Part shown: piece after piece, positions 1 to 64,000 of the stretch
Layout of the letters: each line of letters begins with the position of its first letter
How positions within the stretch are numbered: position 1 is the stretch's first letter
From: Bryoerythrophyllum caledonicum
Taxonomy: Eukaryota; Streptophyta; Bryopsida; Pottiales; Pottiaceae
NCBI GenBank assembly: GCA_963971425.1
Contig: OZ020515.1
Coordinates: 32,375,856 to 32,439,855 of the forward strand
DNA: 64,000 nucleotides
Direction of reading: 5' to 3'
Position numbers and translations under genes: made by a program
Notes under the pieces: generated by a model
What the model was told of the DNA's origin: nothing
The model's database searches: none
The model's input: only the letters and a program-made list of their open reading frames with translations

Positions 1-993
1 GCTAAAGTTCTTGACGAACCGGCAATAGTAATTCGCCAAGCCAAGAAAAGCTCAAAGCCGTGATACATCGATTGCGGCTGGAATCTTTTGCAACGCATCC
101 ACCTTGGCCTGCTGCACGCCAAGATCCCCTGGAACAATCATATGTCCCAAATATGGCAACCGGTCGTGGAAGAACTTGCACTTGCCATGGTGCAAGTGCA
201 ATCTCCACTGTCGTTACTTCTCAAACACCGCCTGAAGATGCCTCACATGCTCCTGTGGGCTGCTACAAAAAATGATAACATCATCAATGTAGCATCGGGC
301 AAACGGTAAACCGGTCAACACCCGATCCATCACCCTCTGAAACTCAGCGGGTGCGTTCTTGAGGCCAAATGGAAGAAACTTCCAATGGTAGAGCTGATCT
401 CTCCCATCCAAAAAAACTCCCCAGAACGCGGTCTTCACCCGGTCGTCCTCTATCAATGGTAATTGGTGGTAACCAGACCGCAAATCCAAAGTACTAAATA
501 CTCTGGCGTGTCCCACCGCATCAAACAACTCCTCTGGCGTGGGCATGGGATACCGATCCGACTTGGTCTTACGATTGACCAGCCTATAATCTCCACACAT
601 CCGCTTCTCCGTCCAGTTGCCAAGGATGTCCTTCTTCGATGGCATCACCGTGGCACAAGCATACTCGCCGTTGGAGAGCTCAATCAAGCTGGCGGCCAAC
701 AACTCCTGACAACGAGTTTGAACCCCAACTTTCTCAGAGAGACTTAGCTTGTACGGTCGTTGAAAGATCGGGTGGTCGTCCTCCAATTGAATGTGAATCG
801 GTTTGCCTCTGTAGCCCTCCAAATCATGGAGACTAAAGGCAAAGCAACTACGATACGAACGTATAAACGCTCGTACCATTCGTGCCTCGGCACCGGTTAG
901 ATGTGGCCCCAAATCCAAAGGCCAATCATCAAACTCCGTGGTCTCCATCTCCACCGTAGAAGACTCACCGCGTACCGGCACGGCTGGTGATTG
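1..993 (-). pseudogene. Reverse transcriptase / start of RNase H region of the left gypsy copy
   Basis: The main open frame is 214-981 (255 codons). It carries RT signatures: MCGDYRLVNRKT, FSTLDLRSGYHQLP, FLPFGLKNAPAEFQRVMD and the catalytic box CYIDDVIIF (YIDD in place of the usual YMDD/YVDD). A TAA at 214-216 interrupts it; the right copy has the same stop at 19,233-19,235. The frame then continues with HHGKCKFFHDRLPYLGHMIVP and the RT/RNase H connection region, including LANYYCRFVKNF, to position 1. A further TGA at 52-54 is private to this copy; the right copy has CGA there. The region lies in the same frame as the methyltransferase upstream, separated from it by TAG codons at 1,078-1,080 and 994-996. 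Confidence 0.85.
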
Positions 994-1077
994 CTACTTG
1001 GTAGCAGAGAGGGCATTAATTCCCCCAGACCCCTCATTCACGGGATCTACAGAAAATCCGGTGTTGCGATGATAAAA

Positions 1078-2514
1078 CTAGGAAAAGATATCCCGAGCAT
1101 CCTCACGGCCAAAGTCCTCTGCCAAGGCTACAAAGACACGCTGAGCACGAAGCTCTTCAGCAGCATGCCTCTTCAAACAAAAAAGCAACTCTGCTTCCTC
1201 GATCTCTGTGAAATGTGGCACCGCTGCCCCCTGACCATCAGAGTCTACCCCCAACATGCGTGGATGGTCACTCGAACGGCGCTGAGCGGCGAAATAGAGG
1301 CCACATACCCAAACGAGGGTGTTGAGGTCAATGGCTTGACCCAACAAATAACGGCGCTGGCCCTCAGAATGATTCGGTGCGGCGGTGGTGCCTGTCAAAA
1401 AGCCCATCGCCCGCTCCCTCATATCGGCAGAAGGCTCCTCGTAAGTTTCGGAAGAAGAATCCCAAACCATGCCCGGACTACGTGTCCTGAAGGCAAAAGA
1501 GCCCGGATAGCACATCAAGGTGGGAAATGCCCCCTGAGTGAAACCAACGCGGTTGACCACCGCCAATGGTGGCTCATCATCCTTGGTAACCTCCGTGGAA
1601 ACACGGTGGTCGTCCAAAATGTCATCGACCTCGCGGCGCATGGGCCGTTGCACTTGAGGAAGTGCAGAAGTGAGCATCGTGAATGATGCCATGTTGGTCC
1701 AAATCCAACGTGGCCGATGGGCGTAAGATCCCAACGCCACGACATCAACAAACGTAGGGGGACCAAGAAGGTGATGGATGTACACCCCATCCTCACACAC
1801 CTTCGTCCGTGTATTTCCCAATCGGGGTACATTCTCAAAAATGTACCCCGGTCGTGTCGATTGGTGGGTAATCCACCACTGGACGAGCCTGAGCAAATCT
1901 GCAAAGAGACATGACCCTGGGTCATCCAAGCCATGTCCATTGTCTGCCCGTGAATGGCCTTGGCAAGGCCATCCGGCAATCACCAAGTCCACGTGACCTA
2001 ACCGGCGAAGATCATCCTCACTGATCAACGTCACATCACGTGGCAAGTGGCCAAAACACCCTCGAATCGCAGAAGGTGGTAACTGCTCTGGATACAACGC
2101 TAGAAGACGCTGAATGTGATGGTGAGCGGCACGGTTAGCTGCAAAGCCACTATCCACGTGGATATACCGTCGTACCTTGAGCCCGGCCTCTAAGACAGCC
2201 GCGAGCCCCGTACCGATATTGGCAAATAACTCCACAAGGGTAATACCCTCATCCGATGGTCGCCACTCAATAGTGCGAGCCAACAACGAAGTAGAAGAGT
2301 CCACTGAAAGCGGTGGAGCATCAAGAGCGTCTATAATCTCCCCACTCCGACGAGCTCTAATGGTGTCCCCCACGATGGAAGCGGATCCTTGCAATGACGG
2401 GCATGGATGGCCAATGGTAGGTGCTCGCAGAGATCCTCCACCCCAGACATAAATGCATATGTCTCCTCCAAAAGTGAAGAACCACACGGCAAGTCTGATG
2501 CCAGAGCACTGCAA
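1078..2514 (-). CDS. C5-cytosine DNA methyltransferase domain (DNMT3-like, not permuted), left copy
   Basis: Open frame of 478 codons. In ORF numbering I see motif I LVELFANIGTG at 93-103, motif IV with the catalytic Cys in GWPCQGHS (Cys184, codon 1,963-1,965), motif VI FENVP around 226-230, a motif VIII-like AHRPRW at 265-270, and a motif X-like QRRYLLGQAIDLNTL at 386-400. The order I-IV-VI-VIII-X is canonical, unlike the permuted plant DRM enzymes. The AHRPRWIW pattern recalls the HRARYFW of DNMT3, while PCQ recalls DNMT1 and bacterial enzymes. The first about 50 codons probably overlap the protease-linker frame, and the natural protein probably begins near TIRARRSGEI. It sits between protease and RT where host genes have no place, so it is carried by the element. 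All core motifs are open; activity is unknown. Confidence 0.88.
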   Translation of the reverse strand: MQCSGIRLAVWFFTFGGDICIYVWGGGSLRAPTIGHPCPSLQGSASIVGDTIRARRSGEIIDALDAPPLSVDSSTSLLARTIEWRPSDEGITLVELFANIGTGLAAVLEAGLKVRRYIHVDSGFAANRAAHHHIQRLLALYPEQLPPSAIRGCFGHLPRDVTLISEDDLRRLGHVDLVIAGWPCQGHSRADNGHGLDDPGSCLFADLLRLVQWWITHQSTRPGYIFENVPRLGNTRTKVCEDGVYIHHLLGPPTFVDVVALGSYAHRPRWIWTNMASFTMLTSALPQVQRPMRREVDDILDDHRVSTEVTKDDEPPLAVVNRVGFTQGAFPTLMCYPGSFAFRTRSPGMVWDSSSETYEEPSADMRERAMGFLTGTTAAPNHSEGQRRYLLGQAIDLNTLVWVCGLYFAAQRRSSDHPRMLGVDSDGQGAAVPHFTEIEEAELLFCLKRHAAEELRAQRVFVALAEDFGREDARDIFS

Positions 2515-2711
2515 CTAAACATAGCGTCTGTCGTCGAAGTGACCGCGCTAGCTGCAAAGACTACGGGGATGAGCTCCTTCCCGCCATCATCGGCAGACCA
2601 CCGTGGCCTAATCCAGGCCTCCTCGGTCTAGTTATCCACCCCAAATCCAAGTGGATATAGTGCCTACTGGCCCACCAAAATGTCGTAGTTGGTGGCGCCA
2701 GTCACCGCGCA

Positions 2712-4640
2712 CTAGAGAGATACGTGAGAGAATAAAGGACCATATCCCACGCCGAACATCAACTGCAACGGATGCCGGGTGTAGCCCATGGCCTTCTCCG
2801 TGCCCCCAACCGATGTAACAATCGTGAATGGGCAGGGCTCGAGGTCCGAAGCACCTAGACGCAAATCATGGGCTAGCTGCTTGCCAATCATCACTGGCTG
2901 AGCTCCGGAGTCCAACATAACACGAAGAGGATTAGCTTGAGTGGGGTTGCCGTCCGTATGACCAACCACCATGACTCCGTCATCGTTTACCAAACGTACC
3001 ACCCGTGGACGCACACTACGTCGCTCCCGTACTGACCGGGCTGCAACGTCAGACAAATAAACCACTCTAGAGATCAAGGACTGATCCCTGAAGGAGTGCT
3101 CCATAAGAGGGGATGTGGCATTGACCTCAAATGCGGAAATAGCCTCCGCCGCCAATTTGGCCCGCATTGCCACCAAATCCTCCTCGGTGGGTGGAGCTGT
3201 CACTTTCTGCGACATCTCCAATGATGGCATAGGCACCTTGCCCTCCAACATACTACCCGCCAAGTGGAATACACCGGATGGTTGAAAATCCGGTGTCAAA
3301 AAGTCTACACCGGCAAATACCGGCAACCGCAACACCTTGTACGCCAAGGAATGAGCGGCATCCATATGGGTAGAAGAAACTGGGGGTACGGTAGTCAAAG
3401 GGGGAGCGGCACCAATAGCAGCTGCATCCGCAATGCCAAACGACAGTGGTAGCCGTGACTGACCAATGTGGTCCGGTAATCCCACGTGACGTGGAGGACC
3501 ACTGGTACCCGGTACACCGGATGAAGGTGGCACTGCCTGAGCAGTGGTCTGAGCACAAGTGGCAACTGCAGCCACAACCTCCCTAGATGCACCATACAAA
3601 TAGGCATCCATGGTTGAGGACGAACTACGACTCTTCACCGGAGCCCATGCATTCACCACTTGTCCCAAAGAAGCATTCGCACTCAACTTCTTCTCCAACT
3701 CCGCCACATTGGCCTCCAAGTCCTTCTCCCGTGATGAACCTGGCCGCTTCTCCGGGTGGAGAACAAAACAGTTCTCATCGCTATGGCCGGACCTGCCACA
3801 GTGAGAACAAGTAACGAGTTTCTTCCTTTTGCCCGCAACTTTGTCACCAAACTTGGCCGCCTTGGTCTTGGGCTTCACCTTCCCCTTCTCTGCCTCTTTC
3901 TTCTTAGAAGTGTTTAGGTCCCCTTTGGTGTGATCGGGTTCTCTACAAGCCCAGCAATGCACAACCTCTTCAGGTTGTGCCTCCACCAAGCTACTCATTG
4001 CAGTAGCCAGCTTCTTGGGCTTAGGAGCGTCCATCAATGACGTGACCAAGTCTGTGGCCTTGGACACGCCCAACGCTCTATCAAATGCTTCCACCTCAGC
4101 AAACGCTTGAGCCAAACTAGCGTTGCCGTGATAATCAAAAAGAAGACGGGGGGTGATCAAGTCCACCATCCTCTTGTCCAACTTGGAGATAAAAATCTTC
4201 ACAAGTTGGCGCTCTGTGAAGACATCACCTGCCTCCACTGCCAACCACGCCAATCGGGTATACATGGTGCGCGGCGTGTCCTCCTTTTCACGGTGGAAAT
4301 CCTGGATGCGCTGCATCTGATCACACCAGAATCCCCTATACTCCACTTTCAAATGCGCCATAAACCGCGCCAAAGGGTCAAAGACTGGTGGTGGACCAAC
4401 GGCCAGCAATGCCGCCCGCGTGGCCTGGGCCAAACGCAATATGGCTCCCATGCCGGACGCCTCATCTACAAGGGCAATGCCCTTGTACCTCGAATCCGCG
4501 CTGGAGAAGCCTCCCTCCTCCTTGGGTTGATCGGTAAAGATCGGGACACGAGCAACAGAGCTCTCCTTGAGCGCAGTCACCAATTCCACCCGGTCGCACC
4601 AATAATCCTCAACCGGACGCAACTCCTCCGCATGCAGTAC
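2712..4640 (-). pseudogene. gag C-terminal part, nucleocapsid and aspartic protease, left copy
   Basis: Open frame 2,712-4,622 (636 codons). It has a retrotransposon gag domain (with FHREKEDTPRTMYTRL and MVDLITPRLLF), a degenerate first zinc knuckle (CWACREPDHTKGDLNTS, last Cys lost) and an intact second one (CSHCGRSGHSDENC, CX2CX4HX4C). A Pro/Ser-rich linker follows, then a retropepsin active site in RVMLDSGAQPVMIG (D-S-G). A private TGA at 4,641-4,643, TGG in the right copy, separates it from the gag N-terminus. At the 3' end three in-frame TAG codons (2,712-2,714, 2,664-2,666, 2,628-2,630) precede the methyltransferase; the right copy shares all three. Confidence 0.85.
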
Positions 4641-4643
4641 TGA

Positions 4644-5015
4644 TCACCTCCCATAGGTCTGGAGCGCCTCCAACTCCAAATGCTGGGGCAGAAACTCAAA
4701 AGCGTAGCAGCCGTTGAACGACGGTGAACGCTGACGCTTCTCCTTCATCCATGTCTGGAAACGGAGCTGCCAATCGGGTAGGGAGATGCCCCTAGCCCGA
4801 CCTGAGAAACGATCACGCACAACCTGGCGATGATCGTCCTTCCTGTTGTCAAACGTGCCCACACTCCAAAGTCAAAGCCTACGGTCGGTATCCAACACCG
4901 AAATAGGCTCAAAAGCTTCGTCGGTATCTGACCATGGCCTTAAGTCTGAAGCTGGTGCACTCTCCGGAGAATCTGGTGAGGGAGAACGGTAGTACCGACT
5001 GCTCGTACTCACCAT
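4644..5015 (-). pseudogene. gag N-terminus, left copy
   Basis: The likely authentic start is the ATG at 5,013-5,015, giving MVSTSSRYYRSPSPDSPE, because this frame aligns with the ATG at 14,379 of the right copy and runs in frame into MGTFDNRKDDHRQVV. A TGA lies just before the MGTF stretch. The right copy also has a TGA in this stretch, but two codons away, so the two lesions are independent. The later part (LPDWQLRFQTWMKEKRQR, YAFEFLPQHLELEALQTYGR) matches the right copy closely. Confidence 0.75.
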
Positions 5016-6499
5016 AAACAAAAATCCTCCAGGTAACTATCTACGGGTGCTATCTAAAGGGTAAGGGTACGGACGGACAACCTGCACCTGCAAAATCACC
5101 AAGCTATGTACTTTGCTGGTCATCACCTCCGGCTAACACACGTCCAACCACATCCTTCCACATAGAAAGGTCTTGGCGGTCATTACTCCGACTTCACCCC
5201 TACGGTACCCTATCACAAGCTAGCACAACAATAAATGGGGCCACCGGAAAACACCAGCAACAAGCCCGCAACACGGAGGACGTACCGCACAAGAATCTCG
5301 AAAGTCAAAACCGGATCCTCTCCCCCAATAACATGAAAGCAGGAAAATGAAGAGACAACGCTACTGGCACACGCCTGCAGTGGATGCCTCAAAGTCGCAA
5401 ACCCTGCAAATCAAAGAGAAACACTAAAAAGTGTTCTCCCCTAACGTCTAAAACTAAGGGAGTAGCGGAGATTGACCATGGTGTTAAAAAATCACTATCC
5501 CTCCAATGAAATCACATACATTGGTGGATAATCACGACAAATGCCAAACTAACGCTAAAGCCTAAAATTTGGTCAAATGGCGGAAACTCCAACTAAAAGC
5601 ATAAATGTCACTCACATCCGAGGAACAATGCCTTTGAAATCTACTCCCAAAGTTAAGCACTATTTTTTTTTTTTTTTTAAAGATCACAAAACATGTTTTC
5701 GGCCCTCACAAAATAACTAGCAAAATAATTTTTTTTGATAAACTATTCTTTTCTATAACACTAATCTTAGAATTCTTCCACGAACTCAAATCCGTGATCA
5801 GAATCTCAAAAATAACTTTTTTTCCAAAAGTTGAAAGTTTAGAGTTTGAGTCTAGGGATGTTCTGAAATTCGGCTCAAAAACTGACGCAATTGGGTACCT
5901 CGGCACGGGATATGGTACCTACGGTTTAGGAGCCCTACCGCATTTGAGTTGCTTTGGCTTATTCAAGCCCCTTGACCCCTGATCTCGAGCTTTGAGCTCG
6001 TGCCCGCACAATGAGTGCGCTGTCTACTCACGCCGCAAATCCGCCACGTCGTGTCGGGTCCCACTTGCCCGGATCCATCCCGTTAGAAGCCTAGCTGTCC
6101 CCTCTCGGAATATTCACTTCGACCAACGCACCCGTGCTCGTAGTCAGGTCGTGGTTACTCCCTCACGTCGCGATTGTCCTCTTGCCGGGTGTCAACCTAG
6201 CTGTCTCCTTCGATGACCCCTAGACTGTAGAACGCCCGTATCTCCACGCCTCCTCCCTTTACCACAGGTCGTACACTAGCAATGCCCTCAGTCCACTGGT
6301 CGGCGTCTAGCGGTCGGAAGAGGCGCCGAATTTTGCACACAGAGTTTAGGGACTGTCTTCCAAATCATAAAAATGAGACACTCAAATTGAAGGCACTAAT
6401 ATCTTGTAGCGTTGTCGTGTAGAGAGGAGTGCGCTTTGAGAATACGCGAGGTATCTGGCTGCGACTTCGTATAGTCTGCTACGGAGTTCTGTCAAATCT

Positions 6500-6546
6500 T
6501 GCGGTCTTCGGTCTTCAGTCTTCAGTCTTCAGTCTTCAGTCTTCAA
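6500..6546. repeat. Short tandem repeat (GTCTTCA-type, about 5 copies)
   Basis: Successive copies of GTCTTCAGTCTTC are visible, with the first unit reading GTCTTCG. It lies inside the nested DNA of the left gypsy leader. No coding potential. Confidence 0.8.
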
Positions 6547-7939
6547 ACTCCTCCCCGTTGGCCTATCCTGTGGTGGCTCTAAAGGATTAAGGGTAAAGGT
6601 GGGTGATAAGAAACCACGGCCTTGGACGGGTAAAACGGGATGGCCAGACCACAAGCTGAAACCGTCCGAAAGATTGGCTCCTAAAATTCAAACCCACGGT
6701 GACCAGCAAACGTGCCTCACTGGTGGGAACGACATAAACACGACCGTATGGGCAATTAATCCCACTTCGCCGCAACAGAGGTTTACAAGAACAGAATTGA
6801 AATACAACTAGCCTCCAAAGCTGGCTTGGAATCACAAAAATAGAAATCGGACCACAAGCCACAACACACTTGTCTCCATCTTCTCTTCTCTTCAAGGCTC
6901 AAGTCTTCAATTCTTCCATCCTTCAACTCCAAAGTCTTCAAGTGTTCAAAAACACTAAGAAACTCAAAAGAAGTGTTCAAAAACACAATGGAAAAGTTTC
7001 ACCAAGGCTGTAACTTTCAAACAAGTGACACAGATGACTCAAAACTTCAAATACTAAGTGTAATAGCTCTCTAGAAAGCTAATTCAGACAACTAACACTC
7101 CTCCAAATTTCAAGTCAATCTAAACTACTGTCTGAAAGTTATACGAGTTCAAAGTTCTGCCCCTCCAGATATTCAATCGCTCATAACTTCTTCTTCAAAA
7201 CTCCGAATCTCAATTGTAATAACTTTTTGAAGAGCTATGACCATGGTTCACGCATCTTCCAATTCTCAAACAATTCTAAACTATTTTCCAAAAGTTATGG
7301 ACAATCAAAGTTCTGCCTACCCCTATTCATTCAGATCTCTATAACTTCTTGCTCACAACTCCAAATCTCAATTGTAATATCTTTCTAGAAAGCTAAGATA
7401 GAGATGCACAGTCCTTCAAAATCTCAAATCAAATTGAGAACTACAAAAAAAGTTGTGGCTCCTCGAAACCTCTGCCCCTCAATGGATGGCCTCGGGTTTT
7501 CACAGAATTAAAACCTCAATAACTTTTGCTCTTTAACTCCGAATTCAAAATTTAAAACGAGTATGAAAAGTTCTTAAAACAAGGAACAAGATCACAAATT
7601 TTCAATTCCATATCATTCAAGCTCAACGAGTTACACACAGTCAAAGTTCTGCTCCAAATCCTTGCTCTCTCACCCGCACACACACACACACTCACTAAGG
7701 AATCTTCCCCCTAATCTTTTCCACCTCAAGTGGACGTGGGCACTCCAGCCCATGTCACCCTATCCAAAGTACCCCACAAGGTACTTCATAACTTTCTTAT
7801 CCTTTCCACTTTCAACCACATAAAATCCCCTAGTCTTTTATTTATGGGAAGACTAAAAACTTAGACCTTCCAACCAACAAGATAAGTAAAATAAAAAAAA
7901 AACTAAATAAATTTAAAAAAAACTTATCGTAAGATAGTT

Positions 7940-8260
7940 GATGGTACGGACGTATAAAGGTCTTGATTCGCACAACTTGATCGCCAAGTCGTGGATTTGG
8001 TTGGCTGGAAATGTCGTGGTCAGTGGCCGCCGCCGGTCCGGGTTCAAACCCGATCGAGTCCGTCGAGTGGTTAGGCGGCCCACGACTTGGCTCGCTAGTG
8101 AGGCAGGAAAAATACCAGTCAACCCGCTACCTACTCCCATGAGCAGTGACAAGAACGGTGTAGCATCTACATGCTAACACTTGCCGAAATCCTCAAACCG
8201 TGGTTCTCACCACGACAAACCTTTTTACCTCATCTAACCGCTAGCTGTAATCAAAACATA
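7940..8260 (+). mobile_element. tRNA-derived SINE-like block, left
   Basis: An A-box-like TGGATTTGGTTGG (7,992-8,004) and a B-box-like GGTTCAAACCC (8,041-8,051) are spaced as in a tRNA-type internal pol III promoter. The block shares GCCGGTCCGGGTTC at the B box and a downstream GAGC..GTGACAAGA segment with the block at 21,595-21,830. A free tRNA is unlikely because no cloverleaf is evident. SINE or tRNA-like tail of a composite is inference from the two boxes and the second copy. Confidence 0.5.
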
Positions 8261-8426
8261 TCCACACTGGTAATAATATCTACGTGATGGAAGAATTTCC
8301 ATCAGGACAGCGTCTTATACAGTTTTAGTGCTAATGTCACTTACTCCTTCTCTACTCTCTCTTTACACTTCCAAATACTTCCAAATTGCAAAAACAAGAA
8401 GAAAATAGTGAAAGAAATGGGGGTCT

Positions 8427-8795
8427 TTGTCAAGTGAATCACATGTGTTTTCCACAAGAAGTCAAGCGACACGCACTCCACAAGGGGAGAATCAACGAGT
8501 GCAACTAAAGTAGAGAATGTGGAGCTTTCACTAATGATAAACCATCACTTTACAAGCAAAGAACTCACTAATCACTCTCTAACATCACTCACAAAGCTTG
8601 ACTTGACAAAGACGTCAATTCAAGGACAAGTGCGGCGCTATACGCACACACGCGCAACCCTAAGTGGAAGAAAGTCATCCACAGATGAATGGGGTGCGCC
8701 GCCATATGTCCCTAAACACACGTAGATTAGTAACAAACTAATCTACGCTAAAACTACGATACGGAGAGGCCCTCGAGGCCACGTCTCGTGACAAA
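8427..8795 (-). repeat. 5' terminal repeat of the left gypsy copy
   Basis: On the minus strand it begins TGTCACGAGACG and matches 12,781-13,148 and 23,631-23,986 almost throughout, up to CACTTGACAAAGACC. It starts with TG as an LTR would. The match begins at the same nucleotide as in the right copy, so this is a real boundary. Whether it is a full LTR or an R-like segment is discussed in the findings. Confidence 0.8.
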
Positions 8796-9500
8796 AGGTA
8801 CGGTAGTCGGGAACCATATATACAAGCACGTCATAGAAAGATGCAAATAAAGCTTAACAAAATTTATACTTTTGGATATATACTATCTAAAACTTGTAGG
8901 AGGTGATTGGGATGGCTGAATAGAGCTCCGCGTTTTCTGGTGAGAGGAGGTAGGGACTTAGTCGTAGAACTTGGTTTACAAGCAACAAGTGGAGGCTGGA
9001 CCTTGTTGAGAGCCCTTGTACATCATAGATCTGAGACATTGGAGAGGTTGCAAGGCAGGATGTGTTGGAAAAAAAAAACAAACTCACAACTTTAGATCTG
9101 AAGTAGTAACGCTAGTAACGTGTGTAGAGATTAGATCTGAGAGACTTCTTACAACAGAGCTGAGGAACATTGTGTTGGCACATGGATCCAACCACTCACT
9201 CATCATCGGTGCAAGACCTACTTCAGATCTGAAGATTTGGATACCAGACCTACAACCTCGCTGAGAGTCCCTACATCTCCCCAATCCAGACTCTCAACCT
9301 ACGACATTGGAGAAACAACAAGCGCACAGTGGAGCCTAAGCGGTATCTGCACCCTCCATCAGGCTATCTCTAACTTTCACATTGCACATTTTTTCTTATA
9401 CACAACTTCTTCTTTCCTTTTAATTCTTGATATATGAAATTTTCCTTGCATTAGAATCTGGTATGCTACTAACGACACCCCCACCACTAGTAAATATTGT
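8796..9500. other. Spacer between the two gypsy copies, no gene seen
   Basis: No convincing coding region. Around 9,028-9,232 the motif AGATCTGA recurs four times (near 9,028, 9,093, 9,133 and 9,226), which gives a weak dispersed repeat. I see nothing else supportable. Confidence 0.4.
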
Positions 9501-9527
9501 TACAGCCCCAACAGACATGGGCATCTA

Positions 9528-9830
9528 ATGCTCCGGAGCTGGATCCAAGGAGAAACACCAGAGCTAGAGTTCAACGTACACAATACAAGTGACTACAGCC
9601 GCACAGCCGTCGAAACAAGAGACTCACAAGGAAAAGCACCGGATCTGGAGCTCCACAAAGACAACATCGAAGTAGTTTACAATCGTACAACCATCGAAAT
9701 CGAAGACTTCTATGAAGAAGCACCGGATCTGCAGTTCGACATCGACACAGACGACTTCGCTGCAGACTGCAGCCGCACAACCATCGGAACAGAAGATTTT
9801 CGACTGATCCACTTTAGCACGTCAAAATGA
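9528..9830 (+). CDS. Short ORF with internal acidic repeats; possible exon, function unknown
   Basis: A 100-codon frame contains 2.5 copies of a 28-30 residue unit of the type YNRTTIEIEDFYEEAPDLQF. The other units carry SRTAVETRDS and SRTTIGTEDF. I do not recognise the product. Downstream text shows several plausible GT..AG intron borders (for example 10,073-10,131 and 10,671-10,781), so 9.5-12.7 kb may hold a multi-exon gene or a decayed element on the plus strand. Low confidence that it is expressed. Confidence 0.25.
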   Translation: MLRSWIQGETPELEFNVHNTSDYSRTAVETRDSQGKAPDLELHKDNIEVVYNRTTIEIEDFYEEAPDLQFDIDTDDFAADCSRTTIGTEDFRLIHFSTSK

Positions 9831-10571
9831 TCGCAACGACAAACTTTGGCAGTCACCAGACAACGACACCAGACTGCGCATGGATGGCGGAAGCACTGCT
9901 GACAACATTCACAACATACAAGCAAACATCATCAACACAGATCAATTGCAGTAAGCTCGAGGGCAACCCGACAATAGCTCAAAAGAAAGCCTCAACACCA
10001 AGGGCATCAGCACCGAATGACCTCCCATACTCCAAACCTTCATCAAGCAAACAAGAGGTATGCAATCCACCAGGTACGTTTCCTCACCTCTCTGTCCATT
10101 TCGTTGTTTCTCTCATCACTTTTGTGCAACAGAAGATCGAACGACAACCGACCTAGCTGAAATCCAAGATTTCACAAAGCCCAACATTGCTGCATCGACA
10201 TCATCAACGAACACAGACCAAAAAAGGAGCGACTGCTGCTACGAAACCCTAGCCGCCTCAACCACAAGAACAACAAAATCAGGCTTCAAACGGCTCCAGA
10301 ACCTAGGGCAGAACATTGCAACCTTCAATCTCAAATCGAGTGGCCATACGGACACCTGAGAGGATCCAACCCTAACCTCCAGCAAACCTCACAACAAAGT
10401 CCTTCATCGACGACAACAATGAAATCCGTCGAAAGCAGATCAACAAGGTATAAGAAACACCCTCGCTCTCCACTTAATCCATCTGGTTGTGTTCAATTAA
10501 GTAGACAGACATTACACATTGCCTCTACTTGGAGCGGAGACCACACTGGAAGTCGTGAGGGACGTTGTCAA

Positions 10572-10670
10572 GGAGACCTGGAGGACCTTCAGCCGAATCA
10601 TCAAGGAGACTCGGAGGACCTTCAGCCGAACCGTCCGGGAGACTCGGAGGAACTCAAGCCAAGTCGCGCT
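10572..10670 (+). repeat. Three tandem 33-bp units encoding an 11-residue repeat
   Basis: Units begin near 10,572, 10,605 and 10,638. Inside the ORF 10,419-10,850 they translate as GDLEDLQPNHQ, GDSEDLQPNRP and GDSEELKPSRA. The multiple-of-three period and conservative changes would fit a coding repeat, but the host ORF (143 codons) is not recognisable. Confidence 0.6.
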
Positions 10671-11966
10671 GCGTGGATCTCCCTCTTCTGTGATGGACTC
10701 TCACCCCACTCTCTTATTATGCTATCTGCCTTGCACTTCCTACATGTTCATTTTTTGATTTATCAACATACTGACACAGGACTTGTGGATTCCGCACAAG
10801 ACAATCAGATCACAGACTGCTTGGAGAAAAAACAAATTACTCCTTGGTGATGCAAAGAGAAGTTTGGGCCGAACACCAAAATAGAAGAGCACAACTACTC
10901 TCTTGATACTGACCTCCTAACCATCTTCTCCTGCTTACTTTCTTATTGGTCTATAAACTCACTTTCTGAGCATTTGTTGTTGCACACAGAGTTAGTATCA
11001 CATACTTACACAAGCTCATCTCAATGCTCGCAGATAGAAGCTTACAGAGGAAACCCGAATGCAAGACATCAAAGATCGGGAGGCGAGATCTCTAGCAAAC
11101 GAACACTCTGGAAAAACTGCCCGAACCCTCAACACACTCTAGAGGAACACTGTGGACGAAAGCAACCTCAAACTGCAGCCGTGGAAGGAGCGCTCCATTT
11201 CTCTACCGAAACCCATGTGATCAAGCTCGTCCACAAGTTGTATTTCCTTCGCTCAAGCTCTCAAGCAACCCTCTGCTCACCAGGCTCCCCGACGACCTCC
11301 TATTCACCAACCTGTCGCCGATTCCCCCGGCATTTGACATCCTGATGCCCCCGCTGGAGCTTGTGTGACTCCCCGTAAATCCTCCGCTCAACCGCCTGGC
11401 ACGGAATCTCTCGGAGACTACCTCCTCATCGTCCGAGCTCTCCGCAACCGAATCCACGGAGATCATACCCCCGGCGGGCACGCTCAAAATTGTACTATGG
11501 CCCCTGCAATTTCTGCAAGTCCTCCCCAAAATTCTCTGTTCACCCTCGCGGCGACCAACATCTTAACATTCAACTCGCAAGAGATCAGGACCTTGGCGTG
11601 CAAACCCTCGCCGGCCAAGTAAACGTCACAGTTGCTGTAGCACACCAAAACGCAAGCAACCACTTCCAAATTGAAAAGGTCAGTTCAACTCCTAGTCACA
11701 CTATGGTTCATTTTTTGAATAATTACCTCTTCTTCGATATCTTTCTTATGATTAGTGTAGTATTACTGGATCATGGACATTTCGCTCTCTTTTGTGATGC
11801 CAATGAATTATCTCACATAAACACTAGCACAAATTTCTACCTCTCCTTGTTAGAATTACCTTCAGTAGATCCACAAATCAAATTGTGGAATAAAGGTAAT
11901 CCCAAGGTTAAAAGAGGCAAAACTATACATAAATCCTTATCTCAAACCTACACTCTCTACTGTAGA

Positions 11967-12659
11967 ATGCCCGAGTCAAGCAACGCTGTATCCGCTAGCA
12001 ACCAACCCTCATTCAAAGCTGTTGTGGTCGTATCAGACTCTGACATGACTGCTGCTCAGAAACGTGACCTGAATGGCGTAGATCCCCCTAGTCAGAAAAA
12101 GGCCAAGGCTACTCCCATGCCTAGACCTGAATACTGGCTAGGGTTTCGATCTCTTAACACTATTGCTAAGAGCAAAGGATTGCCCAGAATCCGAGCTCTT
12201 AGCATGGAGGATTTGAAATTGCGGGGCATGAGGGAGGACCATGCTAAAGCAGACATAGAAGCACTGCCTTCCATTCTGTACGTTACACAAAAGGAGTGGC
12301 CAACACTAAGGCCAAATGGGGTGAAAGGTAATCATTTCAACTTGACACAAGTTCCAAGTGAAGTTGTGGTTGATGAGGATGGTTTTATTAAAGATTACCA
12401 AGTGTCAATTAATTTTGAACTTGGGGATCAAATATCTGCACGCAAAGTCATTCACACTATGGTTGTGGAAAAGCTTGAGGAATTGGAGATACCTCTGGGG
12501 ACAATATTGGGGGAACCATTTGCCATATTTTGCCACCACAAATCCAAGAATTGGAGTGGTACAATCAAGCTCCACTTGAGGAACCCAAAAATAGACGCAC
12601 GCGCTCTCCTTCAAGGTGTGAAACCATTCATCCTCACTCTAAAACACCATATTCATTAG
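11967..12659 (+). CDS. ORF of unknown function, possibly an ORF1-type nucleic-acid-binding protein of a retroelement
   Basis: The open frame starts at 11,490, but I place the start at the ATG at 11,967 (MPESSNAVSASNQP) because the text before it looks non-coding; this gives 230 residues. A basic, Ser/Lys-rich segment (PPSQKKAKATPMPRPEYW) is followed by a compact region with alternating strands and helices. That region ends with GEPFAIFCHHKSKNWSGTIK and a stop just after LKHHIH. LINE ORF1 proteins can look like this, but I see no zinc knuckle or RT nearby. The right gypsy copy begins 120 bp downstream. Confidence 0.35.
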   Translation: MPESSNAVSASNQPSFKAVVVVSDSDMTAAQKRDLNGVDPPSQKKAKATPMPRPEYWLGFRSLNTIAKSKGLPRIRALSMEDLKLRGMREDHAKADIEALPSILYVTQKEWPTLRPNGVKGNHFNLTQVPSEVVVDEDGFIKDYQVSINFELGDQISARKVIHTMVVEKLEELEIPLGTILGEPFAIFCHHKSKNWSGTIKLHLRNPKIDARALLQGVKPFILTLKHHIH

Positions 12660-12780
12660 AATGAGACAAATTGTGAATTTTGAGACTAAAAGCCTATTAT
12701 TTCGGAACAATAAACAACGTGTATAGTTATTGCAAACTGTAAAATACAATAAACAACATAAGGAAAAGCATCACCAAGCT

Positions 12781-13148
12781 GTCACGGGACGTGGCGTCGA
12801 GGGCCTCTCCGTATCGTAGTTTTAGCGTAGATTAGTTTGTTACTAATCTACGTGTGTTTAGGGACATATGGCGGCGCACCCTATTCATCCATGGATGAGT
12901 TTCATCCACTTAGGGTTCCGCGTGTGTGCATATAGCGCCGCACTTGTCCTTAACTTGACGTCTTTGTCATGTCAAGCTTTGTGAGTAAGGTTAGAGAGTG
13001 ATTAGTGAGTTCTTTACTTGTAAAATGATGGTTTATGATTATTAAAAGCTCCGCATTCTCTACTTTAGTTGCACTCGTTAATTCTCCCCTTGTGGAGTGC
13101 GTGTCGCTTGACTTCTTGTGGAAAACACATGTGATTCACTTGACAAAG
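12781..13148 (+). repeat. 5' terminal repeat of the right gypsy copy
   Basis: Begins TGTCACGGGACGTGGCG and matches 23,631-23,986 with about 10 differences in 360 bp, and 8,795-8,427 (minus) less closely. Contains a stretch reading ACTAATCTACGTGTG. It is followed by leader sequence with no obvious tRNA primer site. Confidence 0.8.
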
Positions 13149-13344
13149 ACCTCCCTCAATCTCTTCTTTAGTTCTTAAATGAAAGCTTAGGTGAATAGAA
13201 ATTTTTTGTGGGTACTTAGATTGATGTTGAAGAGCGCGATTAGATGAAGGCAACGCAACAAACGGCGCCCAATTTGGAGGATTTTTGAAGAAATTATGGG
13301 CGTTCAAAGTTTGGAGTGAAGAAGGGCAGCATTCTGGTCTGTGG

Positions 13345-13545
13345 CAATTTTTCATCCACTGCGTCGTTTTTCATCCACAACGTCGTTTCTCATCCGACGC
13401 TTGTTCTTCATCCGCTGCTGCAGTTTCATCCGCTGCAGCGATTTTCATCAGTTTCGCGATTTTTCGTCCAATTCGCGATTTTTCATCCTCTGCACGAGTT
13501 ATCATCCGCTGCGGCCAGATTTCATCCACGGCGGATGAAACTGTA
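13345..13545 (+). repeat. Degenerate TTTCATCC tandem repeat in the gypsy leader
   Basis: TTCATCC recurs every 17-20 bp about ten times (TTTCATCCACTGCGTCG, TTCATCCGCTGCTGCAG and so on), ending in an inverted version CGGCGGATGAAACTG. The array occupies part of the 5' leader. I could not find an equivalent array in the left copy, where nested DNA replaces this part. Confidence 0.65.
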
Positions 13546-14378
13546 TTTTGGGCAGAATCCAACAACTGTGAGTTCATATCTTCCAAAATATTTACTATTT
13601 TTGGATTTTGACTTCGGATTTGAGCTTTTTAGGGGGGGTTTTATCCTATAGGCAAGAAAAAAATTTTGGGATAAAAGTTTTTTGAGAATCACATTTTTAT
13701 GTGGCTATAAAATTATAAAAATAAAAATAAAAGATTAGTGTTTAAACTTTGGAGGTAGTTTGCGAGGGCAATTTCACTTGAATGTGAGTCAAATTTGCGC
13801 CTCTAGTTGGGGATTTTGCCATTTAATCCAATTTTAGTGTTGGATTGGCTTATTGACGCGTTTAATCACTCATTGTGTTGATTGCATTGGGGGGATTTGT
13901 GTTTTTGAACACCGCGGTCAATTATCCTACTTCTCCTTTAGTTTAGATATTTGGGAGAAGCACTTCTAATGTTTCTCTTTGTATTGCACGTTTGCAACTC
14001 GGGCCATCCATTGCAGGCGTGTGCCAATGGCTCTGACCCCTTCTCATTTTCTGCTTTTATGTTGTTGGGGGAGAGGATCCGGTTTTGATTTTCTGGATTC
14101 TTGTGCGGTACCTCCCCCATGTTGCGGGCTTGTTGCCGGTGTTTATCGGTGGCCCCATTTTCTTGTTGTTCCAGTTTGTGATAGAGTACCGTAGGGGTGA
14201 AGTCGGATTTATGGCTGGCAAGACCTTTCTATGTGGGGGGATGTGGTTGGACCTGTGGTAGCCGGAGGTGATGACCGGTGATCCACACAGCTTGGTGATT
14301 TTGCAGGTGCATGTTGCCCGTTCGTACCCTTACCCTTTAAATAATACCCGTAGATAGATCCCAAGGTAGTTCTTGTTT

Positions 14379-14936
14379 ATGGTGAGTACCCAGAGTCGGT
14401 ATTACCGCTCTCCCTCATCAAACCACTCGGAGAGTGCTTCCACCACAGACTTTGGGCCAGGGTCGGATACCGACGAGGCTATTGAACCTGTTTCGGCGTT
14501 GGATACCGACCGTAGGCTTCGGGTCTGAAGTGTGGGCACGTTTGATGACATGAAGGACGATCACCGTCATGTCGTGCGAGACAGGTTCTCGGGACGGGCT
14601 GGGGGCATCTCCCTACCCGATTGGCGTTTCCGATTCCAAACTTGGATGAAGGAGAAGCGCCAGCGGACGCCGTCGTTCAACGATTGGTACGCGTTCGAGC
14701 TTTTGCCCCAGCATTTGCAGGTGGAGTCACTTCAGACATATGGGAGGTGGACCACGCAGCACGAGGCACAGTTGCGCCCGGTTGAGGAGTATTGGCGCCA
14801 GCATGTGGAGTTGATCACTGCACTCAAGGAGAGTGCGGTTGTCCAACACTCGACTTTCACCGAGGAGCCCAAGGAGGAGGAGAGTTTCCTCGGTGAGGAC
14901 TCCAAGGGCAAGGGTGTTGCCATTGTGGGCGAATGA
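14379..14936 (+). pseudogene. gag N-terminus, right copy
   Basis: ATG at 14,379 (MVSTQSRYYRSPS). After a TGA just before 14,532 the frame continues MGTFDDMKDDHRHVV to a second TGA at 14,934-14,936; the left copy has a sense codon at the second site. It holds a Trp-rich gag segment (LPDWRFRFQTWMKEKRQR, ESLQTYGRWTTQHEAQ). The residue pattern is the same as in the left copy at 4,644-5,015. Confidence 0.75.
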
Positions 14937-16697
14937 GCTGGCATGAGGGCCATGTCTCGTTTGGCCGTAGCCACACATGCGGCATTGGTGGCGGTTGGCA
15001 ACCCGCCAGCCTTCGATCCTGTGGCGCACTTCGTGGCGCATCTGGAGGTGGAGTACGGGGGGTTTCGGCGCGATCAGATGCACCGCATCCAGGACTTCCG
15101 CCGTGAGAAGGAAGACACGCCGCGCACCATGTACACACGGTTGGCGCGGTTGGCGGCGGAGGCCGGTGCTGTCTTCACGGAGCGCCAATTTGTGAAGATT
15201 TTTATCTCCAAGCTCGACAAGCGGATGGTAGAGTTGATCAGTCCACATTTGCTCTTCCGGTATCACGGCAACGCGACCTTGGCTCAGGCGTTCGCCGAGG
15301 TGGAAGCGCTTGACCGGGCGTTAGGTGTGAGCGAGGCCACAGACTTGGTCACGTCGCTCATGGACACTCCGAAGCCCAAGAAGCTTGCTACGGCGACTGG
15401 TAGCTTGGCAGAAGCACAACCTGAAAAGGTTGAACATTGTTGGGGTTGTGGAGAGGCCGGTCACACCAAGGGGGACCCCAATTGTCCCAAGAAGAAGAAG
15501 GCAATGGCGAGGAAGGCCAAGCCCAAGACCGAGGCGGCCAAGCTTACGGAGAAGACTGGGGGCAAGGGGAAGAAGCCTATGACATGCTCTCACTGTGGCA
15601 AGCCTGGCCACAGTGATGAGAACTGCTTTTCTCTTCACCCGGAGAAGCGCCCAGGATCTTCGGCTGTTGGATCAGATGCCGTGAACTCACTTCAATCCGA
15701 ATTGGCAGAGCTGAAGAAGCAGATGAGCGCGATGGCTTCTTTGGGGCAAGTGGCAGATACACGGCCTGTGGTGACGGGTCAGGGCTCATCTTCAGCCCTA
15801 GATCGCTACTTGTATGGCGCTTCGGGGGAGGTGGTGGCAGCGGTTGCCACTCGTCCTCAGAACATTACACATGCGGTGGCACCCTCTTCCACTGTCCCGA
15901 GTAGTAGCGGTTGTTCACGCCATGCGGGTCTGCCGAACCACATTGGTCAATCCCGGCTACCTCTTTCGATCAACATCGCGGATGGGGCTACTTCTACTGC
16001 CGCTCCCACTTTGATTCCGGTCCCACCGGTTCCTAGTAGTCCTGGAGATGCTGCACACACCTTGGTGTACAAGGTGTTGCAATTGCCGATGTTTGTTGGT
16101 GTGGACTTACTCACACCGGATTTTCAACCATCCGGTGTATTCCACTTGGCGGGTAGTATGTTGGAGGGCAAGGTGCCCATTCCATCATTGGAGGTGTCAT
16201 AGGCAGTGACGGCTCCACCCACTGAGGAGGATTTCGTGGCAATGCGGGCCAAATTGGCAGCGGAGGCTGTTTCCGCGTTCGAGGCCAATGCCTCTTCCCC
16301 TCTTATGGAGCAGTCCTCCGAGGATCAGTCCTTGATCTCTGGAGTGGCTTATTTGTCTGACGTTGCAGCCCGGTCAGTACGGGAGCGACGCAGTGTGCGT
16401 CCACGGGTGGTACGTTTGGTAAACGATGACGGAGTCATGGTGGTTGGTCATACGGACGGCAACCCCACTCAAGCTAATCCCCTTTGTGTTATGTTGGACT
16501 CCGGAGCTCAGCCAGTGATGATTGGCAAGCAGCTAGCCCATGATTTGCGTCTAGGTGCTTCGGACCTCGAGCCCTGCCCATTCACGATTGTTACATCGGT
16601 TGGGGGCACGGAGAAGGCCATGGGCTACACCCGGCATCCGTTGCAGTTGATGTTCGGCGTGGGATATGGTCCTTTATTCTCTCACGTATCTCTCTAG
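14937..16697 (+). pseudogene. gag, nucleocapsid with two zinc knuckles, and aspartic protease, right copy
   Basis: Frame 14,943-16,202 holds the gag domain (FRREKEDTPRTMYTRLARL) and two intact CX2CX4HX4C knuckles, CWGCGEAGHTKGDPNC and CSHCGKPGHSDENC. After a TAG at 16,200-16,202 (CAG in the left copy) the same frame continues to 16,697 with the protease active site LDSGAQPVMIG. Knuckles of this type bind genomic RNA, and the protease would cut the polyprotein. Three in-frame TAG codons (16,695, 16,743, 16,779) then separate it from the methyltransferase; the left copy has the same three. Confidence 0.85.
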
Positions 16698-16886
16698 TGC
16701 GCGGTGACTGGCGCCACCAACTACGACATTTTGGTGGGCCAGTAGGCACTATATCCACTTGGATTTGGGGTGGATAACTAGACCGAGGAGGCCTGGATTA
16801 GGCCACGGTGGTCTGCCGGTGATGGCGGGAAGGAGCTCATCCCCGTAGTCTTTGCAGCTAGCGCGGTCACTTCGACGACAGACGCT

Positions 16887-18332
16887 ATGTTTAGTTGCAG
16901 TGCTCTGGCATCAGACTTGCCGTGTGGTTCTTCACTTTTGGAGGAGACATATGCATTTATGTCTGGGGTGGAGGATCTCTGCGAGCACCTACCATTGGCC
17001 ATCCATGCCCGTCATTGCAAGGATCCGCTTCCATCGTGGGGGACACCATTAGAGCTCGTCGGAGTGGGGAGATTATGGACGCTCTTGATGCTCCACCGCT
17101 TCCAATGGACTCTTCCACTCCGTTATTGGCTCGCACTATTGAGTGGCGACCATCGGATGAGGGTATTACCCTTGTGGAGTTATTTGTCGGTATTGGTTAC
17201 GGGGCTCGCGGCTGTGCCAGAGGCCGGGCTCAAGGTACAACGGAATATCCACGTAGATAGTGGCTTTGCAGCCAACCGTGCCGCTCACCATCACATTCAG
17301 CGTCTTCTAGCGTTGTATCCAGAGCAGTTACCACCTTCTGCGATTCGAGGGTGTTTTGGCCACTTGCCACGTGATGTGACGTTGATCAGTGAGGATGATC
17401 TTCGCCGGTTAGGTCATGTGGACTTGGTGATTGCCCGATGGCCTTGCCAAGGCCATTCACGAGCGAACAGTAGACGTGGCTTGGATGACCCACGGTCATG
17501 TCTCTTTGCAGACTTGCTCAGGCTCGTCCAGTGGTGGATTACCCACCAATCGACACGACCGGGGTACATTTTTGAGAATGTACCCCGATTGGGAAATACA
17601 CGGACGAAGGTGTGTGTGGATGGGGCGTACATCCATCACCTTCTTGGTCCCCCTACGTTTGTTGATGTCGTGGCGTTGGGATCTTACGCCCATCGGCCAC
17701 GATGGATTTGGACCAACATGGCATCATTCACGATGCTCACTTCTGCACTTGCTCAAGTGCAACGGCCCGTGCGCCGCGAGGTCGATGACATTTTGGACGA
17801 CCACCGTGTTTCCACGGAGGTTACCAAGGATGATGAGCCACCATTGGCGGTGGTCAACCGCGTTGGTTTCACTCAGGGGGCATTTCCCACCTTGATGTGC
17901 TATCCCGGCTCTTTTGCCTTCAGGACACGTGGTTCGGGCATGGTTTGGGATTCTTCTTCCGAAACTTATGGGGAGCCTTCTACCGATGAGAGGGAACGGG
18001 CGATGGGCTTTTTGATAGGCACCACCGCCGCACCAAATCTTTCTGAGGGCCAGCGCCGTTATTTGTTGGGTCAAGCCATTGACCTCAACACCCTTGTTTG
18101 GGAATGTGGCCTCTGTTTCGCCGCTCAGCGCCGTTCGAGTGACCATCCACGCATGCTGGGGACAGACTCTGATGGTCAGGGGGCAGCGGTGCCACATCTC
18201 AGAGAGATTGAGGAAGCGGAGTTGTTTTTTCGTTTGAAGAGGCATGCTGCTGAGGAGCTTCGTGCTCAGCGTGTCTTTGTAGCCTTGGCAGAGGACTTTG
18301 GCCGTGAGGATGCTCGGGATATCTTTTCCTAG
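16887..18332 (+). pseudogene. C5-cytosine methyltransferase, right copy, broken in motif I
   Basis: Most motifs are present: RWPCQGHS (catalytic Cys), FENVP, AHRPRW, QRRYLLGQAIDLNTL. The N-terminal part through motif I (LVELFVGIG) lies in another frame, 16,895-17,260. Compared with the left copy there is one extra T near 17,198, inside motif I, so AdoMet binding would be lost. Near 17,038 a run of five G marks the point where the protease-linker frame and the methyltransferase frame part; the left copy shows the same run and offset. The final TAG at 18,330-18,332 is shared with the left copy. Confidence 0.85.
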
Positions 18333-18416
18333 TTTTATCATCGCGACACCGGATTTTTTGTAGATCCCGTGAGTGAGGGGTCTGGGGGAATTAATGCCCT
18401 CTCTGCTACCAAGTAG

Positions 18417-19235
18417 CAATCACCGGCCGTGCTGGTACGTGGTGAGTCTTCTTTGGTGGAGAACGAGACCACGCAGTTTGATGATTGGCCTTTGGATTGA
18501 TTGATGATTGATGATTGACCACGGAGTTTGATGAGTGAGGGGCCACATCTTACCGGTGCCGAGGCACGAAGGGTACGAGCGTTTATACGTTCGTATCATA
18601 GTTGCTTTGCCTTTAGTCTCCATGATTTGGAGGGCTACAGAGGCAAACCGATTCACATTCAGTTGGAGGACGACCAGCTGATCTTCCAATGACCGTACAA
18701 GCTAAGTCTCTCTGAGAAAGTTGGGGTTCAAACTCGTTGTCAGGAGTTGCTGGCCGCCAGCTTGATTGAGCTCTCCAATGACGAGTACGCTAGTGCCACG
18801 GTGATGCCATCAAAGAAGGACATCTTTGGCAACTGGACGGAGAAGCGGATGTGTGGAGATTATAGGCTGGTCAATCGTAAGACCAAGTCGGATCGGTATC
18901 CCATGCCCACGCCAGAGGAGTTGTTTGATGCGGTGGGACACGCCAGAGTATTTAGTACTCTGGATTTGCGGTCTGGTTACCACTAATTACCATTGATGGT
19001 GGACGACCGGGTGAAGACCGCGTTCTGGGGAGTTGATCAGGATGGGAGAGATCAACTCTACCATTGGAAGTTTCTTCCATTTGGCCTCAAGAACGCACCT
19101 GCTGAGTTTCACAGGGTGATGGATTGGGTATTGACCGGTTTACCGTTTGCCCGATGCTACATTGATGATGTTATCATTTTTTGTAGCAGCCCACAGGAGC
19201 ATGTGAGGCATCTTCAGGCGGTGTTTGAGAGGTAA
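18417..19235 (+). pseudogene. Reverse transcriptase, right copy
   Basis: RT boxes MCGDYRLVNRKT, FSTLDLRSGYH, FLPFGLKNAPAEFHRVMD and CYIDDVIIF are visible. Lesions: a short rearranged, partly duplicated stretch near 18,495-18,540 compared with the left copy, a TGA near 18,690 (CGA in the left copy), and a TAA at 18,984-18,986 (CAA in the left copy). The TAA at 19,233-19,235 is shared with the left copy. Two TAG codons upstream (18,330 and 18,414) separate it from the methyltransferase in the same frame. Confidence 0.85.
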
Positions 19236-20303
19236 CGAGAGTGGAGATTGCGCTTACACCATGGCAAGTGCAAGTTCTTCCACGATCGGTTACCATATTT
19301 GGGACATATGATTGTTCCAGGGGGTGTTGGCGTACAGCAAGCCAACGTGGATGTGTTGTAGAAGATTCCTGCCGCAATCGACGTATCACGGCTTCGAGCT
19401 TTTCTTGGCTTGGCAAATTACTATTGCCGGTTTGTCAAGAACTTTAGCTTGATTGCCAAGCCGTTGACTATTCTCGCGGGGAAGGATCAGCCATGGACTT
19501 GGGGACGAGAGCAGCAACAGGCGTTTGCTACTTTGAAGCTGAAACTCGGTTCAGCGCCTGTATTGCGGCGTTCAGTTGCTACACGGTCTTTCCACTTGCA
19601 CACGGATTGGAGTGCGGTAGGATTGGGAGCCGTGTTGACTCAATATGATGATGAGGGACGGCAGTACATTGTGGCGTTTGCCTCTAGGAGCAACAACAAC
19701 GCGGAGTCCAACTATTCGTCCTATGAGGGGGAGGCCTTGGCCGTAGTTTGGGCCATAGCCCATTTTAGGCCCTACTTGTAAAGGCAGTGTTTTACCTTGG
19801 TGACCGACCACCAACCTTTGAAGTGGCTCATGGAGTCTGACAAGCTTACTGGCAAGCTTGCTAGGTGGGCTTTGTTGCTTCAGGAGTATGATTTTGAGGT
19901 TGTACACCGGGCGGGCATCACAAACTTGGATGCGGATGGTCTATCTCGCAATCCAAGTCCATCGGAGGAGGATTTGACTGGTGCCACGTGGCATGGGGAC
20001 TGCGATAGAGAATCAGTTCCGGGGTGGCATGCAGCAGCTTACCTCACATTGATGTCCAGATCCACATCGACGTTGCCTGATATGGCAGCGGATGAGGAAC
20101 CGGACAAAGCCCAGATTGTTCGCGACGTGTGGGAAGACGTTCTAGTCTTGCACAAGCTGCAACATGGCACACTTCCGTTCGCTCTTTCGGCCATGGAGCG
20201 CGATCGAGTTGGACACCGGATAGCGAGGTTCCGTTGGGAGAACTGCCTTCTATTTCGGTTGTGGCTGGATGGAACTAGGCACACAGTTCCCAGATCGGAT
20301 TAG
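19236..20303 (+). pseudogene. RT connection and RNase H domain, right copy
   Basis: After the shared TAA the frame reads HHGKCKFFHDRLPYLGHMIVP, a TAG near 19,361 (CAA in the left copy), then LRAFLGLANYYCRFVKNFS. RNase H follows, with FHLHTDWSAVGLGAVL (first catalytic Asp), SSYEGEALAVVWA (Glu) and, after a TAA at 19,779-19,781, LVTDHQPLKWLM (Asp). The frame stops where the nested insertion begins, in the linker that normally joins RNase H to integrase. Confidence 0.85.
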
Positions 20304-20589
20304 AGGGCTTCGTTGGTACGGTGTCGTGGAGAGAGAATTTGCCTTGGGAAAACACAGGGTTCTTGGCTGCTACCAATTTCAGCAAAGAAAGAAGGGAGGT
20401 GTAATAAAGACGATCTTCATTGGTGATAAACTTGAAATAAAACAAAGTAAGACTTTAATCTTCTCTAAAGGTAAACTTCTTGACTCATCTTGACAAACCC
20501 TCGCAAGTGATTAAACAAGTAGTTTGAGTAAACTTGGGGTAGCAGAACCTTCTCTCATTCTATCAAGCTCTACCACTTCATACTTAGCT

Positions 20590-21210
20590 TTATATGAGCA
20601 TGCAATAGCTTCCTAGAAAGCTAATACAGTAAGGCTCATACGTACAAAATTTGAATATAAGAAGATCTATACAAATGCTTCTATGAGGAATCAAAGTCAC
20701 TGCTCTAATTTGCTCAAGGCAGCTGACTCCTTTCCAATCAATCTAGCATAACTCTCTCAAACCAACTCCAATCCACCTACGTAATAGCTTTTTGAAAAGC
20801 TAACAACAAGATTAACAAGTGATAAAATTCTCAATCCTACTGAATCTATATGCAATGAATTATAGTTACTCAAAGTCACTGCTTGAAACTTGTGGAATAA
20901 AACCCGCGCCTCCGAGAACACTCCTTCAATAGATTAAGTGCCACAAATCCATAACAACTCGGATTTGAGCTTGTGATAGCTCATTGAAAAGCTAATTCAA
21001 CCACCACTCTACACATAAAGATTCACTATCTCACTCTTTGTATACAAGTTTCTATATGGAATCAAAGTTACTGCTCTCAAAAATTCATGGCAGCAGTACC
21101 CTTGTTTATTCAAATCCACACCACAGCTTCTACATAACTCCGATTGGAGTGTGTGATAGCTTGTTGGAAAGCTATTAACAAGTTCTACAACACTCTAAAA
21201 ACTGACGTCA
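20590..21210. repeat. About 180-bp degenerate tandem repeat with hairpin-like marker
   Basis: Four units, each holding a TCAAAGTYACTGCTC-like phrase and an inverted AGCTTTTTGAAAAGCT-type motif. The equivalent in the left copy (about 7,040-7,400) has three units at about 157-bp spacing and the phrase CAAAGTTCTGC. The units are diverged, so this is an old array. Confidence 0.55.
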
Positions 21211-21594
21211 AAACTCACAAAACTCTACCTGTCACACTCGAAAACCCGAGCGTCTTTTTATACTAAATGGAGGAGGCTTTGGCCGAGGGAGGAGGGAAGA
21301 AAAGTCAAGGGCCTAAATCAGCCCATGCTTCTCTAGCCTTCCTTTTGACTCACCTTTGGACACCAAAGTCTATTTACCTCCAAATCTTATCCAAATCTTC
21401 CCACATAAGCCTAGCTTGACTTTTATTTCCTAACCTACAACTCTACTACAAGTTGGCACTATATTTCTCCCCCTAAACTAACCCCCAAACTAAACATTTC
21501 TTATTTCTACTACAAACTATAATACCATAGCACTCTATTTAAGTTTTTTGATCTCAGAAGAATTAGAGAATAGCTTAAATATCATTAGAGCCCA

Positions 21595-21830
21595 CGTACT
21601 GCCATCGACCACGGCTTAGTTCGGCTGGCTAAGCTTTTCGTTGCACCTTGCCGGTCCGGGTTCGATTCCTTGACTTGTCAGAGCGGCTGGCGCTCGCGTG
21701 GTCAGGGGACTGCCGGAATCAGCAGTAAATCCAGCTAGTTGACGCTCCTAAGCCCTGAGCTAGTGACAAGATGCAGTAAAGATCCTCTAAGATAAGCTTC
21801 TGGCCTGGTAGGGTAATTGAGGAAAAAATC
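21595..21830 (+). mobile_element. tRNA-derived SINE-like block, right
   Basis: A-box-like TTAGTTCGGCTGG (21,616-21,628) and a B box matching the consensus, GGTTCGATTCC (21,659-21,669). It shares GCCGGTCCGGGTTC and a GAGC..GTGACAAGA segment with the block at 7,940-8,260. The 3' side runs into AT-rich text. Confidence 0.55.
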
Positions 21831-21897
21831 ATTTATTCTCCACAATTACCTTAACCAGCTAAGTTCCCATTTTTTCTTCTAAATCTTATTTTTTTAT

Positions 21898-23187
21898 ATG
21901 ATGAACTGTATCGCATCACGACAACGGCAGGTACACGAAGACCTTGGTTATTTTGGCGTGCGGCGGACTCATTCGATGCTGCGCAGCCAATATTGGTGGA
22001 CCCACATGTATCAGCAGGTTGCCATGTACGTTTCACGGTGTGAAGTCTGTGATCGGGTCAGATCCAGCTTCAACACCTTGTCACCACAGTTGCAACTTTT
22101 GCCCATCATGGGTTTGGGCTATCGTTGGTCTCTGGATTTTGCCGGGCCACTTGTTGTCACCCCACGTGGAGCCAAGTACGTGTTGGCGATGGTGGAGCAC
22201 TTCAGCAAGTGGATTGAGCTTGTGGCACTACCTCAGAACTCCTCGGAGTTGGCGGCCATGGCGTTCCTTGAGCGGGTACTGGCTCGTTTTGGAGCCCCAG
22301 CTGAGGTGTTGACTGACCAAAGGCGTGAATTCCTTGGTGCTTTCGAGGCTTTATGCACCAAAGCTTTGATTGACCACCGTACCACTTCTCGAGATCATCC
22401 AGAAGTAGACGGTCTGGCAGACCGTGTGGTTCAGACCGTCAAGCGTGGACTACGGAAGTATGGATTACTTCAGGGTGGCCACCGTGATTGGGATCTCATG
22501 ATACCATGGATCGCCATGGCATACCGGTTTAGCCGACAGGCCTCTTTGGCGGCTTTCAGTCCGTATCAGTTGTTGTACGGACGGGAGCCAATTCTACCGA
22601 GTTCTGTATGGGAGAAGTTAGCTCCAGTGGTGGATTTGGATGATCCAGAGGTCTGGATCCAGTGTCCGCGTGACCGAGCGAAGTTCTTCAAGCGGGCCAT
22701 GCCAATGGTCATGGAGAATTTATCCATCGCTCAGCACCGCGACACGTTACGATACGCTCGCATTCGTAGCGGCGCTTATCGACCTCAGTTGCGGCGTTTC
22801 TCCAGTGGAGATTACGTTTATTTGCAGCGTGAGGCGCCTACGACGTTGGACGTCAAGGCTGGGCGCACCATTCTTCGTGTGAAGAATGTGTTGCCTAGTA
22901 GCATCTTGTTGCTGGAAGGCAAAGATGGGCGGGAGTGTCGGGAGCACTCCAAAAATTGCGCGCCCTGCCATTTGCCCATAGATGGCTCCGTGCATCCTGA
23001 GTTGGCCGTTGTGCCACAGGGTCTTCCATGTTTTGTGTGTGGTGAGAAGAAGGGCGCGGCTACTATGTTGCTTTGTGACCATTGCCAGCGTGATTGGCAT
23101 ATGGCTTGCTTAACGCCGCCTCTTTCTACTTTATCGTCCGGGGATTGGACTTGCCTTCGTTGTCGGAGGTCTTCGAGTCACGTTTGA
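21898..23187 (+). CDS. Gypsy integrase with C-terminal PHD zinc finger
   Basis: A 429-codon open frame; its first few codons come from the inserted DNA, so the ATG is not the natural start. Order: an HHCC zinc domain (VHEDLGYFGVRRTHS through CEVCDRV), the catalytic core with Asp in LDFAGPLVV and Asp in VLTDQRREF, a linker, an SH3-like segment (RFSSGDYVYLQREA), then a PHD finger at about residues 379-424 (CFVCGEKKG, LLCDHCQRDWHMAC, DWTCLRCR) with C4HC3 spacing. The third catalytic residue, usually Glu in GLAERVVQT, is Asp here (GLADRVVQT), so this copy is probably catalytically weak. PHD fingers commonly read the histone H3 tail; here it would steer integration. Confidence 0.85.
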   Translation: MMNCIASRQRQVHEDLGYFGVRRTHSMLRSQYWWTHMYQQVAMYVSRCEVCDRVRSSFNTLSPQLQLLPIMGLGYRWSLDFAGPLVVTPRGAKYVLAMVEHFSKWIELVALPQNSSELAAMAFLERVLARFGAPAEVLTDQRREFLGAFEALCTKALIDHRTTSRDHPEVDGLADRVVQTVKRGLRKYGLLQGGHRDWDLMIPWIAMAYRFSRQASLAAFSPYQLLYGREPILPSSVWEKLAPVVDLDDPEVWIQCPRDRAKFFKRAMPMVMENLSIAQHRDTLRYARIRSGAYRPQLRRFSSGDYVYLQREAPTTLDVKAGRTILRVKNVLPSSILLLEGKDGRECREHSKNCAPCHLPIDGSVHPELAVVPQGLPCFVCGEKKGAATMLLCDHCQRDWHMACLTPPLSTLSSGDWTCLRCRRSSSHV

Positions 23188-23523
23188 CCCGATGAAACGG
23201 CTTGAATTCCTCGTGGACTTGTCACTGTGTGGTGCGTTGCTATCCAATTGGAGTTTTTTGGTTTCAATTCAAGGATAGGCAACGTGGAGATTGACCAAGG
23301 GACTGGCAACAAAGTTGTCTAAGGCGATTAAAGATGGGGCTCACATTGCACCCGACCGACCCTCTCTTTGTTACTTCTCCATATACTTATTGATTTGGCA
23401 ACGGGCGACATCTTCATCTGTATGCGTATAGTTGTTGCAGCGACATCACCGTGGGTTCAGTCTTGTTAGTGCTGTATGGTCCTAGCTGGATAGAGGGTCT
23501 CTTTATCCGCTAGAGGGGGCACT
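23188..23523 (+). other. 3' untranslated part of the right gypsy copy and polypurine tract
   Basis: No ORF. It ends in AGAGGGGGCACT (about 23,512-23,523), a good plus-strand primer site, directly before TGAGGGTGTATTATG. Confidence 0.6.
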
Positions 23524-23629
23524 TGAGGGTGTATTATGTATACTTGCTTTAGTATATGTTTTTCGTATATTTGATGTTGGTTAGGACTCTCGATCTGTTG
23601 TGGTTATCGATCTTTCTTTACATGACAGC
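23522..23629 (+). repeat. 105-bp repeat, copy A, after the polypurine tract
   Basis: From TGAGGGTGTATTATG to TTTACATGACA. It starts with TG, ends with CA and follows the purine-rich tract, as a U3 or a short LTR would. It is repeated at 23,987-24,092. Confidence 0.75.
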
Positions 23630-23630
23630 T

Positions 23631-23986
23631 GTCACGGGACGTTGCGTCGAGGGCCTCTCCGTATCGTAGTTTTAGCGTAGATTAGTTTGTTACTAATCTA
23701 CGTGTGTTTAGGGACATATGGCGGCGCACCCTATTCATCCGTGGATGAGTTTCATCCACTTAGGGTTCCGCGTGTGTGCGTATAGCGCCGCACTTGTCCT
23801 TGACTTGACGTCTTTGTCATGTCAAGCTTTGTGAGTAAGGTTAGAGAGTGATTAGTGAGTTCTTTGCTTATAAAATGATGGTTTATGATTAGTGAAAGCT
23901 CCGCATTCTCTACTTTAGTTGCACTCGTTGATTCTCCCCTTGTGGAGTGCGTATCGCTTGACTTCTTGTGGAAAACACATGTGATT
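23631..23986 (+). repeat. 3' copy of the 360-bp terminal segment
   Basis: Matches 12,781-13,148 from TGTCACGGGACG to CACATGTGATTC. The match stops at the point where copy B of the 105-bp repeat begins, and CTTGA is common to both sequences at the junction. Confidence 0.8.
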
Positions 23987-24092
23987 CCTTGAGGGTGTAT
24001 TACGTATACTTGTTTTAGTGTATGTTTTTCGTATATTTGATGTTGGATGGGACTCTAAATCGGTTGTGGTTATCGATCTTTCTTTATACGAC
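23987..24092 (+). repeat. 105-bp repeat, copy B
   Basis: Aligns with 23,522-23,629 with about 12 differences. Its right end abuts the degraded minus-strand gene, so it marks the outer edge of the gypsy-derived DNA. Confidence 0.75.
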
Positions 24093-24099
24093 TGATTGT

Positions 24100-25747
24100 A
24101 GAACGCAAAAATCGATCGCAGCTTCTCATGGTCAAGTGACCACACGATGAAACAGTTCCAAGACTTGAAGTGCTTCTTTACTTCCTCGCTCACACCGCTC
24201 TTCGCTTCCATCATGAGCTTGCTAGCGGCCACGCTGTGCTGACCGTTGATGATGTTGAAGGTGCCTTCCTTTACATCATGCCAACTCTCAGGCTGCTTCT
24301 TGTTATTCCGCGGCAAGACAGGCATCACGCAGAGAGTTTGCTTTGTACTCTTGTCAGAAATATTGACAAGGTAGTGCAGCATTTCCTGGACAATTTTGTC
24401 CTCTTTTACCCGAATGTTTAGCTTTGTGAGAGCATCGACCAATCTTTTGATGGACAGCTCCTTCTTTTCATCTACCCAAAAAATGTATGCACTTGTACAT
24501 GTCTCCCAATACTTTCACTATAAGAAACCCGTGTTTTTTGTGATGTTCCAAAAAACGCAGAAAATGTCAAAAAAACAGGGATGATGTCCATGAAAGCATC
24601 ACCTAAAATTTGGATCAACCGAAACATGCAAAAACATGGCAAAAATTGCAGTCAACATGACAATGTTTACGTTATCGTCTTTGCCAACATATACGCGTGT
24701 CCTTGCTAACATCCCCATGTTTGGGAGCTAACATGCCCACGTGTCCCAACTAACATCTCCATGTTTTTTACAACGTCCTGTTAATTCTGATGTTTTTCTA
24801 GATGTCACTTTTCAAAATGTATATGTTTTACGATTTTAGGTGACATCACAAAAAACACGGGTTTCTTATAGTGTTTGTGTACATTGCGCTTATTACTTTG
24901 TAATCAGGTATTTGATCAATCCGCAAGGCTTCAGGCACCTCTATCAGCTCTTCAAGATAGCTGACTGAATCAAGGCCAGATTCTTCCGAATCCTTGGTTG
25001 ATTCTCTTCTTGTGGAAGTTATGGCAAGTACACTACTCCTTCCCACTGATGTTGAAGTTGGCGGTGGCTTCTTGTTCCTCTTTCCTCGACTTTGAGACCC
25101 GCTGGCATTTCTCCCACTTCATGGTTGCCCTTCACCCTGGCTACTTTGATCTATAGATACCGTATGCGGGGCCAAGAAAGATCTCTGCAAATTGTGCTTT
25201 GCCTTTATCACTTCAAATGAGTTCATCAAGAGCGTAAGTTTCGTGCACAATCTTTTCCCAATCAGTTGTGTGCCATCCTGGTTATTGTAGTCTCCTCTTT
25301 CTACTTCTCTCTCCAACTGTTTGACTTCGACGTGGTACGGTGTCGGTTCAAGACTGGCAATAAATGGCGATATATTGAAATAGGTTTTCTCCGAGTTCAA
25401 TAAGAGAGTGAAGTGATATTGATGCTCGGCGCTGACTGCAGCAAGGGTTGTCACGCAATGTATTTTGATTTCTGGATATATATCGTCTGATAGTCGCTTG
25501 ACTTTCTCATCGAAGCTGATTGGGAGAAACGCTGGTGAATATCGATACTTCATGTTGAAATGCATGTTGTCGGAATGGGGCACCATTTTTAGCGTCCACG
25601 CTTCCAACATTTTTGGATCCTTCAATTTCCAGTAGTCTCTTTATCGATCATGAAATCATCAGTACTGGCTGGCTCTGGATCCATTTCCAATTTGTTGAAG
25701 TTGTTGCTTAGCTTAGCCAATACTTCGTCCATAGCTTCACTGTCCAT
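24100..25747 (-). pseudogene. Degraded gene of unknown function with a GQHS motif
   Basis: A long frame on the minus strand from an ATG at 25,745-25,747. Successive blocks are MDSEAMDEVLAKLSNN, DPKMLEAWTLKMVPHSDN, YHFTLLLNSEKTYFN, IDQIPDYKVISAMYT, LVDALTKLNIRVKED, FNIINGQHSVAASKLM and FKSWNCFIVWSLDHEK. INGQHSVAA resembles the D-G-Q-H-R core of DGQHR/ParB-like domains, but the similarity is short. It is broken by a frame change near 25,650, a TGA near 25,120 (one C-to-T from CGA), a CACTA-type element inside the coding sequence and truncation by the gypsy end at about 24,100. It may be a captured or host gene. Confidence 0.6.
24516..24873. mobile_element. CACTA-type miniature transposon (358 bp)
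   Basis: Perfect 31-bp terminal inverted repeats starting CACTATAAGAAACCCG and ending TAGTG, flanked by a 3-bp TTT duplication (24,513-24,515 and 24,874-24,876). Both TIR sequence and TSD length are those of CACTA/EnSpm elements. No transposase inside, so it is non-autonomous. Without it and one TTT, the surrounding minus-strand coding frame is continuous. Confidence 0.92.
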
Positions 25748-25985
25748 TCTGTAAGAGAAAGAGCGCTTTGTTAGTCAAGCTGTGCATTTTAGCTCATACC
25801 GTCCTAAACTGCGTTTTGGAATTATTTTTTCAACACCCACTCTGTAAGAGTGAGAGCGTCCGGTTAGTCAAGCTATGCATTTTAGCTCGTACCGACCTAA
25901 ATTGCGTTATGGGATTGTTTTTGTTATTTAGAGTTGGTGGTGGTGCAATTTAGGTCGGGCTGACCTAAATTGCACTATGGCTTTG
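25748..25985. repeat. 93-bp tandem duplication and hairpin upstream of the minus-strand gene
   Basis: TTAGTCAAGCT recurs at 25,771 and 25,864, each followed by TGCATTTTAGCTC and a CCGaCCTAAAtTGCG motif. A third site forms a 14-bp perfect inverted repeat with a 5-nt loop at 25,943-25,975 (arms GTGCAATTTAGGTC). It lies directly upstream of the degraded gene's start and could be old promoter DNA. Confidence 0.65.
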
Positions 25986-26082
25986 TGAGTTTTTGTCGGT
26001 AAGCACATTATATCCGGCGATACATATGTGACATGCGTTTGACACCTGGTTCATTTACAGCTTCTAAATATAGATTCAAAAT

Positions 26083-26134
26083 TAATACAGATCCAAATCC
26101 TAATACAGATCCAAATCCTAATACAGATTCAAAA
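26083..26134. repeat. 18-bp tandem repeat
   Basis: TAATACAGATCCAAATCC occurs about 2.8 times. Confidence 0.8.
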
Positions 26135-26279
26135 TTTGAAAATTTCATCCTGAAGCGGTGTATGAGTGAAGAATTTCATGGCAAGGAATGTTAATTAAGA
26201 AAAGGAATTCCATACCATGAAATATGAATCATAGAGCACATACAATTGAGTACAATTACCCCACAACACCCAACAAACA

Positions 26280-26470
26280 GCATAGTCTTAAATTGTCAAC
26301 ATGCAACATAACATACACAAAACACACACACACCAAAAACCAGACACGCACACACACAACAATACCTTTCCACACACAAAAGCTGACATACTAAACAACA
26401 CAAAACACGCACAAAAGCTCACATATACAAAACAACTTCGAAATCACAGGAGCCAAGCACGAGCTTTCGA
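26280..26470. other. CA-rich low-complexity segment
   Basis: ACACAC-rich text without coding signal. The ORFs in it are compositional. Confidence 0.5.
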
Positions 26471-26869
26471 AACAACCCGAAACAACTTCGTGAGTTGATT
26501 ACCAATATTTCTATATCAATGTGTTTTTGGTAAGTGCATTGTGTAGGTTAATCGTTAATGTTGGATCGCTCTTACTGGAACTGCAGGTGGATTTGAGCAT
26601 GTTTTGGGATGCCTCGTACATAGAATTGGGAAAACCCTGGGGATCCTCTCTCTTAGTATTACAGTAAATCTTAAGTATCGAAAAGCAACACCATAAGTAT
26701 AACCAGCACTAGCTACTTCTGTTAATCTTATTGTAAGATTGCAGTAATGTAGTGTTTGTCGTTAAACTTCGGACTTAAGGTTTATGAAAGCCATTCGAAA
26801 CAAACAACTTTGAAAATAAATAGCATTGAAAACAACCCAATACATACATAGCTTTGAAAATAACCCAAA

Positions 26870-27105
26870 ACACACTCACCGCTTTGAAATCACAGAAACC
26901 AAGAACGAGCTTTGAAAACAACCCAAAACAGCTCAAAAAACAACCCAAAATACACACACAACTGTACTGTGCTCACCTAAAACACACTCACCGCTTTGAA
27001 ATCACAGAAACCAAGAACGAGCTTTGAAAACAATCCAAAACAGCTCAAAAAACAAACAGTTCAAAAAACAACCCAAAACACACACACAACTGTATAGTGC
27101 TCACC
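26870..27105. repeat. Direct tandem duplication, period about 112 bp
   Basis: GCTTTGAAATCACAGAAACC begins at about 26,881 and again at about 26,993. Both units continue with AAGAACGAGCTTTGAAAAC and end near ACACACACAACTGTA. Confidence 0.75.
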
Positions 27106-27304
27106 TGAACCCTAGATCTCGTTCCTCCTCTTGCCCCTTCTCCCGCACCTCCCGAAAGCTATCCCGCTTCGACCTCCTCCCAAGCAGTCCGAAACCCCAA
27201 GCAGTCCTTCCTCCTACGTTTTGACGAAACTCCTTCCTCTTCTCCCACAGCTCCGATGCACCTCTGACCCACCTCTCATATGAGAAGATAAGAGAAATGA
27301 GAGA

Positions 27305-27547
27305 GTGACAAGTTGCAATTTGTCGAAAGAGCCAAGAGCTGAATTAGAGCAAGAAGTTGCAATTCTAAAGCTGAAATGCACCAGCATGGAATCCAATCTT
27401 AGAGCTGAAATGCACAAGCAGGAGAAGCTAACCTATACCCTGAAGCCAGAACACATTGAAAGAGCTGAATTGCTGAGAAGCAGCTTCGCGAATCCCAGCA
27501 AGTTCAAAGTCATCTCAAGGAACGAAATGTTAAATGTTAGGAACTAA
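27305..27547 (+). CDS. Short ORF, possibly a coiled-coil exon fragment
   Basis: 80 codons, rich in Glu, Lys and Leu with heptad-like spacing (ELEQEVAILKLKCTSMESNL, AEMHKQEKL). It ends within the AAATGTT array. Product not recognised; it may be a fragment of a larger broken gene. Confidence 0.25.
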   Translation: MTSCNLSKEPRAELEQEVAILKLKCTSMESNLRAEMHKQEKLTYTLKPEHIERAELLRSSFANPSKFKVISRNEMLNVRN

Positions 27548-27666
27548 ATGTTAAATGTTAAATGTTAAATGTTAAATGTTAAATGTTAAATGTTAAATGT
27601 TAAATGTTAAATGTTAGGAACGAAATGTTAGGAACGAAATGTTAAATGTTAAATGTTAAATGTTAT
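27526..27666. repeat. Heptanucleotide microsatellite (AAATGTT)n
   Basis: At least 15 units of AAATGTT, with GGAACG interruptions at both ends. The unit differs from plant telomere repeats. Confidence 0.95.
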
Positions 27667-28215
27667 GATGTCCCCCTAGAGGCCCCTCTAGTGTTTCCCT
27701 TCTTATTCATTTATACCTATCTTATCCCATTCCTACAATTCTTATGGGTTTTGTCCCCTTCTTATTCCTTGTTGGATGCCCAAAGTATATGCTGTGATTG
27801 TTTTTTCATGGCCAATTTTGACTACTTATCAAAAAAAAAATCATTTTTTGCTTCAAAAAAATGACATGTGGATAAAGCTTCATGAAATGCTTCAGAAAAT
27901 TTTCAGAAATTGGATGGATTAATGTGGAAAGGGATTGAACATGAATGAATGGTGTAGGTTTGGACTTTGGGTTTGGCCTTTGGAGGCTTCACACTCATGA
28001 CCAGCCAATGGCTCCAATTTCGATCATTTATTGCCCTTTTCTTCGGACTCTTGCCCAAAGTTTGGCCATGAACTCCCACGGCCTCTCAACTCGGTCGGCC
28101 CAAGTGTGAAGCGCCCCTAAGTCAATCTATAGGTTGGTTATTAGACCCCCGGTTAGGTAAACGTGGTTCTATCTTACTTTCCTTAGAAATTATTCAAAAA
28201 TTCCATAAAAATTTT
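27667..28215. other. Intergenic, no gene seen
   Basis: AT-rich to mixed composition. GGCTTCACACT near 27,990 and AGTGTGAAGC near 28,105 form a weak inverted pair. Nothing else. Confidence 0.4.
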
Positions 28216-28365
28216 AGAACTAATTGTTTGAAAGTACATAAGTATGTACAAGTGCTTTAGAACTAATTGATCAAAAGTACATAAGTATGTAGAGGAGCTC
28301 AAGAACTAATTGTTCAAAAGTACATAAGTACATAGAATTGCTTTAGACGCATATTTGTCCAAAAG
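28216..28365. repeat. 43-bp tandem repeat, 3-4 copies
   Basis: AGAACTAATTG begins units at 28,216, 28,259 and 28,302, each with AAAAGTACATAAGTA. A decayed fourth unit follows. Confidence 0.85.
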
Positions 28366-29375
28366 ATACAAACCATAACCTCTTAGAAAAAAGAAAAAAT
28401 CCAAAACATATAATGAAGAAAGAATATAAATATATATATACATAACTTTATATAAGAATTTAAAAAATAAACATTTTTATAAATATAAGTAAGTACATGT
28501 ATAAGTAATAGATATAATTATATGACTTCAAATTTATAGAATAATTTTGAAGAAGTAAAATTCAAGAACCTATAAATATTAGGAAGTGTATATATAAGTT
28601 ATAGATTCACTTCCAACTCCATGTAATTTTAGAATTATTTTTTTAATTAAAAATTAGAGAATGTATAAGCATTTCAAAGTTTATGTATATGTATGTAATA
28701 TAAATATAATTATTTTAAAATGGAAAATAATTTATAACACACAATTACAACAATTACATTAGATTGTTTTATACCTTTTTTTTTGATAATTTATGAATGC
28801 AAAATTTCGAACTCTGAAGCCCCATGCATCTTCATTCAAAAATTAAAAGAACTGTACACAATATCACCTTTGATTTTGAAAATAGTAAAAGATTTTTATT
28901 GAAAAGCTTACTTTCATTGAAATAAAAAAGTAAGAATATTTTATTGTTAATGGTTTCTTTTACATTTAGAAAAGTAATACAATTCTAAAGTAAAAGATTT
29001 CACTATGCTTTCTACTTTAGTATAAAAGAAATACAAAGAGGCATATAAGTTTTTACTTGAATATATTCTTAGAATACAAATCATGAGAACTATATTTGAA
29101 TGCATTATTTGGTTATATATTTCTTACTGTAAGTGTTCCTTCCATCTCTTTATACTTACATATTTTTAGTAATTTCTAATTTCATAATTACTTTCATAAA
29201 ATTGTAAAAATTCCACAATGACAAAAGGCAAAGCAAAGAGGGATGTGGAAATCAAACAAAAAGTTTACTTAAAAGCTCAGAAACTCAACAACTAATTGGT
29301 CCAAGCACTAAAAATGATTGCTACATAATTCTACGAAACCGCAATTTTGAGGATATCAATTTAGATGGAAAAACA
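28366..29375. other. AT-rich intergenic DNA, no gene seen
   Basis: Very AT-rich with TATATA runs. No coding frame or structured repeat that I can support. Confidence 0.5.
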
Positions 29376-30090
29376 ATGGATACCATTCCATCAGATTACT
29401 TGGTGGTACATAAGAACAAAGTTGCCATCCAATATAAGAACACTAAGGAAATAGTGTTAGTTGTTTCATTCCTAAAATTTGAAGACATTGAGTCTTCTAA
29501 AGAGTATAAAAACTTTGAAAAGCTGACAATGTCTGTCAAAATAGAGGAAAGGAAACTTGGAATATATAAGCACCAACAAAGCACAACTTACTGGGAAGAT
29601 GTTTGCATATTGGATGGCAAGGTGGTAGGGATTCGGGATATTCAATGGGTCATTATATTATGGGGCCTAGCATAAAAAATAAATAAGCTTCCATAGAACA
29701 ATGGGAAGATGACCAAGTGCATTTGGTGAAATGGATTGCAGATTTCTATGAATCCAAATTTATGGAACTAGCACCATGCATTTATATGAAAAGTGTTGAT
29801 GAGGCCTTAGAAGTGGGCATTCCACTTTTATGCTAAACAAAATTCACGGATCTTGAGCAAAACATTGGTGGATTTGGTAGTTATCTTACATACACAATTA
29901 ATGATGCCTTCCATAAAGATTGGTACTCGTGTTGGCACCTCAATTCAAATACCAACAACATTGGTAAAAAGAGTGCAATTATTAATGGCTACTCAAAAAA
30001 TTGGAGAAGATGTGAATCCAAGAAGACGAGGGTGAAACAAATTGTACAGCAAAACAAGCAAAAACTACTAGAGAAAAGCTAAAATTTTAT
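29376..30090 (+). pseudogene. Degenerate coding remnant, function unknown
   Basis: A 99-codon frame (29,376-29,675, with MDTIPSDYLVVHKNKVAIQY) is followed, after stops and frame changes, by further protein-like text (WIADFYESKFMELAPCIYMK, INDAFHKDWYSCWHL). The residue choice looks more like coding DNA than like its AT-rich surroundings. I cannot assign a family. Confidence 0.3.
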
Positions 30091-30601
30091 AGTTTCAAAT
30101 CAAATGTATTAAATAATTGTTTACTTATAAAATGAAATGGTTTACCAATTTGTTTCCCAATTGGATTCATGTACAATTTTCTTTTGAATTACAAACTAGC
30201 AGTAGATGCGAACGTATCCTCATTTACATTTATAAAACTCATACTCAATAAAGGTTTCCATTTACAGTGGTGTCATCATGTTTTATCTTACTTGCATCAT
30301 TTTAAGTAATTTTTTGGAGGAGGGTATAAGTAGCACAAAGCTTGTTCAAGTGAACTCACATCAATGAATTTATCAATGAAAACTTGTAAGTTGATGTATT
30401 GTGAAGTCTAGTTCAAGATCTTACGGTTGAAATCTGAAAAAATCCCATCATGCATTGCCCACTTCTCACATTCCACAAACACCCCTTTTTTTACTATTTT
30501 CTTCAAAACATAGTCCATGACATTTAGGGGTTAATGAGTACATAATTAGTTTTGAACTAATCAAAATTGGAAGAGTCTAAAAACTTAATAATATTTTGAT
30601 T

Positions 30602-31035
30602 CTACAAGTTAGGATTTGAAATCACTTTGTATATCTTTCTATTCTACAAGTTAGGATTTCATTTCACTTTATATATTTTTTTATTCTATAAGATAGGGTT
30701 TCAATTCACTTTATATTTTTTTGACTCTACAAGTTAGAATTCAATTCACTTTATACATTTTTTTTATTCTATAAGATAGGATTTCAATTCACTTTATATT
30801 TTTTTGACTCTACAAGTTAGGATTTCAATTCACTTTATATATATTTTTATTCTATAAGATACGGTTTCAATTCACTTTATATTTTTTTAACTCTACAAGT
30901 TAGGATTTCAATTCACTTCATATTTTTTGGACTCTACAGGATAGGTTTTCAATTGACTTTGTATTTTTTGAGTTCTACAAGTTAGGACTTCAATTGACTT
31001 TATATTTTTTTTACCCTACAAGTTAGGATTTGGAC
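30602..31035. repeat. About 41-bp minisatellite, 11 units
   Basis: CTACAAGTTAGGATTTCAAT or its variant CTATAAGATAGG starts units at about 30,602, 30,643, 30,685, 30,726, 30,770, 30,809, 30,851, 30,891, 30,931, 30,971 and 31,015. The two variants partly alternate in the middle of the array. Confidence 0.9.
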
Positions 31036-31055
31036 AAAAACTCTGACATAGTGAA

Positions 31056-31112
31056 TCCTAAACCCTAAATCCTAAACCCTAAAACCCTAAGCCTTTAATT
31101 CCTAAACCCTCT
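31056..31112. repeat. Telomere-like CCCTAAA stretch (interstitial)
   Basis: About six imperfect copies of CCTAAACCCTAAA-type text directly after the 41-bp array. Too short and too impure for a telomere, with DNA continuing on both sides. Confidence 0.7.
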
Positions 31113-31365
31113 TCCTTGTACTTTCTATAAGAAGAATTTGAAAAGAAATTGATACATTGTTTGTTTTTAAATGAAAAATCATTGAAATAATTTTTTCATC
31201 TATGTTGCAACAAAGATTTCAAGCCTTCACATTTGACAAAAAATAGGAATAAAGCAATGCCTTTTTGCCAATTGTTAAAAATGAAAATAAATGAATGAAA
31301 AAAGTGTCAATATCTAACTTTGTAATAATACTATGACTAAAACCTGGTCAGGCGTTGGCACTACT

Positions 31366-31693
31366 CTAAGGTAAGGTAACAGGTTCTAAAATGGAGCGGG
31401 TTCTAAAACCAATCAGGCTCTAGAGGTACATTTTACACTTTCCAATGTACAAGTAGTGTGCATTTGAGGTGGTGGTCGGTTTCAGAGCCTTCAAAAATGC
31501 ACTTTTTTGCAACTTCAGAAATTCATAACTAATTCTAAAAAGCTGCAAAAAATATGAAACAACTTGTATTAGATGCCATTTTCTCTTGTCTTTCAAGTAA
31601 AATTTACTGAAAAATATTGTAAGAAGTTCTACCTCCCGCAAATTCAGCTTCCAGTCTTAGATAAGCGGTTTATGAACCTCTTAGCTTACCTCA
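31366..31693. mobile_element. Miniature inverted-repeat element (about 328 bp)
   Basis: The left end TAAGGTAAGGTAACAGGTTC and the reverse complement of the right end, TGAGGTAAGCTAAGAGGTTC, agree at 17 of 20 positions. I see no convincing target-site duplication. The small ORF inside is not recognisable. Confidence 0.55.
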
Positions 31694-32377
31694 GCATTCA
31701 TGGCTACAATATTTGTGGAATCTGAGTCCCCTAATATTGGAAATTTGTCCACCTGTTTGTTACTTCATTCCCTTCACTCCTGTCCAAAAATGGGACCGCA
31801 AGGACATTTCCTCCACCTGCAAGAGCATCTCAAAGTGCGGGAAGTTCCCTCAAAGGTCGTGTTTTTCAGTTTTTTTTTTGTGTTTGACTATTATAATCTT
31901 TTGCTATATATGGAGCCTGGAATCTTTCGAGATTTCTTGCACCGGTGCAGACTCAGTTCCTCGGGCAACGGTTCGTAGCACCTAAGTAACTAAGTGGCAG
32001 TAAAAAATCGAAGGATGAGAAGGTGATGGAGCCATCTCCAAACCTACATTTAGAAGAAAGGAAGGAGGTAGGGTGTGGGCGGAAATGGGGGGAAAGTGTT
32101 TGTCTCCCCCCTTTCCAATTTTGTATGATTGGTAGGTGGCGCCCATGTGTCCCATGTGTCCACTAAATATGGTTTATAATTTATTATCTATTAGTTGAGG
32201 TGGCATGTGCATAAATGGGAGATGCCACCATCTTCCAAAATTCTCCAAAAATTAATCATATACTGAAAATTCCAAATAAGGATACTACATTTTGACTTTT
32301 TTAAATAAACTCGGATTTAGCTGGTCCCACATTAAAAAAATCCGCTATTGTGGGGTTAGATCTCTGCTTAAAATATT
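31694..32377. other. Intergenic, no gene seen
   Basis: Small ORFs at 31,700-31,985 do not look coding. No repeat beyond short homopolymers. Confidence 0.4.
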
Positions 32378-32839
32378 GGATAGGGTATTGACAAGGGAGT
32401 TGTGATGCCACAATCAGTACCCTATCCCTGATATCTTCATCCACGGTCGGTTTATGTCTTAGGAGATGGAGAATATCACATATTAGGGTTCTTTGTACAT
32501 ACACTACAACTTTAGGGTTCTAAATTGAAGGAGTGCGGTTTACACTTTAGGGTTTTCATTATAATGCTCACTACCTTCATATTAAATTTAAGGAAACACA
32601 AAGTACTTTACTTTTGTTCAAATTATTAAAACCTACCTTTATATAAAAGATAAATTTTAAACCTATATATAAAGTATTGCATTTCATTTTGAATACTGAT
32701 TTTTCATTCAAAAGAATTTTATGTTTGAATAATTAAATCCATGTTCTTAAAATGAATCGATTTCATTTCATATATTTGGACACATTATCATATACCAAAA
32801 TAAGCATATAAGGTACCGCCTGTGTTTTTTCCTTATTTT

Positions 32840-33745
32840 CTTTTCTCTTCTTTCCATTCACTTTGCCTTAAAATTTAATTAGACATATTTACACTCTTAC
32901 ACGTATTCCGTTCAATTTTTTATTTTTTTTTCCATTTCTTTTTCTTTTTTCCCTCCATTCACTTTGCTTTAAAATTGAAATAGAACGAATTATACTCTTA
33001 CACGTTTATCGTTCAATCTTTTTTTTCCTTTTGCTTTTTCCTTGTTTTTAAATTTTTTTCCTCCACTCACTTTCCTCTAAAATTTAAATAGACAACGTTT
33101 ATACTACTACACGTATTTCGTTCAATCTTTTTTTCCTTTTTTTCTTTTTTCTCTCCATTCACTTTTCTCTAAAATCTAAATAGAAGTATTTATACTCCTA
33201 CACGTATTTCGTTCAATCTTTATTTCCTTTTTTTCTTTTTCCTTGTTTTTTTTTTCTCCACTCTCTTGGCTCTAAAATCTAAATAGAAGTATTTATACTC
33301 CTACACGTATTTCGTTCAATCTTTTTTTCCTTTTCTTCTTTTTCCTTGTTTTTTTTTTCTCCATTCTCTTTGCTCTAAAATCTAAATAGAAGTATTTATA
33401 CTCCTACACGTATTTCGTTCAATCTTTTTTTCCTTTCTTTCTTTCTCCTTGTTTTTAAATTTTTTTTCTCCATTCTCTTTGCTCTAAAATTTAAATAGAA
33501 GTATTTATACTCCTACACGTATTTTGTTCAATCCTTTTTTTTTGTTTTTTTGTTTTTTTGTTTTCCTTTTTGTCGAAATTAACTTTGCTTTACAATTCAA
33601 ATAAAATTATGTCTACTCTAACACATATTTCGTTTAATCCTTCTATTTTTCCTTTTTCTTTCCGTCCACTATGCTTTGAAATTTAAATAGAAGTATTTAT
33701 ACTCATCCTCGTATTTCGTTCAATCTTTATTTTATTTTTTTCTTT
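32840..33745. repeat. About 100-bp tandem array, 9 units
   Basis: The marker CACGTATTTCGTTCAATC recurs at about 32,901, 33,001, 33,111, 33,201, 33,304, 33,407, 33,515, 33,622 and 33,709. Each unit also has TTAAATAGAAGTATTTATAC and a pyrimidine-rich stretch. Confidence 0.92.
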
Positions 33746-34734
33746 TTCCTTTTCTTCTCCATTGAATTTATTTTACATTTCAAATATAGATATTCTTCCT
33801 CTCTCATAAAATTTATTCCATTTTTTATTTTTCCATGCACCCTTCCATACCTCAAGAGGCTTCTCAAATATTATCATGCATGTTCAATATTCATTTGCAT
33901 TCATTTGGTTAAACTGCTGGAAATCATTGTACCATTTGAGTTAATTGGATGTATTGTAATAAAACATCATAACTCTAGGTTTTTAAAAAATTCTAAACAA
34001 TTCTTTTAAGTAGAGAAATATACTTGTTCAAATACCTTCAATGCACTTAAGTGTTATTGAAAACTTCAAACAAATGCAACATTTTAATACTTAATTTGCT
34101 TACATACTCTCCAGGGTGTTCTCCACCAAGGAATGAGTTCCCTGAAAAAGTGGATCTCAATTTTTGAACAACATCCCCAAGTTCTCTTCTACATCTCTCT
34201 TTTAGGAGGAGTGTGGAGCACCTCTATACCATTGTGAGAGTCCATTATTCTTTCAATCATCCATGCTTTCTTGAGGAGCACTCTAAGGTAATGCATGCTT
34301 ACTCCGTCTTTGCTTTGTTTATTGCTTTTGAAGCTTCATTCTCCACAAATGGATCAAAATTTCTGCGGGCCTCTATGATAGGGTATTGTAAGGTTTTAGG
34401 GTTCAATTTTGAACATTTTTTTGATTCTTTCCTTACTAGGAGTAGTACAAAACCCATGGTTTGAACTATGTTTCATGGTCTATTGTTCTCAACGGTTTCA
34501 TCGTCCTAAAACTTCAATAAGTGTGGATAGGGTACTGTCTTCGCCTTGTGAGAATCCATTTATGCCAGCTTGAGTCAATGTATGTAGACTGCGACCATTA
34601 TACTCAGATAGGGTACTGACAGAAGAATATGTAAAATCGCTCTTCCATGTCGTGCATACTTTCTCTCTACGTGTTTCAGGATTTCAATATGGCACATACA
34701 AGATCCTCCAAAGTCCCCTTTCTCTCATCATGAC

Positions 34735-37515
34735 TTGATTTGGAGAGATTGTGTGCGGAAAGGAAAAGGCATTGTGAAGACTTGCAAGCAAGCACGGATT
34801 CCTACATCACGGATTGAAGAGTTCCTCATTGGAGAACGCTTACTTCACGATGGGATTGAGTGGGACAAGTGGAAGAATAAACATGGCATTGTTGATGGCC
34901 ATCCAAAGCCAAGGTTGACCATGCATAAGGGGCATAGATAGTAAGACATACTCTCCATCTTCGTTTTAATTATTGTGTTTTATTTGTATATATCTTCTCT
35001 GCCATATTTTGAGTGTTCTGTGTTCATGACTGAGTAATGCTTGTAGTTGAGGTCATAATCCATATTCTCTCTGTTGATGGAATAGGGTATCATCACGCAC
35101 TATTACTTATATTATGGTGCCATATTTGTAGCTATAGGTGTTCTTATGGCCCCAAAGATCATCGTGACAACAAAGACATACGATCCAATCACAAGCGTGG
35201 ATGCTTGGCCAATTTCTCCATCAAACAAGAGTACATCGAGAAGGATGCTTCTACAATTTCTTACTACCATATGAAGCATACAAGGTTGGATGGCTCGGTT
35301 GCGCATGGAGAAGGGGATAGGAGCTCTGACTCACGCGCATCAAGAGTGGCCCCTCGAATCTCTGAGGCAGCAAAGGTGTTCATTTGGAACCGCCTTGATG
35401 TTGGATTCACAACAAAGCAAATTTTTGATGAGCACTTGAGGGTTTGGCAAGAAAGGAAGTGCCATGGAGAATTAATGCGGAGAGATGACTATATGACAAT
35501 GGATAACATTCGAAATCTCGAGAATCGTCATACAAAGGGAAAGTGGAAGCGGGCCAATAGTGAAACGGAGAGTGTTTCACCTTGGATAGAATCAAATCGC
35601 AAATCTGTCTTCATAAACCAATGGGTAGGTGAAGATACATGTATCCCAGAAGACCAACAAGAACTATATTTTGGGAATTCAAACCCCCCAACAACTTGAG
35701 GTAATGGTACGTTTTGGTGATAAGAACGCAATTTCGTTGGATAGCACATTTGGGACATCTAGAGTCCGATATTACTTGTACACATTCCTTGTGTATGACA
35801 ACCACCGTAGTGGTTTTCCGGCGGCTTGGGTTATTACCAATCGTGAGACAGAGTCTTGCATCACAATGTTCATGAACGCCATGAAGGAGCGACTTCTACA
35901 ACAATGTCCCACCTTTACACCAACATGCTTTGTGGTTGATGATAATGATGCCACTCATAACGCAATACAGCATGTGTTCTTTTATGTTCCTCTATCCAAA
36001 GTAGTTTAAACTTTTGAGTCTTGATTTTGTTTTGTTAACACATGATTTATAGTTCATCATGTCTTTCACTAGTAATCTATGAGAATGTTATTGTGCAGGA
36101 CCGTGTGGAAAGAGGCAAACATAAGAATTTACTTATGTTTATGGCATATTTTGAAGAATTGGAATCTCAGGGCCAACGAAAAGATGAGGACTCATGAGGA
36201 AGTCCGACATTTGGCATACTATGGAATGAAACAAATTATGTACATGTCAATAAATTTCCAAGAGAGTGAGGAACATTTTGTAGGACGAGCAAGCGAAGCA
36301 GTTGTTGATCTCTTTGACAAGGTTGGGGATGTCGGAAAGTTATTTGAAGACTACATATGGACGTACTACAATCAATTTGGTATTTGTTTCGTAACCTCTC
36401 AATATGTGATTGTTTGTCTGCACGTTTGGATACGGTATTGACATGGATAGAGCAAGAGTCCCTGTCAATACCTTATCTTAGGGTATCTACAATTGATTTC
36501 CTCCTTATGTATTAATCATACTAATTAAATAAGTTTACATTTCTTGCATATAGGGATGTGGTTGAAGGGTTTACGCCGTCGTCGACATAGTGGAGCGGAC
36601 ACAACGGGACACATTGAATCATACCATGGAGCTTTGAAGAGATGGTTGAAATTGGATCGGTGGGGTACTCAAGGACGACGGTTGGATTGGATGATTGTAA
36701 AGTTGATTGAGAGTGTTGAGAGACACTATGAATACCGATTGGAGTTAAAGAACCTTGGATTTGTGAAGAACAAAGTCATTGCCGAGATTGTGAAGAAGAG
36801 TGTCATTGCTGCAAAGGAGATCAATGATGACAATATCATGACACCCACTAAGGATGGTGCAATGTGGCAAGTGCAAAGCACTGTGGACAACGCAATTTGG
36901 TACTCGGTAGCTTCTCCTTGCATTGAGTATGCTTGTTGTAATTGCGAGTGGTCAATTCGTGGGAATTTCTGCAAGCATCAAGTTGCTATTCTCTTAACGT
37001 TTGGATTAAGTACGGATACAATTATTGAATTTTGTGGTACATGGTACGAGACAAATAGAGGTGGGGTGCTTGCAATGTTTGAGGATTGTAATATCCCCGA
37101 TGCCACTGACCCTTTTGCAAATGTAGACGATGATGGGAGTTTTATTGAAGCGGAGAGGCCAAATTGGGAGGACACAACCCAAGTATGGCTTGAGGACAAT
37201 GATGAGGCTGACACCCCGTTTGAGGATACGAACGCCGAACGATTATCTAAAGTTATGCGTGAATTCAAGAAAGGCACAAAGGAGATGGAGGAAGTTATGA
37301 TGGAAGGAGGGGTTGCTTTAGCCGAGCACGGGATGGCTGAGTTGAGACTTCTTGTGGGAAAAATGAGGACCTTGAACGTCAATGGTGCTAATGCCCGGTT
37401 GCATCCGCATACTAGTTTCACTGTTGTAGACAATGGATTACCCAATCAGATTGGTAGACAATCTGATTGGTTTGAACGGATGACACGCAACAAGCGTCTT
37501 AGGAGAGACACCTAG
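34735..37515 (+). CDS. Mutator-like (MULE) transposase with SWIM zinc finger, four exons
   Basis: Exons by splice sites and frame: about 34,735-34,940; 35,132-36,000; 36,099-36,379; 36,554-37,515 (introns 34,941-35,131, 36,001-36,098, 36,380-36,553, all GT..AG). An N-terminal Cys/His-rich part (YRCSYGPKDHRDNKD) precedes the transposase core: AISLDSTFGTSRV (first Asp), CFVVDDNDATHNA (second Asp), IRIYLCLWHILKNW. A SWIM finger (CNCEWSIRGNFCKHQVA, CxCxnCxH) follows at about residues 125-141 of exon 4, and the tail is acidic and Glu-rich. One frame change near 35,600-35,640 within exon 2 has no splice explanation, so the gene is damaged or misread there. MULE transposases cut and insert DNA at inverted repeats. 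Confidence 0.8.
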
Positions 37516-38189
37516 AATCTCTAATCTCATTTGTTGCACTTTATTGAAAAGCATAAAATTTGTAATGATTAGGCAACAATGTCGAATACCGTGTTCAGGA
37601 AATGGCTTCATGAAGTGAACAAAAACTTTTATAAAATATAAATGTACTTGCAGAAGTCTGAATTTCATGCGCTTCATACATTTAATTGTGTAAATTGCTA
37701 ATCTTTGGTCGTATTAAAAAAATGTAATCGAAACATATAGTACATATTGATTTGCCATATAGCAGCAATCAATCACATACAAAATCCATTGTAATGCGAC
37801 CAATCCATGTACAAAAATATGCATATAAACCATAGTATTACCGGATAGGGTATTACAAACCGTGAAGCAAAATCCCTGTCAATATCCTATCCCAGTACAA
37901 TTTCTTATATAGAACACAAAATGGGAAAAAATAGGGAACCACTAGAACACTATCCTGAGGGCCATTTCTGCTGCCACCCTCTCCTTCACGTACTTGATCT
38001 TGTTAGACTTATCTGCCCAACTGTTCAAAATGAAGCAAAACATAACATAATTAAGAATTGATGATAGATGTAATTACAATTATACATATTAAACAAGGAA
38101 AAATTTGAATGAGTTAGATACTTACTCTGCATGCTTCCAACGAGACATAGCATACTTTGCTAATGCAAGGTATCCTGAGTTCCTCTTCT

Positions 38190-39594
38190 TCACGTTAGCA
38201 GGCTTTGTCCAATTGCCCTCCAAGTCCCACCCCCCTTCAAGGGTGCCATGAACTTCTCCCGCAAGCTCACAATCAAATCGTGTGCCTCACGATTTTTTTT
38301 AAAACGTCCAAAAATACCCCGTGAAATTGGAGCGCTCTCCCAACTCTCAATCCCAAAAAACTCTAGCGTATGGTCCATAAACAACTTGGCCAAGGATGGG
38401 GGTATTTTTGATACCTTGTACTTCTTCAATTCATCGTGCTTCTTCTCCCATGCGGCGACAACACTAATCTCCAATCGTTTGCGAGTCTTGACAAGTCGAA
38501 TGGCTGGAGCTGAGAGTGGATTTACCTTCGCGGCAAGATTGTAACGCTTGTTTTGCTCTTGCGTTGTCCGCGGCGGCCGCAATGGCTGGGAAGAAGGGCG
38601 CCCTGGTCGTCCTTACTCCATGCTACCAAAGTTGTGCGTCAACAGAAGGTGACGCTTCAGCTTCTGCTTGCTTTGAAAGGTGGGGCACATGCCTTGGCCC
38701 ACAAGGCAAAGCCATTGGGGGCACCACTCGTCCACGAGAAGTGGACGCATTGGAAGTGTCATGTCGGAAAGCTATCCCGGCCTTAGTCAATCCTAAAAGA
38801 AGAATCCAATCACGATGTCAAATAACCAACAGACTATACAAAAAATTTAGAATACTACCAATACATATTTTGATTTCTAGTGAACTCAATTTCCTAAAGA
38901 ATTACGAATGTGTTCTTCATTAAAGGTTGGCATTGCAACGTACTTTTAGAGAGCTAAGATCAAATGTCCAAAGTATTTGAATTAAATGGGATTGAAATCC
39001 AGAATAGTGTATTGATAATAGAATTATCATGACGCCCTGTCAATACCCTATCACAAACCCTCGTTGTTCAGTAGTAGCCATTTAGAGGAAATAGAACAAA
39101 TTATACTCACCTCCCTGGCCATCAAATGGGATGTCCATGTCCTCCTCATCCTCGCCATCCTCATCGTCATCGCCATCGTCGTCCTCATCGTTGTCCTCAT
39201 CCCCATCCTCATTGTCCTCGTCTTCGTCCTCCTCGTTGTCGTCTTCTTCTTCTTCCTCTTCCTCCTCATTGGCATCACGGTCTTCTTGAGCCTCGTGGAC
39301 GCTCATAACCTTCCCTTCAACATCTAGTATCATCACAGCTTCAGTCAAAGGACGCAAAACTTCGTCCTCATCTTCATTTGGGCCTCCACACTCTAAACCA
39401 CCACGATCACCCCCATGGTAATCAATCCGAAATTGCTCATTGGACGGTGATGTAATGTCCTGCCGAAACCCCATTTCGTGACGCAAGTCCTGGACCACCA
39501 TGCATGTAGGCAAAAAACAAACGCTTAAGACCGAATAATGAAGGATAGGGTATCGTTCACGAAATATGAAGCCAAAAAAAAGCAGTGATGCCAC
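38190..39594 (-). pseudogene. Convergent gene with acidic tract and zinc-finger/AT-hook-like text, damaged
   Basis: The upstream exon (to about 39,105) reads MVVQDLRHEMGFRQD, then a Glu/Asp tract of about 50 residues, and ends at a good donor (GGAG/GTGAGTATAA). A possible acceptor at about 38,800 (TTCTTTTAG) leads to text that carries, in different frames, a C2H2-like piece (CPTFQSKQKLKRHLLLTH), GRPGRP (AT-hook-like) and a final block of about 100 residues (AAWEKKHDELKKYKVSKIPP, FFGIESWESAPISRGIFGR). An in-frame TAA before GRPGRP and frame changes suggest decay. It runs convergently with the MULE gene inside the same motif array. Confidence 0.45.
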
Positions 39595-39599
39595 AAATG

Positions 39600-41160
39600 C
39601 GACATCACAGCATAGGAGGTTTAATGGAAACTCATACCAATGAGCTCTGAAGCAGAAAGACCGTCTGTGTTTTCCATATTCACGCTCTAAAAAATAACCA
39701 CTCCACCTGTGTCAAAAAAAAACCGAGAAATAAATCTGTCAATACCCTATCCTAGTAAACCGTATCTGGAACACCAAAAGTACAACGCTGGAAGACGAGA
39801 AATCCCTGCTAAGGTATGATACAACGGGTGATGTAGGGATTTCAGAACGTCTGAATATGGTTGAATATTGCGCACGTCACAAGCAAGACCAACTCAGCAT
39901 GAATGAGATCGTGAGCAACAATGGCTGGAAACTTGCGTCAATATTCAATGTCGACCACTAGCAAGGAAGTAGATTCACGCAACAATATCAAGACCCTTTC
40001 ACTCCACGAAAGCTTCAAGCCACCAACCACCTCTCCAACTCTTCCCGAAACGAAGCGAAACGGAACGAAACAAAAGACCGAAGGGATCAACATGAACAAG
40101 TGTTCAACAATTCAACGCAGGGAGACCTTGCAGGCGAGAATCACAAACGTCACCATCGAGCAAGCACATGGTCGATATCGTACACAGGTAGTACCTGTTG
40201 TTACTCACCTAGAAAAAATGTACGATCGAACACTTGCTCGATCTCACACACATGCGCTTTCGACCTGCTCTCTCGATCTGTGCACGATCGCAGAGCAAAC
40301 TCCTCCAACACTAGAGCCGCCTCTCTTACCCCGGCCCATTCTCCCTCCACACTGCACCAAATCAGACGCCGTAAACAGCAATCCGCCGCTGCTCGCAGTC
40401 GACGTTTCGATTCTCGAGCTCGATGATCGGACCGTGCGCGAACCACTCCAGATCTGGCGAGGGAGCTCACTTGATGAATTGCAGCGACAGTTTACCACCG
40501 AGAGTGATGCTTGAGCAGTAGTAACAGCAAGTTTCGGCAGGCGAATCAACCTAGGCACGTCTGTTTTCTCCTCGTCTCCTTACATGACTAGAATGCCGCC
40601 ATCCACACGTCGCTTCAAAGACGACGTCGACGAGTATCTCGACCTCGGCCACACGGCTTCTCTTCTTGGACCCCACGAATCGGCTTGGCACATCCAACAC
40701 TCCTCCGAGCTGAAGCCCCCTCCCTGCTCCGAGAAGACTCGGATCCGAAGGTCTTTATAGTGCCTTGATTCCAACAATCCTCATGCGTCAGTCGTCGTCG
40801 TCGTCTTCCCGCAGCTTCTCTCTCGGACGTCGGCCATTCGGTCAGATCCAAGGCAGCGAAACAACTCAACTAGAGGAAACTGTAGCCTGTCTACACAGTT
40901 GTATCAATGTTCACAGCTCTCTCACTTCAGTGCGACTAGCGTAGTTGATCCTGCATTCTAGCAAAAGAAGTAGCGTCCCTAAACAGAAGTTCCATTACAC
41001 ACACATCAATACCACCAACAACACCGAGCAGCAGCCATTACACACACATTACACCGAGCAACAACACCGAGCAACAGCCACCCTCACCAAGTAGTAGCAG
41101 CCAGAGGGCGAGAGCGAGAGAATGAGCGGGAGCAAGTGAACAAAGAGGTAGGGTTTGGGT
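39600..41160. other. Region with weak ORFs only
   Basis: ORF 39,921-40,514 (197 codons) and its antisense shadow have no recognisable domain. The text near 41,000-41,100 is ACACCGAGCAACA-rich. It holds the 39,736 and 41,164 copies of the recurrent motif. Confidence 0.35.
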
Positions 41161-41183
41161 GGTCCCCTGTCAATACCCTATCC

Positions 41184-44100
41184 GCAGGTTCGGGATTCAC
41201 TTGGTTCGGGAACTACGGGGCGACGGTGAGAGGGATCCATCCTCATCCAGTTCATCCCCTTGTTAGGTGCTGCGAACGCTTACGCTCCGTGTTGGAGTTA
41301 AGAGAGCGCCCAGAGTCCAGCAAAGCGATTTGACAGGACATCTGCCACCCTGGGACTTACCGGGTGGGGGAAGAGGTGGTGGGGCCAAAACCTGGCCCCT
41401 ATTTTGTATTTGAATGGGGCCCTAAATTTAGCCAAAGGGTGACCTATGTACTCAATTGGGGCCGTAGGCCCCAATTTTGTAAAAAAAAAAACCAAAAAAA
41501 ACCTCTGACCTTCTCGAAATGGGACGGCCAGAAAAATGAACCCATGCAATTAAGACGGGGGCCCACCTCGGGTAAGTCCGAGCGTGAGGGATGTCCTGTC
41601 CGCGCCCCAGTAAAGCACGGTCAAAGTCCAGTAAAGCGCCCTCAAAGTCCCCAAGCAAGAACTTGATGCAACCTCCAATACTGCTCATTCTAGGTACAAA
41701 ATTAGATTCCAACCAATTAACCCCTAAGGGACCAAACGTCCCCCCGGGGTCATTTTGGATTTTGGGCATGTACCTACAATTCGAAAAAAAATCCTTTCTA
41801 ATTGAATTTTTTTTTCAAGATAGGATCTGATAAGAGCTTCGTGGAGATATTTTTAATTTTTTTTTGGATTTGTGGTTTGAAAGTTAGTACCACTTAAAGT
41901 CAAAATGGGGACTCCGGGCACCTCCAAAATTTTTGACAAAAGTTTCTATTGACATTGAGATTTTTCACACATATAAAGAATATTTCCTTTTTTGGAAATT
42001 TTCAAAAAAAAATCTTGTCTTTAGTGTAAAAAGGCATTTTATTCCAAGTCAAACATTTTCACACATTTTCGGGCAACGGGGGAAAAAAAATTCATCTTTT
42101 CTACATAAAACCTAGAGATCTTCATAATTTTCACTTTTTATTTTTTCAACAACAATATGTGGTGAAAACCTTCTTGTTGACCGTTTGGATTATCATTTGA
42201 ATACATACGTAGTTCACAAAAAAATAAAACGTGAAATGACAATTTTTGAACCTCCACTCCTCGCACACTTGTTTTGAATATGCTACCCCCCTTTTTTACC
42301 TCTAAAAATTGGTGTGTTGGGTAACAACATCATGCTTAAGACAATGGTAAAAGATTTAAACCTTGTACAATGCAAAAATTTGATACAAAGTGAAGTCAAA
42401 GTCTGCTGATCTACTCAACGCAGGGAAGAAAATGAACCACTGTTTTGACTTTAAACACTAAAATCTATCAATCCGTGTAGTGGATTGCAACCAAAATTCT
42501 ATGGCATGTTTATATGGAAGTCGTTTTTAAGATCTTACGGTTGAAAATCCGAAATTCACTTTAAAATGTGATTTTCATGTCTCTTTTTGGCAGTGGCAGT
42601 TTTGGACTGGTTTTAGAGCGAAAGTGGTCGTGGTCCTTTAGGGGTTAAGACATGACATCTCAAAAGGAAAATATATTCCTTCGGTCCACAGAATACCTTC
42701 AATATTTATTATTTCACTGGAATGCAGGGGTTTTATTTTCGATTTTCTGAAATTGACGAAAAGGCGATTTTATTTCTGTGGTGGGAGCTGCAGTGGCGAC
42801 TTCTGAAGCGAACTGAGAGTTTCTGGGTGGCGATGTCCCGGTTTTTTGGAAAATTAATTAGGCAATTTGTCAAGTTGCAGCCACTTTCTTTTGGGCAAAA
42901 TCATACTTTAAAGCAATGGCATATTGGGCGAATTTTGGAATGCATGTGGAAGTTATTTGGCTATTCATTTTAGAGGGCAGGTGCAAGTTATTTGGCGAAG
43001 TGGGGGTTCAGGGGGTGAAGTGGGCGAACTTCTTCGGAGAAGTGCTTCCAAGAAATTTTATCTATTGCTTCTAAGAATGACTTGAACCTGCACCCACCCA
43101 ACACCCCTCCAATGAAGCATAGTGTAGAACATTCTATAACTACGATATGACACATTAATAATGGCAAAATTGAAATCATGAAAGCTCAAAGCTCACAAAA
43201 GCACAAAATTATAGAAATTCAAAGAAGTGTAAAGCCAAGAGAAGCAATGGAATTGCTACCTCTATAATATCACCCTATGGATCCTCTTTAATATCACCTT
43301 AATTGCAATGACTACACTATTTCTCTAATATCACCCTTTGTAGTTCTAAATTAATATCAGAAAGGTAATTGCAAACTACCACTATTCCTATAATATCACA
43401 TTGTGTGAAAACACAATTTTTATATATGCTTGAAAACACTTTTATAAATTATTTAAAATAATCATTTTAAAGACTTAGTGAAATCATTATCATGCATTCT
43501 ATTCAAATATATCAAAATTTTACCAATATGTGATACAATGAATGCATAGCATAGCAACTCGCGAGCACTACCAATTGATTTTGAGAAATTTAATCAATTG
43601 CAACGATTTTGGATTCCACAACAAATTTAGTGGTTCACAAAGGTTTTTTTCAGATTTATAATTTCTCTTTTCAATTCTTCAATTTGCATTTGCTATATTT
43701 GTAACAATGGAGTCAAGTTTTGGATGCATTCTAATGTATGTGTATCTTTTATTACATTCACCATTGCATATATTTCATTTATCAATCAATAAATTTCTAC
43801 TGTACATTTCAAAATATGCTTACTTATAAAAAAAATTATACAAATATTTTAGTCATTTTTATTTGAAAATTTATTGAAATCTTTATTCTGCATTCTATCA
43901 AATACCTAAAAATTCTTGCAAAATTCTTGTAAAATTCTAATGATGACTGTGTAGCATACCAAGCACCAACTAGTAGTTAACCTTTAAAGGCCCAAGGCTT
44001 TACTAGGTAGCTATTAAATTTCTTTTCTCTAAAATACTGTGAACCTAAATGGATGTGTGTTATTAAAATATCAACCATAATGTCTTGTAGAGAGGGGGGT

Positions 44101-45330
44101 GTAATTTAGGTTCATTAAATTTCAAAACAATTGGTGACTTGGATTGGTGTCTCATGCTTGTGTGTTTAGATAAATTTTGTAATCATACTTGTGTGTTTAG
44201 ACAAATTTTGTAATAATCCTAGCAATAAGATTTTAATGTAAATTTCATTTCAAAACCTATAGGGATGAAACAATTTTGAAAAAAATAGTGATTGTAGACA
44301 TATGAAAAACACATTGATGGAGGTCAATATTCTTTTTTCCAATCATTCCCTTCACTAAATAGCATTGGAAATGTTTAGAAAAGTGCAAAAGAAATTTTTA
44401 AAAAACTAACTTTGTATGCCTCTTGTTAAAAGTGTTATCCATCACTCATAATTATTGGGGTGACAAGAAATTTTAGTTTTATCAACTAGACATCTTGACA
44501 AGTATGCAAAACCTACTCAACATTATCTACCAAGGAAGAAATCTACATTAAAAGAAAACAATCTACCCAAATTTGTTATTCATTATTAAAATGATTCCAT
44601 ATTCAAGTTGAAATTCCTACAAAAAAAATAATAAAACTTTTATTATCAGGAATTACTATATCTAAGCAAACAAACTAGAAAGGGACCTTTGACAAAGATG
44701 ACCTTTACTATGATTTTACCTCAAATTAAAGTGATTTGAAAAAAAAATGTTTCATTGAAAATTAAATTTAAGTTATATTTTAGGAAGTATTGTTAGAGAG
44801 GACTATGCTCATACTCCTATCAAAGGATTCTAATATTGGAATTTATTAGAGCACAAACTTAGTATTTAGATTTGATACATATGTGTCCATGCACTTGGGT
44901 TACGTGTTGTTTTTGAGTGTTCAAATAAAAAACCTACACTTTGAACTACAACCTAAGGTCTACTCCACATAGAGGTTCCATTGCCTTTAATTTTGATTGG
45001 AGTCCTTTTATTTTAACTAGAACATGATAAAGAAAAATAATTTACTTTTTTTTCCTTCTTTTGTGACCTTTACTTAACTCCACTTTTAGGTTTCATGATG
45101 AGTATATAAATTGCACCTTCTTCTAGTTTTAAATCCATTTACCTTGTCCATCTTCAAGTTCATCTTTTGGTAAACTTTATTTCTAAACCTACTTCTTTAA
45201 TTTTTTTAAATTTTCGGAATGTCACTTTTATTTCTTGCTAGTTTTCCGATTTTTCATAGAAATATGTATTCTTTTTGTTATGCAACTTTCTTTGCTTTAC
45301 TAAGGGGTTGTGCCTTTGTGTTATTGTGGT
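41184..45330. other. Long stretch without a supportable gene
   Basis: Mixed then AT-rich DNA. AAGATCTTACGGTTGAAA at about 42,532 is also present at about 30,415, so the two areas share an old repeat. AATATCACCCT-type phrases recur at 43,268-43,400. The ORFs are short and unrecognisable. Confidence 0.45.
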
Positions 45331-45405
45331 TGATTGTTTTTTATTTTTTTCATCCTAATTTTTTTTTCAAATTGGAAAAATGAAATCAAGAAGTTCATTG
45401 ATAAT

Positions 45406-45711
45406 ATGGAGCCTTTTCAAAGCATTGTTGATGGTGTGAATGTTAATCCAAGAGTACTTAATTTAGATGACCAAGTTTTGGCTGTATTTGGAGATGCTCT
45501 ACTTCCCCTCCTCACCAAAAATCCAGTGACGTGGAGTTATGGCGATTCCAATAGACTTCAGAATAAAACGGGACGACTAAAAATGTTTGCTAAGTTGCTG
45601 TCATTGAACAAGGATTGGCATGGCATGTTGAAGGACCAGTGTGAGCCGCAAAAACGGCTCACGGTGATGAATGGACCTCACGTCGGGTCCATTAAGGCTA
45701 ATGAGTGGTGA
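45406..45711 (+). CDS. Small ORF of unknown function
   Basis: The open frame begins at 45,334, but the hydrophobic start is AT-derived, so the ATG at 45,406 (MEPFQSIVDGVNVNPRVLN) is the better start; 101 residues. Its composition is normal for a protein, unlike the flanks. Product not recognised. It may be an exon or a retrocopy fragment. Confidence 0.3.
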   Translation: MEPFQSIVDGVNVNPRVLNLDDQVLAVFGDALLPLLTKNPVTWSYGDSNRLQNKTGRLKMFAKLLSLNKDWHGMLKDQCEPQKRLTVMNGPHVGSIKANEW

Positions 45712-45849
45712 AAATGGGTTATCCCATGGACTAGCTCGTGGTTTTTTGATTAAAATGGCCAAGTGGCGTTTCCCCTCACTAAAAGAGGAGCCATTTATGG
45801 GCAATCGCGGAATTTATGTAGTTAGCCAAAAAGGAAGAAAAAAAAGGGA

Positions 45850-46610
45850 ATAAACCAGAAAAGAAAAGCAAAGAGAGAAGGGAAAAAAGACAAAAGAAAA
45901 TTAGAAAAGAATTAAAATGAGTAGTGGTGGAGAAGAATTTACCTCCTATCGAGTTGTAGACCGTATTCGGTCACGATGAAGAAATCACGAAACCAAAAAA
46001 ATGGGAGAAGAAGAAGGAGGATGGTGAGGAGAAAAGAAAAAAGAATGGGGCGTTAGAAGCCCTTAAAAAAAATAGTCGAAAGGGTCCAAAAAGAAGTGGA
46101 AAAGAATCCTCATCAATCACTAAGTAAATTAGGAATTCCCCCAAGCAAGGGAAATTCAAGCTAGGTAGAGTTAGATTTTTTTTGCATCCTTGAATTTAGC
46201 TTAATAGCTCACTTATTGAGATCATGCACACACATGTGGCATGGAGTCAAAGTTTAGATTTAGATATTCTTTGGTTAGTGGGACACCCACTTGTGTTGAA
46301 TGCAAGGGTGGCTAGTGATTTATTAGCTTTTTAGTTACTATTGTTTAGTGTGACCATTAATGTGCCCACCCAAAATGGCGGCTGTGAACGACGAAGGGAA
46401 CGACCTTGGGAACAAAGAAGGGAGCAAGGGCCTTGGGGTTACCCCCTTGGAGGGCGCTCATTCGAAGTGTGGGAGGTAGGAGTTAGAGAGGTGTGTGGTA
46501 GGAGCTAGGAAACCGAGAGAGGTGTGTGGAAGTGAGAGAAAGGTAGGGTTCCAGATTTCCCCCTCCTGTGGGCTGGATTGTAATTCAATCGTTACGAAAA
46601 TTGCAGAGTA
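45850..46610. other. Purine-rich stretch and lead-in to the 185-bp array
   Basis: An A/G-rich segment (about 45,835-46,110) gives a long low-complexity antisense ORF that I do not accept. The following 500 bp show no gene. Confidence 0.4.
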
Positions 46611-46615
46611 GATAG

Positions 46616-47440
46616 ATTAGAACATTGGCTTTTCAACAAGCTCAAGAACGTGCGGATTGGAGCTGTGACGACGAAGATACGGGCGGCGGAGTGAGGACGA
46701 CCAGCTGGAGGATCGGTGGCGGATCTCATACGGCCTCAGGTTTTACCTCGTCAGTAGCGGAGTTCTTGTCCAATCGAGCTAAGATTTTAGGAGAAGAGAG
46801 ATTAGAATGTTGGCTTTCCAACAAGCTCAAGAACATACGGATCGGAGCTGTGACAACGAAGATACGGGCGGCAGAGTGAGGACGACCAGCTGGAGGATCG
46901 GTGGCGGATCTCATACGGCCTCCGGTTTTCCCTTGTCAGTAGCGGAGTTCTTGTCCAATCAAGCTAAGATTGTAGGAGTAAAGAGATTAGAACGTTGGCT
47001 TTCCAACAAGCTCAAGAACGTACAGATCGGAATTGTGACAACAAAGATACGGGCGGCGGAGCGAGGACAACCAGCTGGAGGATCGGTGGCGGATCTCATA
47101 CGGCCTCAGGTTTTACCTCGTCAGTAGCGGAGTTCTTGTCCAATCAAGCTAAAATTTTAGGACTAGATAGATTAGAACGTTGGCTTTTCAACAAGATCAA
47201 GTACGTACGGATCGGAGCTGTGACAACGAAGATACGGGCGTCGGAGCGAGGACGACCAGCTGGAGGAGCGGTGGCGGATCTCATACGGCCTCAGGTTTTC
47301 CCTCGTCAGTAGCGGAGTTCTTGTCCAATCAAGCTAAGATTTTAGGACTAGATAGATTAGAGCGTTGGCTTTCCAACAAGATCAAGAACGTTTGGATCGG
47401 AGCTGTGACGACGAAGATACGGGCTGTGGAGTGAAGAACA
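46616..47440. repeat. 185-bp tandem array, 4.4 copies
   Basis: The unit start ATTAGAACGTTGGC lies at 46,616, 46,801, 46,986, 47,171 and 47,356, exactly 185 bp apart, with high identity. As 185 is not a multiple of three, similar ORFs appear in rotating frames and end within one unit, so it is not a protein repeat. Confidence 0.95.
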
Positions 47441-48930
47441 CCAAGAAGAGGAGGACGACCACAGCACAAGAACGACCACGAACACGGCAGAGGGTGAATT
47501 GAGCTAGATCAGGGAGCCTTCTTCCTCTCCCAATTGATTCATTATCTTCTTGATTGCATGTGGAGAAGGAACCCTAAATTTTCTAGTTACAAAAAATCTC
47601 GCGGAAGCGCTACCAAATTTTCACTAGGATTAGGGTTTGCTATCAACTCAACCAAACAATCGGTTTAATCTACAATAGTAAGTGAAGGCAGCTGGAGGCT
47701 CATGCATGGTATAGTGTTTGAGTAGGGCCACTTGTGTGAATGCATGTGGTATACACGTGAATTGTGGTGCACGATTTTTAATAAACATGTATGTTAAGTG
47801 TGCACTGCTGGTCGTTGGCTGTGAGTCCCGGATTGAGTCAACCGGTTAATTGAAGGCTGCCATCGTGTTAAGCAAAAAAACTAATAAGAATACAAAAAAT
47901 AAACGTAAAAAACGGAGTCATAATCACGAAGATAATGAAGAATTAAACTTTTAACATAAAAAGAGGAGCCTGTCTGCTGGTTGTTGCTGTCAGGGTCGCA
48001 CTTGGGCCTGGAATTGGTGGTTAAGGTGCTAATCAAGTTCACAAGGCGAAATTGAACCTAATGGAGATTTAAAACATTGGAAACGGAGCTGTGAGGCGGA
48101 ATTTACGCTTGTCTAAAGGTTGGATTCAACCTAAGGCTGAATTCAGCCATCACATCACTAATTATTAATGAACCCTCTTAAGTGACCACGCCTTGGGTCA
48201 TCATGCTTGTATGAATGGTTAAGTATGTTTGCACAAGGGGCTGCATCCCATATGTAGGATCTTGTGTTCAAGATAAGCCACCCCATTAGGGGGCGGTTTA
48301 TTTGGCTCACAACCAGCTAGAGTATGCAGCTCTTCGTTTGGCACAATTTGACCTGTTGTATCACTATGCAGAAGGAGGTTCAGTTTTTCATAATGCTTTC
48401 GTTGTAGACAGCTTCAACAAACATTTAAAATTGTTTTTGAATACATGGGAGTTGAATTATTGAATCCTAGATTATTTGCATTTATTTCCCTTGTACAAAT
48501 TGTCCACAATGGAGTAGCCATGCCAATCCTTGTTCAATGACAACAGCTTGTATATTTGTTTTAAAGTGCCAAGTAGATGCAAGAATGCAACGAAGTTCAG
48601 ATAATTCCATTGTGGACAATTTGAGTTATGTCACAATGGAATTAGACATTGGTAGATCGATGCAGAGACTAGACGCGCATGGATCATCTGATCACTAATG
48701 CATGAAATCAAGCTACTGTATATCTAGCTTGGATATGGGCAATCCGGGCCCGAACCAGATGACATACGTCCCTGTATATCGAAAATTTGTGCGTGATTGA
48801 ATTAATTGCAAGGATAGTCGATCAAACGAACACGTACTAGCTAGGTGATCCACACCTCAAATTAATAAGAAATCCTCGCAACTGATTAAATGTACGAGTT
48901 CCAACTTCTGGGTACTTAACTTATATATAC
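47441..48930. other. No gene seen
   Basis: Mixed composition with scattered short repeats such as CATTGTGGACAATTTG near 48,500 and 48,610. No coding region or RNA gene recognised. Confidence 0.4.
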
Positions 48931-48932
48931 AG

Positions 48933-49098
48933 AGTAGATAGGCAATTTCGTTATAATGGCAGTTTTTTTTTCCATTTGTAACACATTCCATGCCATTTGT
49001 ACAGAATGTAGTGTTATTTTTGACAAATTCAGTGCCATTTTAATGGAATGTTGCGCCATTATATTGAAAAACCGCCATTTTAATGAAATTGACTATGC
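48933..49098. mobile_element. Short inverted-repeat element (about 166 bp)
   Basis: The left end GGCAATTTCGTTATAATGGC and the reverse complement of the right end, GTCAATTTCATTAAAATGGC, form imperfect inverted repeats, with CCATTT phrases inside. The borders and duplication are unclear. Confidence 0.5.
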
Positions 49099-49099
49099 A

Positions 49100-51240
49100 G
49101 TGAGTATCGTATAATCGCCCCGGCCACCACGACGACAGCCTCTCGTTGTGGGGGCGTTCTACTGTGGTAATGGATCTATAATAGTGCCAGGAATTAGGGC
49201 GGCGTCATATATAGTGCTCCACGGCATCAACAAACGCATTCATGAGATTCGATCCCTTGACTACCGATTCGGCATTCGGAACCAAAATTGAAAATTCTGT
49301 ACGTAGCAGACGGTGGTGACTTCGCCAAGGTTTTGTCGGTTTTAATTCAGAATTGTTTATAATTACTGTAATTTGTTAGTCCAATTGCAATCTGAACTGA
49401 GTCAACTGGCAATCAAACTAGGACTTTGTCTGCAAGACCAGGCACTTTGAGTCTAGCTGGCTCGATCAGTTGCAGCATATAATCTTATTAACCCCTACAT
49501 GCAGAAGGTTTGCTTTGAGCTTCTTGGAATTTGCTCTAAATTGAACAAAATGACAACATTTTGATAAGTTGTATCAATTTATTTATTTTGAATTGTAACT
49601 ATATAAATTCAAAGTAGACATGTTAGAGATCTCATAGGAAAAGAAAACACAACAATGTGACTTATGGAGTGAAAGATTATAACGTTTGACCATGAGTGTG
49701 CTAAAATTGCAAAAATCTTTCTATCTTCTTTACACAAGTCAAATCTAAAAAGTTGGTGACCAAAAAAATATGAGGTTAAAGGGCCTAACATGTATAATCC
49801 TTATCAATTTATGGTTTTCTTAAAATCTACTCTAGAATTTTTTTAAATGAATTTTGAATGTGATTTTTTCTCCAAGATCTAGTGTATATGAGGCTCATTT
49901 CTAAGAGCTCTCAACACTATAGGAAGTCAAGATTGCACTAGGTACCCTTGCACAAAATCGTGAATAGAAAAATCTCTATCATTTATTTTCAAGATTGGAT
50001 TTGCAATGCTAAAACTAGACTTCAAGAAGAACTTTCTAAAAATATAAACTAATAAAAATAGCAATTTGGTCAAGCTTTATTTAACCTCAAAGTTTTGCAA
50101 ACACTAGATTTTGGTGCCTTCGGCAGTTAGGGGTTAAGCTCAACTCCGAGTGTCTCACCATGCAACATTGCTTAACCATATAGGGACGGGCCCTATTACC
50201 AATCCTTTCAAGCTTCAACTATCATTGCTCTATTTTCTGTGGTTCTTCAACTAAGTATGAACGAAAAAAATTTTAATTTATTTTTCAAAGATGAGGTTGT
50301 ATATATACTACAATTTGAAAAAAACCCAAATTTTGGAGGAAAATTTTGAAATTACTAAAAATTTCTTTAAAAAAAAATGAAGAAAATCCATATTAAATAT
50401 AAAAAACTCAAAAAATATGAAATTTTTTCCATAGATGTTAATCATAGTTTAGAGCATCTCGGTATAAACCAAAGTTATCGTGTCATTCTAAGATTAGAAA
50501 ATCAACAAAACATGATTATAGGTCCAAAGTTCATATTGCTATAAAATATAGAATTTTTTCCAAAATTTCCAATTGGAGTAGAAACTAAACTTCATAAACT
50601 TCATTCCATTTGTTGAATTCAAATTATAAAATAATCATTATTGTGGCTCAAATTTGCATCAAGAGAAAGGAGCAAGAAATGGCCAAAATATACTACAAGG
50701 TTGATCCATGGATTGAGCATCTTCTTCTTTAAAAAAGTCAATAAGATAGTACTGATGGACAGGCTTTGCAATACTATTTACTAAAAATGTACTCAAGTAC
50801 CCTCCAAATATATAAATTGGATGAATTGGCTAAATAGTAAAATTAGGTTACCTTTACAATTAGGTTGCCTTATCCCCCCAAAGTTATCGTGTAAGCCATC
50901 AAAGTCAGAAATATCTCTACAAGTACTTCCATTTGTGCACACGGAGGTTCATGAGTTCCAACTACATGAAAAAACTAATTCAAAAGTAATTAGTATTTTC
51001 TTGTGTAGAAACAATAAATACTGAAATAGTGTGGAATGTCGAGAAATTAGTAAGGGGCAACCTAATTTCACTATTCAGTGCTTGCTTATTGTTGACATCT
51101 GACATTTCGGGTTGAGTTTTTGTGTGTGTGTGTGTGTTTGCACTTGTCTGATAATTAGAGCCTGTGCTGTGAAGGCTTGGGAAACTGAAGGTAATGTTCC
51201 AATCCCCCCCGTTCAACATCATTCTCAATTGCATGATAAC
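49100..51240. other. No gene seen
   Basis: AT-rich DNA, small ORFs only, and a TG dinucleotide run at about 51,119-51,136. Confidence 0.45.
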
Positions 51241-51372
51241 CAGTGATCCCAGAACTAGTTTTGGGTTTTTAGCCAACTGTTCATTTTTGGAAGATTTTGA
51301 AAAAAAATTACACTGAGAACATGTCAAATTTTTTAGCAATTGAGCGAAATTTAGCCAGTTCTGGGATCGCTG
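51241..51372. mobile_element. hAT-type miniature element (132 bp)
   Basis: Terminal inverted repeats CAGTGATCCCAGAACT and AGTTCTGGGATCGCTG (15 of 16 match), flanked by a perfect 8-bp duplication ATGATAAC at 51,233-51,240 and 51,373-51,380. An 8-bp duplication and a CAG start are hAT hallmarks. No ORF inside. Confidence 0.92.
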
Positions 51373-51380
51373 ATGATAAC

Positions 51381-52359
51381 CCTCAATTTTGTACCAAGTG
51401 CAAGATACTAACCCTATTCTCTTCCAATATAATATTAATTATTTTTCTCTGAAATGATTGCAGTTGCACTGAAAACACGAAACCTAGGCACGCTCGAATT
51501 GATAGAGGCCTCTGCATCGATCTACACTCTCGAATTTCAGACAGTTCCAGCTCCACATGTTCGCAATATTGATGGACAGACATCTACCTCACCTACTCAC
51601 CTAAATGAGTGTCCAACAAGCTAAGGCAAATGCGAGTACGTCTCGATCAGAGAAGACATACTGTTGTAAGTGCCATAAAGTCCAAATATAAAATCATTCA
51701 TAAAAGAGGTACACTGCACAATCAATCGAATGATGCTTTGCCGAGTCCCAGTTGCAGACTTTGTTGAAGACTCCGCGTTGTGCAGTGGGTTTGTGGAACG
51801 AATGAAGAACAAGCATCTACGTACAGTGCTATACTACTAGGCTCTGTCCGTGTAGCATTGCCACCCTTTTCGACTGAGGAAGAAACACCAACTTAGCTTC
51901 AGGGTAAGCTTATCTTTTGTCTGCTAACTAGGCAGCTTGTGTCTATCAATGCAAAACCTCCACCGATCGATCTCGGACGTGGGCAGTAGCTTTCGTCTGT
52001 GGTGCAGTCAACAGCCATTGCCGTTTATTCCGATTGGAATCGATTGAAGCTGCAATCAGTCAATCGGTACGTACCGACGAACGAACTTCTCTGTGTACGT
52101 ACTGCGCCGGAGTATTAGCCTACCATTACTGGCCAATCTTCATATGCCCAATGTTGTAGATTAGGGGGCGCCTGGCAGCTTAAGTAGTATCAATTCCTTG
52201 CTCCAATTAGTGCCTCTGAGTACGTCACCGTGACACAGTCGATTGATCAGTGGACTCTTGTACGTTCTCGGGCAGAGTGGATATTTTATTGTGGATCGAT
52301 TGTGCGAGGCATCCCATCGGTTGTGCAGATCTGCTAGCTGCCAGATCAATCCATCGATC
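51381..52359. other. No gene seen
   Basis: Mixed composition. The GC content rises toward the pseudogene at 52,360, and its promoter may lie here, but I cannot point to elements. Confidence 0.35.
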
Positions 52360-53073
52360 ATGGAGTCGCGATGGTTCGCGAAGAAGTGCGTGGCGATGCC
52401 GGATTTCTTCCACAAAGGGTCCGTGTAGGTGGCCGGGAATTTGAAGGGTTTGGAGATCTGCACGGTTACGGTGGAGAGCGTCTGCATCTACGAGGTACCG
52501 CTGCAGTAAGGCCCCCTGCAAGCGTTGGCCGTCATCATGCACCATTTCCTGGTGGTGGAGGTGAGCGCCATGTCGCATCCCAATCGCGGTCATAGCAGAG
52601 GTGGCTTCCTCATCCGGGCGGAGAAGGCGGGTCGCGATGGGAACGGGGAGAACACAGGCATCACCGTGAAGGATGTGCATTATGTGGAGGAGGAGAGTTT
52701 TGTGGTGAAGCACCGGGTGGGCAACTTGAACGTGAGCATTCCCATGGCCCAGCTGCTCCAAATTCTGACCAAGCACTCTGCGGATTACGACCTCTTCACC
52801 GACAACTGCTGGAGGTACGCCGACGCCACTTGCCGAGCGCTGGTGAAAGCGTTTGGAGAGCTTCGTCCGGAGGACGGCAAGGTTATGGACAGACATCTCC
52901 AACAGATTCCGACTCTCGTCGTGCCCGTGGACAAAGCGGTGACGGCCATCAGCTATGGCCTCGTGGTGACAACCGCTGCCTCTGTGATTCGGTATGTGTA
53001 CAAGAGGTTTACCACCGAGGAGAAGGAAGAAGATGTCCAAATGAAAGGAGAGAAACCTCCCCTGTTGGCTTGA
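52360..53073 (+). pseudogene. LRAT/papain-like (NC-motif) membrane-anchored protein, two in-frame stops
   Basis: The frame from the ATG at 52,360 (MESRWFAKKCVAMPDFFHKG) runs to a TGA at 53,071 with only two stops, TAG 52,426-52,428 and TAA 52,507-52,509; both are one transition from CAG/CAA. The 3' open part is 182 codons. A His in IMHHFLVVEVSAM and a Cys in DLFTDNCWRYADATCRALV sit as in LRAT/NlpC-P60-like proteins. A hydrophobic stretch near the C-terminus (ITSYG-like, VVTTAASVIRYVY) could be a membrane anchor, as in HRASLS-type members. GC-rich codon use contrasts with its AT-rich flanks. Host origin likely; the exact family is uncertain. Confidence 0.5.
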
Positions 53074-56000
53074 CATAACTTATTATTGATCGAAACCCTT
53101 GATTCAATTGTAGCTGTTAAATAGGAATTGTCGGTTTTGCGTGTTGGCGTGTGGCTGCCATCACCTTACTACTCTAAACTTGCTAGCTAGCGCTCATATG
53201 CATTCGATCAACAATGATCTTTGGATTCAAAGTTCAACTTTCCGGTGCTTGACATATGCAGCAGTCACTAGAAATACGAATTGATAACTGTATGGGACCA
53301 GTAGGCTTAATTCGAAGTTACAAGAGTCTGCTGTGTAACTAAGTTAGAGAGACCTGGCATTCTATAGCATATTTTGGGGCGACAAAGTCGTGCATCAAAA
53401 ATAATTCCGCAATGGATTCGAGTATGTAAAGTCAGATATTGGTAGTGAATAAGAGAAACCTCAATAGCTTGTCTAGAGCTCAGTCACTCTGCATTTTTAT
53501 GTACTAAGCTAGAGCATTTCCTACCACCTCTAAAACAACCCTGCCCACGGATTTTTGAGATGCCCATGATGGCCGGGTGAAATTCAATCCCCAACAACTC
53601 TCTAGTTGCATATGTATTAGATAACTGACAAGCCGCGGTAGCGGTGAGTAGGTTATCGGACATAACCGGTTGTTCACTTTTCAACCAAAGTTTTTGATCT
53701 TTATGATCCAAGGGTGTAGGAAGCAAGTTGAAAGGAAAGAGGGTTATGAGTTGCAACTTGTGATGGTGATGATGATGATGGGTTGCCAATGGGATGGTGC
53801 CACGTGAGTGTTGAAAACTCAACAACCGGTTATGTAGAGGTGCAGGGTGTGGAGCCTTTCATCTTCTATCCCAAAAGAATTTTGATTTGCACAAGAGACT
53901 TTCAGTGCCTTGTCATTGGATATTTTGTTTTAATGTACAAGTCAAAGGCCTACGTGGTGATGCCAATGCGAACATGGAAACTGTAGTCACATTTATGAAT
54001 CAAGAGGTAAGTGATTCAAGACATAAGTGTTGTGAAAGAGAACGATTTTGTAAATCAAGAGGTAATTGTTGTACTATAGAAGATATAGTACATTGTGACT
54101 AATGTGGCATTTGTCACAATTTACCAAATCTTCTACAATCTTTGAGTGGAGGCGGGTTAAATTTTCTTAAAATTTGTATATATTTTCTATACTATATAAG
54201 ACACCTAGGTGCAAGTTTGTAGGAGAATTGGACTCTTTTAGTTTTTTTTCACAATTTTGGGATTGTTTTAACCCCCAACCCAAAAATAAATAAAAATTGA
54301 CATTGACATGTCCAATTCCATATGATAAATATGCTTGTTTAGGATTTATTGACCACTTTGGGGAATGTCTAGAATTTTTTTTGAATGAAGACGTACATAT
54401 TGTGGAAGATTTGGTTAGTTGTGACTAATGTCCATTTGGTGGCATTAGTCTAATTAGTCGATCACAAGATACTAAATCTTCTACAAATCTTGAGTAGAGA
54501 GCTTAAATTTTCTAAAAGTTTGTATACAATTTCTTTACTATGTAAGACACCACTTGCGAAAGAAGGCTTCACTAGAAGCCTCCACATACTTGCAACAACT
54601 TGTAAAGGATGTGACTCTCTATGGCAAAGATGTCCTTGTGATGGTGGCTTTGAGTCACCTACCAATTGTTGCTAAGGAAGTCCTTTGCATGCCTTTTTAC
54701 TTGAGGATATGGGAGATTTTCTAAACCCATCTTGCCATTAGATCCTTAGCTTTGCCAGAGAAAACCATCTCATAGGTTAAACGAAAAGGGTGGCAAGAGA
54801 TGCTCTAAGATTATTGATTGAAGTGGGTATCCAAGCCTTTTGTATGCCAAACACTTCAACAACCGAGAAGACAATTTGCTTTATCATTGTTCTTGCTTGT
54901 TTTATTCTACACAAGTTAATTCTAAATTATTGCCTCCAACACTAACTTGCATTATTTCCAAAATTATTCAAATTTATCAAACACACTAATATAGTAGTTT
55001 ATAGTATCTCTTATTAAATGTAAACTATGTCACAATTTCATTTGTCACATTTTCATCCCCTCAATTTTTCATCTATCCATCCTAAATGACATTCGTACAA
55101 TTTTTCAATGGAACAAATTTTGGTGCAATCAAAATTTATATTAATTCAATTACAATCATAGTCTTTCATGCTATGGAGTATTTTAAATATAATGACTTTC
55201 ATCTGTGTTTCATTCAAATTAATGCAAGGGAGGCTTGCACTATTTAAATTTTGGTTCACACTAAATGAATTAATATATGTAGTAATAAAATCTATAGCCT
55301 ATACATAGGAGGTTGGAGGGTTAGATGCGGGATTTTTTGAAGGCATCCTCAAAGAATTCTAGATGCCATATATAATTCTAACTTTTGACTACTTTGTAAT
55401 TAGTATTGAAATTTTTATAGTTAAAACTACATTCAAAAGTACAAGAGAACTCAAATTTAAACATTAGACAAAGACAATAAACCAAGTGCTTCAAAAGCTA
55501 GCTAAAAGACAAAAATTATAGTGGACTATTCAAATCACCATTCCCAATGTACATTTTGCTTTAATTAGTGTACCTAGTGCCATTACTACAAGCAAAACAA
55601 AAATAAAAACAAATGTTCTAATTCTTGCATTGATAAAAACTTTGAAATTCAATAACTTTCACACCATATGTCCAAATGCCATGAAATGAAGCCCACGCGC
55701 CCCTGCTTGACAAAGGCTTTCTAATGTGATTGGGGGACACACGGTCTAAAAGATCTCAACATAACAAACAAAACAGTCTAACCTAAGATATTGATTTGTT
55801 CCCAACTCTCCTAAAATAGTTTCTACTACGATAAGGTAACTACACCTAAAAGCGACCCTTTCCAAAAACCATCCCCTGGATATTCTTGGCTAAAATGTAC
55901 TTCCATTGTTCATGAGATTGTAAGGTTGATTTTAGAACAACCTATTTTCAGCACTTCTAAAATTCATAGTTTATTCACACGATGTTCCAAAAATGTATTT

Positions 56001-56436
56001 TAAGAGAATCTAAAATCCCCTTGCAATTACCAAGAAGATCCCTCAAAAAAAAATTCAATATAATAATGAGAACTATGCTGAAAAGCTTATTCGGACGATT
56101 TTAGGTGTAGTTACCTTAATGCAAAACCTCCTTGCAAAGCCTCAATGATTACCGAGAACTTGCTATCGGACAACTCACGGCGCACCACGTGTACAACGTT
56201 GACCCCTTAGATGCCACCTGCGCACTCCAGAATGGGGTGGCCCGTCTCGTCAGAGGGTCGCGTCAGCTCCTCTCCAAGCCACGCCTCTCGGTCGCGCCTG
56301 TCGGTCACTCTCACTCTGTTCTGCCTCCGTCACTCCCTCGCCCGCCCACGGCGCTCACCCCGACGACAACAAACAATCCAGAGCAATCCCTCACCCTTTC
56401 CCCCAAATGGCACTCCAGCAACAACGACGATGATTG
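53074..56436. other. Long stretch without a supportable gene
   Basis: AT-rich DNA. Short ORFs at 53,484-54,102 and 56,132-56,582 have no domain. ATCTTCTACAA-type phrases recur near 54,128 and 54,475. Confidence 0.45.
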
Positions 56437-56617
56437 TGTTGGAACTTAGTGTCCGACCCTTGGTTACCATTATTGTTACTGTTCCGTTGAGTAGATGTTT
56501 TTTTATTCTGACTCTTTCTCTTCCTCTCTTGATCTCCGTAGTATTAAACCCCAACCATCGAACTCCTTCTTTGAACAGTTAGGTTCCCACAGTGAGTCCT
56601 GTGAGTGCAGATTAACA
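56437..56617 (+). repeat. 5' LTR of a Ty1/copia element (181 bp)
   Basis: Starts TGTTGGAACTTAGTG and ends GCAGATTAACA, so TG..CA, and is followed without a gap by a primer-binding site. No 3' LTR is in the window because the element is truncated. Confidence 0.75.
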
Positions 56618-56629
56618 TGGTATCAGAGC
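56618..56629 (+). promoter_or_regulatory. Primer-binding site, initiator tRNA-Met
   Basis: TGGTATCAGAGC is the standard complement of the plant initiator Met tRNA 3' end, used to prime minus-strand DNA synthesis in copia elements. Confidence 0.9.
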
Positions 56630-56816
56630 AGCTTTCCTAGGCAGTGAGATCTCGCAGGAGGTGAGCACCTCCCAGAGTGATTAGCAACGATTTGTTCCTT
56701 TATTTTCCTTTCGAGTTTTGTTCCAGTCGTTCCATCCATTTCCTCCTCACACCTCTATCTCAAATCACACCTTCTTCACAGTGGCAATAGAGAACCGAAC
56801 TAGCTAGTAGATCAAT

Positions 56817-58805
56817 ATGGCAGACCCTCAAGGTGCCGGATCTATGTCTGGGACAACGGTTCCGACGTCGATCAGTTCACTGACGAGAGGATCGGGAGAT
56901 CTCCGAGAAGACGCTGGATCGTCAAGCTCACTTCGTAGACCCAACATTACACGCGAATGCTCCATCCCCGAATCCTACCATCTGGAGGGAGCACACAACT
57001 ATGCCGAATGGGCATACCGGATGAAGCACATGCTGCAGCGCGATGGACTGTTCACCTACTGCATCACGCCGCCATCGGCACACATGTCGGAGACTGAGCG
57101 CTTGGGAAGGGAGAGCGCCTTGGCAGCCATCAACAATAACGCCAAGAATGCAACACTGAGACTTCTAAAAAGGTACACTGAGCCTCACCAATGTTGGACA
57201 AAATTGAAGAATCGTTATGAAGCTCGCAATGGTCCTCGTACAATCATGTTGATAGAAAAATTCTTCAGCATGAGGAAATCAGAAAATGTGTCAATGGATT
57301 CTTTTCTTACAGAGGTCAAGGAAGTCGTAGATCTACTTGAAGAACTTGATCTTGAACTTCCCGAGCCCATTGTTGTGTACTGGACAGTTCAGAATCTACC
57401 AAGTCAATATGACATTTTTAAGAGAATGACTCTAGATGGAGAAAGATTACCAGATTATGAAAACCTTGAGTCAAAACTCATCGCAGTAGAAATGTCGTTA
57501 GGGTTAAATGGTCATGAGAGGACCAGTGAAGCATTGTTGATGCAAAGAGGAGGATTTAGATCCTCTAATTCATTTAGACCTCAAGGACAGAGCTTTGGGA
57601 ATCAAGGAGGTTCCCAACAGTACGGTGGTTATGGTCGCCGCCCCACATACACTCCTCAGTCCTATCAGTCACCACGATCGAACTTTCATCACAGTTACCA
57701 AGGGAGGCCTATGCATCAGTTCCAATCAGCACCAAGCTTGATCCAATCTGTAGGACCTTCGTTCCAAGGCTCCAACCACTCAAGAGGCAGATCATCATCC
57801 TACCAACCGAGGTTCAAAGCTCGGGGACCAGAGAAACCAAGATCGGAGGTCTGTTATTTCTGTGGCGAAGGTCACCTTGAACGCGAGTGCGAGATCAAAG
57901 CACACATTGACAGAGCAAAGGACTGGGAGCATCGACTCGTCGAAAAGCGATCCCACCGGCTGAGTGGCCACGTACATCAAGTCGACACGGAACAAGAAGG
58001 ATCGGAACCTGCTTTCGATATGCCTTATGAAGAAGAAACAGATGCATACACTGTGGTGGATGCATGCTTCAACGAATCAGAGGTAAACTCAATTAACCAG
58101 GACAGCTCTCAAGTCTCCTGGTACCTTGATTCAGGTGCTTCAAATCATATTACAGGCAATGCAGATGTATTTTCCAAACTGAAACCATCTCATGGACTTA
58201 AGGTCCGATCAGCAGGAGGCCAAGGGCATCCAGTGACTGGCGTAGGAAATGTGTCGATGAAGATGAGTTCAGGTGAAATAAAGACAGTTGAGGATGTTTT
58301 GTTTTCGCCTGGTATCGTAAAGAACCTCATGTCTGTTGGTTATATTGCTGATAAACACCTTAGCCTAGAATTTTTGACAGAGGGATGTTTCATCAGAGAT
58401 CGCAAGAATGGCAAATTAATAGCCCGTGCTTCACGAGACCAAAGAAGCGGCCTATATCGACTGGACTCTGAAACTCTTCTATCCAGGATTCCAGCTTCCG
58501 ATTATTATACGCATCCTCAAGAGAAAAACATTGTTGAGGGACAGTCTTGCATCACCGAATTAGCGCACAAGTCACACCTTTGGCATTCCAGATTGGGACA
58601 CTTCAATCAGCAAGGCATGCGGAGGATGATAGCACACAATGCAGTGACAGGATTACCACCTCTTAGAATTATTTCAGCTCCGTGCGAAACTTGTTTACAG
58701 GGGAAACAAAGCAGAAGACACATACCGAAAGTGGCACGATCTAGAACGACTGATATACTTGAACTGATTCATTCGGATGTCTGCGGGCGAGGGAGGCTTG
58801 TTCAT

Positions 58806-58837
<32 letters not shown>

Positions 58838-58862
58838 AATGAGCAGAAATTCAAGCCACTGA
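56817..58862 (+). pseudogene. Copia gag-protease-pre-integrase, truncated at the start of integrase
   Basis: 681 open codons. Gag (YHLEGAHNYAEWAYRMKHML, UBN2/retrotran-gag type, including RYEARNGPRTIMLIEKFFSM), one zinc knuckle CYFCGEGHLERECE (CX2CX3HX4C), protease WYLDSGASNHITGN (D-S-G), and the GAG-pre-integrase domain HLWHSRLGHFNQQGM with CETCLQGKQSRRH. After LIHSDVCG the reading turns into GAGAGCG repeats and stops, so the integrase core, RT and RNase H are missing. What remains is intact, without internal stops. The start ATG lies 187 bp after the primer site, as usual. Confidence 0.92.
58808..58838. repeat. Heptamer repeat GAGAGCG, about 4 copies
   Basis: GCGGAGAGCGGAGAGC-type repeat exactly at the copia break point. 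Confidence 0.9.
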
Positions 58863-59436
58863 GAGCAAAGAAAAATAAAGGATATTAAGAATATTCAAAT
58901 ATATTTCTAAAATTGAGGAAAAAATTTGTATATTTTTAGATTTTAAAAAAAAATCTAAAACTAGAATTTTCCAATGTCTCAAAATTGTGTAAATTCTTGC
59001 AGCACTTTCTTAATTTTTAAAAATAAACAATGATATATTATGATAAATTTGTACTTATTTGTATTTTATAATGATTGTTAGCTCCTTCACCATATTCAAT
59101 GATATAAAGGTATAAAAAGATTGCACACAACAACTGTAAGAATGAAGAATACAATCAAAGATGAAATTGTCTTCCTATAGTCTCCTTTTGGTACCAAGAC
59201 ATCAAATTATCACTTCTCGGTACCTGGATATCAAATCCGTCACCTCTCGGTACCAAGACATCAAACACTAGGATTACTGAAATGAATGGAATTAATTCGA
59301 CATGAATGCTTAAAAATTGAATGATTTGAATAAATCCAAATACACCAACTGCAATTCCATGTTCTCTTTGCCACTACTTTGAAGTCTTGGGCTAGAATTG
59401 TTCTGCCCTCTATATTAAGAAATAGACAAAAAAATA
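58863..59436. other. 3' flank of the MULE-like gene with a triple motif
   Basis: AT-rich. GGTACCAAGACATCAAA and variants recur three times at about 59,190-59,265. No gene. Confidence 0.6.
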
Positions 59437-62400
59437 CTAAGTCCAAGGGTGTGTCAAAATGCCATGTTCAAGCACCTCCTTCACCTCATTCCAGCTAAAG
59501 GTAGAAGCATGGATGAATTCAATGGTAGGTTTGAATCCACAAATCTTCAAGAGGATGAAATAGAGATGTTTGCAATGAGAATATTGGTTCCTCCCCCTAA
59601 ATGTCTTTGACGTCTTCTTGTACGAAGGACATGAACAGTGGGGGAATGAACTCACTGTAACGGAATAGGTTGCTATTTCGGGTGGGGTACCAAGAGAAAC
59701 AAGGGAAATGTGACACCCCAATCCAGGACCTGGGAGCATTCTGACGGACTTAATGGACGCCGTGAGGGAGTCAACGGACCCCATTGACTTTCTTTGTTTC
59801 TCGTTGCGAGCCTTGGAGGTACGCTTCACCCCCTTTCCATCCCTCTTACAAGGAACTTTGGCAGCGTCAAGGGGCACAGGGATCGAACTCAAGTCTTTTG
59901 GTGGCCGATCGTTGGAAAACAATCGACTTGGAGGAACGTGCTGCCTTTGAGGGAGTTGAAATCCAGCCGCCTCGAGATCCTCAATCTCTCCACGTGTAAG
60001 ATTAGTACCCACCACAACAGGCCATACGTCGGGGATAGGAGGCCTATCCTGATTCTTCTTATATTGAACCACCCACCTTCGCCTTGTACCCTTCACACAC
60101 CGATCAATGTCATCGTTGCAGAAGTAGAATTCAGTGGGCTCCAAGACAGTCTTCTTTGGGTGTCGATAAAAACCACTATATGTTGGTGCCGGAGTTGCTA
60201 TTCCACGTCTCACAATCCTCTCCTCGCATTTCTTCTTTGTAACCGCCCGTTGTGCCCAACAAGCCTTTGCTGAGTTCTTTGGCAACCGAGCAATGTGCCA
60301 CTCCGTCAATGCAACATGGGTCTCTTGAACTGCTGTGACACGGCGTAGTCCAACCCTTTGAATTAGAGACAACAATGGTGTCACTTGTGCTTGTTGTGTC
60401 GGAGACAGATCATCATCAGAGATGCCTAGGTCAACACGGACGTCGTTATCTTCATCGATGATGGGAAGAGGGTTTAGGATAGTCCCCACGCCTTTGGAAG
60501 TATAGCGGGGATAAGAGAAGTTGACCTTATCCGGTCGATGAGATTCCTCCTCGGCACCAAATGGCACGTTTGCTTTGCGCTTGCGTGAACCAAAAACCTC
60601 TTCGCCGGCCTTGTTTGTTGTGCGGATACAGAATTCTACCGCCCCTGGCATACCTAGCATAGACTCCTTGAGCACACTAGGATCGCCAGTCCTTTGAGCT
60701 CTTCTCTCAGCTACCCGGAGCTTTAGCTCTTCCTTGCTAGGCCCCGTTCCACCTACATCACCCTTGAGGAATTGATAATAGTTCACAACCTGCAGGAATG
60801 CACGCACGTAGTCGTCGACGGTTGCGACGTATAAGTCGGGACTTCTATTCCCCGAGGCTTGCTTCCATTTGTTGTGAATGGTCTCGGCTAGATTGCATGA
60901 AGGCACTTCGGCCAATTCATCGGCGGTCATGTTCTGCAAAAGAACAACAACAATGTGAGAAATCAAGAATTAAAAAGCCACGTGACCAGTCAGAAAAATC
61001 CATGTCTGTAACAATACATGAAAAGCTAAACCTCATGGACCTAGGGTATCAATCACATCATATAGGGACGCAAGACAACATACAAATCCAAAAGATGAGC
61101 AGTACCGTAGTCATAAATCCACCCCATTGACGGTAACGAAAGTGCCAGAATCCAAGCCAACTAGTGATTTTTTCGAAACCCTTTTCCGAAACAGCTCCCG
61201 ATATCCTATACCATGCTTGAAGCGCGTCGTATAGTCTATCGGCATCCTCCATGGTGGTTGCCTTCCTGTATTGGTTACACAGGCTCTTATGTTGCTCTTG
61301 AAATCCTTCGGCAATGCACTTCTCTGTATACTTGATCATACTTTGTGCCCAATGAAAAAGACATGTTCGCTCCTTGTCGACCATGGCTTCTCCGCCTCCA
61401 TATACAGCTCTCACCGCATTCCAGTTTGCCTGAGCACTGTCCGCCATAAATCCTTTGAAGGTCGGACTTGCCACACCATGTCGTCCCATCACATCATTTA
61501 GGTTTTCCCAGAATAGTATTTGCGCGTCTTTATCCTCTGACATCATGTCGCAGCATGCAATGGTCATCACCCTGCAATATGTTGTGTCATAAACATGACA
61601 ACCCATGGTTGTCCAATCCATTAGGCGTTTGACGTGGTCGAACATCAACCATGCATTCTCCAGATCATTGCCCGGCTGCATCCGCTTTACAAGGTCAACG
61701 CCCGAGCCTGGTCCAACTTCGGACATCTTGAAGACAAAGACTTTGGCTTCTCCTCCTACAGCCGCTTCTGAACCTTGACTCGGGAATTTGTTATTTTGTA
61801 CAAACGCCCAGTTACTCATTGACCTAAGTTTAAGGATAGCGTCCATGACACCGTACCTCTTAAGGTACCGAAACGTCACCACCTTGTTTCGAATGCTAGG
61901 GGATCCCATGTCTTTGCATTTATCTAGCATTGGGGCTAACTCATCGACACTGAGGATCTTCCGTGGTTCACCCTCTTCACTCAACAGGAACTCTCCAAGG
62001 AGCTCTTTGCTAGCTTCTAACACAATGGCACTCTTAGTCGCTCGTGGAGTTCTCTCTACTTGCTCACTTATTAGACTATTGATCTTATCTTTCACCTCAC
62101 GATAGGCACCAGTCTTAACAGGATGCATATGTCTACCAAGGTGGATACAAGCGCGAGTGCAGTGGCGCTTACCACTGACATAATACACTACAGCATCACA
62201 CGTGGCAATACACATTGGTGGCTCTCCACAGATCTTGCAAAGTAGCGTGTTTTTGGGAGCTTTTTGACCTACCTCAAATGTCATCGATGTCATTCCATCA
62301 AACTCCCGCTCGTTCACTTCCGAAATACGATTATCTCGTTGAACGAACGCACAGTCGATGTTCTTGCAACGCAGGTGCCCAACGCATTTAGATGTACGAA

Positions 62401-63247
62401 AGTGGAGGCCATCGTCATTCATGATGTTTGTCGTGATTGTCTTAGTCCAGAGGTGACCATCGTACCGCTTGTCCATGCCATGCATGTTACGAGCCTGTGT
62501 AGATGACGCTGATGGTGGAGCGGGTGGAAGTTCGAATATCACATTGCCATTGAAATCGGCGGGAAGACAGTTGACCTGCTCGTGTGGTATGATGTCAAAG
62601 TCCAATTTCTTCAATGGATTCTTGCCGCCAACACGAGAAGACAACCGCTTCAGACCTGCAATAACACTGACGATACCAAATACCTTGTCCTGTTTCGGAG
62701 AGCAAGACATGGGGGGACAGGATATCGGTGGAGTAGATGTAAAAGAAGTGGCTCTAGGACGACACGACTTAGGAACACTTAGCTTTGGAGGGCAAGTCTT
62801 AGGAGGGGTGTCCTCATTGTCAGATGAGAGTACGATGACAGGCTCAATGTCTGGTTCGATCTTAGCATTGACAAGAGCAGGAAGCAGTGTCTGCATACTA
62901 CATGTTGTGGACTGACGAGAAGTAAGGTCGATAGAGGACGCACTTAACTGTGAATCTAGGCGACCATAGACCCTATATTGGCCTTTTCCAAGTTTCCACT
63001 CATTGTCAAAACTCTCATTCACTATCGTTTGTCGAGGTGTGGTATACAACAGATTCAAACAGTCGTCATCATAGACTTCCTCCTCGACACAAATACTCTG
63101 CTGTTGGAAAGAAAATCGAACACTTAACGCCGCACTGGTAACTGTTGCAAATCCCTCATCACTCAAAGGATACGCAACAGGATCGCCAATGCCATTAGCA
63201 CGGAGCATAACCATGGCGGGAAAAGTAGACGGAGAGGAGGAAGTCAT
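59437..63247 (-). CDS. MULE-like transposase with SWIM finger, two exons, apparently intact
   Basis: Exon 1 is 63,247-61,106 (714 codons), the intron 61,105-60,934 (GT..AG, 172 nt) and exon 2 60,933-59,437, stop TAG; about 1,212 residues without an internal stop. Order: a Cys-rich N-terminal part (CVGHLRCKNIDCAFVQ, LLCKICGEPPMCIATC), a DDE core with HVYDTTYCRVMTIACCDM (first Asp), FKGFMADSAQANWNAVR (second Asp) and ERTCLFHWAQSMIKYTEKC, then LGFWHFRYRQWGGFMTT at the splice. Exon 2 ends with a SWIM-type finger (CSCPSYKKTSKTFRG..CKHLYFILL). SWIM fingers follow the catalytic core in MULE transposases. It is the best candidate for an active gene in the window. The ends of the element are not certain. 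Confidence 0.82.
60934..61105 (-). other. Intron of the MULE-like transposase
   Basis: Donor ACG/GTACTG and acceptor TTTTGCAG/AACATG. Joining keeps the frame and continues the protein with NMTADELAEVPSCNLAETIH. Both exons are otherwise open. Confidence 0.85.
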
Positions 63248-63496
63248 GAGAATATCGAGACAGGTAAGTGAGATTAAACTCTAGAAGGGTATTGGAATAT
63301 GGAGATGGAAGGTCAGTATATGTATTACATCAAGATACTATAAGAGAGAAGGAGCCATTGGATATTTAAAGGGTGATCGTTGAAAAACAGCGTTTGCGAG
63401 GGCTAAAAGAAGGGATCTAAAATCAAGTTTGGAATGTAACCATGAATATAATTCAAAACAATCATAAATGGATGTTCTTTCAATGGATGCCTAGGG

Positions 63497-63965
63497 AGGT
63501 GTAAAGTAGTAGTCAGCATTTAAGAAATAGACAGTCCTTGCTCGGATGGATGTTCATAATTGGAAAGTCTTGCTATTAAGGAGGGAGGAAAGCGGCGCAA
63601 ATCTCCACTCCTTGTAGGATTCTCAACAGTCACCTAATTTTAAAGATAGACAATTCGTCAGTAGGAAGGTTAGTGAACAGATCTTTTGGACATAAGTAGA
63701 ATGCTGATGAAGAAGGTGCAAAGCAGCCTTCCGCATTCAAGAATTAGACAGTCCTTGCTTGGACAGATTTTTATATTTGGAAAGTATCGGTTGAAATGAG
63801 GTAGGGAAGCGGCGCAAGTCTCTACTTAGTTAAGAAAATAATACTACCAAGAATTATAAATTCATATAAAATCCTTGTACGATTCTCAACAGCAAGCTAA
63901 TTGTAAAGATAGAACAAATCGTCAGTGGAAAGGTCAGTGGACAGATCTTTTGGACTTAAAATAGA
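63497..63965. repeat. Direct duplication upstream of the MULE-like gene, about 220-bp units
   Basis: Two units share TAGACAGTCCTTGCT, GGGAAGCGGCGCAA, GATTCTCAACAG, AATCGTCAGT and GTGGACAGATCTTTTGGAC-type phrases. Unit two carries an extra AT-rich segment of about 45 bp. It may be a subterminal repeat of the transposon or a duplicated promoter. Confidence 0.7.
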
Positions 63966-64000
63966 TGCGTGCACAGGCAGATGGAGGGTGTTATAGGGAA

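Follow-up and report, generated by a model that had tools for sequence, protein, structure and literature searches.

A gypsy-type retrotransposon family of Bryoerythrophyllum caledonicum encoding a DNMT3-type methyltransferase at the end of the Gag-protease frame

The window analysed here, a 64,000-nucleotide stretch of the Bryoerythrophyllum caledonicum genome, contains two decayed copies, A and B, of a gypsy-type retrotransposon belonging to a large family that carries a cytosine methyltransferase (DNMT) in its polyprotein. In intact copies, a 1371-aa Gag-CCHC-protease-DNMT frame is followed by a TAG stop and a 1041-aa frame comprising RT, RNase H, integrase and a PHD finger. The domain order, the stop context, the selection on the DNMT, the recent spread, the target site duplications (TSDs) and the A-coding-B-A-B repeats can be demonstrated at the level of sequence. 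The complete explanation, in which an element with a leaky UAG would mark its own cDNA by means of the DNMT, prime itself and integrate from a circle, goes further and is slightly favoured.

Structure of the window copies

Copy A (subfamily W) lies on the minus strand at 1..8793, its right-hand part running 3.0 kb past the window to G000:C2:32372825. Its left end, TGTC, is at 8793, the right end is in L025, and the TSD CTTT is present on both sides. An ORF with a Gag CCHC zinc knuckle and an aspartic protease occupies 2712..4622 (−), and the RT ORF 217..993 (−). Copy B (12777..24092, plus strand) has the layout A1-coding-B1-A2-B2 with every part present but decayed: stops interrupt Gag, CCHC and protease (14529..16694, +; DSGAQP at 16494-16514) and break RT and RNase H (18693..20300, +; YIDD at 19158-19169). 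Its integrase (H2C2, rve; 21898..23187, +) carries a C-terminal PHD finger (23029-23163) and, with the triad read by eye, D instead of the expected catalytic E (GLADRVVQ, 22411-22434). The segment of about 1.6 kb between RNase H and integrase (20322..21923, +) is absent from the related contig L052 and is probably a later insertion. The order protease-RT-RNase H-integrase with a DDE integrase is that of gypsy elements. The two copies, initially read as independent, are indeed separate insertions, but they belong to one subfamily and are 87% identical over 5.75 kb.

Both copies carry DNMT motifs between protease and RT, as the sequence-only reading claimed, and both match Pfam PF00145 (E 4.5e-8 in A, 6.5e-9 in B). 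In copy A, the 478-aa ORF at 1078..2514 (−) does contain the DNMT3-type domain, at about 1081-2280, flanked by the protease LDSGAQP (2895-2915) and the RT YIDD (280-291); however, a frameshift between the protease linker and the DNMT means that the ORF opens with about 78 residues that do not belong to the polyprotein. The segments that we take to be motifs I (VELFANIGTG, 2206-2235), IV (GWPCQGHS, 1951-1974), VI (FENV, 1828-1839), VIII-like (SYAHRPRW, 1705-1728) and X-like (RYLLGQAIDLN, 1321-1353), all on the minus strand, stand in the unrearranged order I-IV-VI-VIII-X expected of the DNMT3 type. The DNMT of copy B (17174..18332, +; second DNMT ORF 16887-18332, +) has a frameshift inside motif I, which lies in another frame (17174-17203), RWPCQGHS as the motif IV equivalent (17436-17459, +), with RWPCQ instead of GWPCQ, and FENV at 17571-17582 (+). 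Motif I of copy A is mutated to FANIG, compared with FAGIG or FGGIG in relatives. Both copies have a premature TAG after ...RDIFS (1078-1080 in A, 18330-18332 in B), where relatives such as P0001 continue reading. With these frameshifts, stops and changes in motifs I and IV, both window copies look dead, and methylation would therefore be possible only for intact relatives.

The family in the host genome and elsewhere

Contigs C821 and C894 of the host assembly both carry matK next to psbA, an indication of a streptophyte, although the two contigs differ. In the host genome (437 Mb), all 104 scored loci, drawn from 2405 first-look candidates and including both window copies, match the window enzyme, and copies are spread across chromosome-scale contigs. 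The 1353-aa frame is free of inner stops at nine of the 104 loci and is present with an inner stop at three more; the A1 and A2 repeats of four full copies are 99.5-100% identical. This indicates a large, recently active family with some full-length frames, the spread of which is recent. Three overlapping searches found 50, 88 and 59 homologous proteins, 161 of them distinct. A chance insertion seen in two copies only, named beforehand as a possible refutation, did not come true in view of these proteins and the 104 loci, and the host-wide loci rule it out.

Relatives were found on contigs of 8.8-27 Mb of the liverworts Marchantia and Calypogeia and the moss Sphagnum, and also in Closterium, a desmid. 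The literature search found no report of such elements in these four genera, and according to the accessible text of a 2019 paper (PMC6338049), land plants, such as tracheophytes, lack transposons that encode a methylase. The Marchantia, Sphagnum and Calypogeia relatives bring the system into tractable plants.

Repeats, priming and integration

The repeats follow the order A-coding-B-A-B, with A only at the left end and B-A-B at the right. Identical full LTRs at both ends, typical of Ty3/gypsy elements, were not found; the split direct repeats are those of DIRS/PAT elements, and Chlamydomonas TOC1 has the same layout. In copy A, repeat A1 (8430..8793, −) is 94% identical to A2, which is in L025. 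In copy B, A1 (12780..13143, +) is separated by the coding part from B1 (23522..23626, +), A2 (23627..23987, +) and B2 (23988..24092, +), and the A2/B2 border is an apparent LTR-LTR joint. The palindrome GACAGCTGTC (23624..23633, +) consists of the right end GACA, GC and the left end TGTC, and also recurs in the genome within subfamily S.

The ends TGTC...GACA are accompanied by 4-bp TSDs in all five copies with intact ends (0 of 20 cross-pairs), in agreement with the 4-5 bp duplications and TG...CA ends of Ty3/gypsy elements. No TSD was found for copy B, the right end of which is altered; together with its decayed primer complement, this counts against the explanation. The Pfam analysis of both long ORFs from a single copy showed a DDE integrase and no tyrosine recombinase. 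On these two observations and the 4-bp TSDs, DIRS/PAT membership was rejected despite the similar repeats.

A primer-binding-site-like sequence, ACTTGACAAAGACC (8422..8435, −), lies at the end of A1 in copy A, and GTCTTTGTCAAGT (8601..8613, −), inside A1, is its perfect 13-nt complement and a self-priming candidate. Such a complement was found in subfamily S (four copies) and copy A, with 0 of 500 shuffles each, and also in L052, with co-varying positions; in copy B (12960-12972) it has decayed to a 10-nt match. The co-varying complement between the primer site and the LTR suggests self-priming. Folding of the stretch after the complement gave z of −1.7 and −1.0. In self-priming Tf1/Sushi and Tcn1 elements, the primer site is likewise complementary to part of the LTR of the same element, according to the accessible text of PMC6317226; here, in contrast, the complement is 181-221 nt into repeat A. 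The literature search found no report of a 13-nt co-varying primer complement in such elements.

Of 46 LTR-LTR joints examined, 44 are identical, and one of the two deviant joints has four extra nucleotides readable as two of the primer site and two of the polypurine tract (AGAGGGGGC in copy B, 23512..23520, +, immediately 5' of B1). The layout looks as if the DDE integrase had cut an LTR circle once, the borders being taken from a few full copies. The element probably primes its own reverse transcription, and a single integrase cut, probably placed at the palindrome within the LTR, would open the LTR-LTR-joined circle. It is possible, though rather unlikely, that the repeats arise instead from a DIRS/PAT-like templated cycle, with an RNA from A1 through B2 and no LTR circles. 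The repeat order, noted for KnitGypsy-Dnmt3 as well in the accessible text of PMC5890265, and the identity of 44 of 46 joints, as a template would give, speak for such a cycle, whereas the DDE integrase without a detected tyrosine recombinase, the 4-bp TSDs, the polypurine tract before B1, the primer site after A1 and the joint with four extra nucleotides, fitting retained ends of primer site and polypurine tract, speak against it. No report was found of TGTC...GACA ends with 4-bp TSDs, an LTR-LTR joint or the GACAGCTGTC palindrome in such DIRS-like repeats. The TSDs, primer complement and joint make DIRS-like gypsy repeats a testable replication model.

The UAG-CARYYA stop and the dose of the enzyme

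In intact relatives, the DNMT closes the Gag-protease ORF, upstream of an in-frame UAG. The earlier placement of the domain in pol, where it was said to replace nothing, is therefore right as to its position between protease and RT but not as to the reading frame, and a 'Pol-side' DNMT is ruled out for these subfamilies. TAGCARYYA was present at 25 of 27 sites read (18 of them hand-picked), across subfamilies and in L052; in the window it is TAG CAATCA, at 988..996 (−) in copy A and 18414..18422 (+) in copy B. Among protease-DNMT proteins of at least 900 aa, 21 of 30 end 72-142 aa past the DNMT. We take UAG-CARYYA to be the tobamovirus-type (type I) leaky stop motif. The exact nonamer stands at the Gag-protease-DNMT/RT border, here as read from the sequence alone, and the system differs from the tobamovirus type in having a DNMT upstream of the stop. 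Readthrough of the gag stop is known in LTR elements from work on Tca2 (accessible text of PMC2194720), and here we infer that it yields a longer protein. No report was found of a retrotransposon DNMT ending the Gag-protease ORF before UAG-CARYYA.

Since the DNMT ends this ORF before a leaky-type stop, its synthesis at Gag level is expected, and the conserved stop offers a dose argument for the enzyme's place of action. In the proposed explanation, intact members would produce Gag-protease-DNMT and, when the stop is occasionally read through, a longer protein with RT, RNase H, integrase and PHD finger. The DNMT3-type enzyme would accompany the particle and deposit de novo CG methylation on the element's own cDNA, probably in the joined or circular form indicated by the repeats. 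New copies would therefore come in already marked and tolerated, and host MET1 would then maintain the CG marks; DNMT1/MET1 is present in the host genome. That DNMT-free gypsy elements thrive without such an enzyme counts against this.

In a second architecture the enzyme is encoded on the Pol side, between RNase H and integrase, for which no report was found, and in some T1 relatives (P0134, P0135, P0058, P0035) the DNMT runs into RT without a stop. Gag-level dose is thus not essential for the whole clade. The broader proposal, a gypsy clade widespread among streptophytes with a self-primed, LTR-joined, single-cut cycle that departs from the textbook one and Gag-level DNMT3 premarking its DNA, is offered tentatively and held to be less probable than the explanation for this family.

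The position upstream of the stop, with more DNMT than integrase expected, would also suit an enzyme acting in trans on host chromatin and shifting methylation at or near insertions or genome-wide, perhaps with excess DNMT released and steered by the integrase PHD finger, which is found downstream of integrase in both T1 and T2 elements. The 2018 paper (PMC5890265, accessible text) discusses effects on the host for Symbiodinium, yet reports that the methylome of Klebsormidium nitens resembles those of land plants. Action in trans is considered unlikely, and marking of the element's own cDNA is preferred.

Selection on the methyltransferase

The DNMT dN/dS was 0.086-0.099 between subfamilies S1 and S2 (three pairs) and 0.13-0.193 between W and L052 (three pairs). 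Judged by these ratios, the DNMT is under purifying selection between lineages. Counting against the explanation, the within-subfamily means were 0.27-0.42, and the DNMT value exceeded that of RT in four of five usable pairs. Motif IV keeps P, C and Q without exception in the aligned relatives (31 rows), and motif VI keeps E and N almost always (28 rows). Of the 160 domain-bearing database proteins, many of which are fragmentary, 112 have WPCQ, and P0058 has WECQ.

The possibility that the particle uses the domain for something other than DNA methylation, namely nucleic-acid binding or RNA methylation, looks improbable. The Gag-side position would fit binding, and RNA methylation is raised for LINE-type elements in the accessible text of PMC5890265; on the other hand, the conservation of motifs IV and VI, within the aligned rows rather than all database proteins, and the between-lineage dN/dS far under 1 oppose it. 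Even less probable is an unselected passenger copied along in the polyprotein: disrupted copies are many, those of the window among them, and the within-subfamily ratios are higher, but the ratios between lineages are 0.09-0.19, and even strongly diverged relatives, with the domain in one or other of two positions, keep a full-length DNMT.

In W (10 copies), the fractions of C-to-T changes at CG, CHG and CHH were 0.079, 0.087 and 0.053; S1 (nine copies) gave 0.063, 0.047 and 0.035, and S2 (four copies, of low mean identity, probably through one badly aligned end) 0.056, 0.065 and 0.054. The excess of CG and CHG over CHH is small (1.05-1.8 fold), and the observed/expected CpG is mixed, being 0.48 in c2a and 0.82-0.87 in W copies and L052. 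CpG decay was rejected as proof of self-methylation, the signature being too weak.

Comparison with known elements

Transposons are normally silenced by cytosine methylation, which makes it paradoxical that an element should maintain a selected DNMT of its own. The paradox was noted in 2018 for one charophyte and dinoflagellates, as described in the accessible text of PMC5890265. The kind of element is already known from that work: de Mendoza et al. described KnitGypsy-Dnmt3 of Klebsormidium nitens, a gypsy-borne DNMT3, which bears out the earlier statement that retrotransposon DNMTs occur in charophytes. By that description, KnitGypsy-Dnmt3 shares Ty3/gypsy domains, a DNMT3-type enzyme in the polyprotein, DIRS-like repeats and purifying selection with the present family; its Ka/Ks below 0.2 is matched here between lineages (0.086-0.193) but not within subfamilies (0.27-0.42). 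Its DNMT was described as part of the Pol ORF, in a single alga, whereas here the DNMT ends the Gag-protease ORF before UAG-CARYYA. No named hit of the three protein searches came from K. nitens. Further differences, drawn from the description rather than the K. nitens sequence, are the TSDs, self-priming candidate, PHD finger, more than 100 copies and land-plant relatives. KnitGypsy-Dnmt3 gave no methylation in yeast, a result that its authors called inconclusive, while SymbioDIRS-Dnmt3, also DNMT3-type, was active on CG there (accessible text of PMC5890265). SymbioDIRS-Dnmt3 and SymbioLINE-Dnmt of Symbiodinium are likewise retrotransposons with a cytosine DNMT, but as a tyrosine-recombinase DIRS and a LINE they have other machinery and other hosts (PMC5890265, accessible text).

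Type and origin of the enzyme

By profile comparison, the window enzyme appears to be of DNMT3 type and not bacterial. A profile of 31 retrotransposon DNMTs matched DNMT3A best (E 1.1e-19), followed by DRM-type 4onj (4.4e-11), M.HaeIII (2.1e-8), HhaI (5e-7), DNMT2 (4.7e-4) and DNMT1 (2.2), and all 29 distinct sequences scoring above DRM are DNMT3A, 3B or 3C. In a quick tree of 44 retrotransposon and four outgroup rows, without plant DNMT3, bacteria stand on a 3.3-long branch, and a DNMT3A fragment (2.8-long branch) is placed beside T2 with 84% support. The grouping with bacterial contaminants that was foreseen as a refutation did not appear, bacteria lying apart in the tree and M.HaeIII well behind DNMT3A.

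Two relatives, P0006 and L052, come from records labelled bacterial, and a bacterial-looking DNMT is located at G000:C14:16016358. Contamination or misassembly, to which these records could point, is refuted for the window element by the surrounding Gag, protease, RT, RNase H, integrase, PHD finger and repeats, the copies on chromosome-scale contigs, the long Marchantia, Sphagnum and Calypogeia contigs and the fall of bacterial homologues to 47 bits. The RT search of viral contigs gave no match, and the DNMT profile gave six weak ones there. Among genome contigs, the DNMT profile found L052 and five weak actinobacterial matches; the weak matches L046, L053 and L054, looked at for GC only, have a GC content of 68-71%.

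Structure of the window copies

A reading of the sequence alone had placed a cytosine methyltransferase (DNMT) between protease and reverse transcriptase (RT) in two independent gypsy copies, and both parts of this claim were borne out. The ORFs at 1078–2514 (−) and 16887–18332 (+) match the C5 methyltransferase family in Pfam, are each flanked by an aspartic protease and an RT, and belong to separate insertions of one Ty3/gypsy subfamily, W, with 87% identity across 5.75 kb. Copy A (−) runs from 8793 leftwards past the window edge, its end being seen in the stretch L025, and copy B occupies 12777–24092 (+). Copy A has a frameshift ahead of the DNMT, FANIG as motif I and an early TAG. In copy B, the DNMT carries a frameshift in motif I and RWPCQ in place of GWPCQ, gag and RT are broken by stops, the integrase has D where glutamate is expected, and some 1.6 kb of additional DNA is present. 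Both copies are thus decayed. Between repeat A1 and gag, at 5679–8419, copy A is longer than copy B by about 2.2 kb, which was probably inserted later.

The family in the host genome

In the 437-Mb host genome (G000, with the window at C2:32375856-32439855), a Pfam search gave 1055 candidates, and all 123 that were scored matched; with the window enzyme as query there were 2405 candidates, and all 104 scored matched at 78–100% identity, nine of them with a 1353-aa frame free of inner stops. One of the 123, L001 (G000:C14:16014858-16018817, on a 22-Mb contig), is a different, bacterial-looking gene, a single-exon DNMT adjoining a transposase-like ORF, reflecting contamination, a misjoin or transfer.

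Six further host regions were read: c2a, c4, c6 and c2b span both element ends (21 kb each), and c3 and c1 (16 kb) take in just the right one. The first four hold full copies of another subfamily, S1, in which a 1371-aa ORF (Gag-CCHC-protease-DNMT) is followed by one TAG and a 1041-aa ORF (RT-RNase H-integrase-PHD), split by one stop in c6. An upstream ORF of 216–220 aa is present in c2a, c4 and c6; in c2a (subfamily S; positions 6561–7208 of the joined stretch L010/L009) it has 216 aa, lies 5′ of gag and shares 19 nt with the following ORF, which is in a different frame. The direct repeats A1 and A2 are 99.5–100% identical in these four insertions, which are therefore young, and the window copies, at 94% and 97%, are older.

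A putative leaky stop downstream of the DNMT

The DNMT/RT border reads CAA TAG CAA CCA in S1 and a further subfamily, S2, AAG TAG CAA TCA in W and in the related contig L052 from outside the host genome, and AAG TAG CAG TCA in locus L041. All these fit UAG-CARYYA, the type I readthrough signal. The context was retained at 25 of the 27 sites read, namely the six regions, eighteen loci (L026–L043), the two window copies and L052; it is gone in L033 and c1. The eighteen loci were chosen by hand among the 123 rows, with an eye to intactness and spread, and are therefore no random sample. The context is kept in 17 of them: in 14 it lies in frame directly 3′ of the DNMT, in L041 in frame past a premature stop, and in L032 and L043 out of frame. 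The residues flanking the stop are not alike (QPRVENP in S1 versus QSPAVPV in W). The database has 30 proteins of 900 aa or longer that combine protease and DNMT and lack RT, known from protein records alone and some labelled partial gene models; in agreement with the prediction from the stop, 21 of them end 72–142 aa past the DNMT. In proteins P0134, P0135, P0058 and P0035, no stop interrupts the frame between DNMT and RT.

Repeats, termini and a proposed mode of replication

The repeat order in full copies is A1-coding-B1-A2-B2, as reported for the Klebsormidium element KnitGypsy-Dnmt3 (PMC5890265). The termini are TGTC (left) and GACA (right), and all five copies with both ends intact have 4-bp duplications (CCTC, TAGT, AAAT, ATGC, CTTT; cross-pairing 0/20). 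No target duplication was found in the flanks of copy B, the right end of which is altered.

A polypurine tract lies directly 5′ of B1, and at the end of A1 stands a primer-site-like ACTTGA(G/C)AAAGA(T/C), the 13-nt complement of which lies within A: ATCTTTCTCAAGT in four S1 copies, GTCTTTGTCAAGT in copy A and, as read by eye from the same output, ATCTTTGTCAAGT in L052. Two positions co-vary between site and complement. None of 500 base shuffles of A attained 13 nt; in copy B, 10 nt remain, a length attained by 4 of 500. Since the polypurine tract precedes B1 and the primer site lies at the end of A1, the usual logic of reverse transcription makes the LTR B-GC-A, and it follows that A2|B2 is an LTR end fused to an LTR start.

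The B1-GC-A2 stretch contains the palindrome GACAGCTGTC, consisting of right end, GC and left end; in subfamily S this joint occurs 86 times in the genome at up to three mismatches (reversed control 0). A search for A2|B2 joints by exact flanks, blind to deletions reaching into those flanks, yielded 46 (none with the reversed control), of which 44 are identical. One odd joint has an extra T, and the other has four extra nucleotides, a surplus explicable as two nucleotides from the primer site and two from the polypurine tract. A two-LTR circle cut once, with a stagger, at the palindrome would give the insert observed, and we infer such an origin from the repeat arrangement; the rival explanation is that the repeats are made by a DIRS-like templated cycle instead of circle cutting. 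On C12 (G000:C12:23034659-23035664), the B-A joint and the A-B joint each occur twice at a distance of 605 bp, one unit following the other, so that this insertion has one LTR unit in excess.

Enzyme type, distribution and selection

A profile of 31 sequences searched against solved structures placed DNMT3A, 3B and 3C at the top (1.1e-19 onward), followed by DRM, bacterial enzymes, DNMT2 and lastly DNMT1. In the protein database, the weakest match of the main set scored 138 bits and the next, bacterial-type, 47 bits.

Protein searches found relatives in Marchantia polymorpha (e.g., Mp_4g09160, Mp_8g17980, Mp_6g11220, MARPO_0008s0049), Sphagnum fallax, S. troendelagicum, Calypogeia fissa and Closterium NIES-53 and NIES-54; the majority of database matches are metagenome proteins, and one transcriptome entry (GHRQ01002908) is related. 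Mapping of 161 proteins revealed two architectures, T1 (protease-DNMT, plus RT where the ORF continues) and T2 (RT-RNase H-DNMT-integrase-PHD; 11 complete), and 81 proteins, many of which are short pieces, in which DNMT is the sole domain seen. A single branch sets T2 apart in the RT tree (23 rows, all from DNMT-bearing elements; support 86/90) and likewise in the DNMT tree (support 87; one unlabelled row inside). The DNMT tree comprised 44 of 89 usable retroelement domains and four outgroup rows, four chosen sequences being too short; a branch of 3.3 sets bacteria apart, and a very long branch leads to a DNMT3A fragment. Because T2 is split off in both trees, element and enzyme may have been inherited together, the DNMT having either shifted once inside the polyprotein or been captured twice.

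L052 (CADCWO010000201.1), whose record bears the label of a cyanobacterial MAG, contains a near-complete W-type element. Its ends, 1–127 and 9159–9285, are identical (127 bp), so that the assembly looks circular, as would be expected of a real circle or of an LTR element that had been collapsed.

For the DNMT, dN/dS was 0.088, 0.086 and 0.099 in three S1–S2 pairs (dS about 1.2, near saturation) and 0.167, 0.132 and 0.193 in three pairs of W copies with L052. For the RT, the same S1–S2 pairs gave, in order, 0.041, an unusable value (dS undefined) and 0.049, and the W–L052 pairs 0.255 (frame probably shifted near the end), 0.043 and 0.082. The lower dN/dS points to tighter constraint on RT in four of five usable pairs. 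Means for the DNMT inside subfamilies were 0.27–0.42, as expected for decaying copies.

Possible function

In our view, the likeliest target of the enzyme is the DNA of the element itself, marked at a dose set by the leaky stop; taken jointly with the anatomy, we rate this hypothesis as somewhat more probable than not. The stop would govern the amount of methyltransferase, element DNA would be the target, and maintenance could be supplied by the host DNMT1/MET1, which is present (two RFD matches side by side). The mutational trace of self-methylation is weak, and CpG content is mixed among copies. The published yeast test of KnitGypsy-Dnmt3 was inconclusive (PMC5890265), and a 2025 paper citing that work places DNMT3, in streptophytes and dinoflagellates, in LTR Copia (as printed) and DIRS elements (PMC12344493). 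The open-access papers listed by the searches yielded no account of such a stop, of the primer complement or of members in bryophytes, none on KnitGypsy or Gypsy-Dnmt3 beyond the 2018 paper (PMC5890265), and none of a moss LTR gypsy joining integrase, PHD finger and methyltransferase.

Other features of the window and assembly

A Copia-type Gag/protease-side ORF (Retrotran_gag_2, Pol_BBD, GAG-pre-integrase) lies at 56817–58862 (+). The ORF at 36544–37515 (+) has a weak SWIM zinc finger, a domain common among Mutator-like transposases, under the Pfam cut-off. Elsewhere in the assembly, contigs C821 and C894 of G000 (L044, L045) carry two clearly unlike plastid matK-psbA regions, as if two plants had been co-sequenced. 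Overlapping self-matches mark tandem-repeat arrays in the window at 30583–31031, 32823–33786 and 46597–47443.
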